Part shown: piece after piece, positions 1 to 64,000 of the stretch
Layout of the letters: every line of letters begins with the position of its first letter
Numbering within the stretch: the first letter of the stretch is position 1
Assembly (NCBI RefSeq): GCF_023065955.2
Contig: NW_026622985.1
Span: 456,001 to 520,000, forward strand
Direction: 5' to 3'
Origin: Ursus arctos
Taxonomy: Eukaryota; Chordata; Mammalia; Carnivora; Ursidae
Length of the DNA: 64,000 bases
The notes under the pieces: model-generated
Database searches by the model: none
What the model was told of the DNA's origin: nothing
The model's input: only the letters and a program-made list of their open reading frames with translations
Position numbers and translations under genes: made by a program

Positions 1-251
1 ATCAAAACCACAATGAGATATTACTTCACATCTGTTAGAATGGCTGTCATCAAAAAGAAAAGAGGTAACAAGTGTTGGTGAGGATGTGGAGGAAAGGGAA
101 GCCCCCCATACACTGTTGGCAGGAATGTAAATCGGTTCAAACACTATGGGAAACAGTTTAGAGTTTCCTCAAAAAACTAGAAATAGAACTACCATATGAT
201 CCAGCAATTCCACTTCTGGCATGCAGCCAAAGGAAATGAAATCTCTATCTT

Positions 252-452
252 TTTTTTTTTTTTAAAGATTTTATTTATTTATTTGACAGAGATAGAGACA
301 GTCAGCGAGAGAGGGAACACAAGCAGGGGGAGTGGGAGAGGAAGAAGCAGGCTCATAGCAGAGGAGCCTGATGTGGGGCTCCATTCCATAACACCGGGAT
401 CACGCCCTGAGCCGAAGGCAGGCGCTTAACTGCTGTGCCACCCAGGCGCCCC
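252..452 (-). mobile_element. tRNA-derived carnivore SINE with 16-bp target-site duplication
   Basis: Reverse-oriented SINE: poly(T), then aaagattttatttattta, a GA-rich body, and the reversed tRNA-like head ending ccacccaggcgcccc. It is flanked by perfect 16-bp direct repeats, atgaaatctctatctt at 236-251 and 453-468, showing insertion into the older L1 3' end. Its sequence resembles the long young subfamily seen again at 23825 and 48189. Confidence 0.95.
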
Positions 453-550
453 ATGAAATCTCTATCTTAAAGAGATATTTGCACTCCTGTGTTCATAGCA
501 TCCTTATTTACAATAACCAAGATATAGAAACAGCCTAGAGCAATGAGAGA

Positions 551-712
551 TGAATGGATAGAAAAATAGCAAATATACATATATATATTTATATATTCCA
601 TATATATTCCATATAAATAGATGGATAGAAAAATAGCAAATATACATATATATGGAATATATATATATACATATATATGGAATATATATATATTCCATAT
701 AAATTGATCAAT
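551..712. repeat. AT-rich, partly palindromic tandem duplication
   Basis: A stretch starting ggatagaaaaatagcaaata occurs twice, near 555 and near 622, about 69 bp apart. It is surrounded by tatatat and ccatatatatgg blocks that are their own reverse complements. It lies in the L1 3'UTR. Such AT palindromes can extrude hairpins and change length. Confidence 0.7.
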
Positions 713-1189
713 GTGGAATATTATGCAAACATAAAAAGGAAAGAAATCTGGCCATGTATGACAACCTATATGGACTTTGAGGACATTATGCTAAGTAAAA
801 TAAATCAGACAGGGAAAAACAAATACTCATATGTGTAATCTGAAAAAGCCAAATTCAGAATCAGAGAATAGAATGGTGGTTGCCACAGGATGGGAAATGG
901 GAAGAGTTGGTCAAGGAGTACAGACTTCTAGTTATAAGATTAATAAATTCTGGGCATCTAATGATGATTACAGTTAGCAATACTGTGTTATACACTTCAA
1001 AGTTGCTAAGAGAGTAGATCTTAAGTGTTCTCACCACAAAAACAAAATGGTAATTATGTGAGATAATGGAGGTGTTAACTAACTTTATTATAGTAGTCAT
1101 TTCACAAAATAAGTGTTCAAATAATCACCTTGTACATCTTAACCTTATACAATGTTATATGTCAATTATATCTCAATACAGTTGGAAAA

Positions 1190-3789
1190 AATACAATAAT
1201 AAGGTCTTAGTCTTCTCCTTAGTACCAGTTTTCAGTCAGTTATAACACTGTGGTCTGGAAATACTACTTACCAGTTTGAGAAATAGACTGGTTCTCTCAT
1301 TGTTTCATTTATGCCTATCTGCCTATCTCTCTATCATCTATCTATCTATCCATCCATCCCAGATCTTCTATACCTGATATGGATACAAGTGAACTTCGAT
1401 ATTTCTGTATTTATTGTTAAATTTGGTATTTTATTCCTTAAATACTTGAACAAAATTATCGTAAGTGCTATATAAATAGTAGATGCCATTATTATAGCTC
1501 AATCAGTAAATACTTCATTTTACAATAATTCATTCAAAAAATTATAGGAGAAAATATATAAATTTCTTCTGAAAACATGGTTAAAATCAAAATTCAAGTT
1601 CTAAGCTGATAAAATTCTTAGTAGTAACAATAAAGCTGACAATACTTACTCAACCAGAAAAGGAGTTGACTTATCCCAATCTTACTCAAAGATTTCTGTT
1701 AGGTGACTTTAAATATCTCTTCTCATATACAAAAATGTGTACCTCATTTAATTGAGATAAAGATGCTTTCAATTTCCATTTATAAAATAATGGCCCTAAA
1801 GACTTTAAAACAAATAGTTAACACCAGTATGATTTATGGTGGGGATTTCAACAAAACTCCATCACAGATAAAGGTCAAAGTGATAAACTTATATTCCTAA
1901 TGACAGAGAGTTCCAGAAACAGAGGTAAATCTAAGGTCTGTATACATAATCATGGAATGATAATGTGCTAGAGAACACCTGCATTATAACTCTGGCAGAA
2001 ACCCTGCATCCTAAATGGCTAAGCAGGGAGCAGAGAATGAAAAGATGTTGATCACAACATAGTTACCAACACTCCCTTCACTGCCCCCCCCACCAAAAAA
2101 AGGAGTAATCCAGATTTATCAGGCAGTCATAGACATTTTTTTAAAAGGAAGGTTTTTTTTTTTGTTTTTTGTTTTTAATTTATTTATATTGCATTTTCTT
2201 TTAATTTCTGGAAGGATGAATGCACTTACAATAAGTTTTAGCAAACGTATATGATATTTGTAATTCTGTCTTCTTTGTGTAGACCACTCATTATACACAT
2301 TGGCATTGCCCAGGTGTGTCTTCTTCCTTTGACTACTTGTTTTTCCCATTCTGTGGATTTAACTATCACTTTAGCCATGTGTGTGTGTGTGTGTGTGTCT
2401 GTGTGTGTGTGTGTATGTCTATACATACAGATATAGAATATATCAGAATCCAGTGTCTCTGTAAGGCATCATTCACAATGTTGGATATAATCCCATATTA
2501 TTAGCTATACAAAGAAACCTTAAAATGTAACTAATACTCAGAATAAAAGGCAATCAATGAACAACTCTATAAATATACTAAAAACCACTAAATTATAGAC
2601 TTTAAATGATAAATTCTATCATATGAGTTATTTCTCAAACTATTTCAGCAATAACAAGCAATCACTGGGGTTTCTGAGATGATCCATATGTAATTAGCAG
2701 ACAAGATTTTAAAAGCATTTATAATAACTAGGCTCAGTATGTAAATTAAAATACACACATAATGATTAAACACATAAATCTTAGCAGATAAACTGAAATG
2801 TTCGTTGAAGAACCAAATGGAAATTCTAGAAAAAAGTATAGATACATAGATCTTATGTATATGTATACTCCATGTACTTATATCTACATTTATAACTATC
2901 TATAGTAAAGTTTTCAACCATAATCATTCTCTACTTGAGACTTCTGTAATAGATACAAGGGTCCAATGGCCATCTTCACTTTGTCTCATATGCACCTTGA
3001 AGTCAACACATTTAAAACTGAGCTTAACATCTTGTCTAAAACTCCACCTTCTGTATACCTCCACAGAAACAACAGATTCCACCCATCCCATCCAATATGG
3101 AAACTGAGATTTACCTTTGAACTCACATTTTTCTTCTCCACTCACATCTAAACAATCACCCAGTGAACACAGATTTTACTTTCTTAGTTTCCCTTTTCTT
3201 TCTTCTGCATCACTACTAGATCTATCATGGGTAATTGGGGGGGAAAATCTCCTTTGTTCTCTTCTGCCTCTGGTCTTATTTCTTTAAATCCATTCTCTAA
3301 ACAAAGCATAGTTACAAACTGAAATATAACTATACTACGGTTATGATCAGGTATTTTCAATGACTCTACATATCCTTTGAATTAACTCCAATCTTCCTAT
3401 ATTATGTGCAAAAGAGAAGATACTTCCACATCCCCTTCTTCAACTGGAAGAAAAAGATGGGAAAGGGAAATTTTAACTTTAAATCAACTAGGAATCTTGA
3501 CTATTTTATGGGACTGGGCATTTTAATAATTGACTGAAGGAACTGACTGGAAAAATCATGAGGGAAACTCCATCTGAGTTTCAGCTGGAGAAAAGAGAAA
3601 TGATTAGCTTCATCAAATGAATATAAAGAATAATAAGAGGAGGATCAGGGTCATGTATACTTTCATTCCAAGGAGGATGGATTTGATACACTAGTTATAT
3701 GTGCAATTTTTTATACTCGATACAAGCTCTGTACTTCATGTTCATTTAAAAAAAGAGAAAGAAAAGCTTTATCCTTAGTTTAGAATGCC
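1190..3789. other. AT-rich intergenic DNA, no gene seen
   Basis: No supportable coding region. It contains a short tetranucleotide run (ctat then catc) at about 1327-1357, a TG microsatellite at 2378-2418, and an L1-like 3'-end scrap at about 2578-2640 in plus orientation. Open frames here are short and low-complexity. Confidence 0.6.
2378..2418. repeat. (TG)n microsatellite
   Basis: About 41 bases of TG dinucleotides with a single C interruption near 2399. Likely length-polymorphic. Confidence 0.95.
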
Positions 3790-4086
3790 CTATCTCCTCC
3801 TTCTGCCTTACTTGAATAATTACTCTTCATTCTTTAAAACACAACTGGTGATTTTACTTAGCAATTCCTGATTATTCAAATCTTGGTTTGTATTCTGCAT
3901 CCTTGTTCCCATCATACCCCTTGATCTACATATGCCATCATCCTTACAGTATTGGATTTTGACCATGTGTTTTGGTTCTGACTATTCCATGAATTCTTTA
4001 AAGCCAGAGAATATGGCCCATTCATCTTTGTGTTTTCAAAACTGCAAACTGGACCTGAAATATTAGGTTATCGATAAATAAATGAA
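3790..4086 (+). mobile_element. Ancient L2-like LINE 3' end
   Basis: Decayed text resembling the L2 3' end: ccagagaatatggcccattc, then atctttgtgttttc, ending in cgataaataaatgaaatga, the usual AATAAATG-type L2 tail. Strongly diverged, so the family assignment is by resemblance only. Confidence 0.55.
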
Positions 4087-4609
4087 ATGATGTTGCAGAG
4101 AGGAGAGACAAATGGAACTATCAACAACAGTAGAGAAGTAAGTATGATTATTTTTGAGAGGGGATGAAGAACTCCATCTGGGGAAGTTCATACTGGAATG
4201 GCAAAAGGTCGTTTTTAAAAATAGAGCTTCCTACAGACCTAATAAGCACTAGTTGAAGTTAAAACAGCACAAAAAGCTAGTTAGCACAATATCATTGGGA
4301 TGCTTTGAAATTGCACTCTCTTTAGATACAGGAATCTGAACTGGAAATTCTGGGAGTTACAAAAAATAGAAGGTATGGTCCCTTCACTCCTTAACATCTC
4401 TGTAACCATGCACCAACTTTGGGGAATAATCATCTTCTGAGAAGATCCATCTGATGACTGAGATACAGAGAATACAAGTGATTCTCTCAATTGCTTAATA
4501 ATGAAACTAAGACAAAACAAAAAACCTATCTTCTCTAAGGAAAATAACCCAATGCTTTGTGTGAGAGAAAATAGAACTAAGGAATGATTTAGCTATAGAA
4601 AACACAAGT

Positions 4610-6495
4610 ATGATGATTATTTCAGTTCCTCTCAGAAGAAAGGAATGTCTTATGATACCACATACGGAAAACCCAAAAGACTACCAAAAATCTATTGGAC
4701 TAATAAAGGAATTCAGTAAGATCACAGGATATAAAAATCAATATACAAAAATCCATTACGTTTCTATACACAATAAAGCAGCAGAAAGAGAGATTGAGAT
4801 AATAATCCCATTTACAATTGCACCAAAAATAATAAAATATCTAGAACTAGGGACCCCTGGGTGGCTCAGTCAGTTAAGCGTCTGTCTTTGGCTCAGGTCA
4901 TGATCCCAGGGTCCTGGGATGGAGGCCCACATCGGGCTTCTTGCTCAGTGAGGAGCCTGCTTCTCCCTCTACCTCTGCTCCTCCCCCTTGTTTGTGCTCT
5001 CTCTCTGGCAAATAAATAAGTAAATCTTTAAAAAATATATCTAGGAATAAACTTAACCAAAGTGATGAAAGTCTATACTCTGAAAACTAGAAAACATTGA
5101 TAAAAGATATCAAAGACAACACAAACGGAAAGATATTCCATGTTCATGAATTGGAAGGACAAATATTGTTTAAATGTCCATACTACCCAAAGAAATCTAC
5201 ACATTAAATGCAAACCCTATAAAAATACCAACAGCATTTTTTACAGAAGTAGAACAAACCAACCTAAAATTTGTATGGAACCACAAAAGACCCTGAATAG
5301 CCAAAGCAATCATGAAAAAGAAAAACAAAGAGGAAGTATCACAATCCCAGATTTCAAGTTATACTACAAAATTGTAGTAGTCAAAACAGTATGGTATCAG
5401 CATAAAAATAAACACATAGATCAATGGAACAGAATAGAGAGCCCAGAAATAAACCTGTAATTATATGGTCAATTAATCTTTGACAAAGGAGGCAAGAATA
5501 TGCAAAGGGTAAAAGAGAGTCTCTTCAACAAATGATGTTGGGAAATCTCTATGCAAAAGAATGAAACTGGACCACTTTTTTACTTGGTACACAAAAATAA
5601 ACTCAAAATGGGTTAAAGACCTAAATGTGAAACCTGAAACATAAAAATTCTAGAAGAAAGCACAAGCAGTGATTTCTCTAACACTGGCCATAGCAACATT
5701 TTCTAGATATTTCTCCTAAGGCAAGGGAAATAAAAGCAAAAATAAACTATTGGAACTACATCAAAATGAAATGCAAAGGAAATGACCAACAAAACTAAAA
5801 GACAATCTAATGACTGGGAGAAGATATTTACAAATGACATAATCAACAAAGGGCTAGTATCCAAAATATATAAAGAACTGATACAACTCAACACCAAAAA
5901 AACAAATAATCCAATTAAAAATGGGCAGAAGACATGGGAGGTTACTCAAAAAATTAAAAATAGAACTACCATATGATGCAGTAATACAAAACCACCAATT
6001 CAGCTAGATATATGTACCCCTATGTTTATTGCAGCATTATTTACAATAGCCAAATATCGTAAAGTGTCCAACACTAGATGAATAGATAAAGAAGTGGGAT
6101 ATATATACAATGGAATATTACTCAGCCATAGAAAAGAATGAAATCTTGCCATTTGCAACATGAATGGATCTAGAGAGTATAATGCTAAGTGCAATAAGTC
6201 AGACAGAGAAAGACAAATACCATATGATTTCACCCATATGTGGAATTCAAGAAACAAAACAAAGGAAAAAAGTAACTAACCAAAAACAGACTCTTAACTA
6301 CAGGGAACAAACTGATGGTTATCAGAAGGGAGTTGGGTGGGGGGATGGGTGAAATAGGTGACAAGGATTAAGAGTACATTTATCACAATGAGCACTGAGT
6401 AATGTATGGAATTGTTGAATCACTATATTGTACACCTGAAACTAATATAACACTGTATGTTAACTATATTGAATTAAAATAGAATAAAATAAAAA
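4610..6495 (+). pseudogene. 5'-truncated LINE-1, ORF2 C-terminal half plus 3'UTR
   Basis: Plus-strand L1 from the post-FADD part of the reverse transcriptase (ITGYKNQYTKIHYVSIHN-like peptide near 4710-4770) through the zinc-knuckle region to the 3' end (gtatgttaactatattgaat, then A-rich). The reading frame is broken by many stops and frameshifts. It is interrupted by a SINE at 4850-5036. It appears shortened near 5945, where the text jumps from mid-C-terminal ORF2 to the segment before the 3'UTR, which suggests an internal deletion. Confidence 0.85.
4850..5036 (+). mobile_element. tRNA-Lys-derived carnivore SINE
   Basis: Plus-oriented: head gacccctgggtggctcagtc, body ggctcaggtcatgatcccag, CT-rich stretch, then aaataaataagtaaatcttt. 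The host L1 text aaaatatctag(g)aa is repeated on both sides, giving a short imperfect target-site duplication. It is nested in the L1 at 4610-6495. Confidence 0.93.
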
Positions 6496-6548
6496 GTCAC
6501 TTTCATATTAAAAGAAAGGGGATTTCTTAACATGGGTTTTAACTATTT

Positions 6549-6760
6549 TTTTACTTTATTTTTATTTTTTTAAAAGATTTTATTTATTTGAGAGAGAGTG
6601 AGAGAGAGAGAAAGAGAGAACATGAGCAGCGGGAGTGGGAGAGGGTGAAGCAGACTCCCTGATGAGCAGAGAGACTGATGCAGGGCTCGATCCTGGGACT
6701 CCAGGATCATGACCTGAGCTTAAAGCAGATGCTTAACCAACTGAGCCACCCAGGTGCCCC
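6549..6760 (-). mobile_element. tRNA-Lys-derived carnivore SINE with 10-bp target-site duplication
   Basis: Reverse-oriented: T-rich tail, aaaagattttatttatttga, GA-rich body, and the reversed head ending gccacccaggtgcccc. Direct repeats ttaactattt at 6539-6548 and 6761-6770 flank it. Confidence 0.93.
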
Positions 6761-6770
6761 TTAACTATTT

Positions 6771-9508
6771 CTTTTGAAAAAACTCTACAAAAAAAAACCT
6801 ATTACCTTTTCACCTAATATAAAAAAGTGAAAAATTACCATATAAATAAAATTAGGTGCATATGTTTCTATTTTCTTTTGAAAATATATCCCAGGGTAGA
6901 AAATGTTGCTTTAATAATGTTATGACTATCTATCATTTATCTACCTATCATCTTTGTGTATGTATGCACACACATTATATATCAAGGATTATCCCTTTTT
7001 TAAAAATTTTCTTATGCTACCCTTTAGTTACTTATTTTGAACATTAAGATACTAAATTTTTAAAAACTTCTTTTAATGAAAAGTTTCAAGTTTATTAATT
7101 TAGTTTTTCTAATAAAAATGAAGAAAACAAGGCATTTTACAGAACTGACTATAATCACTGTTATATAGCCAATGGAAGGGAAAGGGGATAAAAAAAATAT
7201 CTTATGGAGTTAACAATGGTTAATTAGTATTTCATGTTAAAGTAAAGGCATTCAATTTAAAATAATATTAAATGGCTCAAGTGGCATAAAAATGCTCCCA
7301 AGTTTGAGTAACAAAATCTAACAGATTGATTAGAGTTGGTTTGGGTCTTCAGAGTTCAACTCAAGAGGCCTTGTCTCTGCCACCTTACTTTTACAATGAC
7401 ATTTTCAGTGCACAGTGATTACTTATTGGGTTTTCCTTTCCCTCTGAATGGTTTATGGCAACAGGAGTCATCGGCCATGAAATTGCAGGAGGTCTCCGAA
7501 TAAATACTATCATTGACTGAAGGGAAACAGCTGCACACATTTGTAAAGATTTCTATAACACTTAATGTAAAACAAGGCATCACACTGGACCTGGCGAGGT
7601 GGTTCTCCTCCTTCTTCTTCTCCTCCTCCTCCTTCTTCTGATGGAAATATCCTGATTTAGGCGGGCAAAGGCTGGATATGTTTTCTTAAGTGAAAAGCAA
7701 TGGAGACATCGTGGAACTGCTGCAAAGATTAAGCCCCATTCATATAAACACCCATTTCCTATTCCTTAAAGTAAAAAAAAAAAAAAAAAGCTATAAATTA
7801 ACTTACTGAAGAAAACCACAGGCAAATATATGTATATGTATATACATATATGCACATATATCTGCATATTTAATTTACCTATTGGAAATCTTTTCCCCAT
7901 TTAAATTCAAACAAGTCCCTTAATGAGTCTTCATCTGTCCCTTCATTTGTTCATTTCTCATGAGTCCCCAGAAATGAAAGACTCCATTTTATGAATGAAG
8001 ATAAAATGTTCCTTGAATAGTGAATCTTTCTTAATAAAAGGAGAATTCAGGTTAAAGCAAGGGGGATAATCAGTTCTTGAGGGCCTTGGGTTATTTTTTC
8101 TAAAGTTTTAATTCATTTATATCTTCACTAAAAAGAAAAATGTAAATTAATCTCTGGGTTACCATTTAGCACACAAGTGAGTTCTAAGATATTATCTGTG
8201 GGAATTAAGACAGCCGAAATTATCCTGATATAAGAGAAAATCAATAGTATTCAGTAATGTGTAATTGCATTTTATTTTAGTGAATGTTAGAATAACGACA
8301 TATACGTGTTAAACCACAAGCATCTTATGGGCTTTAAAATATGTGGTTAGGGGATTTTCCAGCTGCCACATATCCTGCCAGATGCTTCGGGTTTTTGGTC
8401 TATTCCACAGATTTGGAATGAAGAAACTTCCTCTGCAGAAGTGCCAGGGCCTGCATTCAGATGCTTTCCTCCTGCCACGGAGCTGCCTGCAGTTCCCGCC
8501 CTCAGGATCTCTGCCCATCAACAACTTTGCCTCCAGTTTCAATGTGCTGATCATAATAACAAAGACGAGGAGAGCTACTTTCAGTCACATGAATTTAGAG
8601 CTGAAGAGCTCTAATTTTTTTTTTTTTTTTGGCGTGGTTATTCAGATGAAATTGTATAACACGGTAATGAAACTTACAAGGTTAAAAATTAAAGGCCAAA
8701 ATAACATTTAAATAGGATGTGAAACACACAGCATAATCATAAAGCGGTAGACTAGTTTCCAAAAGTCACTACAGAACACTAATCTCATAAACTTATAATG
8801 AGTACTATGTATATAAAGATATGTGTGCATAATAAAAGCTTAGATATCTTTGACGCAAACATTTGTAATATAAATAACCTTCTCAGCAAACATGTGCACA
8901 GGGATATTTTGAAACTCACAACACTTGTCAAGGGGAAATTAATTTCCACTTGAAATAAGGTAATGTGAATGTCAAAAATGCCCTTTGGAAGTTTAATCAC
9001 AAAACAAAAGATCATGCCTAAGGAGTAAATTTACATACAAAAAAATGATCTATCACATGGCCTAAATGTTGCTTTATTGCAACCCAGTTTAGTAAGTAAT
9101 CTAGCTGTGTGATCTTGGGTGAGTCAGTTTCAGTGTGCGCATATAAATAACTGACTTGTGAGGGTACAGTGAGGCATGTATTCAACAATCATAAAAATAA
9201 CAAAGCAAGTCCATGATACCTTATTTTAAAAATTGTAAGATATCTTTATATCCATACATCTATATGTATAGACAGGAGTTATTTGCATAACTAATGATGG
9301 CTATACTTTCCTATTTCCATCTTAAACACAAGTATACATGTACTTATAAAAAATTTAATTTGATAATAGTTTATAATATTATGAAATATTCTTCATATCA
9401 AAGGAAGAAAAGTCCTATAGGATCATCACTTCCAAGAGTAATACAAGAGGCAGATTTGTTCAAAATTTTAAAATGACTGTTGAAAAATGTTGAAAAGCTA
9501 TCAGAGAA
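6771..9508. other. Non-repetitive AT-rich intergenic DNA
   Basis: About 2.7 kb with little recognisable transposon content: a (CTT/CTC)n tract at about 7604-7639, an A17 run near 7773, and a TATATG-rich stretch at 7822-7870. The part at about 8340-8600 is more balanced in composition than its surroundings and has a 122-codon open frame on the plus strand, but no domain, splice pattern or promoter supports a gene. It could be a conserved non-coding element. Confidence 0.5.
9095..9140 (+). mobile_element. MIR SINE core fragment
   Basis: The text ctagctgtgtgatcttgggt followed by gagtcagtttc matches the well-known MIR core (gctgtgtgaccttgggcaag). Short and old. Confidence 0.5.
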
Positions 9509-9791
9509 TTTTTTTAATGATTTCTTACTATATTATGTTAGTCACCATACAGTACATCCCCGGTTTCCGATGTAAGGCTCGATGATTCATTAGTTGCGTA
9601 TAACACCCAGTGCACCATGCAATACGTGCCCTCCTTACTACCCATCACTGGTCTATCCCATTCCCCCACCTCCCTCCCCTCTGAGGCCCTCAGTTTCTTT
9701 CTCCTAGTCCATAGTCTCTCATGTTTCATTCCCCCTTCTGGTTACCCCCCCTTTCTTTATCCCTTTCTTCTCCTACCAATCTTCCTAGTTT

Positions 9792-12700
9792 TTATGTTCC
9801 ATAGATGAGAGAAATCATATGATAGTTGTCTTTCTCTGCTTGACTTATTTCACTTAGCATTATCTCCTCCAGTGCTGTCCATGTTGTAGCAAATGTTGAG
9901 AACTCGTTCTTTCTGTTACCTGAGTAATATTCCATTGTATATATGGACCACAACTTCTTAATCCAGTCATCTGTTGAAGGGCATCTCGGCTCCTTCCACG
10001 ATTTAGCTATTGTGGACATTGCTGCTATGAACATTGGTGTGCATATGGCCCTTCTCTTTACTACGTCTGTATCTTTGGGGTAAACACCCAGTAGTGCAAT
10101 GGCTGGATCATAGGGTAGCTCAATTTTTAACTTTCTAAGGGACCTCCACACTGTTTTCCAGAGTGGCTGTACCAACTTGCATTCCCACCAACAATGTAGG
10201 AGGGATCCCCTTTCTCCACATCCTCTCCAACATTTGTTGTTTCTTGCCTTGTCTATTTTTGCCATTCTAACTGGCGTAAGGTGGTATCTCAGTGAAGTTT
10301 TGATTTGAATTTCCTTGATGGCTAATGATTTTGAACATTTTTTCATGTGTCTGTTAGCCAATTTATGTCTTCATTGGAAAAGTGTCTGTTCATATCTTCT
10401 GCCCATTTTTTGATTTGTTTATTTGTTTCTCGTGTATTGAGTTTGAGAAGTTCTTTGTAGATCTTGGATACCAGTCCTTTATCTGTAGTGTCATTTGCAA
10501 ATATATTCTCCCATTCCGTGGGCTGCCTCTTAGTTTTTCTGACTGTTTCCTTGGCTGTGCAGAAACTTTTAATCTTGATGAAGTCCCATAAATTCATTTT
10601 ATCTTTTGTTTCTCTTGCCTTTGGGGATGTATCATGAAAAAGGTTGCTTTGGCCGATGTCGTAGAGGTTGCTGCCTATGTTCTCCTCTAGGATTTTGATG
10701 GATTCCTGTCTCACATCGAGGTCTTTCATCCATTTGGAGTTTATTTTTGTGTGTGGTGTGAGAGAGTGGTCAAGTTTCATTCTTTTGCATGTAGCTGTCC
10801 AATTTTCCCAGCACCATTTATTGAAGAGACTTTTTCCCACCGGATGTTTTTTCCTGCTTTATCAAATATTAGTTGCCCAAAGAGCTGAGGGTCCATTTCT
10901 GGGCTCTCTATTCTGTTCCATTGGTCTATGTGTCTGTTTTTGTGCCAGTACCATGCTGTCTTTGTGATCACAGCTTTGTAGTACAGCTCGAAATCCGGCA
11001 TTGTGATGCCCCCAGCTTTGTTTTTCCTTTTCAACAGTTCCTTGGAGATTCGGGGTCTTTTCTGGTTCCATACAAATTTAAGGACTATTTGTTCCAGTTC
11101 TTTGAAAAATGTCCTCGGTATTTTGATCGGGATAGCATTGAAAGTGTAGATTGCTCTGGGTAGCATGGACATTTTAACTATGTTAATTTTTCCGATCCAT
11201 GAGCATGGAATATCTTTCCATCTTTTTATGTCTTCCTCAATGTCTTTCAAGAGTGATTTATAGTTTCTAGAATATAGGTCCTTTACGTCTCTCGTTAAGT
11301 TAATTCCAAGGTAACGTATGGTTTTTGGTGCTATTGTAAATGGGATGGATTCCCTAATTTCTCTTTCTTCGGTCTCACTATTCGTGTACAGAAATGCAAC
11401 TGATTTCTGAGCATTGATTTTGTATCCCACCACATTACTGAATTGCTCTATAACTTCTAATAGTTTGGGAGTGGCTTCTTTTGGGTTTTCCATATAGAGT
11501 ATCATGTCATCTGCGAAGAGAGACATTTTGACTTCTTCTTTGCCGATTTGAATACCTTTGATCCCTTTTTGTTGTCTGATTGCTGTTGCAAGAACTTCTA
11601 GTACTATGTTGAATAATAGTGGCGAGAGTGGGTATCCTTGTCGTGTTCCTGATCTTAAGGGAAAGGCTTCCAGCTTTTCCCCTTTGAGAATAATATTTGC
11701 AGTAGGCTTTTCATAGATGGCTTTTATGATATTGAGAAATGTACCTTCTATTCCAACGCTCTGAAGGGTTTTAATCAGGAAAGGATGCTGTATTTTGTCA
11801 AATGCTTTTTCGGCATCGATTGAGAGGATCATATGGTTCCTGAATCTTTTCTTGTTGATATGATGTATCACGCTGATTGATTTGCGAATATTGAACCACG
11901 CTTGCATCCCAGGTATGAATCCCACTTGATCGTGGTGGATAATCCTTTTAATGAACTGTTGGATTCTATTAGCAAGTATCTTGTTGAGGATTTTGGCGTC
12001 CATATTCATTTGGGAAATAGGTCTGTAATTCTCCTTTTTGAGGGGGTCTTTGCCTGGTTTGGGGATCAAGGTAATATTGGCCTCATAGAATGAGTTTGGT
12101 AGCTTTCCTTCTGTTTCTATTTTTTGAAATAGCTTTAGGAGAATAGGTATTATTTCTTCTTTAAAAGTTTGGTAGAATTCCCCAGGAAAACTGTCCGGGC
12201 CTGGAGTTTTGTTATTTGGAAGGTTGTTTATCACTGACTCAATTTCTTCATAATTAATTGGCCTGTTTAAGAAATCAATTTCTTCCTGTTTCAATCTTGG
12301 TAGTTTATAGGTTTCCAGGAAGGATTCCATCTCTTCCAGATTGCTTAGTTTATTGGCATATAGCTGTTGATAAAAATGTCTAATAATCCTTCCAATTTCA
12401 ATGGTGTTCGTCGTGACCTCTCCTTTTTCATTCATAATTTTAATAATCTGGGTCCTTTCTCTTTTGTTTTGGATAAGTGTTGCCAGTTGTCTGTCAATTT
12501 TATTGATTCTCTCCAAGAACCAGCTTCTAGTCCTGTTGATCTGCTCTACTGTACTTCTGGTTTCTGCTTGATTGATTTCAGCTCTAAGTTTGGTCAACTG
12601 CTTCCTCGTGTGTGGATTAGGCCTGTCCCTTTTTTGCTGTTCTAGCTTCTTGAGGTGAGAATATAAAAACTGCATTTTAGATTTTTCTATTCTTTTGAGT

Positions 12701-13614
12701 GAGGCTTGGATGGCTATGTATTTCCCCCTTAGGACTGCCTTTGCAGTATCCCATAGGTTTTGGACTGTTGTATTTTCATTCTCATTGGTCTCCATAAATT
12801 GTTTAATTTGATTTTTGATTTCCTGGTTTATCGAGTCATTCCTGAGCAGGATGGTTCTTAGTCTCCAAGTGTTTGAGTTTCTTCCAAATTTTTCCTTGTG
12901 GTTGAGTTCCAATTTCAGAGCGTTGTGGTCTGAGAATATGCAGGGGATAATTTCAATCTTTTGGTATCGGCTGAGACCTGTTTTGTGTCCCAGAACATGG
13001 TCTATTCTTGAGAATGTTCCATGGGCATTAGAATAGAATGAGTATTCTTTGGTTCTGGGGTGTAGTGTTCTCTATATATCTATGAGGTCCAACTCGTCGA
13101 GTATGGCATTCAAAGCCTTTGATTCTTTGCTTAGTTTTTGCCAGGGTGTTCTTTCTATTTCTGAGAGTGGAGTGTTGAGGTCCCCTACTATTAATGTATT
13201 TTTATCTATATGTCTCTTTATTCTGGTTAAGAGTTGGCTTGTGTATCTTGCTGCTCCCCTGTTGGGGGCATATATATTTATAATTGTCATATCCACTTGT
13301 TGAATACTTCCTTTAAGAATAATATAGTGCCCTTCTGTGTCTCTAACTATAGTCTGTAGTTTAAAATCCAATTTATCTGATATGAGAATTGCTACCCCAG
13401 CTTTCTTTTGAGGTCCATTTGCGTGAAAGATGGTACTCCATCCCCTTACTCTCAGTCTGAATGCATCTTTGCGTTCGAAATGAGTCTCTTGTAGACAGCA
13501 AATGGATGGGTCATTTCTTTTTATCCAATCTGCAACCCTGTGGCATTGTAAGGGAGAATTTAAGCCATTAATATTAAGACTGAGTACTGAGAGATATGCT
13601 TTTAATGATGCCAT
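9792..13614 (-). pseudogene. LINE-1 ORF2 (endonuclease-reverse transcriptase), lightly damaged
   Basis: Encodes the L1 retrotransposition enzyme. Seen in order: an apurinic-type endonuclease (NINGLNSP, CCLQETH, INIYAPN, VGDLNTPLS), reverse transcriptase ([40 protein letters not shown], catalytic [10 protein letters not shown]), and the C-terminal cysteine region ([19 protein letters not shown]). Three lesions break it: an in-frame TAG at 13072-13074 where L1-B has TAT, a frameshift at the T-run 10831-10835, and a one-base loss near 10362 ([10 protein letters not shown] context in the L1 at 23-24 kb). The central 711-codon stretch 10777-12912 is open. So few lesions imply a fairly young insertion, but this copy cannot make full-length enzyme. 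Confidence 0.92.
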
Positions 13615-13618
13615 GTTG

Positions 13619-14521
13619 TCAGTAAAGTCTTTGTAATATCTCCTGTAGGGCTGGTTTCGTGGTTACGAAATTGGTTAGTGACTGGCGATTCTGAAATGTC
13701 TTTATTTCTCCATCAATTCTGAATGACAGCCTTGCTGGATAAAGGATCCTTGGCTGCATGTTTTTCTCTGAAAGAGCTTTAAAAATGCTCCCCCAAGCCT
13801 TTCTCTCATTCCAGGTCTGTGTAGACAGGTCTGACGTAATTTTGATGCCTTTGCCTTGGTACGTGAGAAATTTCTTTGCCCTGGCCGCTTTCAATACTGT
13901 ATCCTTGGATCTAATATTTGCGAAATGCACTATGACGTGACGTGGCGTAGGTTTGTCGTGGTTGAGCTTGGGAGGGGTCCTCTATGCCTCTTGGACACAA
14001 ATGTTTGTTTCCCTTGCTAGATTAGGGAAGTTTTCAGCTACAATTTGTTCAAATATCTCTTCTAGACCTCTGTTTTTCTCCACCCCCTCGGGGATGCCGA
14101 TGATTTTAACATTGGATCGTTTCGTTGAGTCAGTAATCTCCCGTAGCCAACAATCGTGGACGTGGATTTTTTTAAAAGCATCTTCTATTTTAATTTTTTC
14201 CTCTATTAACCCATCCTCCAATTCACTAACCCTTTCCTCTGCTTCGGTGACCCTGGCTGTCAGAGCCTCTAGTTTTGCCTGCATTTGGCTCATAGAATTT
14301 TTAATTTCTGTCAAATTCGCTCTCATTTCTGACTTTAGGGATTCTATATTCTCAGAAACCTTTTCGTTAATACTTTTTTCAATTCTGCTCATCAATTTGA
14401 CCATCGTTACTCTGAATTCCATTTCTGATAATTTGGTTACATCCATATCCATTATTTCTGTGGCAGAGGACACAGACTCACTGTCTTTTCTTTGCTGGGG
14501 GGGGTTTCTTCTTCTTGTCTT
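13619..14521 (-). pseudogene. LINE-1 ORF1 (RNA-binding chaperone), damaged
   Basis: ORF1p binds L1 RNA as a coiled-coil trimer. Visible are the heptad-rich coiled coil (MQAKLEALTARVTEAEERV region, 14220-14300), the RRM region (KIIGIPEGVEKNRGLEEIFE) and the C-terminal domain (AARAKKFLTYQGKGIKI, near 13850). Lesions: the start ATG, intact in L1-B at 37597-37599, reads AAG at 14519-14521. The C-run near 14498 shifts the frame. A TAG at 13982-13984 replaces GAG. About 75 bp present between ORF1 and ORF2 of L1-B (36641-36715) is missing here near 13638. Confidence 0.88.
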
Positions 14522-14623
14522 TCTGATGAGGAGAGGTTGCGGGGTTTTCCAGAGCCCAAATTATTGACTGGGTCGCAGGTCGTGCCCCTTGTTTTATAGG
14601 GATCTTAGAGATGTGGGCTTCTT

Positions 14624-14828
14624 CTTTAAAGATTTTATTTATTTATTTATTTATCTGAGAGAGGGAGGTAGACAGTCAGCAAGAACGGGAACAGAAGCAG
14701 GGGAGTAGGAGAGGAAGAAGCAGGCTCCCAGAGGAGGAGCCCGATGAGGGACTCCTTTCCGGAACGCTGGGATCACGCCCTAAGCCAGAGACAGGCACTC
14801 AATGACTGCGCCACCCATGCTCCCGGGT
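14624..14828 (-). mobile_element. Carnivore SINE inside L1-A, 12-bp target-site duplication
   Basis: Reverse SINE (aaagattttatttatttatt, then ctgagagaggga, ending gccacccatgctcccgg). The repeats tgtgggcttctt at 14612-14623 and 14829-14840 flank it. The paralogous L1-B at about 37691-37703 reads gatgtgggcttcttgatttt with no SINE, a natural empty site that proves the insertion. Confidence 0.95.
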
Positions 14829-14840
14829 TGTGGGCTTCTT

Positions 14841-15865
14841 GATTTTTCAGCCTGCCTTCTGTTCCGGGGGAGGGGCCTGCCGCACCGATACTCAGGCAAC
14901 CCTGTTTGGGTAGAGTCTCCGTGTCCCCCGCGAGGGGGGATGGGGATGGGCACGCTGTGAGCCGGTATTTCCAGGCTTTTGTTCTCTGGCGGCTTTCTCT
15001 GGCGGTCTGCTGTGCCTCTTCTGAGAGTCAGAGCAGCAGAGGCTGAATTGTCACAGAACAGAGGGACTGCGGCCCATTCTCCACCGATGTTCTGGCCACT
15101 TTAACTCCGTTACTGTTGGTGCTGCTCAACCCTGTAGCATCCCGGGATGTGCGCCCCACACCCGGCGTCCCCGCCCTCACTTCCAGGGCAGGCCCGTCTC
15201 TGTCCTTTGTGTTTCTAATGCCGCCAGCCGCCAGCCGCCAGCCGCCAGCCGCCCCCGCGTGCTCCCAGATCTCCCGGTCTCAGTCTGGATCCCGTGAGCA
15301 CACCAGGATTCCGGAGTTCTGAGAGAAGCCTGGTGGCGCGCACACCCGGTTCAGGGTCTCAGTCTGCTGTTTCGCGGGTGCCGACCGCGAGTCCGCCCGC
15401 TCCCCCGTGCAGGTGGCCTGCCAGCTGCCAGCTGCCCCGCATGCGCTCCGGGAGCTCCCGGTCTCAGTCTGGATCCCGTGAGCACACGGGATTCCCGGGT
15501 TCCGTGAGATGCCTGGTGGCGCGCGCTCCCGGCTCACCGGTCTCAGTCCGCTCTCTCGCGGGTGCCCTCTGTGAGTCCGCCCGCTCCCCCCCCCCCCTGC
15601 AGGTGGCTGCCGCTTCCCGGCGCCCGAACGCGGCGGCTCCCTCCCCCTTCCGTTTATCTTCCGATATCTGTGCCCGGTTTCACGGCTCCCCGCTTCGTAC
15701 CTCAATACTCAGCACTGGAGATGTTCATTTGTAGAGATCCAGATGTATCTTCCTGCGTCTCAGGCTGATTCCGTGGTTGTTTAGGCTGGTCTGGTACCTA
15801 TCCAGCTCGACTCAGGGGACCTGTGAAAAAGGGGTCCCCTACTCCTCCGCCATCTTAACTCCTCT
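14841..15865 (-). promoter_or_regulatory. LINE-1 5'UTR, CpG-rich internal promoter
   Basis: GC- and CpG-rich leader of L1-A with short internal repeats: agccgccagccgccagccgc near 15230, and the phrase cggtctcagtctggatcccg near 15276 and 15461. L1 transcription starts at the outer end, here 15865 going leftwards. Long C tracts (15586-15597) are present. It is repeated at 27445-28441 as part of the duplication. Confidence 0.75.
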
Positions 15866-16932
15866 CTTGTACCTGAAATAGTATTTAAAAACACTCAGCT
15901 CAGCCTCTTCTACAAAGTGAGCCAATGCTTATAAACATGGCTAAAATATTCCCTTACCGACGATGACTTCCCAGCCATCGTAGTGTTTAACTGGTATGAC
16001 TGTGACTTACATTAGTCAACATTTGCAGAGAAAGAACTTAGTGCATCCAGGGGGGCATTCATGTTGAAAGTAGTTTGTGACAACGAGCTACTGTGTTTTA
16101 TACTGCAGTCCAAGGGAATGGTGCCAGACATCTCTAAGGTGTCTAGCAGTTCTACAATTCTGATTTTAAGTGGTCTGCGTGCTTCAGAGATTTGGGCAGG
16201 AGAAGGGCAGGAGTCCAGAGACTGTGAACACTTCTGTTACCTGTGCTGACCATGGAGCAGGTAGCCTTCTGTGGGCATCATTTTGATTTCTTGGTACTCT
16301 TGTGAAAGGTGCTTTTGTCTCAAATTCCTCCATTTAGGAGTAATTATAATGATAAAAGTAATGTTTATCTTATATCATCTGTGGGCCCTGATCCTGGGCT
16401 CCCAGGGAAGCTATCCTTTAACATTTTACCCGGCTCAAAATGACTGGGCAAAACCTCAAAGCATGGGCCCTATTTCTGCCCCAAGCACATGTTGTACATC
16501 TGTTTCGAGAAGAAAACAATAACCAAAAATGCCAACATGAAGATAAGAAAAAATAAAGAACCTCTTTGGCTCCCATAAGGTTAAAGTCATACTGACATGT
16601 ACATACTGAAAATGCATGAAATCATTGCATGTCCTAAAGCCCAAGCCTTGGAGGGTCTGAGAGCCACTGACCTTGCCCAGAACCAGGCACACCCCAGCAG
16701 GGAGGGCTGGTGCAGAAAGGGAAGGGGCAGGACGCTGAGGGTGGTCTGCAGCTAGAGGGGTCCCTGGAAGGGGCCAGGTGTGTGGGGGGGAGCCCGGCCC
16801 ACGACCCCACCCATGCCTGTGCTGGGTGTTGAGTAGAGGAGGCACCTCTTGGACCCCCTGCACTTTCAGGGTTCCAGGGGCTTGAGGGCGGGTTGCCCGG
16901 CATCCAAGGGGCTAGGGCACCACCCTCCCCGA

Positions 16933-17057
16933 CCAATCACCGCTTGGGGGTGGAGCTACGTCTCTGTGGGCGGTCCCAGAGTTGCAGCGGGTTGCAGACC
17001 TGGGGCAGAAGAAGGGGCACTGGGGGAGAGAGAGTTGCCCTGCGGAGGTCCGGGCTG
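16933..17057 (+). promoter_or_regulatory. Candidate promoter and non-coding first exon (copy 1)
   Basis: A GC-rich stretch has a CCAAT box (gaccaatcaccgc, 16931-16943), GC-box-like sequences (gggggtggagc and gggcggtccc), then about 90 bases ending cgggctg with a consensus donor gtgagtgagc at 17058. There is no TATA box. This is the layout of a housekeeping or zinc-finger-type first exon. No coding continuation was found and the long frames across it look like composition effects. Repeated unchanged at 29510-29634. Confidence 0.4.
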
Positions 17058-18675
17058 GTGAGTGAGCAGCATGCCCCGGGGTGGGGGTCGGGGGGTAGGG
17101 TGCGCCCCAGGTGGGAGGCAGGATTCTGGAAGGGCACGTGGAGAGGGTTCATTGTGGGGACTCAGGTGAGTTTTCTTTTTCCCTTTAAAGTCTCTTCCGC
17201 CCCATGTCCTCAACTGGCCTTATTCCCCATACCCGTGAACTCCAGGGCGCCCACTCACCTGAGCTTTTGTGGGATGGGTTGCAGAATTTCAGGGTTTCCC
17301 CTGTTCCCCGGGAAGAGTGCGGGTAAGGACCTCACAGAATCCCCACCTTCAGTGGGGTGTCCCCCGGTTCTCTGACACAGTGCAGGTGATGCATCTTGAG
17401 CAGTACCCCGAGTTCAGCGGGGTGTGCCCTGGTCCCCCAGGCACAGGGGTGGCAGTAGCAAGCCCCAGAGCCGTCCCCCAACTTCAGCATTATGCCCCGT
17501 GTGCCCCCGAGTTAGTGGTAATTGGCTGTTAGAATCATGCAGGATTCATGCAGGTGGGGGCCCGGAGGCGGGCGTAAACCAGACCCCACTCTAGTTGCAT
17601 TGGGAATAGACGAATTGAGGGTTTCTTTAGAAGAGTAAGTCTGCTTTCCAGAAAAGGCAAGGTCATTGGTCTATTGAGAATGAAGATAATTACTGCTAAA
17701 CAACAAGTATGTGTTGCCCCTTCGTCCAGAAACCGAAGCAGGTGTGCAGGCTTTAGGTCAGAGGTGCCTTCTTCTCCCCAGCTGACAGCACTTCTCTGCT
17801 CTGGCTCCATGAGACCCGAGGTTTTGAACGTCAGCATCTGAGTCAGGGAGGCAGCTTGTCACAGGACGCCAGTGTTCAGAGAAAACACAGCTATTTTGGC
17901 ATAATGTCCTATCTATGTCAGGACTGGAGGTAAAACCTCTCATTATCCCCAAACCTCCTGGGCTTTTCTCTTTTCTCTAGTTGAGCCACAAAGTAAAATT
18001 GAAGTAGCTGTCAGCATTCTGGGTTTGGTGCAAGAATTACTTAGTTTCCCTGCAGGTAGAACTTTGCAGGGGATCACAATTTCTCTGTCCATTTATTGCT
18101 TACAAATGTATTTTGACTATCTGTTTCCTAGGAACCCTCTTTTATTAGAAAGGGAAGGTGAGATTCACTCTGTGCCTGTTTGTAACATCTAATTTGTTCC
18201 TTCATCTAGCAATGTTTATTCAATTGGGCCTAAGATATGGTTGAGTGGCCAGCATCTAGAGTTAGATGGCTTTTTTTCATCTGATACAGACTTGGATGAT
18301 GTCATTTGACAAAGGTGATGTTTCATCATTGATTAGTTTATTCATCAGAAGAGTTAAAATTAGGGTGGAGGGAAAATTCAAAATTATCCAAATGGGCCTG
18401 TTCCTGTTTAAAAGTTGAGCTTGACTTTCTAGTTTTACTATTATCTCGATATTTTGAGGTGCCATATTCTGTCTGTAGTTTCTTTGGTGGTGGAGTCAGA
18501 AGGAGAGTCTGGGAATTCTTTTGGAGAGTGGCATGCTGGTGGCTTCAAGGGGCTTGGCGTCAGGAGCCTTGGGGTGAATTCCGCAACTGCTTGCCTGACC
18601 CTGGGTGCATCTCACAGAGGTTTTGTTTCCTCTTATGAAATTGCCAGCAGATAATGTTCTGCTTAAAGGGGAACC
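17058..18675. other. Unique DNA of duplicated segment, no coding gene seen
   Basis: At 17330-17500 the phrase ccttcagtggggtgt has two diverged relatives (gagttcagcggggtgt, caacttcagc), suggesting a weak roughly 70-bp repeat. The remainder to 18675 has no recognisable repeat or domain. The equivalent in copy 2 is 29635-31252. Confidence 0.45.
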
Positions 18676-19388
18676 CTCCCATCCTGGTGGTGGGAATGCA
18701 GAGTGGTGCAGACAGTCTGGGAAACAGTGTGGGGGTTCCTCAAAAAGTTAAACATTGAACAACCACATGATCCAGCAATTGCTTTCCTGGGTGCTTACCC
18801 AAAAGATACAAAAATGCACATTCGAAGGGGGTACGTGCACCATGATGTTTATAGCAACAATGTCCACAGAGGCCAAACTATGGAGAGAATCCCAAAGTCC
18901 ATGCACTGATGAATGGATAAAGCAGATGTGGGATACGTGTATATATGTATATATGTGTGTGTGTGTGTGTGTATGTATATATATATATATATATAGATAT
19001 GGGAATATGACCCAGCTTCAAAAAGAATGAAATCTTACCATTTGCAAGGATGTGGATGGATCTAGAGTGTATTAAGCTAAGCAAAATTAGTGAGGAAAGA
19101 CAAATATCCTATGCTCTCACGCTTGTGGAATTTCAGAAAGAAAACAGATGAACAGAGTTGAGGGGTGATGAGAGAGGCAAACAAGGAAATAGACTCAACC
19201 TTGGAGAACAAACTGAGTGTTGCTGCAGGACAGGGGCGTGGGGGGAAGAGTTAAATGGGTGAGGGGTATTAAGGAGGGCGCTTGTGATGAGCACTGGGTA
19301 CTGTATGCAGGTGAGGAATCACTAAATCCTACCCCTGAAGCGAATATTCCATGGCATGTGAACTAACTGGAATTTAAGTAAAAGAAGA
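18676..19388 (+). mobile_element. LINE-1 3'-end fragment (duplicated, copy 1)
   Basis: Plus-strand L1 end: tggtgggaatgcagagtggt, catgatccagcaattgcttt, caccatgatgtttatagcaa, and the 3'UTR ending aactggaatttaagtaaaag. An internal TG/TA microsatellite has expanded at 18938-19000. The second copy is at about 31253-31965. Confidence 0.85.
18938..19000. repeat. (TA)(TG)(TA) compound microsatellite, copy 1
   Basis: tatatgtatatatg followed by (tg)n and (ta)n within an L1 3' end. The duplicate at 31515-31577 has the same apparent length, unusual for a hypermutable tract and a sign that the duplication is very recent. Confidence 0.9.
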
Positions 19389-20029
19389 AAGGAAAAAGTG
19401 TTCTGCTTCATGAAGAGTGAGGTAAAATTGTAGTGATTTGGGCTGTACTGTTCTATAGATGATAGTTGTAAAACACCCTGTTGTAAGATACACTAGTTTC
19501 TTATCACATAAGGAGTCCTCAGAAAGCTGCAAGGAAAGATTCAGATCTCAGAGCATGTTCATGTTCCACTGATATGTTACAGTTTGCACAGGTAGGACAG
19601 AAGGAGAGAAAGGCAACAGAAGGGGAAAGTAGGTGTGAACCTTTCATTAGTTAGCATTATAGCTTTCTCATGAAAGCCTTGCGCCAGTGTGATTTTGCAA
19701 GAAGAGGGGGAATCCGGGAGCTTTGCTGGAGACGGGGGAGTTCCAGGTCTGGGTAAAGCTGACAGGGGTCCCAGAGGAGAGCTGAATGCATTCTGCAGCA
19801 GGGTGTGGGCAGGGTGGGCTCCAGGGGTGGCTGTGGGTCTCCTGTGTGAGAGTTGTGACAGGTGAGGGCTGTGTGCAAGTTCCTGGCTGAGGACAAGTGA
19901 GGCACAGGTGGAGAGCTGGCAGAAAACCTTTTTCTGGGCCACCAGCCTCACCCAACACACACAGCCTCACCTTCTGTCCCTGTCACTCCAATTCAGACTT
20001 CTCAGAAGGCGAGTGAGAACACATCAAGA

Positions 20030-20460
20030 GCATTCTAAACAGAAGGGAAAGCAAGTGCAAAGGCTCTGGGGCAGGAGAATTCCAGATATGTCCAGGAGCA
20101 GCAAGAAGGCCCTGTGGCCACAGGGGACAGCTTAGGACATGACCTCAGAGAGGTGACAGAGGGTGACAGAAAGCCATTCCAGGGCTATAACCCCATGAGA
20201 CCCTGTTGCACTAGGCCATCGTGGCTACAGTGTTGAGAACAGATGACAGAGGGTTGAAGATGGCAAGGCAGGTCAATGACAAAGCTTTTCCAGGAACTCA
20301 GGCACTGTGGACCAGACAGGTGGCCTTGGATGGAGTGGTTAGACCTATTCTGGGTCCATTTTGAAGATGGAGCTCACAGGATTTGCTGATGAGTTAGATA
20401 TTAGGAGCAGGAGAACGGAGGAATTGGGGTAACTCCCAGCTGTTGTGGGTTGTCCTGATC
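20030..20460 (+). mobile_element. Ancient mammalian interspersed repeat (family uncertain), copy 1
   Basis: Text such as gcaaaggctctggggcagga, ggccatcgtggctacagtgt, tgttgagaacagatgacaga and acaggatttgctgatgagtt has the wording of a widespread old mammalian repeat, but I cannot name the family. The duplicate lies at 32607-33037. Confidence 0.45.
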
Positions 20461-22745
20461 GAGGGGAAGGAGAGGGTTTCTGGGGGTAGGAGGTAGTCCG
20501 TGTTCCGCATGCTGAGGAAGGTGCCTTTCCCGGTGGATCTGCTGAGGTTTGTGTCTGGGAGAACCTTTCACATCTCCTCCCTCAGCAATGCTCAAGTACA
20601 AGTATCCCCCAGCTTTTAAACGTTCACAGTAAGACACTTGGCTTTCTTGAAAGAACTACGTTATTACCCAGCTTCAGTAAGAGGAAGAGACCTAAAGAGG
20701 ATTTCCCTCTTATGAAAAAAGGTGAACAGTGAGAATCGCGGTCAGCATCTGTTTTGGGGAGAAGCACGACAGAGGCGGCGTGCACCCCAACCAGCTCCTT
20801 CCGCTGGGAACCGCTCTCCGCATCCAGCCACCAGCACTTTGAATTGTGTCTGTGAGCCTCTGCTGTGCTTTATCTTCATTTATGCTGGGCCTCCGTTAGA
20901 AACTTGTGTCCTGAGGCCTAAGAAAAGCCAAAGAGAAGGAATCTTGGAGTCTGAGCACACTGTCCAATTTTTCCGTGTAAATGAACGGTCATTCCTTCTT
21001 TACACCATTTCTGCTGTGCAAGGTTTCTCAGAAGCCCTGTACTTTCAAAGAGCAGGGAAACCTATACCCCATGGCTGCGGGGTTAGTTTTAGTCTCCATG
21101 CTGGACAGAACATTTCATGACTGTCGGATTTTCTCACTCAAACATTGAGACTTGGACCACCTTCACCCGTTTCTACCACCCCATCCCCGAATCTGGCACC
21201 TACCAATCTGCTCTCAGTATCTATGCGTTCAGTATTTGTTTATTCCACGTGGAATGTACATGAGAGCATCTGGTATTTGTCTTTCTGTGTCTGAGTTACT
21301 TGGCATAAGGCCCCCAAGGTCTGTGTTTCCATGTCTGGTTATTGTGAATAATGCTGCAGTGAATGTGGGAGTGCATCTGTCTTTTTGAGGCAGTATTTTT
21401 GTGTTCTCCAAATCAATACTCAGTAGAGCCATTACTGGGTCATGTGGTAGTTGTATTTATTTTTTCAGGAACCTCCATACCGTTTGTCACAGTGGCTGCA
21501 CCAATTTCCATTCCCACCAACAGCGCACAGTGTCTCCTCGTCTGCACACCCTTGACCCCACCTGGTGTCTGTCTCTGGGACAATTGCTGTTCCAACAGTT
21601 GTGAGGGGATAGCTGATTGTGGGTTTGACTGATGTTTCCCTGACGATGATTAGTGATGTCGAACAACTTTTTCTGTCTGTTGGCACCTGTGTGCCATCTT
21701 TGGACAGTATCTATTCACATATTCACCCCATTTTTTATACAGTTTTTTTTTGTTTTGTTTTGATTTGTATGAGTGTTGTGTGCATTTTGGATATTAGCCT
21801 CTTCTCACACATATGATTCGCATATATTTTTTTCTTATTGGGTCAGTGGCCTTTTAAGTTTTTGATGGTTTCTTTTGCCGTGTGGAAGATTTCAGTTTGA
21901 TGTTGTTCCACTTGTTTATTTTTGCTTTTGTTGCCTTTGCATTTGGTGTCCGATCTGAAGACTCTTTGCCAAAACCAATGTCGAGAGACTTAGTACCTGT
22001 GTCTTCTTGGAGGTTTATGGATTCGGGTCTTATGTTCAAATCATTCATCCGTTAAAAATTTTGTGTGTGGTGTAAGAAAGTGACCCAGTTATATTCTTCT
22101 GCATTTAGTGTCCAGTTTGCCTGTTACCGCTCACTGAAGAGACAGTCCTTCCCTCATGGCATATCTTCTGCTGCTGTGTCGTAAGTTAGGATCATCTACG
22201 TGTGGGTAAGTTTCTGAGCTTTCTGTTCTGTTCCACTGACCTGGTGTCTCTGTTTATGCCAGTACCATCCTGTTTTGATGACAACAGCTTTGTAATCTAG
22301 CTTGAAATCCAGGAGTGTGTTGACTGCACCTTTCTTTCTCCAGGTTGCTTTGGGTATTTGGGGTCTTTTGTGATTCCATACAAGTTTGAGGACTGTTTTC
22401 TATTTCCTCGAATAATGCCACTGGAATTCAGATGGGGATTTCATCACATCTGTCGATTGCTTTGGGTACGATGGACATGTTCACATAATTAACTCTTCCA
22501 GTTAAGGAGCATGGCGTATGCTTCCATTTGTTTGTGTTGCCTTCCAAATCTTTGACCCATACATTCTGCCCCCCTCGACACACATGGTTTTCATTTCTTT
22601 TCTGCCATGTGTTGAGTGTACTATGTCTTTCTCATTCTTGGTTACTTTTATTCCTAGATTTTTTTTTGATGCAATTGTAAATGGCATTGCTTTTTTAATT
22701 TCTCTTTGCGAAAGTGTGTCATCAGTATACAGAAATGCAAGAAGT

Positions 22746-22940
22746 TGGGTCATCTGGGTGGCTCCATAGGTGAAGCGTCTGCCTTCAGCTCAGGTCATGA
22801 TCCCAGAGTTCTGGGATCGAGCCCCGTGTTGGGCTCCCCGCTTAGCGAGGGTCTGCTTCTCTGTCTTTCTGACACTCCCCCGGCTCGTGCTTTTTCTCTT
22901 CCTGTCAAATAAATAAATAAAATCTGAAAAAAAATAAAGA
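22746..22940 (+). mobile_element. tRNA-Lys-derived carnivore SINE
   Basis: Plus-oriented: gggtcatctgggtggctcca, caggtcatgatcccagagtt, CT-rich stretch, then aaataaataaataaaatctg and A-run. It is nested in the old antisense L1; the host text on both sides (tatacagaaatgcaag before, then the adjoining ORF2 after) is continuous. Confidence 0.92.
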
Positions 22941-23087
22941 CAACAGGTCTCTGTATATTGACTTTATATCCTGCAGCTTTCTTGAATTTGTTTATTCTAA
23001 CAGTTTTTTTTTTTTTGTGGAATCTTTTGGGATTTCATGTCATTTGCAAATAGTGACAGTTTTCCTGTATGGATTTCATATCTTTCT

Positions 23088-24455
23088 CTTTTTTTTAAAT
23101 TATGTTAGTCACCCTACAGTACTTCATTTGTTTTTGATGTAGTGTTCCATGATTCATTGTTTGCATATAACACCTAGTGCTCATTATGACACGTGCCCTC
23201 CTTAAGACCCATCACCAGGATAACCCATTCCCCTACCCCTCCCTTTCTGCAACCTTCAGTTTGTTTCCCAGTGTCAATAGTCTCTCATGGTTCATCTCCC
23301 CCTCTCATTCCCCACCTTCACTTTTCCCTTCCTTCTCCTAATGTCCTCCATGCTATTCCTTCCATTCCACATAGGAGTGAAACCATATGATAATTGTCTT
23401 TCTGTGCTTGACTTAATTTCACTTAGCATAATCCCCTCCTGGTCCATCCACGTTGGTGCAAATGGTGGGTATTCATCCTTTCTGATGACTGAGTAATATT
23501 CCATTGTATAGATGAACCACATCTTCTTTGTCCATTCATCTGCTGAAGGACATCTTGGCTCCTTCCACAGTTTGGCTATTAGGGACATTGCTGCTATGAA
23601 CATTGGGATACAGGTGCCCCTTCTTTTCATTACTCTGTGTCTATGGGGTAAATACCCAGTAGTGCAATTGGTGGGTCGTAGGATAGCTCTGTGTTCAACG
23701 TCTTGAGGAACCTCCATACTGTTTTCAAAAGTGGCTGTACCAGCTTGAATTCTCACGAGTAGTGTAAGAGGGCTCCCCTTTCTCCACATCCTCTCTTTTT
23801 TTAATTTCCTGTCTTGTTAATTTTTTTTCAAGATTTTATTTCTTTATTCCACAGAGATAGAGACAGCCAGCGAGAGAGGGAACACAAGCAGGGGGAGTGG
23901 GAGAGGAAGAAGCAGGCTCATAGCGGAGGAGCCTGATGTGGGGCTCCATCCCATAATGCCGGGATCACGCCCTGAGCCGAAGGCAGACGCTTAACCGCTG
24001 TGCCACCCAGGTGCCCCCTGCCTTGTTAATTTTAACCATTCTAACTGGTGTAAGGTGGTATCTCATTGTAGTTTTGATTTGTATTTGCCTGATGGCAAGT
24101 GATGTGGAGCATTTTTTCATGTGTCTGTTGGCCATTTGTATGTCTTCTCTGGACCAGTATCTCTTTGTGTCTTCTGCCCATTTTTTGGGTGTCGAGTTTG
24201 AGGAGTTCTTTATAGATCTTGGATACCAGCCCTTTATCTGTAATATCATTTGCAGATATCTTCTTCGATTCCATAGGTTGCCTTTTTGTTTTGTTGATCG
24301 TTTGCTTTGCCGTGCAGAAGCTTTTTATCTTGATGAAGTGCCAATAGTTCATTTTTGCTTTTATTTCCTTTGCCTTTAGAGACGTGGCTTGCAAGAAGTT
24401 GTTGTGTCCAAGGTTGAAGAGTTCTTTTGATTTTGATATGAGACAGGAATCCATT
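23088..24455 (-). mobile_element. Younger 5'-truncated LINE-1 nested in the old L1
   Basis: A T-run, then ttatgttagtcaccctacag, the same L1 3'-end wording as L1-A at 9534, proceeding through the 3'UTR and C-terminal ORF2 ([13 protein letters not shown] near 24090-24130). It stops near 24455 (gagacaggaatccatt), after which the older L1 resumes. Much less decayed than its host. It carries its own SINE (23825-24016). Confidence 0.85.
23825..24016 (-). mobile_element. Carnivore SINE with 17-bp target-site duplication
   Basis: Reverse SINE of the same young subfamily as 252-452 (gacagccagcgagagagg, cataatgccgggatcacgcc, gccacccaggtgcccc). Flanks cctgtcttgttaatttt at 23808-23824 and cctgccttgttaatttt at 24017-24033 differ at one base. 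Third nesting level: SINE in L1 in older L1. Confidence 0.95.
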
Positions 24456-24893
24456 ATCTTTCTTTCCTGATTGTATTCGAGTCCTCTGTCTTTCTTGGTG
24501 AGTCTAGCTAAGTTTGTCAGTTTTGTTTATCTTTCCAAAAAAGGCAGCTCTCATTTTCATTGTTTTTTTTTTTTTTTGTCTTTTTAGTCTCTGTTGGATT
24601 AATTTATGCATTCCTTTTTGTTATTTCCTTATTTCTACTAATTTGGGGCTTTGTTTGCTGTTTTTTTTTTCTACTTCTTTACCACAGAAATCAGGTTGTT
24701 TATTGGAGAGCATTCTCATGGATTGATGAAGACTTGAATTTCTATGAACGTCCCCCCGTAGAGCTACTTTTGCTGCATCCCATAAGTTTTTGTAGGTTGT
24801 CTTTTTCATCAGTGTCAAGGTACTTCTAAATTTTTTTTGATTTCTTCTTTGACTGTTGGTTGTTCAGTAGCATGTTGTTAAATCTCCACATAT

Positions 24894-25084
24894 TTTTTTA
24901 AGATTATTTAAGTATCTGACAGAGAGTGAGACAGCGAGAGAGGGAACGCAAGCAGGGGGGTGGGAGAGGGGGAAGCGGGCTTCCCACTGAGCAAGGAGCC
25001 TGATTCGGGGCTAGATCCCAGGCTCCTGGGATCACGACCTGAGCTGAAGGCAGATCCTTAATGACTGAGCCACCCAGGCCCCCC
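24894..25084 (-). mobile_element. tRNA-Lys-derived carnivore SINE
   Basis: Reverse SINE (tttttaagattatttaagta, GA-rich body, ggatcacgacctgagctgaa, gccacccaggcccccc). Target-site repeat aatctccac at 24881-24889 and 25085-25093. Confidence 0.92.
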
Positions 25085-25165
25085 AATCTCCACCTGTTTT
25101 TGACTGTCCCATTTTTTTCTTGAGACTGATTTCTAGTTTCATATCATTGTGGTTGGACAAGATTT

Positions 25166-26332
25166 GTGGCAGAAGGTGAGGAGAGCATTCAGATGAAAGG
25201 TTTGTTTCCTGGAGGGTTTTCTGAGGGCAGACCATGAGTTCCGTGGGGACGGAGGAAGGTTTTGTGAGACGGGGGGTGGGGTTAACCCTTGTTAGAATTA
25301 CTGACTACTACCATGCAGGCTGTGTGCTACCGTTCACACCGTAGTCCTGATGGGCTTGTACTTCATTAGAAATATTTTCTAGGAGGTGTAGGCATAGGCT
25401 TCTCTAAAAGAAAGGTGCCATGTGGGTTCATGGCATGACCCCAGGTCAGCAACCAGGATGTATGGTATTGTGGGGGATCAGAACCAGGCTTTCTGTGGGA
25501 AGTGACGGAAATAGGGTATGGTGAGCTCCATGACCATAGGTGAGGTCCCGAGTGACCCACTGGGTGTTGGGTTCTGTGGATCTGTTTCATCAGGTTCTGT
25601 GGAATTCAGGGACACCCTCCTGTCTGTGGATTTGTGTGGAGACAGGTAGAAATCAGTGTCTGACCAGGCACGAGGGTCGCACTGGACCACCACCAGAGGT
25701 GCAGCGTGCGGGGGAGCCACTGCTTGGTTTCCACGAAAGCTGACCAGGGTCTGTGACCGTGATTCCTAGCAGCTGCAAGGGGAGAGGAGGCCGGGGGTGG
25801 TGCACACTTCCTAGACTTGTGGTCAGGACTAGTCTGGAGCCCACTGAAGTCAGCCACACCTGGCACAGAAGGCCCCCAGTCAGTGTAGCTGTGGGCACTG
25901 CTCCCATGGCACTTTCGGGCCGGCTCCATGCTGCCACCTCCTGCTTTTCATCATCATCTTCAAGGTCGTGTGCCTCTGCTCTTGCCCCATGGCCTCCGGG
26001 ATATTGTCCGTCCTCCATCTGGCCCTCGTCCCTGGTGCCCTGTGCAGTCCGATGCCAGGGTAGCCTTCTCGAGACAAACATCTGGCCCTGATGGAACACT
26101 TCCATGGATCTCGTGTGATGCGAGGATGATGTCCTGCCCTGGAAGGGGGCTGCAGGTCCCCAATCAGGAGAGCCATGTCTCCCTTTTCAGCATGGCCTGC
26201 CCTCCCCTCAGTCTTCTTCAGGGAAGCTCTCCCCACTTCCTGAGATGACAGCTCTGAACTTAAAAGTGAATGTTATTTTACATATCTCTATGCCTTAGTT
26301 CATCCATGGCATGTCTTTCAACGCCGTTAGTG

Positions 26333-26366
<34 letters not shown>

Positions 26367-27221
26367 CAGTTCTGAAGGGCTGTCTGCTCAAGGAGGGGAT
26401 GACCTGGGTGGGGCAGCTTTCCCTCTCATCTCCCTCAGCCTGTCTCTGAGCCCTGGGGCCAGCTGTCCCACTGAGGATTGAGGGACCCGAGCCAGCCCAT
26501 CCTGAGCCCAGGCTGTGTGTCAGCTGTGTAGACTGATGCGTGTCGGAGCGGTGGGCAGCTGGCATAGGCCAGGGGCAGGCAGTGTCTCCCCATTCCTTCC
26601 CTCCCTTCCTCCCAGAGGTAGCTCAGAGCAGCCTTCAACCCCTGCATCTCCAGATCCCTTGACCTATGCCTCCTGTGTTCAGCTGGTGACCTTGGAGTTT
26701 CGCATGGATTCTACCTCCCATACCCTCTCCTGTAGCAGTTCCTGGATCAGGGGAGGGGTCGGACCCTTGTCTGATTTTGGTCTTCGTCCTGTCCCGCACC
26801 AAGCCCACTCACCTTTGCATCTTCCATGTATGTGCTTGGAAGCAAGCCCATCCACAGGGAACCTATTAGCCAAATGGATCCAGGTAATGAACATTGAAGT
26901 AGAGATCCAGGATCCATAATAAACCTGCTCTGAAACCTGTCCCAAAGTCTGTGACTCTCTCACACTGAAACAGAAACAATAATAGCTTTCTGGACTGTGA
27001 AGTGACATGTGTCTCTACTTCCAATCTTGAAATGCATAGGTGCTGAGCCTGGACAGAAAAGGACCATGGCTCCCGTGGGCTGGGATCCACAGTAAGAACT
27101 CAGTGAAATCTGAATTCGAGGCATAGAATGAATAATTATTGTAGAGTGAATCCTCCCAAGTAGGGCTTATGCACATTGCAGAGGAAAAGCTTTTTCAAAG
27201 AGGTTCCTGAAAGAAAAATCT
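25166..27221. other. Mid-GC intergenic DNA, no gene supported
   Basis: Several overlapping open frames of 80-150 codons on both strands at 25480-26250 and 26280-27090. None shows a domain, a start context or consistent splicing, and opposing frames are open at the same places, as expected for locally GC-rich DNA. A poly(T) tract lies at 26335-26364. Confidence 0.5.
26335..26364 (-). repeat. 30-bp poly(T), possible reverse-strand poly(A) tail
   Basis: Thirty uninterrupted T. Not adjacent to a recognisable SINE or L1 head, so it could be the tail of an unrecognised retroposed sequence lying to the right on the minus strand. No AATAAA-type signal is visible next to it. Confidence 0.6.
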
Positions 27222-27440
27222 TTTTAAAAAATTTATTTTAATTCCAGTAGAGCTAACATACAGTGTTACATTCGTTTCAGGTGTACAAGAGAGTGATTCA
27301 GTAATTCTATATATCACTCAGTGGTCATCAAGAAAAGTGTCCTCTTAATCCGCTTCATCTATTTCACTCATCCCTCTATCCACCTCCTCTCTGGTAACCA
27401 TCCGTTTGTTCTCTATTGTTAAGAGTTTGTATTTTGCCAG
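27222..27440 (-). mobile_element. LINE-1 3'-end fragment abutting duplication copy 2
   Basis: Reverse L1 3'UTR: aatttattttaattccagta, gctaacatacagtgttacat, tttcaggtgtacaagagagt, ctctattgttaagagtttgt. It stops at about 27440, just before the first base of duplication copy 2 (27445). Confidence 0.85.
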
Positions 27441-27444
27441 GCCC

Positions 27445-28441
27445 ATACTCAGGCAACCCTGTTTGGGTAGAGTTTCCGTGTCCCCTGCGAGGGGGGATGG
27501 GGGTGGGCACGCTGTGAGCCGGTATTTCCAGGCTTTTGTTCCCTGGCGGCTTTCTCTGGCGGTCTGCTGTGCCTCTTCTGAGAGTCAGAGCAGCAGAGGC
27601 TGAATTGTCACAGAACAGAGGGACTGCGGCCCATTCTCCACCGATGTTCTGGCCACTTTAACTCCGTTACTGTTGGTGCTGCTCAACCCTGTAGCGTCCC
27701 GGGATGTGCGCCCCACACCCGGCGTCCCCGCCCTCACTTCCAGGGCAGGCCCGTCTCTGTCCTTTGTGTTTCTAATGCCGCCAGCCGCCAGCCGCCAGCC
27801 GCCAGCCGCCCCCGCGTGCTCCCGGATCTCCCGGTCTCAGTCTGGATCCCGTGAGCACACCAGGATTCCGGAGTTCTGAGAGAAGCCTGGTGGCGCGCAC
27901 ACCCGGTTCAGGGTCTCAGTCTGCTGTTTCGCGGGTGCCGACCGCGAGTCCGCCCGCTCCCCCGTGCAGGTGGCCTGCCAGCTGCCAGCTGCCCCGCATG
28001 CGCTCCGGGAGCTCCCGGTCTCAGTCTGGATCCCGTGAGCACACGGGATTCCCGGGTTCCGCGAGATGCCTGGTGGCGCGCGCTCCCGGCTCACCGGTCT
28101 CAGTCCGCTCTCTCGCGGGTGCCCTCTGTGAGTCCGCCTGCTCCCCCCCCTCCCCCCCCCCCCCCCCCCCCCGTGCAGGTGGCTGCCGCTTCCCGGCGCC
28201 CGAACGCGGCGGCTCCCTCCCCCTTCCGTTTATCTTCCGATATCTGTGCCCGGTTTCATGGCTCCCCGCTTTGTACCTCAATACTCAGCACTGGAGATGT
28301 TCATTTGTAGAGATCCAGATGTATCTTCCTGCGTCTCAGGCTGATTCCGTGGTTGTTTAGGCTGGTCTGGTACCTATCCAGCTCGACTCAGGGGACCTGT
28401 GAAAAAGGGGTCCCCTACTCCTCCGCCATCTTAACTCCTCT
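27445..28441 (-). promoter_or_regulatory. Detached LINE-1 5'UTR carried in copy 2
   Basis: Copy of the L1-A CpG-rich leader without any ORF1 or ORF2 downstream on the minus strand. If still active as an internal promoter it would transcribe leftwards into 27.4 kb and beyond. Confidence 0.6.
28143..28172. repeat. Expanded poly(C) tract
   Basis: C8-T-C21 here, against C12 at 15586-15597 in copy 1. It is the largest difference between the two duplication copies. Long C tracts are prone to slippage and to sequencing or assembly error. Confidence 0.9.
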
Positions 28442-29509
28442 CTTGTACCTGAAATAGTATTTAAAAACACTCAGCTCAGCCTCTTCTACAAAGTGAGCCA
28501 ATGCTTATAAACATGGCTAAAATATTCCCTTACCGACGATGACTTCCCAGCCATCGTAGTGTTTAACTGGTATGACTGTGACTTACATTAGTCAACATTT
28601 GCAGAGAAAGAACTTAGTGCATCCAGGGGGGCACTTCATGTTGAAAGTAGTTTGTGACAACGAGCTACTGTGTTTTATACTGCAGTCCAAGGGAATGGTG
28701 CCAGACATCTCTAAGGTGTCTAGCAGTTCTACAATTCTGATTTTAAGTGGTCTGCGTGCTTCAGAGATTTGGGCAGGAGAAGGGCAGGAGTCCAGAGACT
28801 GTGAACACTTCTGTTACCTGTGCTGACCATGGAGCAGGTAGCCTTCTGTGGGCATCATTTTGATTTCTTGGTACTCTTGTGAAAGGTGCTTTTGTCTCAA
28901 ATTCCTCCATTTAGGAGTAATTATAATGATAAAAGTAATGTTTATCTTATATCATCTGTGGGCCCTGATCCTGGGCTCCCAGGGAAGCTATCCTTTAACA
29001 TTTTACCCGGCTCAAAATGACTGGGCAAAACCTCAAAGCATGGGCCCTATTTCTGCCCCAAGCACATGTTGTACATCTGTTTCGAGAAGAAAACAATAAC
29101 CAAAAATGCCAACATGAAGATAAGAAAAAATAAAGAACCTCTTTGGCTCCCATAAGGTTAAAGTCATACTGACATGTACATACTGAAAATGCATGAAATC
29201 ATTGCATGTCCTAAAGCCCAAGCCTTGGAGGGTCTGAGAGCCACTGACCTTGCCCAGAACCAGGCACACCCCAGCAGGGAGGGCTGGTGCAGAAAGGGAA
29301 GGGGCAGGACGCTGAGGGTGGTCTGCAGCTAGAGGGGTCCCTGGAAGGGGCCAGGTGTGTGGGGGGGAGCCCGGCCCACGACCCCACCCATGCCTGTGCT
29401 GGGTGTTGAGTAGAGGAGGCACCTCTTGGACCCCCTGCACTTTCAGGGTTCCAGGGGCTTGAGGGCGGGTTGCCCGGCATCCAAGGGGCTAGGGCACCAC
29501 CCTCCCCGA

Positions 29510-29634
29510 CCAATCACCGCTTGGGGGTGGAGCTACGTCTCTGTGGGCGGTCCCAGAGTTGCAGCGGGTTGCAGACCTGGGGCAGAAGAAGGGGCACTGG
29601 GGGAGAGAGAGTTGCCCTGCGGAGGTCCGGGCTG
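29510..29634 (+). promoter_or_regulatory. Candidate promoter and non-coding first exon (copy 2)
   Basis: Exact repeat of the element at 16933-17057: CCAAT box at 29510-29514, GC boxes, and the gtgagt donor at 29635. Being an unaltered duplicate it would provide a second start site in the same orientation. Confidence 0.4.
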
Positions 29635-31252
29635 GTGAGTGAGCAGCATGCCCCGGGGTGGGGGTCGGGGGGTAGGGTGCGCCCCAGGTGGGAGGCAGGA
29701 TTCTGGAAGGGCACGTGGAGAGGGTTCATTGTGGGGACTCAGGTGAGTTTTCTTTTTCCCTTTAAAGTCTCTTCCGCCCCATGTCCTCAACTGGCCTTAT
29801 TCCCCATACCCGTGAACTCCAGGGCGCCCACTCACCTGAGCTTTTGTGGGATGGGTTGCAGAATTTCAGGGTTTCCCCTGTTCCCCGGGAAGAGTGCGGG
29901 TAAGGACCTCACAGAATCCCCACCTTCAGTGGGGTGTCCCCCGGTTCTCTGACACAGTGCAGGTGATGCATCTTGAGCAGTACCCCGAGTTCAGCGGGGT
30001 GTGCCCTGGTCCCCCAGGCACAGGGGTGGCAGTAGCAAGCCCCAGAGCCGTCCCCCAACTTCAGCATTATGCCCCGTGTGCCCCCGAGTTAGTGGTAATT
30101 GGCTGTTAGAATCATGCAGGATTCATGCAGGTGGGGGCCCGGAGGCGGGCGTAAACCAGACCCCACTCTAGTTGCATTGGGAATAGACGAATTGAGGGTT
30201 TCTTTAGAAGAGTAAGTCTGCTTTCCAGAAAAGGCAAGGTCATTGGTCTATTGAGAATGAAGATAATTACTGCTAAACAACAAGTATGTGTTGCCCCTTC
30301 GTCCAGAAACCGAAGCAGGTGTGCAGGCTTTAGGTCAGAGGTGCCTTCTTCTCCCCAGCTGACAGCACTTCTCTGCTCTGGCTCCATGAGACCCGAGGTT
30401 TTGAACGTCAGCATCTGAGTCAGGGAGGCAGCTTGTCACAGGACGCCAGTGTTCAGAGAAAACACAGCTATTTTGGCATAATGTCCTATCTATGTCAGGA
30501 CTGGAGGTAAAACCTCTCATTATCCCCAAACCTCCTGGGCTTTTCTCTTTTCTCTAGTTGAGCCACAAAGTAAAATTGAAGTAGCTGTCAGCATTCTGGG
30601 TTTGGTGCAAGAATTACTTAGTTTCCCTGCAGGTAGAACTTTGCAGGGGATCACAATTTCTCTGTCCATTTATTGCTTACAAATGTATTTTGACTATCTG
30701 TTTCCTAGGAACCCTCTTTTATTAGAAAGGGAAGGTGAGATTCACTCTGTGCCTGTTTGTAACATCTAATTTGTTCCTTCATCTAGCAATGTTTATTCAA
30801 TTGGGCCTAAGATATGGTTGAGTGGCCAGCATCTAGAGTTAGATGGCTTTTTTTCATCTGATACAGACTTGGATGATGTCATTTGACAAAGGTGATGTTT
30901 CATCATTGATTAGTTTATTCATCAGAAGAGTTAAAATTAGGGTGGAGGGAAAATTCAAAATTATCCAAATGGGCCTGTTCCTGTTTAAAAGTTGAGCTTG
31001 ACTTTCTAGTTTTACTATTATCTCGATATTTTGAGGTGCCATATTCTGTCTGTAGTTTCTTTGGTGGTGGAGTCAGAAGGAGAGTCTGGGAATTCTTTTG
31101 GAGAGTGGCATGCTGGTGGCTTCAAGGGGCTTGGCGTCAGGAGCCTTGGGGTGAATTCCGCAACTGCTTGCCTGACCCTGGGTGCATCTCACAGAGGTTT
31201 TGTTTCCTCTTATGAAATTGCCAGCAGATAATGTTCTGCTTAAAGGGGAACC

Positions 31253-31965
31253 CTCCCATCCTGGTGGTGGGAATGCAGAGTGGTGCAGACAGTCTGGGAA
31301 ACAGTGTGGGGGTTCCTCAAAAAGTTAAACATTGAACAACCACATGATCCAGCAATTGCTTTCCTGGGTGCTTACCCAAAAGATACAAAAATGCACATTC
31401 GAAGGGGGTACGTGCACCATGATGTTTATAGCAACAATGTCCACAGAGGCCAAACTATGGAGAGAATCCCAAAGTCCATGCACTGATGAATGGATAAAGC
31501 AGATGTGGGATACGTGTATATATGTATATATGTGTGTGTGTGTGTGTGTATGTATATATATATATATATATAGATATGGGAATATGACCCAGCTTCAAAA
31601 AGAATGAAATCTTACCATTTGCAAGGATGTGGATGGATCTAGAGTGTATTAAGCTAAGCAAAATTAGTGAGGAAAGACAAATATCCTATGCTCTCACGCT
31701 TGTGGAATTTCAGAAAGAAAACAGATGAACAGAGTTGAGGGGTGATGAGAGAGGCAAACAAGGAAATAGACTCAACCTTGGAGAACAAACTGAGTGTTGC
31801 TGCAGGACAGGGGCGTGGGGGGAAGAGTTAAATGGGTGAGGGGTATTAAGGAGGGCGCTTGTGATGAGCACTGGGTACTGTATGCAGGTGAGGAATCACT
31901 AAATCCTACCCCTGAAGCGAATATTCCATGGCATGTGAACTAACTGGAATTTAAGTAAAAGAAGA
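31253..31965 (+). mobile_element. LINE-1 3'-end fragment (duplicated, copy 2)
   Basis: Same L1 3' end as at 18676-19388, carried along by the segmental duplication. Confidence 0.85.
31515..31577. repeat. (TA)(TG)(TA) compound microsatellite, copy 2
   Basis: Duplicate of 18938-19000 with the same visible structure. Confidence 0.9.
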
Positions 31966-32606
31966 AAGGAAAAAGTGTTCTGCTTCATGAAGAGTGAGGT
32001 AAAATTGTAGTGATTTGGGCTGTACTGTTCTATAGATGATAGTTGTAAAACACCCTGTTGTAAGATACACTAGTTTCTTATCACATAAGGAGTCCTCAGA
32101 AAGCTGCAAGGAAAGATTCAGATCTCAGAGCATGTTCATGTTCCACTGATATGTTACAGTTTGCACAGGTAGGACAGAAGGAGAGAAAGGCAACAGAAGG
32201 GGAAAGTAGGTGTGAACCTTTCATTAGTTAGCATTATAGCTTTCTCATGAAAGCCTTGCGCCAGTGTGATTTTGCAAGAAGAGGGGGAATCCGGGAGCTT
32301 TGCTGGAGACGGGGGAGTTCCAGGTCTGGGTAAAGCTGACAGGGGTCCCAGAGGAGAGCTGAATGCATTCTGCAGCAGGGTGTGGGCAGGGTGGGCTCCA
32401 GGGGTGGCTGTGGGTCTCCTGTGTGAGAGTTGTGACAGGTGAGGGCTGTGTGCAAGTTCCTGGCTGAGGACAAGTGAGGCACAGGTGGAGAGCTGGCAGA
32501 AAACCTTTTTCTGGGCCACCAGCCTCACCCAACACACACAGCCTCACCTTCTGTCCCTGTCACTCCAATTCAGACTTCTCAGAAGGCGAGTGAGAACACA
32601 TCAAGA

Positions 32607-33037
32607 GCATTCTAAACAGAAGGGAAAGCAAGTGCAAAGGCTCTGGGGCAGGAGAATTCCAGATATGTCCAGGAGCAGCAAGAAGGCCCTGTGGCCACAG
32701 GGGACAGCTTAGGACATGACCTCAGAGAGGTGACAGAGGGTGACAGAAAGCCATTCCAGGGCTATAACCCCATGAGACCCTGTTGCACTAGGCCATCGTG
32801 GCTACAGTGTTGAGAACAGATGACAGAGGGTTGAAGATGGCAAGGCAGGTCAATGACGAAGCTTTTCCAGGAACTCAGGCACTGTGGACCAGACAGGTGG
32901 CCTTGGATGGAGTGGTTAGACCTATTCTGGGTCCATTTTGAAGATGGAGCTCACAGGATTTGCTGATGAGTTAGATATTAGGAGCAGGAGAACGGAGGAA
33001 TTGGGGTAACTCCCAGCTGTTGTGGGTTGTCCTGATC
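32607..33037 (+). mobile_element. Ancient mammalian interspersed repeat (family uncertain), copy 2
   Basis: Duplicate of 20030-20460; one A-to-G difference is seen (gacgaagc against gacaaagc). Confidence 0.45.
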
Positions 33038-34360
33038 GAGGGGAAGGAGAGGGTTTCTGGGGGTAGGAGGTAGTCCGTGTTCCGCATGCTGAGGAAGGTG
33101 CCTTTCCCGGTGGATCTGCTGAGGTTTGTGTCTGGGAGAACCTTTCACATCTCCTCCCTCAGCAATGCTCAAGTACAAGTATCCCCCAGCTTTTAAACGT
33201 TCACAGTAAGACACTTGGCTTTCTTGAAAGAACTACGTTATTACCCAGCTTCAGTAAGAGGAAGAGACCTAAAGAGGATTTCCCTCTTATGAAAAAAGGT
33301 GAACAGTGAGAATCGCGGTCAGCATCTGTTTTGGGGAGAAGCACGACAGAGGCGGCGTGCACCCCAACCAGCTCCTTCCGCTGGGAACCGCTCTCCGCAT
33401 CCAGCCACCAGCACTTTGAATTGTGTCTGTGAGCCTCTGCTGTGCTTTATCTTCATTTATGCTGGGCCTCCGTTAGAAACTTGTGTCCTGAGGCCTAAGA
33501 AAAGCCAAAGAGAAGGAATCTTGGAGTCTGAGCACACTGTCCAATTTTTCCGTGTAAATGAACGGTCATTCCTTCTTTACACCATTTCTGCTGTGCAAGG
33601 TTTCTCAGAAGCCCTGTACTTTCAAAGAGCAGGGAAACCTATACCCCATGGCTGCGGGGTTAGTTTTAGTCTCCATGCTGGACAGAACATTTCATGACTG
33701 TCGGATTTTCTCACTCAAACATTGAGACTTGGACCACCTTCACCCGTTTCTACCACCCCATCCCCGAATCTGGCACCTACCAATCTGCTCTCAGTATCTA
33801 TGCGTTCAGTATTTGTTTATTCCACGTGGAATGTACATGAGAGCATCTGGTATTTGTCTTTCTGTGTCTGAGTTACTTGGCATAAGGCCCCCAAGGTCTG
33901 TGTTTCCATGTCTGGTTATTGTGAATAATGCTGCAGTGAATGTGGGAGTGCATCTGTCTTTTTGAGGCAGTATTTTTGTGTTCTCCAAATCAATACTCAG
34001 TAGAGCCATTACTGGGTCATGTGGTAGTTGTATTTATTTTTTCAGGAACCTCCATACCGTTTGTCACAGTGGCTGCACCAATTTCCATTCCCACCAACAG
34101 CGCACAGTGTCTCCTCGTCTGCACACCCTTGACCCCACCTGGTGTCTGTCTCTGGGACAATTGCTGTTCCAACAGTTGTGAGGGGATAGCCGATTGTGGG
34201 TTTGACTGATGTTTCCCTGACGATGATTAGTGATGTCGAACAACTTTTTCTGTCTGTTGGCACCTGTGTGCCATCTTTGGACAGTATCTATTCACATATT
34301 CACCCCATTTTTTATACAGTTTTTTTTTTTTGTTTTGATTTGTATGAGTGTTGTGTGCAT

Positions 34361-36624
34361 TGATGGATCCCCTAATTTCTCTTTCTTCGGTCTCATTATT
34401 TGTGTATAGAAATGCAACTGATTTCTGAGCATTGATTTTGTATCCCACCACATTACTGAATTGCTCTATAACTTCTAATAGTTTGGGAGTGGATTCTTTT
34501 GGGTTTTCCATATAGAGTATCATGTCATCTGCGAAGAGAGACATTTTGACTTCTTCTTTGCCGATTTGGATACCTTTTATCCCTTTTTGTTGTCTGGTTG
34601 CTGTTGCAAGGGCTTCTAGTACTATGTTGAATAAAATGGCGAGAGTGGGCATTCTTGTTGTGTTCCTGATCTTAAGGGAAAGGCTTCCAGCTTTTCCCCA
34701 TTGAGAATGATATTTGCTGTAGGCTTTTTATAGATCGTTTTTATGAGATTGAGGAATGTACCCTCTATTCCTACACTCTGAAGGGTTTTAATCAGGAAAG
34801 GATGCTGTATTTTGTCAAATGCTTTTTCTGCATCTATTGAGAGAATCATATGATTTTTAAATTTTTCTTTCTGGATAAAATTTAAGACTCTGATAGATTT
34901 GCAAATGTTGAACCACCCTTGCATCCCAGGGATGAATCCCACTTGGTCATGATGGATAATCCTTTTAATGTACTGTTGGATTCTATTAGCCAGGATCTTG
35001 TTGAGGATTTTGGCGTCCATATTCATTAGGGAAATCAATCTGTAATTCTCCTTTTTGATGGGGTTTTTGCCTGATTTGGGGATCAAGGTAATATTGGCTT
35101 CATAGAATGAGTTTGGTAGCTTTCCTTCTGTTTCTGTTTTTTGAAATAGCTTTAGGAGAATAGGTATTATTTCTTCTTTGAATGTTTGGTAGAATTCCCC
35201 AGGAAAACCGTCCGGGCCTGGAGTTTTGTTTTTTGGAAGGTTGTTTTTCACTGACGCAATCTCTTCATAATTAATTGGCCTGTTTAAAAAATCAATTTCT
35301 TCCTGTTTCAGTCTTGGTAGTTTATAGGTTTCCAGGAAGGCCTCCATCTCATCCACATTGCTTAATTTATTGGCATAAAGCTGTTGATAAAAGTTTCTAA
35401 TAATCCTTCAATTTCATTGGTGTTTGTTGTGACCTCTCCTTTTTCATTCATAATTTTATTAATTTGGGTCCTTTATTCTTTTGGATAAGTCTTACCAGTG
35501 ATATGTCAATTTTATTAATTCTCTCAAAGAACCAGCTTCTAGTTCTGTTGATCTGCTCTACTGTACTCCTGGTTTCTAATTCATTGATTTCTGCTCTAAT
35601 CTTGGTCAACTGCTTCCTCAAGCGTGGATTAGGCCTGTCCCTCTGTTGCTCTTCCAGCTTCTTGAGGTGAGAATATAAAAACTGCATTTTAGATTTTTCT
35701 ATTCTTTTGAGTGAGGCTTGGATGGCTATGTATTTCCCCCTTAGGACTGCCTTTGCAGTATCCATAGGTTTTGGACCATTGTGTTTTCATTCTCATTGGT
35801 CTTCATAAATTGTTTAAATTGATTTTTGATTTCTTGGTTTATCGAATCATTCTTGAGCCAGATGATTCTTAGTCTCCAAGTGTTTGAGTTTCTTCCAAAT
35901 TTTTCCTTGTGGTTGAGTTCCAATTTTGGAGAGTTGTGGTCTGAGAATATGCAGGGAGTAATTTCAGTCTTTTGGTATCAGTTGAGACTTGTTTTGTGAC
36001 CCAGAACAGGGTCTATTCTTGAGAATGTTCCATGGGCATTAGAATAGAATGAGTATTCTTTGGTTCTGGGGTGTAGTGTTCTATATATATCTATGAGGTC
36101 CAACTCATCAAGTATGGCATTCAAAACTCTTGTTTCTTTGCTGATTTCTTGCTTAGGTGATCTATCTATTGCTGATAATGGAATGTTGAGGTCCCCTACT
36201 ATTAGCATATTTTATCTCTATGCCTCTTTATTCTGGTTAAGAGTTGGCTTGTGTATCTTGCTGCCCCCCTATTGGGGGCATATATATTTATAATTGTCAT
36301 ATCCACTTGTTGGATACATCCTTTAAGAATTATATAGTGCCCTTCTGTGTCTCTAACTATAGTCTTTAGTTTAAAATCCAATCTGTCTGATATGAGAATT
36401 GCTACCCCAGCTTTCTTTTGAGGTCCATTGGTGTGAAAGATGGTATTCCATCCCTTTACTTTCAGTCTGAATTTTTCTTTAGGTTCAAAATGAGCCTCTT
36501 GCAGACAGCAAATGGATGGTTCATGTCTTTTTATCCAATCTGCAACACTGTGGTGCTTTATGGGAGCATTTAGGCCATTTACATTGAGACTGATTATTGA
36601 GAGATATGATTTTAATGATGCCAT
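34361..36624 (-). pseudogene. LINE-1 ORF2 fragment of L1-B
   Basis: Endonuclease start at 36624 (MASLKSYLSIISLNVNGL), reverse transcriptase palm with [13 protein letters not shown] and the catalytic [10 protein letters not shown] (near 34535), then cut off at the junction with the duplicated segment. Frames change near 34640, 35360-35450, 35765, 35950 and 36205, so at least five lesions are present. No C-terminal region remains. Confidence 0.88.
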
Positions 36625-36696
36625 GTTGCAAGTAAAGTCTTTGTTTCTATAGATTGTGACTTTCTGTTCTGTATCACTCTTGGGGCCTTTTTACTT

Positions 36697-37599
36697 TTAT
36701 AGAACCCCCCTTAATATCTCCTGTAGGGCTGGTTTCATGGTTATGAAATTAGTCAATGACTGGCAATTCTGGAAGTTCTTTATCTCTCCATCAATTCTGA
36801 ATGACAGCCTTACTGGATAAAGGATGCTTGGCTGCATGTTTTTCTCTGAAAGAGCTTTAAACATGCCCCCCCAACCCTTTCTCTCATTCCAGGTCTGTGT
36901 AGACAGGTCTGACATAATTCTGATACCTTTGCCTTGGTACGTGAGAAATTTCTTTGCCCTGGCCACTTTCAATACTGTATCCTTGGATCTAATATTTGCG
37001 AATATGCACTATGATGTGACGTGGTGTAGATTTTTCATGGTTGAGCTTGGGAGGGGTCCTCTCTGCCTCTTGGACACCAATGTTTATTTCCCTTGCTATA
37101 TTAGGGAAGTTTTCAGCTACAATTTGTTCAAATATCTCTTCTAGACCTCTGTTTTTCTCCACCCCTTTGGGGATGCCAATGATTCTGACATTGGAATGTT
37201 TCATTAAGTCAGTAATCTCCCGTAACCTACATTTCTGAGCATGGACTTTTTGAGTCCAGATTCTATTCTAGCTTTCTCTTCTACTAACCCATCCTCCAAT
37301 TCACTGATACTTTCTTCTGCCTCATTCACCCTGGCTGTCAGAGCCTCTAGTTTTGACTGCATTTGGCTCATAGAATTTTTAATTTCTGCCAGATTCACTC
37401 TCATTTCCGCCCTTAGAGATTCTATATTCTCATTAACATTTTCATTAATACTTTTTTCAAGTCTACACATCATCCTGACCATTGTTACTCTGAACTCCAT
37501 TTCTGATAATTTGGTTATATCCATATCCCTTAGTTCTGTGGCAGAGGCCACAGACTCATTGTCTTTTTTTTGCTGGGGGGGATTTCTCTTTCTCGTCAT
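36697..37599 (-). pseudogene. LINE-1 ORF1 fragment of L1-B
   Basis: Starts with an intact ATG at 37599 (MTRKRNPPQQKKDNE), coiled coil to about 37240, RRM region at 37204-36989 (IIGIPKGVEKNRGLEEI), and C-terminal domain at 36972-36697. Two frame breaks, near 37204-37240 and 36975-36990. More decayed than the L1-A ORF1 but with the start codon retained. Confidence 0.87.
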
Positions 37600-38199
37600 T
37601 CTGATAAGGAGAGGTTGCAGGGTTGTCCAGAGCCCAAATTATTGACCGGGACCCAGGCCGTGCGCCCTTGTTTTATAGGGATCTTAGGGATGTGGGCTTC
37701 TTGATTTTTCAGCCTGCCTTCTGGGGGAGGGGCCTGCAGCACTGATACTCAGGCAACCCTGTTTGGGTAGAGTCTCCATGTCGCCTGCGAGGGGGGAGGG
37801 GGATGGGCACACTGTGAGCCGGTATTTCCAGGCTTTTGCTCTCTGGCGGCTTTCCCTGGCAGTTTGCTGTGTATTTTCTGAGAGTCAGAGCAGCAGTGGC
37901 CGAGTCTCAGCCTCTGTGTCAGAACAGAGGGGATCACGGGCCATTCTCCACTGATGTTCTGGCCACTTTAACTCTGATTTTGTTGTTGCTGCTCAACCCT
38001 GCAGCATCCCGGGATGTGTGCCCCACACCCGGTGTCCCAGCCCTCACTTCCAGGACCCGCACGTCTCTGTCCTTTGTGTTTCTAACATCGCCAGCTGCCC
38101 CCGCGTGCTCCTGGAGCTCCCGGTCTCAGTCTGGTTCCAGTGAGCGCACCAGAGTTCTTGTTTTCAGTCTGGTCGTGCCATTTTGCTGGCTTTAAAATT

Positions 38200-38455
38200 T
38201 GCAGCAGTCATGGGACTCCATCAGTGAAAGCAACCAAGGGCTCATGTGGGTGCATTTCTTCAGCCAACATCAACTGAGACCCCGCTGTGGGCCACGCTCC
38301 ATATTAGATGCTGGGAACAAGTTGGCTGTATCCTCAAGGTTCCCAGTGCATACGACACATGACAAGCTGCCCATAGAATGGCTCTGTCTTATTCATCCCT
38401 GTATCCCTCATGCCTCACACAGTGCCCAGCATATAGTAGGAGCTCAATAAACAGC
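38200..38455 (+). mobile_element. L2/MIR-like ancient repeat
   Basis: ctgagaccccgctgtgggcc then agatgctgggaacaag, and cacagtgcccagcatatagt followed by aggagctcaataaa, match the usual 3' wording of old L2/MIR-class elements. Confidence 0.6.
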
Positions 38456-38473
38456 AATTTCCTTGGAGAGTGG

Positions 38474-38690
38474 GACAGTGTGGCAGTCAAGTCTCTGGCA
38501 TTTGGAATCTGGGAACTTGGGTTTGAATTACAGCCTGTCCAGTTATGTGCTGTGCAGCTCTGGGCAGGTCACTTCATCTCTCTGAGACCCAGTTTCCTTG
38601 TGGGTAGGATGGGAACTTAGATCACAGGGCCTGTGGGGGGTTAAGGAGCTGATTTGTGAAAAGAGCCTGGCCCGTGCTCAGTGCTCAGAT
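38474..38690 (+). mobile_element. MIR SINE
   Basis: gtggcagtcaagtctctggc, gggaacttgggtttgaatta, ctgggcaggtcacttcatct, ctgagacccagtttccttgt: an almost complete MIR in plus orientation. Confidence 0.8.
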
Positions 38691-39507
38691 TACACCTACT
38701 TGGAGTTAATGTGGTCACCGTAATGTCAGCGAGTTCTGGCAAACAATCCAGTCTCCATTCACTTTCTGGAATGTGAGAAGGGCTGACAGACCGCCTCTGT
38801 GTCATCCACACTAGGAACCACAAAATCAAAACTGGTGGTTGACCTTCCTTCCCTTCATCTCTCCTTCTTCCCTCCCACTCCCCTGCCGTGCTCTCCCATT
38901 TCAACTCCTCTCTCTGCTTGCTGCCCCCTCCTCCCGAAGAGAGCTACATTCAGGTAGGAATCCAGGGAGGAGGTTTCCAGGAGCAGTTTGGCTCACCGGC
39001 TGCTTTGCAGACAGGTGGGAGACTGGGGTTGTGAAATCAGAGAGAAGTAAATATGTGTGATGTTTGTCTTGTTTTCTTCATATATCAATGACAAAATAGT
39101 AGGAGATATTATGTGGATGGGTTTCAGGTGTGCTCTGCTATTTAAGATGATCTTTCCCTGAGACCTGCTCTTTCCTGCTCTGCGTCTGCCAAGCAGCAAA
39201 CCTGGCTCATGTTTGAATCTCGTGTGTTAGGAACTGAGCAGAGGAGTTACCGGGTCGGGTGTGGTATGACCCTTGCCAGAGGCGGTCTGGTGGGATACAG
39301 TCTGTCCTGCACACTTGAGCTGGAGACAGAGTGCTTCCCTGCGAGCCAGGTGAGGGAAGCCCCGGGGGCCGTCTCCCTCTGCACCTTCGGCTCTCAGACC
39401 AGCCCCTGCAGGGGCCGCCTTCAGGTCTGCCCTGGGCGAAAGGGTGCTTGCCAGGGAGGGCGGCACAGAGAATGTTCCCTTTGGGGCTCCCACACTGCTC
39501 CTGGGTC
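38691..39507. other. Intergenic, no gene supported
   Basis: Pyrimidine-rich tract at 38850-38935 followed by gaagagagctacattcag and a donor-like gtaggaatcc (38955). A second donor-like site, gagccaggtgaggg, is at 39346. No acceptor-donor pair yields a convincing exon. Confidence 0.4.
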
Positions 39508-40015
39508 CTGCTGCAGAAGTGAGGTGGGTGGCACGCCCTGGAGCACATCTCTATCCTCCTCTCCTTGCCCACATCCCCGGTCCTGGGATCAGAATAAAAC
39601 CTGCACTTGGCTCCGTGGGCAAGAGGCCCAGGTGCAGTGGCCCGGAGACCCTTCCCGGCTGGCGGGAATTCTAGAGGCCTGTGTGAAGTCTGCTGGGTTG
39701 GCTGCACACAATGGCTGTCACGGTCCCACTGAGCTCCTGGGACCGGCCAGACCCAGGACAGAGGCTCTGAGCACCAGAGCCAGAGTCCCTGCTCCTGTCA
39801 AACCTGCTGCTCCAGCTACACAGTGATGGGCCCGCTCCCCACCTCATGGTCACGGCCCACCCTAGGTCCTCCCCTCAGGCCTGCCCGGGGCCTCCCCAGT
39901 CCTTCCAGGGCTCGGCTCTCGGGGCAAACACTGGCAGGCACGGGTGTTGGTGGGGCCGCACCTGCTGTAGAGCCCCTGTCACTCCCCTGACAGAGGAGAG
40001 GAATTTGGACAGGTT
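39508..40015. repeat. Ancient duplicated block P, copy 1
   Basis: Aligns collinearly with 61978-62473. Shared landmarks: cctgcacttggctccrtggg, gggaattctagaggcctgtg, ggtcacggcccaccct and ggcctcccc followed by agtccttccag. Diverged by roughly a fifth by eye. It may be a segmental duplication or two copies of an undescribed repeat. Confidence 0.75.
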
Positions 40016-41284
40016 AGTTTCCTTTCTTGCCTCTGTGGAGACGTGTGGAGGGCCGCATCACCTCGTGGCAGCGTTTCTCAGGCTCTGGAGATGACTCGTG
40101 TACATGAGAACCAAATGAAGCACTCAGATGGGAAGGAAATTCCATGCAGTGCGAATTCAGAATATGTTAAGCAATTAGGATTAAAATTGCATACATTTCA
40201 CTTTCCACTTTTGTAAAAAAAAATAAAACAAATACAACTTGTATTATAGTTGAAAAAGCAGTGTCTTCTGTCCCCTCTTCTTGCGGGAATATATAAAGGC
40301 ATAAGAGTAATGATGCTAACATGAGGTGTACTGATTGGCTTTTACCTGAAAGTCACAGGCAGGGTTTGATGATGAGTGAGGAAGAAGAAGGAATGTGAGC
40401 AAGGAAAAGAGGGTAGTTTCAGGTTTCTGTCCATTGTGCAGGTGCCGGTGTCAGGATGGGTCGTACTGCAGGTGGGGGGGGGGCAGGGTCCCCACTCTCA
40501 GCCTCTGTCATCAGACTCCCTCTCCTCACAGGCCCAGAGGGTGGGACTTGTCCTTTCTCACCTGGAGTTATGTACATTAACTTCCCCAGTGGGAGCTTTG
40601 CATAGAGAGGATATTCCCTGCCTTCCCCTGGGACCGTGGTGAAGCTTCCTTGCCCACAGGATAGTTTCTGGACTGGAAAGTTGGGTTGGACTCTGTGTTT
40701 CAGCAGCTCACTTAGCAGGGCCCAATTCCTTCCTCTTGTCCCTGGACGTGCGTCCCAGAACCCAGGACTCCAGATCCCTGATCTTGGACACCAGCTCCCC
40801 CAACTGACCCTGTGTCTTGATCTCATTCTTCTGAGTGACCACAGAGCAGAAGGGACACGACAAACCTTTCCCATGGGGCTCCTTTGGCCATGAATTGATG
40901 CACTAGTGGCTGCGGATATAAGCACAGTTTAGGTACATAGCTTTTTCTAGATAACCTAGGCAGATGAGACATTTGCTTCGTTCTTTAAAATGTTCGGCCA
41001 GACCCACTCTTGGGAATAAGAAGTATACTGGAGTTTCCTAATGACCCAAATGACCATGAGGGCTTGAGGTTTTATCCTCTTTACTTGCATAGACCTGTCA
41101 TGTACCTAGTATTTCTCATTCCTCTACAAGGATATGGCCTACAGCATAATACAAATATGAATATGAATATAAATATAAATAAATGACTCTTGGCCCGGAA
41201 CTTCTGATATCTGAGATGCTATTTAGGATAAATGGTGCAATTGGTCTTTCAGCTTTGACCTGAGCTGGTGAAATGAACCAGATC
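40016..41284. other. Intergenic; no gene supported
   Basis: Contains AT-rich sequence at 40100-40260 and a G-run near 40473. Part of 40742-40880 is an inverted relative of 45085-45180. An open plus frame at 40376-40642 shows no domain. Confidence 0.45.
40742..40880 (-). repeat. Inverted repeat arm, partner of 45085-45180
   Basis: Read on the minus strand it gives tgctctgtggtcactcagaa, gaatgagatca, and tggtgtccaagatcagggat followed by ctggag; the plus strand at 45085-45180 matches it in order. It could be two oppositely oriented copies of an old LTR-type element; the family is not identified. Confidence 0.6.
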
Positions 41285-41592
41285 TGGGGTGTCCGATATC
41301 GTAGCCACCAACTACCCGTGGCCTTCGAGCACCTGGAAATCAGCTCACCTGAATTGAGATGTGCTCTGAGTGTAAAATGCACACTAGTTGCTGAAACCAG
41401 AATAAGAAAGAGAACTTAAATTATTTTATTGAGATTTTTTAAAACACTGTCTCATTGACGTAAATGCATGTTGGAGTGATACCATTTTTCCAATTACAAT
41501 TCTTTTGACTTTTCTCCTTTTACTGTGTGTAATGTGGCTACTAGAAAAGTTATGATTGATGCAGGTGGGTCACATTAGACGTCTGCCAGACG
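41285..41592. mobile_element. Ancient DNA-transposon-like repeat
   Basis: gtgtccgatatcgtagccac, gagatgtgctctgagtgtaa and gtaatgtggctactagaaaa resemble a widespread old mammalian non-autonomous repeat whose termini include a gtagccac/gtggctac inverted pair. The exact family name is uncertain. Confidence 0.5.
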
Positions 41593-43326
41593 CTGCCAGA
41601 CTCGGCTCAGAGAGCCTCCAGCTCGGGGAGCTGGTCCCACCTGGCCGCCACTCAGACCCGGAGCAGCAGCCGAGGGGTGGAAGCAGTCAATGGGGAGCTC
41701 AGTTCAGCATCTCATCTTGGGACAGTCCAAGCTATGATCTGGTTAAGGAAAAGGAAGACTTGATCAGCTCTCCAGCATGGGTATTGAAAATCTAGTCCTT
41801 CCCACAGCTCCGGGAGCAGAGAGCCTGAGTGCCCCCAGTGTCTCTAGGTGCACATGCTGTGCTTGGAATTGAGTTGGGCTCAGAAACGCTTGCTGTATTA
41901 GTAAAATACTTCATTCCCCAGACTTTGCTCTCTCATATTTGCCTTTTGTAGAACCCTGAGAAGTTAAAAACAAAATTGCACAAGATTGGGTGTGTCCTCT
42001 GTGAGATTCTTCTCGGGTCTCCCACTCCCTCCAAAGGGGACTCAGTTCTGGAACAAGAATGATCCACAAGGGGCACTTTCTGTGAAAGTGTTCTCTTCCC
42101 ACCTACCATACCAGCATTCACCTCTTGAATCTGATTCATTTTAATTTAATTCTAGGAGAAAAGCGATTTGCTAATGACAGAAAGTTTGTGCCACAAACGG
42201 TTTTATTCAGCATTGACCAAAATTTCAAAGGGAGCTACACGTTCAGAAAATTTGAATTTGAGTATTTACAAATCTCAAGAATTGCCTGTGGCCAATAAGT
42301 ATAATTTTTTTCTTGTCTTCTGGACAAAATCAGTCATGTATTTAACTTCATCAACATTACTCCATATATATTACTCCATATATACACTTGTAAAAATTCA
42401 TGCTTCATCATTAATCCACACCATGGAAGGTAAAATTCCAATTTCAACTCGAGTCATATTTTGTTAAGATTAAAGCCTTCAGCTTTACTAATTAATAGTC
42501 ACCCGTCACTAATATCGGTACAAATTATCTTTCACTTTAGCTCTGCTATTTAGAACACGCAGGTCCAGACTGATGGACACACAACCTATTTGCTAAGGAA
42601 TCATGGGGAACCAAGCAAGGGGGATGGCATTTGGCTCTGCTTCGTTCCCATCCTCTGAGATGGATTCTTCACGTTGATTTTATTGCCACTCAGTGACTAA
42701 AAAAAGAAATCTCTTATTGGTACCATGTTTTATTGCACAGTGAAATATAAAAATACAGGTGTATCAAAACCTTGAAGCCAAATATATGTGAGATTCAAAA
42801 TATGGGAAGGTCATAACAACAGTTCATAAATTATACATATTTTAAATATCCTTTTTGGCGAACCCTCAGAGAAATTTGAGAGGTTTTTGTTGTTGTGCCT
42901 CACTTATTTTGTGTTTTTCTCTTCAAATAGAGAAAGCCCTGGTGGATTTTCGGGCTTGAGTGACACCTGAACTTTTGGTGAGTCCAGTGGTCGCAAACAC
43001 AGCCGGCCGCTAGGTGGTGCTGCGTCTGAAACTATGCCAGCTCTTCCCTCTTCCCTGTCCCCACCCAGGCTTACCCTCTCCTCCATTCTACTATCCGAAA
43101 TGCCCAGCAGAGGGCAAGGACCCATCTGATTCCACAACTGCTCAGTTTAGTAAACATTTCTGTCTCTTGATAATGAGGGGTATCTTCACCACCAGCTCCT
43201 CACAAGACTACTAAAAATTAGAGCAGTTTAAACTCATAGGTAAATGTTCAGCCTGCCTTCTTTCTGGAAACCTTTATCCTTTTTATAGGGAGGAGAGCGG
43301 CAGAGGAAGAGGGAGAGAGAGAATCT
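41593..43326. other. Intergenic; no gene supported
   Basis: Unique-looking, mixed-composition DNA. No open frame with recognisable content. At 43290-43326 a GA-rich patch before the next SINE may be the stump of an older SINE. Confidence 0.45.
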
Positions 43327-43534
43327 TTTTTTATTTTGTTTTATTTTAAAGATTTTATTTATTTATTTGACCGAGAAAGAGACAGCCAGAGAGAGAGGGA
43401 ACACAAGCAGGGGGAGTGGGAGAGGAAGAAGCAGGCTTCCAGGGAAGGAGCCTGATGCGGGTCTCCATCCCATAATGCCGGATCATGCCCTGAGTCGAAG
43501 GCAGAGGCTTAATGACTGCGCTACCCAGGCGCCC
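43327..43534 (-). mobile_element. Carnivore SINE (young subfamily)
   Basis: Reverse SINE: ttattttaaagattttattt, gagagagagggaacacaagc, cataatgccggatcatgccc, ctacccaggcgcccc. No clear target-site duplication is seen; an older GA-rich stump borders its tail. Confidence 0.93.
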
Positions 43535-43764
43535 CTGTGTGTTCATTTTTTAGCACTAGAAAGGACATTTAGTTAAGACCCATTAGGTATTTCCACTTTA
43601 AGGATGAAAGGATTTCAGGAAACAATAGCATTTAAATCACAGATGATCCTGCCATTCAGCTGTCCAGGTGATCTCCCTCTGGGAAGCCACCATGAAGTAG
43701 TTCGAAGAGGCAAGCCAATGTCCTGTCTGCCTAGCCTTTCTGGGGAAGTGCTTTGTGGAAAATT

Positions 43765-43803
43765 TAAAAACAAACAAACAAACAAATAAATAAATAAATA
43801 AAT
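43765..43803. repeat. (AAAC)n(AAAT)n microsatellite
   Basis: Tetranucleotide run changing from caaa to taaa units, following aatttaaaaa. Confidence 0.9.
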
Positions 43804-44309
43804 TTCTGGTTCCTGGCACAGGACTCCTAAATCCTTGCAGTTTCCTGAGGGATAGGAGAGCCTTTTGTTAGTCATAAAATCTCCAACAGACCTCTCCAGA
43901 GTTTAGGCTAAAGAGCTTACATAGGGCGGGGCCCAGAAATGGCATCACAGTGGGGCTGGTCACCAGAAGGACCAAACTGGGAGTCAAGGATTGGAAATTT
44001 CAGCCCCAGCCACTGGCCATCTGTGAGGGGAGGGGGCTGAAGGTTGGGTTATAAAGAGTCTTGAACAAGAGGTTGGTGAACACATTAATATTGTGGAAAA
44101 GTGATTTTCCCCCAGAGAGGGCGTGGAAGCTCTCCACACTCCCCACCCCCTTTAGGCCTTCCTTGCTACACGCATCTCTTCCATTGGGCATTTCCTGAGT
44201 TGTATTCTTTATAATAAACTGCTCGATGTAAGTAAAGTGTTTTACTGACTTCTGAGTTGATCTTTTTTCCCCTCCATTCACATAACTTTTATTACAGTGT
44301 ATTTATAAT
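43804..44309. other. Intergenic; no gene supported
   Basis: No recognisable coding or repeat content apart from a short A/T-rich end before the L1 fragment at 44310. The open minus-strand frame at 44000-44281 has no domain. Confidence 0.4.
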
Positions 44310-44800
44310 TGTTTTTTCCTTTTTTAAAATTTAAATTCAATTAGGCAGCATATAGTACATCGTTAGTTTCAGATGTAGTGTTCAATAATATATCATTTGC
44401 GTACACCCCCCAGTGCTCATCGCATCACGCACCCCCCTTAATGCCCATCACCCAATTACCTCATCCCCCCACCCACCTCACCTCCAGCAACCCTCAGTTT
44501 GTTTCATATACTTAAATGTCTCTCATGGTTTTTCTCCCTCTCCGATGACCTCCAGTTCATTTTCCCTCCCTTCCCCTATGATCCTCTGCACTGTTTCTTA
44601 GAGTATACCTATGAGTGAAACCATATACTTGTCTTTCTCTGACTGCTGTGTTTCACTCAGTATAATACACTCCAGTTCCGTCCAGGTCAATGTAAGTGGT
44701 AAGAATTCATCCTTTCGAATGGCTGAGTCATATTCCTTTGTATACAAGGAGCCCATCTTCTTTATCCATCCACTTGTGGATGTGAGTCATTCTAGTGAAA
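44310..44800 (-). mobile_element. LINE-1 3'-end fragment
   Basis: Reverse L1 3'UTR: aaatttaaattcaattaggc, agcatatagtacatcgttag, agtgctcatcgcatcacgca, then gtctctcatggtttttctcc and the end of ORF2 near 44800. 5'-truncated. Confidence 0.88.
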
Positions 44801-45084
44801 TTATCAACCCTAAGGAGGGGGTCTGAGGGAATACCTGACCTTGTGGTTGGGCAGAAGTGTGGGTAGCTTGAACACCCCATTTGTGACTGGCCTCTGCAGT
44901 AGGGACAGACTTGTGGGACTGAGCACTGAAATCCGTGGAGTATGAATTGAATTGTTGGAGAACTTGGGGAGTTGGTTGTGTTTGGTGTCAGGAAATAGAG
45001 CACACGGGTGTACTTGAAACATGAACACATCTCCTCCCTCCACTGCACCAATTGACTGCATAAAGCCCCCCCCCCCCCATGGGG

Positions 45085-45180
45085 GTCCTCTGTGCTCTGT
45101 GGTCTCTTGGAAGAATGGAGTCAGGTTCGACTGGCAGTAGGGGAAGTTGGTTTCCAAGATCAAAGATCTGGAGCCTAGCT
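45085..45180 (+). repeat. Inverted repeat arm, partner of 40742-40880
   Basis: tgtgctctgtggtctcttgg, gaagaatggagtcag and ttggtttccaagatcaaaga followed by tctggag correspond in order to the reverse complement of 40742-40880. The arms are about 4.3 kb apart. Confidence 0.6.
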
Positions 45181-45387
45181 GAGAGCTATTCCCTAGGTGA
45201 AGCCACGGATGCCGAAACGACCCTACTGCCCCCTTCCTCACTAAGGAGTCAGAGATTGTGATATCACAGTTGGTTCCCCACGAAAGGTGGGAATTATCTG
45301 ACTTTGGGCATTTTATGGGCCTGTGCCCCTCAGTCCCAAGTGCAGAGTAGAGTGACCTGGTAGGTCTCTGATAAAGACTGACAGTTG

Positions 45388-45589
45388 GGGGCGCCTGGGT
45401 GGCACAGCGGTTAAGCGTCTGCCTTCGGCTCAGGGCATGATCCCGGCGTTCTGGGATCGGGTCCCACATCAGGCTCCTCCACTATGGGCCTGCTTCTTCC
45501 TCTCCCACTCCTCCTGCTCGTGTTCCCTCTCTTGCTGGCTGTCTCTATCTCTGTCAAATAAATAAATAAAATCTTAAAAAAAAAAAAAA
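45388..45589 (+). mobile_element. Carnivore SINE, ursid-like subfamily, 15-bp target-site duplication
   Basis: Plus-oriented and nearly complete: gcgcctgggtggcacagcgg, ttaagcgtctgccttcggct, ctggctgtctctatctctgt, aaataaataaataaaatctt, A-run. Flanks aaagactgacagttg (45373-45387) and aaagactgacggttg (45590-45604) differ at one base. Confidence 0.95.
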
Positions 45590-45604
45590 AAAGACTGACG
45601 GTTG

Positions 45605-48176
45605 AGTCCTGCTCTGGACACAAGTGATCCACCCGACAGAGTCCATTATCAGGAAAGATCGGTTTCTTGTGAGACATCTATTCTTTGGAGGAGCGATTGC
45701 CTCATACACTCTTCCTTTCCTGTTGCTTCCCCACCTCCTTTGGGCTCTTGATTGGTGCCCTGTGGAAGGTCTCCCTGCCACGCCAAACCTCAGGTGGAAT
45801 CTATTCCCTATGGAAAGCACCTGCCTCGACTCTTGATTTCCCTCACAAGACACATAACACAGTCTCATCCTTTTTCTTGGCTTTGTGGGGGAAAAATGAT
45901 ACTACTAATGTGTGTCTTAACCTTTTGATATGGAAAAGGATGTGGCTACCCCAGAGTGCAAAAACAAAATTAAAGTCTTCAAAAATCACAATGCCCCCTA
46001 TGTCTGGTCTTGCTTATTTCCCTCCTTACAACATTTTTACTGATTCACTGCTTAATGATCGTGAGACAAGGTCTCTCTTATAGGCATCATTAATTGAGTC
46101 CTGAGTTCGATGTTCAGGACAGATTTCTGTGGGAAGGTTTATTGACTGTGGAAAGAGCAGAGATAAGCCACTGAAATGCAGAAGGAATATGTGGGCCTCT
46201 TCTATGTCCAGGCTCTGCATTCTGACCAGTGGCTGAATTTGTTTTTTCTCTCCAATGGGTATGACCTCAGATGTAGATACACCCAATGACAACCTCATGG
46301 TTTCTGCTACCCTGAGGAGTGTCCAAAGTGGGCATTCGGTTCAGATAGAATCCGAAAGAGGTGCTGAGAGGTTCAGCTACACAACTGGCATCATGGACTC
46401 CCCTTGGTTGCCCTCTGGCCACCCTACTGGGAAGTAGATCTGGGGAACATGCAAAGAATAGATGTGGGCATTTGCAAAGAATCTGTTCACTAACTCAGGA
46501 ATTTCCAACTGCCTGCAAAACTTGGATTCTGGATTGTGGATTTGAGAAATAGAAAGCCCTCATTTATTTATTGGCACTGGGCCTAGGGCTGCTCTTTTCA
46601 TGGACCCCAAGTTCTACCTAGTGGGGATCATCCTGGGTGTGGATATTTAAAACCTTTCATTTTCTAACGTCAGCGTTGTGTCCTGGATGAATTCCTAACC
46701 TTGTGACCAGGTTTACCAAAGCAGTACTTTACCAAAGTAAAGGGGTTGTTTTATGCCATTATTTTCTGGGGCCTGACCTCACGAATCTGAGATCATGACC
46801 TGAGCCAAAATTCAGGGTCCAAGGATTCACCAGGTTCCCCAACTACAAACACTTTTTTACCATGTATTGTAGTTGCTTGGTTAAGTCCATGGCACTCGGT
46901 TTTATTCTAAAAAGTTTCCTTCTTTATGTATATTTGGAGCTTGTTCCTTCCGTTTCCATTGCTACTTTTCACGAACAGATCAAAATCCTGTGTCTATTGA
47001 GTGCCCATCCATGAGCCAGAACACACACTGAACCCTGCATTTTGGGGAGTATTTAAAATACTTCATTTAGAAAAGTACTAGTTGTATGTATTGCCCTCAA
47101 CCCGTTCACTATTACAGAAATGCAGTGGTGAAAATACAGTGATATTTCCTCCCTCATTATTCAGGGAAGAGTCTGCTTTACATACGCATACTGACCAAGA
47201 AATTCACAAAGGTTGAGAGGTAACTAAGTACGTCCTCTCAGCTATACACAGAGAAAAATCAGGTAGTATGCATAGATGGTGAGAGAATGACATAATTTCA
47301 TTAGTATATGCTTAGAGAAATATGATTTGAAGAATGGAATTTCTGTGAACACTGCTCTTCATTTCATCTGGGACCCATTTTAAACTTTGTTCTAGAAATG
47401 TCTGGTGACTCCGGAGGATAGAATGGGTGGGGATGGTGTTTTAAATCAAGAGTGGGACCTCTATTTATTCTCAATCTGTTTTTCTTTTCCCTCTTCACCC
47501 TGAAGTTTGGCTAGTGACTCTATTTGGGGGGGGGGTGGCAGGTCATCCCCCCTCATGTCGTTTATTTTCAAAAAAAAAAAAAAGAGTGAGAATGTGTGAG
47601 ACTGGGGTTCAACTTTTGAAACAAAGCGTTTACTCTACCATGCCCCCCTTGTCTGTGAAGACAGGCCCCTGTTGACACCAGAAGTTGGCCACTGTGCAGC
47701 TGCATTGACTCTGAAACGTCTATGATGACACTGTCGCCATGGTGACTTGAGCCACACCTCTGCTGTCCTTTCCAGCTGGGACTCTTTGAGCTGCCCCATT
47801 CCTGCGGATTGGTGTTTGCTCTGCTGCTCCAACTCAGAATGGGAAATTGCTGTGGTTCCTGCTGTGGTTCCTGCTGTGGTTCCTGCTGTGATGATATGTT
47901 CATAATGATCTTCTGAATGCTGTTTGCTATCACTCAGTTAACTCTTTCTCAAACCATTTTTCTCATCATTGAAAATTTCCTCTCTCCCAATTTCATCTAC
48001 ATATGTTTTATAGTTTTGTTTTATCGCTTGATTTCTACTGTTGGCGGTTCTACTGAGCTAGCAGCCTTGGTTTTTGTCCTCCATGGAGAACAATGGACTA
48101 CTTCCTATGATATCCTGCACCCCTCATTTGTCACCCCTAGGTTCTCAAGGGGGGAAAATACGGCAGTGTCTATGTT
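45605..48176. other. Intergenic; old repeat scraps, no gene supported
   Basis: Contains a decayed reverse SINE head near 46775-46845 (gatcatgacctgagccaaaa), an A-run near 47571, a G-run near 47527 and a 12-bp tandem repeat at 47841-47886. Short open frames such as 46255-46437 show no domain. Confidence 0.45.
47841..47886. repeat. 12-bp tandem repeat, about 3.5 copies
   Basis: Unit gctgtggttcct repeated without error. On the minus strand it reads as QEPQ-type tetrapeptides inside a 121-codon open frame (47568-47933), with no other support for coding. Confidence 0.9.
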
Positions 48177-48188
48177 CATTTAAGTTTG

Positions 48189-48380
48189 TTTTTTTTATTT
48201 TATTTATTTATTCAACAGAGATAGAGACAGCCAGCGAGAGAGGGAACACAAGCAGGGGGAGTGGGAGAGGAAGAAGCAGGCTCATAGCAGAAGAGCCTGA
48301 TGTGGGGTTCGATCCCATAATGCTGGGATCATGCCCTGAGCCGAAGGCAGACGCTTAACTGCTCTGCCACCTAGGCGCCC
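48189..48380 (-). mobile_element. Carnivore SINE (young subfamily)
   Basis: Reverse SINE: ttttatttatttattcaaca, gagatagagacagccagcga, cataatgctgggatcatgcc, gccacctaggcgcccc. Target-site repeat catttaagttt (48177-48187) and cgtttaagttt (48383-48393). Confidence 0.93.
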
Positions 48381-49378
48381 CTCGTTTAAGTTTTTTTAAG
48401 CATCCTAAATTCTATATTCACATTATGCATTTCTGAAATTTAGAGTGAACCCAGAAAGGTTGATATGATTGTTTTCTCAGTGTCTTACAGTGTCTGCCCT
48501 GTACCATTCATCCCCAAAGGGGTATGGATTTCAGGATTTGGGGGACATGTGGGTTCGTTCCTATCAACAGTTGCCCCAAAGAAATCCTCAGAATATGAGA
48601 GTCTACATTTCAATTTATGACCCCCAAACACACATTTCCATTTCTAAGAACTTTGGGTGTTATCCAAAATGACATTTTCTAGAGATTTCAATGGTATGCT
48701 ACCACCCGTCCCATTCAGCGCCTCAGACGCAAGTATGGTGACAATAGCATGACCTTTTTTTCTCGGTGACGCAATGAATAGCCGGTCTTTAATATATGGT
48801 GAAAGATGGGTAACTGGTTAATGGATCGAGTTAGTGAGTGATCGATAACCAAGTACACAGATTATTAGTGATGCACAAAGAAAAATAGGTGATGTAGACA
48901 CAATAACAGAGACACACACATTATATATATATAAGTATATATGTATATATAGATGATTGCATACATTTGCACATAGGATTGTAGCTTGAAAACAGAACGT
49001 GTCTACATTAAAGTGGTTTTGATGTAATGTGTTTCTTAGTTCTCCTGAACTTTCATCCAGATATCTTCCCAAAAGCTAAGCTATGTTGTTTTTTTTCTAT
49101 GAGTTGACAAGGGTCTCAGGAACTCCTAGTTTGTTTGGAGGCACTTCTATTTGTGTGAGGAATAAATAATGCAAGATGGCATTGTTTCACATGTTTGAAA
49201 ACACAAGACTTTGTAACAGTGACCCTCCCTTCCTTTACACTGGGATTCATCTCATTTGATCTGCTGACCTTAAGACAGGCAACTGGAACATTCTAGAGAA
49301 CAGTCATGGATATTTGTGGACAAGGGCCCCAGAGAGTGGATTCAGGGAGACAGCAATAGATTTGCTCGTTTGCTTTTT

Positions 49379-49395
49379 GTTGTTGTTGCTGCTGC

Positions 49396-49433
<38 letters not shown>
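49379..49433. repeat. (TTG)n microsatellite with internal GCT units
   Basis: About 18 trinucleotide units, two or three reading gct. It is absent from the partner block at 55-57 kb. Confidence 0.95.
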
Positions 49434-49505
49434 GCCTCTGATTCTGTCCAAAAGAAATCGTGTTGGGTTAAAATGCTTGTATTTAGGCAAAGCAGCTGTG
49501 TGTCA

Positions 49506-49610
49506 CAGAGCAATGGTCTGGGAACTCAGACTCCCAGATTTGAATCCAGCTCTGGAACTTTTGAAATTGTGAGATCTCAAACAAGAGCTAGACCCTCTAA
49601 TTCACCTTTC
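49506..49610 (+). mobile_element. MIR-like SINE
   Basis: agagcaatggtctgggaact, cagatttgaatccagctctg and a decayed remainder match MIR 5'-core wording. The related piece in block Q copy 2 is near 55980-56090. Confidence 0.6.
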
Positions 49611-50388
49611 TGACCACGTGACAGGTGTTCATTCATTCAATGCTCATCACACACTTATGCGATGATTTGTTTCCTTTCCCTATTCCTCAGGTGGAGGAAT
49701 GGAGGCACAGAGATGAATGTGACCAGGTTCATGAACTCCTCTAAGTAAAGGAGCCAGGAGGTGAACCCAGGCCTGCAATCCAGTGCTCATGCTCTAACTA
49801 CTGAACCGAACTGCACTTATGACTCAGCCATGGGATCAGTAGTTACTGTGCAAAGAAGCTTTAGCATCTGCGTGGATGTCAGGAATTCCCTGAGCCAAGG
49901 GGAATCCCAAACACTGTTTGTCATTATGAGGTCAGCTCGGTGGTCACATAGTCCAGGGAAGCTCTTGAGCCATAGAAGTCCAGATCTTGCCATAGTCATT
50001 CATCTGAAAAGAACATAGAAAGCCTGGTCCTTTTGAAGCCATGATTGTGTTCAGTTCAAAGATTCTGAGGGTTTGGAGGCACCATTTAGGACAAGCCAGT
50101 CAAACTCTGTTTGAACGCTGGACTACTCCTCAGCACCTGACCTCAATCTGGTCAGAATGGAGGAGACCCTTTCATGGTATTTGATGGCATTGTCAGTATG
50201 AGTAAGCCCTAGTCATGCCGAAATCCTGTGAGCTTAGGGACACTCCTGGGACAAGGAAAAATAAGACTCAAAGAACCAGTTCATGATTAACCTTCTGTCC
50301 AGAGCTGGTCAGTGCCTGGCCAATCAGTGTCATGGCATGGTCACTCTTCAGGGCATGGCACAAATAGAATAAGAATAGGGAGCATGCT

Positions 50389-50503
50389 GGGCGGTGCCTG
50401 GCTGGCTCCGCCAGTGGAGCATTTGACTCTTGATCTCAGGGTCGTGAGTTCAGTCCCCATGTTGGGCATGGAGCCTATTTTAAAAACAGAGAGAAAAGAA
50501 TCG
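50389..50503 (+). mobile_element. Old, 3'-shortened tRNA-derived SINE
   Basis: ggtgcctggctggctccgcc, ttgatctcagggtcgtgagt, ccccatgttgggcatggagc. An older SINE subfamily lacking most of the CT-rich tail. Confidence 0.8.
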
Positions 50504-51118
50504 CGGACATAGTGTTGTAGATTTGATAACATTCTCCCTATGAGCCCTAAAAAAATGCTTGAATGCCATGAACTACACACTTTAGGGACAGTGACCAACA
50601 AGAACTCAAACACTCATAACAGCCTGCGGTCCATCATCCTTGTTTGGACGCGCTTGTCCAGCTGGGCCAGGGAGTGTCCATGCTCCAGTGGGGGCCTTTG
50701 CTCCTTCCGGAGCTCTCCCATTGTTGGCTAGTAAGTGCAAGCATGGAGAGAGGCCATGCTTCATGACTATATACACATAGCCTTGCAAAGCAAGACTAGA
50801 AGTCAAACAGCATCAAATGAATAATGGTGCTTGGTTTTCAATGATAGAACTTCATTATTGACAAATCGTCAACAATTGATGAGCTTCCTCACAAAGGATG
50901 TGAGATGAAATGCAACAGAAAGTCGTGCTTAGATCTGAATCTAAGTCTCTCAATAAAAGGTTGCTTATTATCACGTGCAAAATAGTATACAGCAGATGAT
51001 AGATTTAAATGCAAAAGCAGGTCTGGGTGATCCTTACGGAGAGTCGTGACGGGGGAGCTTCTCCAGGGTGTGGGTATGGAAGGGTCCCTCTTTATGTGTC
51101 CTTTGTATATTCCCTGAT

Positions 51119-51319
51119 TTTTTTAAAAAAGATTTTATTTGAGAGAGAATGAGAGAGCAGAAGCGGTGAGTAAGGGGGATGTGGGGGGGGGGAGGGAGAA
51201 GAGGGACAAGCAGGCACCAAGCTGAGTGCAGAAACAGAGGCCTGGCTCGATCCCAGGACCCTGAGATCATGACCTGAACCAGGTCAGACACGTGACCCAC
51301 TGAGCCACACAGGCGCCCC
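51119..51319 (-). mobile_element. tRNA-Lys-derived carnivore SINE
   Basis: Reverse SINE: tttaaaaaagattttatttg, GA-rich body with a G-run, gatcatgacctgaaccaggt, gccacacaggcgcccc. Confidence 0.9.
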
Positions 51320-52124
51320 TGAGGGGTCCCTCTCAAAGGAGGTGGGGCTTGGTCCCCTGCCACTGCAGGGTCTAGAGAAGGATGGGGAGTCTATAAAGAC
51401 TGGATCTGGGGGAGGAAGGAAGGAACAGGGAAGGTGCCCATTCAGAGCCAGTGCAGTCCCGGTTCACTCTTAGCCAGGCCTTAGCCCAGGCAGTTTGGAG
51501 ACCTACTTAGATCAATACCAGTGAGATACTAGAGGTCATAGGCTTAATTTATTAAACCAGCAAAGCGCTAGCCCAGGTGGCCATTTTTCCAGTTAATTCA
51601 CAGGAACTGCTCAGCCAGGGTTGGTCAGTTGAAGGGAAGCTAATTCTTGGTAGAGCTGTCATGTGACAATTAGTTTGGAAAGTCCTGGCTTCTGAATCAG
51701 CTTGGGAGCCCCGCAGACCGCTGGTCCCTGAGGGTGCTCAACTGGTCCCGGGGAAGGCTCCACGTCAGACAGCTAGTAGGGTGAATGCTGTGGGAGGATG
51801 GCCACAGTTGGGCTTCCCCTGGCCCTTCAGAGGGGCTTGTCAAGGGGCATCTGCACTGTGTTCTGGGTCAGGGGTTGAAACCTAGATGTGCGAAGGTGAG
51901 CCAACTTTGCTGTTGGCTCAGACACCTCCCCCAGGGCATCCACTGTCTCCCATAGACAACTCGGGGCTGGAGGATATGAGAAAGAGATGAGGGAGCCCTG
52001 GTTCAGGGCTGCAGGGCTTGATCTCAGGTGTCTGGGCAGGTGTCAGGTGTTCTGGGACCTCTCTCCCCAAGGAACCAGCTCCATTCCTGTCCCGGCTCCC
52101 CCACTCAACATTAAGTTGTCTCTA
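51320..52124. other. GC-moderate intergenic DNA
   Basis: No recognisable repeat or domain. A donor-like gtgagc follows gatgtgcgaag near 51895, preceded by an acceptor-like tgttctgggtcag, but the 24-nt interval is not supported by anything else. Confidence 0.4.
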
Positions 52125-52330
52125 TAGCTTGGCTTTGGTAAATAGTGCTGCTGAACATGGGCAGATATTTCTCTGAAATCTAGACTTGAATTCAAATGGA
52201 TTTCTTATCCAAGAGTGTGATTGCTGGGTGTAATGGTAGTTCTTTTGTGAATTTTTTTGATGAAGTCCCATATTGTGTTTTCATAGTGACTGCATCAGTT
52301 TACATTCTCTGTGGGGCATTTGAAGGCTAT
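52125..52330 (-). mobile_element. LINE-1 ORF2/3'UTR scrap
   Basis: gcttggctttggtaaatagt, gtgctgctgaacatgggcag and gagtgtgattgctgggtgta correspond to the reversed zinc-knuckle-to-3'UTR part of L1. Heavily decayed. Confidence 0.7.
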
Positions 52331-52660
52331 ATGAACCCTAAGACCTTCCTAAAGCCCTCTCTGACTCAGGTGGCTGTGCTAGGCAAATGATGAACCATGG
52401 GATCAAAAGTTTGAACTCTGATGAACTTATCACTCCTTTTCCTATGGTCTTCTGATAGCAAGATGTCAACAGCTCTTTCTGTTGTCATGCATTTCCCATG
52501 GTCTCTGAGAAAACAAAAAACAAAAGTGAAGAAAACATCCATATTTTCTCTAGGTCTCTGGAAGCTGGCCAGGAGAATAAAACCGAAGGTTCACCCCACT
52601 TTCTGACCCTGTCGAAGGTACCGTGGAAATGCATTCATTAAGTTGATTCAAGAATAATTA

Positions 52661-52848
52661 TTTTAGGGGCACCTGGGTGGTGTCCAACTCTTGATTTTGG
52701 CCCAGGTCATGATGTCAGGGTCATGAGACTGAGCCCCGTGTTGGGCTCCATGCTGGGTATGGAGCCTGCTTCAGATTCTCTCTCCCTTTCCCTATGCCCC
52801 TCCTCTGCTCACACTCTCTCTTTGTCTCTAAAAGAAAAAAGAAGAAGA
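52661..52848 (+). mobile_element. tRNA-derived SINE with internal deletion
   Basis: ggggcacctgggtgg is followed directly by tgtccaactcttga, so about 15-20 bases of the tRNA-like head are missing. Then caggtcatgatgtcagggtc, CT-rich tail and A/G-rich end. Target-site repeat agaataatta (52651-52660) and agaatcatta (52849-52858). Confidence 0.88.
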
Positions 52849-53079
52849 AGAATCATTACACTAGTTTTCAGTGTCCCATACTTAAGACAAAAATGCCAAG
52901 CCATATTATTTTTGTTTCACGTGTGAAAATTTTAATTTAGCTGGTCACTCATCAGTTTATAACCACAGTAGTCAAATGGCATTTGCAACTCAAGTCTGTT
53001 CACATTTCATGGTAGGTATAGTGAAGCTAAGGAATGGACATCAGTCTGTTATTAGATATTAGGAAAAATAGATCTTTTA

Positions 53080-54845
53080 TTATTTTTAATGAATAGACGT
53101 TATTACTTCAAATAGGTTTAGATTAAGATAATAATTGAGCAGATAATATAAAAAGTTTCCCTATCATCCTTATCCCTTGGCGCACAATTTCCACAATCCT
53201 TAAAAGCTTCATCAGTGTGGAACACATGTCACGAATCACAAACCAGTGTAGCGATACTAATACTCATTGAAGGCCAGCATCGCTAGGAAGGTCTGCTCTG
53301 TGTTGTGCAGGAGTATGCGTTTTGACAAATGTGTAAAGTCGTGTATCCACCATGTACAGAGTAACTTCACTGCCTTGAAAATCCTGTGTTTAACCTATTC
53401 ATGCCTTTGCCCTTTCTCTAGAAATCTTAACAACCGTTGACCTTTTGTCATCTCTATAGCTTTCCTTTCTCCAGAATGTCATCTAGTTGGAACCGTAAAG
53501 GATGGTGCTTTTCCAGACTGATTTCTTTCACTTTTATCTATACAGTTCACATTCGTCAATGTCTTTTTGTGACTTGATAGCTCAATTATTTTTTAAATCT
53601 CCTTTTTATTATTGTTTGAGAGAGAGAGTGAAAGTGTGTGGGGAGGGGCAGAGGAAGAGGGAGAGAGAATCTTCAGCAGCCTCCATGCTCAGCAGGGAAC
53701 CCGTCTGACGTGGGGCTGGATATCATGCCCCTGAGATCATGACCTGAGCCAAAATCAAGAGTTGGATGCTTAACTGAGTGAGCCAGCTATGTGCTCCGGT
53801 AGCTCAGCTATGTTTATTACCAAATCATATTGCATTGTAAGGGTGTATTGCTGGTTGTTTCTCCGTTCACCTAGTGTAGGACAGCTTAGTCACCTCTAGA
53901 TTTGGTGTTCATAAATCAAGCTGATAGAAGCACTCCTGGGCCAGTTTTCATGTGGACACATTTTTCAACTCAACCGTGTAAATACCTAGGAGTGAGATGG
54001 CTGGATGACAGAGCAAGACTGTGTTTTGCTTTGTAAGATTTGATAGGATTCACCAGTCAAACCATCTGGGGCCGGCTCTTCCTTTCTGGGAAATGTATTA
54101 ACTATCAGTTAAATGTCTTTGATACCTGCCTGTTCAGATCATCTATTTCCTTTCAGTGGGTTTTGGTAGTTTTGTGACTTTGAAGGAATTGGCCTCTTTC
54201 CTTTCAGGAATCCTAGAATTTTTCCATGTATTCCTTTAGAATCCTTTCAATGTGACGTCTCCTCTTTCATCTCATGTTAATGTGTGTCTTCCCTCTTTCT
54301 TCATGGTTAGTCAGGCTAGAGCTTTATCCATTTTACTGATATTTACAAAGAACCAGCTTTTGTCTTGGTTTGGTTGATTTTGTCTGAGAGTTTTTTGTGT
54401 TCCATTTCATTGGTATCTGCAATTATATGATTTTTTTTCTCTTACTTGCTTTATATGACATGACTCTTTTTTGCCTTGTTTTCTAAGGAGGAAGCCTATT
54501 CACTTTGAATCTTTCTTACTTTCCAACACAATGACATTCAGTAGTATAAATTCTCCCAAGCACTGCCTTTGCATACATTTTTGTCAACATATATTTTCAT
54601 TTCGTTTAGTTCAAAATCTTTTCAAGCTTCTCTTGAAACTTCCTCTTTGACCATTTTTTAAAAATTTCCAGCTATTTGGGGATTTCCCAAGATTTCTTGC
54701 TGTGGTTGAGCTCTAGTTTAATTTCATAGAGGTCTGAGAGCAGCTGTTGTATTGCTTCTACTCTTTGAGATGTGTTGGGGTGTGTTTTATGGCCCAGCAT
54801 GTGGTCTCTTGCTGAATGTTCCAGGTGAGCTGGAGAAACAGTATA
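53080..54845 (-). mobile_element. Very old LINE-1 remnant
   Basis: Decayed L1 in reverse orientation: the 3'UTR-like part at 53080-53590, the zinc-knuckle part near 53990, then ORF2 pieces (tttactgatatttacaaaga near 54332, ggtctgagagcagctgttgt near 54731, gtggtctcttgctgaatgtt near 54800). Interrupted by the SINE at 53588-53797. Confidence 0.65.
53588..53797 (-). mobile_element. Older tRNA-derived SINE
   Basis: Reverse SINE: tattattgtttgagagagag, gaggaagagggagagagaat, gagatcatgacctgagccaa, gagccagctatgtgctcc. Flanking repeats gatagctcaatt and ggtagctcagct (near 53576 and 53798). Confidence 0.85.
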
Positions 54846-54999
54846 TTCTGCTAGAGAGTCTGTGCTCCAGGAAACCTGGATTCCCTGTGTTCCCTTTCCT
54901 GTCTCCTCAGGGCCATGGTTTGTCCTGTGTCCTCCCCTCTCCATGGATCCGAGAGTGGTTGATTTTTCAGTGTCTTCAGGCTTTTTCTTGTTCGTAGGG

Positions 55000-56890
55000 T
55001 GGACAGTGATTGCCATGATCCTTGCATGTGGAGCCCTCTACTTTTGTCTTCATGTGCCTTCAATCTCCCTTCTCCTGAAATGTGTCTTGACTTCAAGATA
55101 TTTGGGCACATGCTGCTTCCATTCATATAACCAGGTCTCCAAAAACAGCCAAGAAGCCTGTGTCTAGATGTCAGCTTACATAGCAAAACACACGTTTTCT
55201 TTGACATTCCACCTTTTACATTGGCTGTTATCCTAAGTTAGAGGTTTACAGAAATATCAGCCATATGCTTTCACTCAATGTGTTACCCTCCCAGAGGTAT
55301 GGACTAGTGAAAATAGAGAATATATGTGTCTTTACATATATCCATTGAGTATCCAGCCTTTCACACACAATGACAGACCAAGAAACCCATTGACTGAGCT
55401 GGATAGATACGCACGTACATAGGGAGTTAGTAACATAGAAAAAAGAAAAGGTAATGTTTTGAGATGAAGAGACATATGAATTTCTGTATGTAGACAATTG
55501 CATCCTTGTGCACATAGAGCTCCAGCTTTAGAAAAGCACGAGCCTCTATTCATGTGGTTGTGAGGTAATGCACAGGTCAGGTCCCCTGAGAATGCATCCA
55601 GCATGCTGTTCAAAGGCGAAGCTCTGGTCATTCGCATGACTGGGCAGCAGGTCTTAGCTTGAGGTGCTCACATGTAGGAGGAGGAAATCACACAAGATGA
55701 TAGAGTTTCACACGTTGTAGAACACAAGTATGTTAGGTACATAAGCTCTCTCTCCCACCAGTAAACTGGTGTTCGTCATGTTGGACCAGATAGCTGTCAG
55801 GTCAGGCAACTAATTCATTCTGGAAGCATCATGCACATTATTTTGGGAAATGGCCACTTAGTGTGTCCTCAGGCAGTCAGCAAAAGCATTTCTGAGACCT
55901 TTATGTGACTCCTTAAACACTGGGTCTGGCTTAACATAAAGGAGTCCTTTTTAGACAAAGCAGGTACCTATCGTGGAGAAAGCACTGGCCTGGGAGCTTG
56001 GACAGCAGAGTTTGACTACAGCTCTGAGTTTTGTGAAGTTATGGCATCTCAGATGAGACATTTCACCTCCAAGGAACCTTCCTGAGCATTTCCACGGCAT
56101 GCTTTACTTACACTAACCATTCAACCCTCACCACCAATGCAGTACTTTGCTTGCTAAGGGCACTCTTCAGATGGAGAAACTGAGGCACAGAGCTGAATGC
56201 AGCCAAGCACACAAGCTCTTAAGTGGAAATGCCAAAATGTTCACCCAGGTGGCTGGGCCCATGCTGCTACTCTGAGATACTGAACTGCACTTACCACACT
56301 GACAAGCATAGCTCTGAGCCATGGGTTCAACAGAAACCATGCAGGATCTTTCCAAGGCCTGTGTATATATCTGAACTGCATGAGTCTACAGAGATCCCAA
56401 GTACTGTCTACCATCATGAGGTGGCCTCAGTGGTCACATGGAGGGCAGACTTGGGCATAGCCCTTAGTGTGAAAGCACACAGAAGGTCCAAACTGTCTGT
56501 CCAGCTCACAGATTTTGAGACTTGAAGCACAACATTGAAAAACCTGGTAAATCTCTCTCAGTGTTGGTTCACTTCTCAGAGGCTGGCCCCAAACGGGAAT
56601 CAAGAGATAGTTTAGTGCTCTTTGATTGTGTGATCACCCTGAGCCCCAGAAAGCCTCCAGTGCTGGCAATGACACACCCAAGCAACAAGGACAAATAAGA
56701 ACTCCAAGTAACATTTGGTTACTAACCCAGGGTCCACTCTTTTTCCTGCACCTCTCTCACAGAGCTGGGGTAGAGGACGTCGGGAGGAACCCAGGCCTCC
56801 CACTGTAAAGGACCATCCCATTAGTGGATGACTACTGCTAGCACGGAGAGCCACCCGACTCAGTGAACACATACATGAGACACACACTGG
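55000..56890. repeat. Ancient duplicated block Q, copy 2
   Basis: Partner of 48440-50800. It carries the same order of landmarks, including the cacaagatga/ttcacacgttg segment (55692-55717; compare 49170-49196), a MIR-like patch near 55990, and the gaggtggcctcag then tggtcacat segment near 56419. It shows no coding feature I can defend. Confidence 0.65.
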
Positions 56891-57164
56891 ACGGAAAAAT
56901 ACCATAAGATTAATGATGTTATTTTTATTTATTTCATATTTTTAAATTTTTGGACTATCTTCTGTCTTAGAGTGTCTTTATTTTTCATCATTATTATTTT
57001 TTAATGGAAGTAGTTGAGTTGACACACCATATTCTATTCTTTCAGGTGTACCTTTGCCTTCAATGGCAAAGCCAGGACTCTGTTTCTCCCTTCTTTGCTG
57101 CTTCTCTTCTCTGCATTTCCTTCCATGAAGAAGGGGGCTCACCAATAGCCAACTGCAGGCTTTC

Positions 57165-57315
57165 CTTTTTTAATTTAAATTCAAATTAGGTAACATATAC
57201 TGTATTAGTAGTTTCAGGGGTAGAACTTAGTGGTTCATCTGTTGCGGTAACAGCCAGTTGTCATTCCATCAAGTGCCCTCCTTGAGGCCCATCACCCAAT
57301 TACCCCATCCCCCCA
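57165..57315 (-). mobile_element. LINE-1 3'-end fragment
   Basis: Reverse L1 3' end: tttaatttaaattcaaatta, ggtaacatatactgtattag, ccatcacccaattaccccat. Only the last 150 bases or so. Confidence 0.8.
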
Positions 57316-57545
57316 CTTCAGCAGCCTCAGTGTGTTCTCTAGATATATGGGAATATGACTCAACTGTTGAAGGACTCAAATCTTGTCATTGGCAAGTGCA
57401 TGCTGTTAAACCAACCACATCCCTCACCAACCCCCCCCTTCAGCAGCCCTCAGTTTGTAATATAGATACACTGTAAATTACTCAACCATCAGAAGGAATC
57501 AAATCTTGCCATTGGCAACTGCATGCTGTTTAACCAACCACATCC
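57316..57545. repeat. Tandem duplication, two units of about 115 bp
   Basis: Each unit runs from cttcagcagcc through tcaaatcttg and cattggcaa to tgcatgctgtt and aaccaaccacatcc. Unit 1 is 57316-57424, unit 2 about 57431-57545. The text derives partly from an L1 3' end. It lies just upstream of the exon-module array. Confidence 0.8.
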
Positions 57546-57638
57546 ATCTCCACTGTTCTGTCGTTCAAGTCAAGCAGAGCACTCTGAGTCATTCATGAGA
57601 TAGAGCACCGTGGCAGGAAGGTACTCTGTGTCCTCTAG

Positions 57639-57700
57639 TCTGTCTCCCATTTGGATGGCCAGTTGGAGGAGCTTCGTCCTGGCAGAACAAATAGAGAGAC
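57639..57700 (+). pseudogene. Relic A-type exon (module 0)
   Basis: The diagnostic acceptor of the downstream A exons, tactctgtgtcct then ctag, occurs at 57622-57638. Read in the same phase (two bases completing a codon), the sequence stays open for 17 codons to a TAG, but no good donor is present and no B exon follows before module 1. It looks like a fourth, decayed or unused copy. Confidence 0.4.
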
Positions 57701-58021
57701 TTCACTACGGGCAGAGGGAGGGGTGGGGCTCCCTCACGACACCACAGTGTGCAACCAGGCGACCTATTTGTAGACTAACTGACTCACATCGACCAGGTTG
57801 CCTTAAGCTAGAAAGTCAAAGGTCTGTTTCTCCTTCGTTTTCTCATCCTCTTGTTGGCTTTTCCTCACCCACCAAGGAGAATGGCCCAGCAGCAGCTCAG
57901 CCCATGCTTCTTAACCAGTCACTCCCATACAGTCTTGTCCCATGTCCATATCAACAGTGATCACAGAGTAATTCCCAAGTAGGACCATCAATGGACTGAC
58001 ACTTACTCTGTGTCCTTTTAG

Positions 58022-58074
58022 AGTCTACCAAGGAGGACCTTGGCAAGAAAGCACTGTGGCCCAACACATCCAGG
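58022..58074 (+). CDS. Exon A1 (53 nt, phase 1 to 0)
   Basis: Acceptor tactctgtgtccttttag, donor gtaagc at 58075. After two bases that finish a codon it reads STKEDLGKKALWPNTSR, a lysine-rich peptide with a potential N-glycosylation motif NTS. It is the shortest of the A exons, and its splice signals are the best conserved in the module. Confidence 0.55.
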
Positions 58075-58484
58075 GTAAGCTTGGCTGTCTTTGCCTGAGA
58101 AAGAAATGTTTCTTACTTGAGTTTCATCTTTTTGAAGTGAGTTCAGCTATGACAACATGACAGTGTAGTTTTTAGACGTGAGGTACCATTTTCTTGGGGT
58201 GTTGGGAGGGAAGGTTGTAAACTGTGTGGTAGGGGACCTTTTACTCAGAAGTGGTTTTTCCTCCCTGAATTAAGAGTTTTGTGATTGTGCTTCAGGGAAT
58301 TTGAGAGATTCATCCCCCAGGAAAAGCTCATGCCTTTTCCACAGGTGCACGCTGTGCTTCCTTTCCAGGCCTTTGTCTTTCCTGCTGATTCTCATTTGGT
58401 TTTCAGTAGTCACCAAGAGAACCAGTGATGACAGAGTATGCATATGACCTGACTCTCAGGGTGTGTTCTTTTCTGTAAATGCAG

Positions 58485-58509
58485 GTGGCCCCAGAACCAT
58501 GTGGAAGTG
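58485..58509 (+). CDS. Exon B1 (25 nt, phase 0 to 1)
   Basis: Acceptor ttttctgtaaatgcag, donor gtacgt at 58510. Codes VAPEPCGS plus one base (G) that pairs with AT of exon A2 to give Asp. Same length as B2 and B3. Confidence 0.55.
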
Positions 58510-58778
58510 GTACGTATTCTGGAATCAGTCCCTTGCTGAGGAAAAACTCTAGATGGTAAGGCAGGTGGGGGGATGTCCTCACTGTCCTCAGTCTGGAGAG
58601 CCATCTGATTCCAGGTTCCTGGTAGGACTGAGGCTTGGGAGTGTGGGGAAAAGCAAACTCCAGGTGAGAAACTATGTGCATGTGTCTCCAGTCCTAGGAA
58701 ACCAATGCATTCCCCCTGGGTGGTGTGGGTGTATGTGCATGAGGCTTGGGGGTTAGTGTCTTGTGTAGTGTGATTGTG

Positions 58779-58891
58779 AGTGTGTGTGTGTGTGTGTTTG
58801 TGAGAGAGAGAGAGAGAGAGAGCAAGAGAAAGAGAGACAAAGACAGAGACACAGAAAGAGAGAAGACAGAAAGATAGAGAGAGAGAGAGAA
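58779..58891. repeat. (TG)n followed by (AG)n, module 1 intron
   Basis: TG run to about 58800 and then impure AG/ACAG repeats. The equivalent intron position in modules 2 and 3 carries different repeats. Confidence 0.9.
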
Positions 58892-59133
58892 ACATGTTTC
58901 TCCAGAAGATATGTCAGACAGATACTGCATGATATCACCCTTCTCCAAAGCCATGTTATCACACTGTGCACTTTAGAGCCTTACTGCAGTGGGTGGCCCA
59001 GCAGGGGCACTTCAGTCCATGCTTGGAAACCAGGTGGCTCCATACACCCCAGCCTCATGTCCATATCAAGCAACATTCCATGAATATTCTTGAGCAACAA
59101 GAGGAATGTGCTGACGGGTACTCTGTGTCCTAG

Positions 59134-59198
59134 ATGCCTTGGAGGAAGACATCGATCCCATCAAAGGAGACAGCGCCGGAGGCACACCTCTCGCCATG
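59134..59198 (+). CDS. Exon A2 (65 nt, phase 1 to 0)
   Basis: Acceptor tactctgtgtcctag, donor gtgagc at 59199. Codes ALEEDIDPIKGDSAGG then TPLAM: acidic, 12 nt (four codons) longer than A1. Its first three bases read ATG, but the phase of the joined frame makes this Asp-Ala and not a start. Confidence 0.58.
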
Positions 59199-59680
59199 GT
59201 GAGCTAGAAGTTCTTTGTCCCAGGAACAGATGTTGCTTTCTTGGTTTCTTTCAAATCAAATTCAGATGAAAATCAGACAATGTATATTTGAGATTATACA
59301 TATAGATCTCATACAATTTTCCTTTTTGAGAGAGCATTGAGTGGTTGTCTCTGCCAACCGTTAGCTGATTTGAGAGGACATTTACCATTGGTGACACCAA
59401 ACTTGGTTCTAAATGCTGTGTTAGGATCCTGTCCCTCAGTAACACTTTCTCCTGCTTGGATGAAGCATTTTGTAGTCACCGTCCTGAATGGACTGGACAG
59501 ACATGTCCCCCAGGAAAAACAACTTCCTAAGGCATCCAGTTCACTTACTTTGGGGTCGTTGGACTCAACCACTGTGCTCCATCTGGGTTCCTAAAGTCAT
59601 TGAGGGAAATAAAGCTCATGAAGACAGACAGTGTATAACATGACCTGAGCCTCGCAGTGTCCTCTTTTCTGTACCTGCAG

Positions 59681-59705
59681 GTGACACCATCAACCAGCGA
59701 GAGCA
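59681..59705 (+). CDS. Exon B2 (25 nt, phase 0 to 1)
   Basis: Acceptor cttttctgtacctgcag, donor gtatgt at 59706. Codes VTPSTSES, a Ser/Thr/Pro-rich octapeptide that could carry O-glycans if the protein is secreted or on the surface. Confidence 0.58.
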
Positions 59706-60122
59706 GTATGTATTCTGGAATCAGCGTCTTCCTGAGATAAAACTCTAGATGTTAATGCAGGTGGGGCATCCTTGCAATCCTCAGTCTGGCGAGCCACCCT
59801 GATTGGTTTGTGGGGGTGTGGGGCACCAGAGATTTCCCAGGTGAAAAAGTGTGCCCATGTGTCTACAGTCCTAGGAAGCCATTGTATTCCCTGTGTGTGG
59901 TGTGGGTGTGTGTGCATGAGGCTTGGGGTTGGGGTGTCTTTTATGACTCTATGTGGTGTGATTGTGAGTGTGTGATTTTGTGTGGGAGACAGGGAGAGAC
60001 AGACACAGACAGAGAGATGCAGAGAGGGAGAGGGAGAGATGGAAAGAGTGAGAGAGAGATTGCATATGTCTCCAGGAGGTGTATCCCACTGCCACTGCAC
60101 AATTCCCATTGTCCACATTCTC

Positions 60123-60178
60123 AAAGAAAGAAAGAAAGAAAGAAAGAAAGAAACAAACAAACAAACAAACAAACAAAA
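60123..60178. repeat. (AAAG)n(AAAC)n microsatellite, module 2 intron
   Basis: About seven aaag units, then six aaac units, directly after attctc. Confidence 0.93.
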
Positions 60179-60332
60179 GAAAAGACGAGATAAAGAAATC
60201 TCATCACAGCGCTCACATTATAGCCCTATTACCGGGGGAGACCCAGTGGTGGCGTTCAGCCCATGCCTGGGAACCAAATGCCTCCATAGGCTCTAACCCC
60301 ATTCATAGCGAGCAATACTCCCTGAGGCATTC

Positions 60333-60524
60333 TTTTTTTTAAAAAGATTTTATTTATTTGAGAGAGAGCGAGTGAGAGCACAAACAAGTGAGAGGGGCAG
60401 AGGGAGAGAGAAAAGCAGACCCTCGCTGAGCAGGAAGCCCCATCCGGGACTTGATCCCAGGACCCTGAGGTCCTGTCTTGAGATGAAGGCAGATGGTTCA
60501 CCAATTGAGCCACCCAGGAGCCCC
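60333..60524 (-). mobile_element. tRNA-Lys-derived carnivore SINE in module 3
   Basis: Reverse SINE: ttttttttaaaaagatttta, GA-rich body, gacttgatcccaggaccctg, gccacccaggagcccc. Modules 1 and 2 lack it, so it post-dates the module duplication. Confidence 0.93.
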
Positions 60525-60585
60525 TCCCCGCATCTTTCTTGAGCAGCACCACCAATACACTGACAGGTACTCTGTGTCCTTCTAG

Positions 60586-60662
60586 ACGTGACTGATGATG
60601 GCGCTGTCTGGTCATGGCTTTTTCAGAGGATCACAGAGGAGGAGGGCCTGCCTCTTGCCAAG
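60586..60662 (+). CDS. Exon A3 (77 nt, phase 1 to 0)
   Basis: Acceptor tactctgtgtccttctag, donor gtgagc at 60663. Begins NVT (Asn formed across the junction, a potential N-glycosylation site), then DDGAVWSWLFQR, ITEEEGLPLAK. Twelve nt longer than A2. Only its end (EEEGLPLAK) recalls A2 (GGTPLAM). Confidence 0.58.
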
Positions 60663-61255
60663 GTGAGCTCGCCTGTCTATCCCCGAGGAACAAATGTTGC
60701 TTTCTGGGTTTCTTTCCAATCAAATTCAGATGAAATTCAGACAGTATACTCTGTGTTGGCGAATTGAACATAATACTAAAACAAAAATCATTTTCCTAAT
60801 GTCAACTGCTTGTATATGGAAATGAAATTATTTTTATATACAGATTTTATGTAAAAAGCTATATATACTTTTGAGATTATACATATGTAATTTCCCCGAT
60901 GGGGAGAGCATTGAGTGGTTGTCTCTTGCCAACCGTTAGCTGATTCGAGAAGACATTTACCATTGGTGACACCAAACCTGGTTCTAAACGCTGTGTTAGG
61001 ATCCTGTCCCTCAGTAACACTTTCTCCTGCTTGGATGAAGCATTTTGTAGTCACGGTCCTGAATGGACTGGACAGACATGTCCCCCAGGAAAAACAACTT
61101 CCTAAGGCATCCAGTTCACTTACTTTGGGGTCGTTGGACTCAACCACTGTGTTCCATCTGGGTTCCTAAAGTCATTGGGGGAAATAAAGCTCACGCAGAC
61201 AGACATTGTGTAGCATGACCTGAGCCTCACTGTGTCCTCTTTTCTGTACCTGCAG

Positions 61256-61280
61256 GTGACAGCACCATCCATTGAATGTA
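61256..61280 (+). CDS. Exon B3 (25 nt, phase 0 to 1)
   Basis: Acceptor cttttctgtacctgcag, donor gtacgt at 61281. Codes VTAPSIEC plus one base (A). Hand count gives 8 mismatches to B2 in 25 bases, against 3 in the 116 bases that follow the donor. Confidence 0.58.
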
Positions 61281-61696
61281 GTACGTATTCTGGAATCAGC
61301 CTCTTCCTGAGACAAAACTCTAGATGTTAATGCAGGTGGGGCATCCTTGCAATCCTCAGTCTGGCGAGCCACCCTGATTGGTTTGTGGGGGTGTGGTGGA
61401 CAGGAGATTTCCCAGGTGAAAAAGTGTGTCCATGTGTCTACAGTCCTAGGAAGCCATTGTATTCCCTGTGTGTGGTGTGGGTGTGTGTGCGTGAGGCTTG
61501 GGGTTGGGGTGTCTTGTGGCTCTATGTTGTATGATTGTTTGTGTTTTTGTGTGGGAGACAGGGAGAGTCAGACACAGAAACAGAGATGCAGAGAGGGAGA
61601 GGCAGAGATGGAAAGAGCGAGAGAGATTGCATATTTCTCCAGGAGGTGTATCCCACTGCCACTGCACAATGGCCATTGTCCACATTCAAAAAAAAT

Positions 61697-61742
61697 GAAG
61701 GAAGGAAGGAAGGAAGGAAGGAAGGAAGGAAGGAAGGAAGGA

Positions 61743-61806
<64 letters not shown>

Positions 61807-61829
61807 AAGAAAGAAAAAAGAAAAGAAAA
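61697..61829. repeat. (AAGG)n(AAAG)n(AG)n microsatellite, module 3 intron
   Basis: About eleven gaag units, then about thirteen aaag units, a GA run and impure A/G. At the same intron position as the AAAG/AAAC tract of module 2. Confidence 0.93.
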
Positions 61830-61977
61830 GACGAGATAAAGAAATCTCGTCACAGGGCACACATTATAGCCCTATTACCGCAGGAGGCCAAGCGGTGGCC
61901 CTCAGCTCATTCCTGGGAACCAAATGCCTCCATATGCTCTAACCCTATTCATAGCGAGCAATACTCCCCGAGTCATT

Positions 61978-62473
61978 CTGCTGCAGAGGTGAAGTGAGAG
62001 GTACATCCTGGAGTACATTTCTCTCTTCTCCTCACCACATCCATTATACTGGGACCAGAGCAAGACCTGCACTTGGCTCCATGGGAGAGAGGCTCATATG
62101 CAGCTGCCTGGAGACCCTCCTTGGCTGACGGGAATTCTAGAGGCCTGTGTGATGGCTGCTGGGCTGGCAGCACACACTGGCTCTCACTGTCCCTCTGAGC
62201 TGGTCTCTTGGGGCTGACTGGGCCCAGGACAGAGGCTCTGGGAAGTGGGGCCAGGGTCTTTGCTCCTGTCAGATCCCACTGACAGCGATGGGCCTGGTCC
62301 CCACATCGTGGTCACGGCCCACCCTCGGACCTTCCATCCATCTGCTCGGGGCCTCCCCTAGTCCTTCCAGGTCTCAGGGACTTTGGTGAACACTGCAGGT
62401 ACTGGTGTTTATGTGGCCACACCAGCTGGAGATTGCCCGTCACCCCACTGACAGACTAGGGGAATTCGGACAA
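61978..62473. repeat. Ancient duplicated block P, copy 2
   Basis: Partner of 39508-40015 in the same orientation, joined directly to the truncated fourth exon module. Begins ctgctgcagaggtgaag. Confidence 0.75.
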
Positions 62474-63135
62474 GTACCATTACCTCTATTGTCACATTCA
62501 TCTCCTCTCTGGGCTAGGACACTTACGGGCTGTCATCAATAGGAAGTGTGTCTCAAGTGCCCAAGATGAGCCCAGGCATCGGCAGTCACTTGATTGCCCA
62601 GTTGATGGTCACTCTCATGGCCCAGCATCACCCCAGGCCCATGGCAGCCGCCTCCATGTTAGCTGCATTGGCTCATTGATCAACTGATTGACTAGGGAGC
62701 GTGTCAGTAAACCCATGATTGTTCCTCCACTGTTCCCATTGCAGAGAACAGTCTGGTTGTTGGAGGTGACAGGAGAAGGGAAATAAGAAATTAATGATGC
62801 AGGGAGAGAGGAGGGAGGGTAGCAGGAGGGAGCAGAGGAAGGTAGGAAATCATGGGGACAGAAAGTCATGGGCACCACTGTGGCTGCTTCTTGAAAGAAT
62901 GGGCTGACAGGCACTGCTTCCTGGTCCCAGTTATGAAATCTGAGGGCTGGGAAGGGCCCAGAGACCCTGGACGCCTTTCTCATCAGTGAGGTAAAGGGAT
63001 CACGGCCCCATGGGTGGTGAGGTGGGGGGACTGCGGAGCTGAGGGCAGCATTGAGTTTTGGGGTTGGGGACATAATCCCAGGGGCAGTGGCCTGAGTCCT
63101 CACTTCACCCTGATTGTCCCCTTTCCTTTCCCAAG
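62474..63135. other. Putative last intron / intergenic DNA
   Basis: No repeat recognised except MIR-like wording at 62935-63000. An acceptor-like cttcctggtcccag at 62930 is followed by an interval with TGA in the needed frame, so I did not accept an exon there. Confidence 0.4.
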
Positions 63136-63209
63136 ACCAGGCCATGACGATGCTCACTGTCGTCCGTAAGGAAGACGACTTCGCAGGTTGCGAAGACTCG
63201 GACCCATAG
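63136..63209 (+). CDS. Predicted terminal coding exon
   Basis: A strong polypyrimidine acceptor, tgtcccctttcctttcccaag, precedes 63136. Its phase matches the outgoing phase of B3: A plus AC makes Asn, followed by QAMTMLTVVRKEDDFAGC and EDSDP, then TAG at 63207-63209. The tail is acidic. It is not part of the tandem module. Confidence rests on phase compatibility, acceptor strength and an in-frame stop shortly after. Confidence 0.5.
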
Positions 63210-63257
63210 ATCCACCATCTGCATGTAATTTATTTCCTCTTTCATTTTTATACTCCT

Positions 63258-63466
63258 TTTTTTTGGTAATGATTTATTTACTTTAGTTTGGGAGAGACTG
63301 AGATGGCACGAGTGGGGGAGGGACAGAGGAAGAGAGAGGGAGATCCAAAGCAGAATCCCCACTGAGGGCAGAGCCTGACATGGGACTTGACCCCAGGACC
63401 CAGAGATCATGACCTGAGCCGAAACCAGGAGTCACAAGCTTAACCACCTTTGCCACCCAGGCACCC
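63258..63466 (-). mobile_element. Older tRNA-derived SINE
   Basis: Reverse SINE: taatgatttatttactttag, gagggacagaggaagagaga, gagatcatgacctgagccga, gccacccaggcacccc. Sits in the probable 3'UTR of the predicted gene. Confidence 0.9.
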
Positions 63467-64000
63467 CTCTCCTCTCTCTTATTGATAAGGTCCTTTTTGT
63501 AGCTTTGGCCAAGTTCCTTTTTCCTGCTTGTTATGATCCTCCTCCTGCAGGATCTGGGCTCCTCCAGGCACTTGATGTTCTTGGATCTTCAAATCTATCA
63601 TCTCTCTCTTCAGCCCTGTCATTTTGGGGGCTCAAGGCACGAGATGCACAAATGTTCTATTTCTACCAACTCTCACCAGCTCTCTTGGGAATCCTCTAAA
63701 CCTAACCCCTCTCCTTTTCCAGAAAAAAATGTCTGATGCTTATGTGTACATTCATCACAATCCGAATTCTTGTTCCCCACGACTTCACCAATGATGATTT
63801 GGCTTTTCAGGGCCAACTCTAGACAACCTGATTGGAGCAAAATCATTCATTTGAGAAGCATCATCGGAAAGGAGGAAGCCCAATGGGCAGCACATTTTGG
63901 ATGCTATGTTGAGGCCTCCAAAAGAAATTCTGAATCCAAAGTTTTTTCACTAAGAGACCAGAAGGATATATCCTTTTTGTTCTCTCCTGGACAGAACAGT
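63467..64000. other. Non-repetitive end of window
   Basis: No exon, AATAAA signal or repeat that I can defend. A possible continuation of a 3'UTR or plain intergenic DNA. Confidence 0.4.

Follow-up and report, generated by a model that had tools for sequence, protein, structure and literature searches.

The 64,000-nucleotide stretch of brown bear (Ursus arctos) DNA analysed here, referred to as the window, very probably contains one member of a modular and duplicated gene family with approximately 40 related loci in the brown bear genome, and this member is probably a pseudogene, judged from its 5′ end. The genes of the family are composed of exon 1, exon 2, module 1, a variable number of two-exon modules, and a terminal exon. 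The original prediction described the window copy as an unrecognised gene. It is one of about 40 loci, and five of its relatives are listed in NCBI as uncharacterized brown bear proteins. The bears named in the original prediction fit the assignment of the genome to brown bear.

The modules of the window copy are located on the forward strand. Module 1 is formed of exons A1 (58022..58074, 53 nt) and B1 (58485..58509, 25 nt), module 2 of A2 (59134..59198, 65 nt) and B2 (59681..59705, 25 nt), and module 3 of A3 (60586..60662, 77 nt) and B3 (61256..61280, 25 nt). The terminal exon T (63136..63209, forward strand, 74 nt) has TAG at its end. Exon B2 is 24, 28, or 31 nt long in some other copies. 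When joined, exons A1-B1-A2-B2-A3-B3-T form a single open frame of 113 codons closed by TAG, and there are several stops in each of the other two frames. The module boundaries are in phase 1, the introns between A and B are in phase 0, and every boundary of these seven exons has the AG/GT motifs. The original prediction had described these three modules and terminal exon in a single open frame, with A and B adding up to 78, 90, and 102 nt, phase 1-1 ends, and AG/GT sites, and all of this was reproduced at unchanged coordinates. Because both ends of a module are in phase 1, its gain or loss preserves the reading frame, and the previously proposed role of this layout agrees with the presence of 2 to at least 18 modules at other loci.

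Scored with splice matrices written for this analysis, the acceptors of these exons rank between the 83rd and 99.8th percentile among the AGs of the window, and their donors between the 83rd and 99.8th among its GTs. The weakest sites are the acceptor of A2 and the donors of B2 and B3. Two remnants flank the modules on the forward strand. The one at 57521..57643, recognised from a profile match and from reading of the sequence, is composed of an A-type upstream flank and acceptor with no usable exon after it, and the one at 61860..62004, found by a profile match, is what is left of one more module, a truncated piece of its upstream flank. An interspersed repeat (60335..60525, forward strand), which we take to be a SINE, was detected by self-comparison and split profile matches in the B2–A3 intron. 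The same flank is interrupted in a like manner in type 3 modules of six stretches. Inspection by eye did not identify exons of an older duplication upstream in the window, and Rfam gave no matches at gathering thresholds.

The 5′ exons were not identified by splice and hydrophobicity scores in the window, and both were revealed by the N-termini of bear proteins from NCBI. Exon 1 (47839..47893, forward strand, 55 nt) reads MGNCCGSCCGSCCGSCCD. Exon 2 (52554..52617, forward strand) has 64 nt in the window copy, compared to 63 nt in copies C237 and C293, and the extra T results in a frameshift and a stop. The sequence at the exon 1 donor position is ATATGT in the window copy, whereas it is GTATGT in C237 and C293. 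In the whole genome, the exact exon 1 pattern has the GT donor at 38 sites and AT at four, including the window, and the reversed control of the GT pattern has zero matches. An intact MGNCC exon 1 with an in-frame exon 2 is therefore missing from the window copy (donor AT, extra T). The changed exon 1 donor and the extra base of exon 2 make the window copy a probable pseudogene; it belongs to the family by descent but probably not by function. The original prediction was correct in the seven exons from A1 to T, but overlooked the two 5′ exons.

Searches of the genome with exon T provided 50 first-look candidates, and all 40 of those scored match at 95–100%. The A1-B1-A2 block provided 569 candidates; again all 40 scored match, 39 of them with at least 92% and the remaining one with 84%. 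Many of the family loci lie no more than a few megabases from a contig end. One locus of C248 contains 18 A-B pairs in unbroken alternation. Parsing of the window and 22 other genomic stretches yielded a total of 163 A and B exons; 19 of the 22 contributed, and L014, L015, and L034 hold none. Not one of the 163 exons contains a stop codon. The A exons are 53, 65, or 77 nt long and the B exons 25, 28, or 31 nt, with two exceptions of 24 nt. The last B exon of L031 has 24 nt. The exon parser requires recognisable splice motifs, and exons with broken motifs are outside the 163; two of these are known in the stretches, A2 of L024 and A2 of L029, in which the acceptor TAG is changed to TGG. The absence of stops from the parsed exons and their restricted lengths indicate that the exon pattern exceeds chance. 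Of ten A1-bearing loci analysed, the window, L023, L026, L028, L030, and L032 have an open frame all the way from A1 to T, and the other four are broken in between. A pattern scan of viral contigs gave no matches, and one of genome contigs gave four stretches in microbial bins, which were taken as chance.

Five uncharacterized Ursus arctos proteins in NCBI (LOC123001741, LOC113249954, LOC125283080, LOC125282191, and LOC113249559) share the make-up of the family. They have the same modules and tail as the window copy, which contains the module peptides and the constant tail QAMTM..EDSDP of the LOC123001741-like family; none of the five was seen to be the product of the window copy itself in a short-peptide protein search. 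The family proteins begin with MGNCC, followed by a run of basic residues, by modules numbering from 2 to at least 18, and by the constant tail. The MGNCC N-terminus is present in three of the five NCBI proteins (P0001, P0002, and P0005), which start with MGNCCG and thus have the Met-Gly start that is a feature of N-myristoylated proteins. Three of the five begin with an ATG exon whose reading frame continues through exon 2 to A1. Judged from the sequence, it is quite possible, although somewhat doubtful, that the family proteins are tethered to the cytoplasmic face of a membrane by a lipid anchor at the N-terminal glycine and cysteine-rich start, followed by the basic stretch and a disordered tail with a length set by the number of modules.

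No match of the peptide to a known family was accepted, in agreement with the original prediction. Pfam contains no matches to the 113-residue peptide or to four frames of the window, and the protein search with the short peptide resulted in three candidates, none with an E value of 10 or better. An Rv1893-like Pfam match of P0001 (score 28.1 bits, cut-off 27, E 1.7e-6) was rejected as a chance likeness multiplied by repeats, and so were the remaining Pfam and NCBIfam matches of the bear proteins, all below the cut-offs. PDB matches to ankyrin repeat-containing and designed proteins (best E 6e-5, elsewhere 0.0074) were rejected as a weak likeness repeated in each matching stretch, and the ankyrin family is absent from the Pfam matches of six proteins. 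The predicted structure, of low confidence (mean pLDDT 43.5, five sequences), is mostly unstructured and does not contain repeat helices. Searches of a collection of papers by locus names or bear gene families, one of them covering titles and the starts of abstracts, found nothing on the five relatives.

Type 1 modules have diverged from those of types 2 and 3 by approximately 0.18–0.27 in the A flanks and the A-B intron; between types 2 and 3 the A flanks are 0.17–0.19 apart. Divergence above that of the adjacent introns, synonymous sites included, is confined to the type 2 and type 3 B exons and is seen neither for A exons nor for module 1. For 25-nt forms, the consensus sequences of 2/2 and 2/3g modules differ at 10 of 25 sites of the B exon and at 2 of 230 sites of the flanks (p 7e-10), and those of 2/2 and 3/3v at 8 of 25 and 3 of 230 sites (p 4e-7). 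The mean gapped divergence of 2/2 from 3/3g is 0.34 in B, compared to 0.033–0.045 in its surroundings; past 60 bases beyond B certain type pairs reach 0.10. Type 2 and type 3 A exons are 0.25 apart, only somewhat above their flanks (0.17–0.18). Between modules 1 and 2, the divergence is 0.31 in B, and the introns are also high (0.14–0.27), so the divergence island is not general. The flanks of modules with different B exons differ by 0.026 within a locus and by 0.037 between loci, and those with the same B exon at different loci by 0.023; the corresponding values for three-module loci are 0.053, 0.050, and 0.042. Homogenisation within loci is thus weakly borne out.

From these differences we infer that the introns around the B exon have been homogenised in modules of types 2 and 3 and the B-exon types kept distinct. 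Segmental duplication and unequal exchange may have spread modules and whole loci, and gene conversion or unequal crossing-over would keep the introns around B alike while the B types coexist. The simplest cause of their persistence would be that conversions erasing the exon differences were selected against in the past, comparable to primate L/M opsin genes. Between the paralogues there, exons diverge more than introns, which was interpreted as gene conversion of introns countered by selection on the exons (PMC3213168). In contrast to those two receptor genes, the bear family has dozens of loci with many small modules each, and displays the pattern only in type 2 and type 3 B exons.

Same-type copies contain 30 synonymous and 56 nonsynonymous differences, compared to 23 and 51 expected (p 0.48), and zero stops compared to about 2.7 expected (p 0.06). 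Overall constraint on the exons was not detected, which counts against function. The counts include exons of the commonest length that lie 60 bases or more from the ends of a stretch (12 A1, 49 A2, 26 A3, 19 B1, 19 of 30 B2, 33 of 34 B3g, 8 B3v, and 11 T), and the near-identical window relatives L001, L003, L004, and L005 were omitted. Tentatively, and with rather low probability, the family may be a living one of the bear lineage: the proteins encoded by dozens of loci near chromosome ends would be disordered, tethered to a membrane, and variable in length, and selection would actively keep distinct micro-exon types of 8 to 10 residues apart amid continual homogenisation of introns. A similarly tentative, rather improbable alternative is a dying or never-functional family, in which an old gene fragment was copied by segmental duplication, the copies are young, the frames are leftovers, and the NCBI models are mere predictions. 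The lack of net constraint, the four broken A1-bearing loci, the twice-broken 5′ end of the window copy, and the low-confidence, mostly unstructured model agree with it. However, the module types have diverged (approximately 0.17–0.27 in A flanks and, for type 1, also in the A-B intron), yet the parsed exons of each hold frame and phase; the exon 1 donor is kept at 38 sites and changed at four; and the divergence island of types 2 and 3 ends at the borders of the B exons.

The differences among B exons could alternatively reflect strong positive selection on amino acids instead of homogenisation of introns, which we consider unlikely. Nonsynonymous changes exceed synonymous ones within B1 (9 to 1) and A2 (17 to 5), and pN is higher than pS for B2/B3g and B3v/B3g. 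However, pS is higher than pN for B2/B3v, synonymous sites between B2, B3v, and B3g are also raised (pS 0.15–0.47, resting on one to three synonymous differences each), and 24 nt per exon are too few for a decision. It is very unlikely that the locus produces a non-coding spliced transcript with a frame open by chance: the near-neutral change of exons within types would fit, but none of the 163 parsed exons has a stop, their lengths change in steps of three save for two exons, and the ATG exon is in frame in three NCBI proteins. Tandem arrays with units of approximately 1.3–1.6 kb, found at several loci, are reminiscent of a satellite or mobile element carrying exon-like motifs; this origin is extremely improbable, given the single terminal exon in each of the 11 other stretches holding one and the upstream region of approximately 20 kb common to C237 and C293, the two copies read that far.

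NBPF/Olduvai and similar human tandem modules are two-exon in-frame units that vary in copy number and were spread by segmental duplication. The bear family resembles them in its in-frame two-exon units and variable copy number, and probably in its spread, and differs in having micro-exons and a cysteine-rich N-terminal start. Schistosome micro-exon genes are similar in gene layout: they have tiny symmetrical coding exons and partly unstructured products (PMC4671649). Those products are largely secreted parasite proteins. The five nameless relatives listed in NCBI indicate a blind spot, and the splice-junction mapping suggested in the original prediction can now be directed to loci whose exon 1 donor is intact. 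A mammalian gene family of this copy number, with two-exon modules in varying number and micro-exons forming divergence islands within near-identical introns, would be a natural case for how libraries of modules stay diverse despite gene conversion.

The exon positions of the original prediction are exact, and the joined exons form 113 codons followed by TAG. The majority of the splice sites in the window are strong; the weak ones are the acceptor of A2 and the donors of B2 and B3. The assumption of a lone gene is not borne out. Searches of the genome to which the window belongs (2.42 Gb in 362 contigs) place related copies at about 40 loci, an inexact number because the candidates beyond the scored ones are unverified. 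The query of 161 bases around exon B2 gave 287 first-look candidates, and all 40 that were scored match at 90–100%. The query with the terminal exon T yielded 50 candidates and that with the A1-B1-A2 block 569; 40 of each were scored, and all of them match, those of T at 95–100%. On the 20 contigs of known length above 20 Mb, no placed copy is more than 7.4 Mb from a contig end, and for 17 of these contigs the distance does not exceed 3.6 Mb, in a descriptive count that leaves out contigs C290, C307, C92, C270, C59, C181, and C192 as well as small contigs such as C323, C34, and C56.

Loci that were read from A1 to T share the same order: the A1-B1 pair is followed by more modules and a single T. 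Three A-B pairs were parsed in the window and in each of eight other loci (L022, L023, L025–L028, L030, and L032), the last of which has a fourth match to the B-type profile beside its three pairs. Loci L024 and L029 contain two parsed pairs each, and both have lost the A2 acceptor. By our own count, the uncharacterized brown bear proteins P0001 and P0002 have nine modules each, and P0005 has six. One locus on contig C248 has 18 A-B pairs ahead of T, read across three adjoining stretches; L016, a stretch of this array, contains 200 N, masked or unknown bases. In stretches L016–L021, L031, and L033, exon A2 is paired with the B3g form of B3 in 16 modules and A3 with B2 in one, and therefore the A and B types have recombined.

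The block common to the window and the stretches from C237 spans positions 34362 to 62724 with gaps, and that shared with several other copies extends to 64000. The window also contains a 6.9-kb stretch present twice (14885–21786 and 27442–34361, 99.5% identical), which is a recent local duplication. A 0.5-kb repeat with 76% identity is located at 39508–40014 and, in the last intron ahead of T, at 61978–62475. An older duplication of about 58% identity links the first intron (48481–50301) to the second (55045–56736); no exons were seen in either copy.

The N-terminus of P0001 is MGNCCGSCCGFCCGSCCDGLRKLARRIKPKVHPTSDSVEE. Matching to this start places exon 1 at 47839–47893 and exon 2 at 52554–52617, both on the forward strand. 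The exon 1 donor reads ATATGT in the window, whereas it is GTATGT in C237 and C293, and exon 2 of the window contains one extra T that is absent from the copies on these two contigs. The exon 1 end with the intact donor occurs at 38 genomic sites and that with the changed donor at four (two in C225, including the window, and one each in C15 and C307), counting exact patterns only, so that sites differing otherwise fall outside; the reversed controls gave none for either. The changed donor and the extra T make the window copy a probable pseudogene, provided that no alternative first exon serves in place of exon 1. Such an exon might be hinted at by P0003 and P0004, which start differently.

Stop codons are absent from all 163 A and B exons with recognised splice motifs in the window and 19 of the 22 scanned stretches, and the lengths of these exons vary in steps of three, except for two of 24 nt. 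Six of the ten loci with A1 are open through to T. L024 and L029 are broken by the loss of the A2 acceptor, L025 by two missing bases where T starts, and L027 by a B2 of 24 nt. The last B exon of L031, which was read without A1, is 24 nt long, and the A2 donor of L045 is off-consensus, yet GT. Within module types, synonymous changes number 30 (23 expected from the rates in the flanks) and nonsynonymous ones 56 (51 expected; p = 0.48), and no stops occur (p = 0.06). Among post hoc subsets, from which no claim is drawn, A1 tilts towards constraint (8 synonymous, 6 nonsynonymous), and B1 (1 and 9) and A2 (5 and 17) tilt towards amino acid change.

The B exons of module types 2 and 3 form an island of divergence. 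Between modules of types 2/2 and 3/3g, named by A and B type, mean divergence is 0.34 in B and 0.033 in the mid intron; the adjoining 60 bases have 0.045 on one side of B and 0.037 on the other, and the value is 0.099 farther past B. Consensus sequences with 25-nt B exons of types 2/2 and 2/3g differ at 10 of 25 exon positions and 2 of 230 flanking ones, and those of 2/2 and 3/3v at 8 of 25 and 3 of 230. In the window, B2 and B3 are identical at 17 of 25 positions, compared with 54 and 57 of 60 in the sequences that flank them. Synonymous sites, of which there are very few, also differ between B types. A exons of types 2 and 3 are little more divergent than their flanks. Module 1 lacks the contrast between B and intron because its introns have diverged as well. 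Strong homogenisation inside single loci is not borne out by the flank distances. The closest parallel found to the island is a study of gibbon opsins (PMC3213168).

The second protein search returned five uncharacterized Ursus arctos proteins and one ENA protein, and the third, which scored 8000 candidates, three more ENA proteins; no further named species is among the matches, within the reach that length and shared words set for these searches. Literature searches with the five locus names, alone or with Ursus arctos, found no paper, and one on bear gene family expansion returned six papers, of which none concerns the module family, judged by title and abstract start. The four ENA proteins (P0006–P0009) come from contigs of 506–645 bases and contain an A3-like exon that encodes SV instead of RI, a hint that the family is present in another source. 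P0006 additionally matches the repeat upstream of A3. The AlphaFold model of P0005, built from a five-sequence alignment, has a mean pLDDT of 43.5 and a single helix at residues 11–22. We read the protein as probably disordered, although the shallow alignment would also lower the confidence of the model. We infer from the initial MG and the cysteine residues that the family protein may be lipid-anchored.
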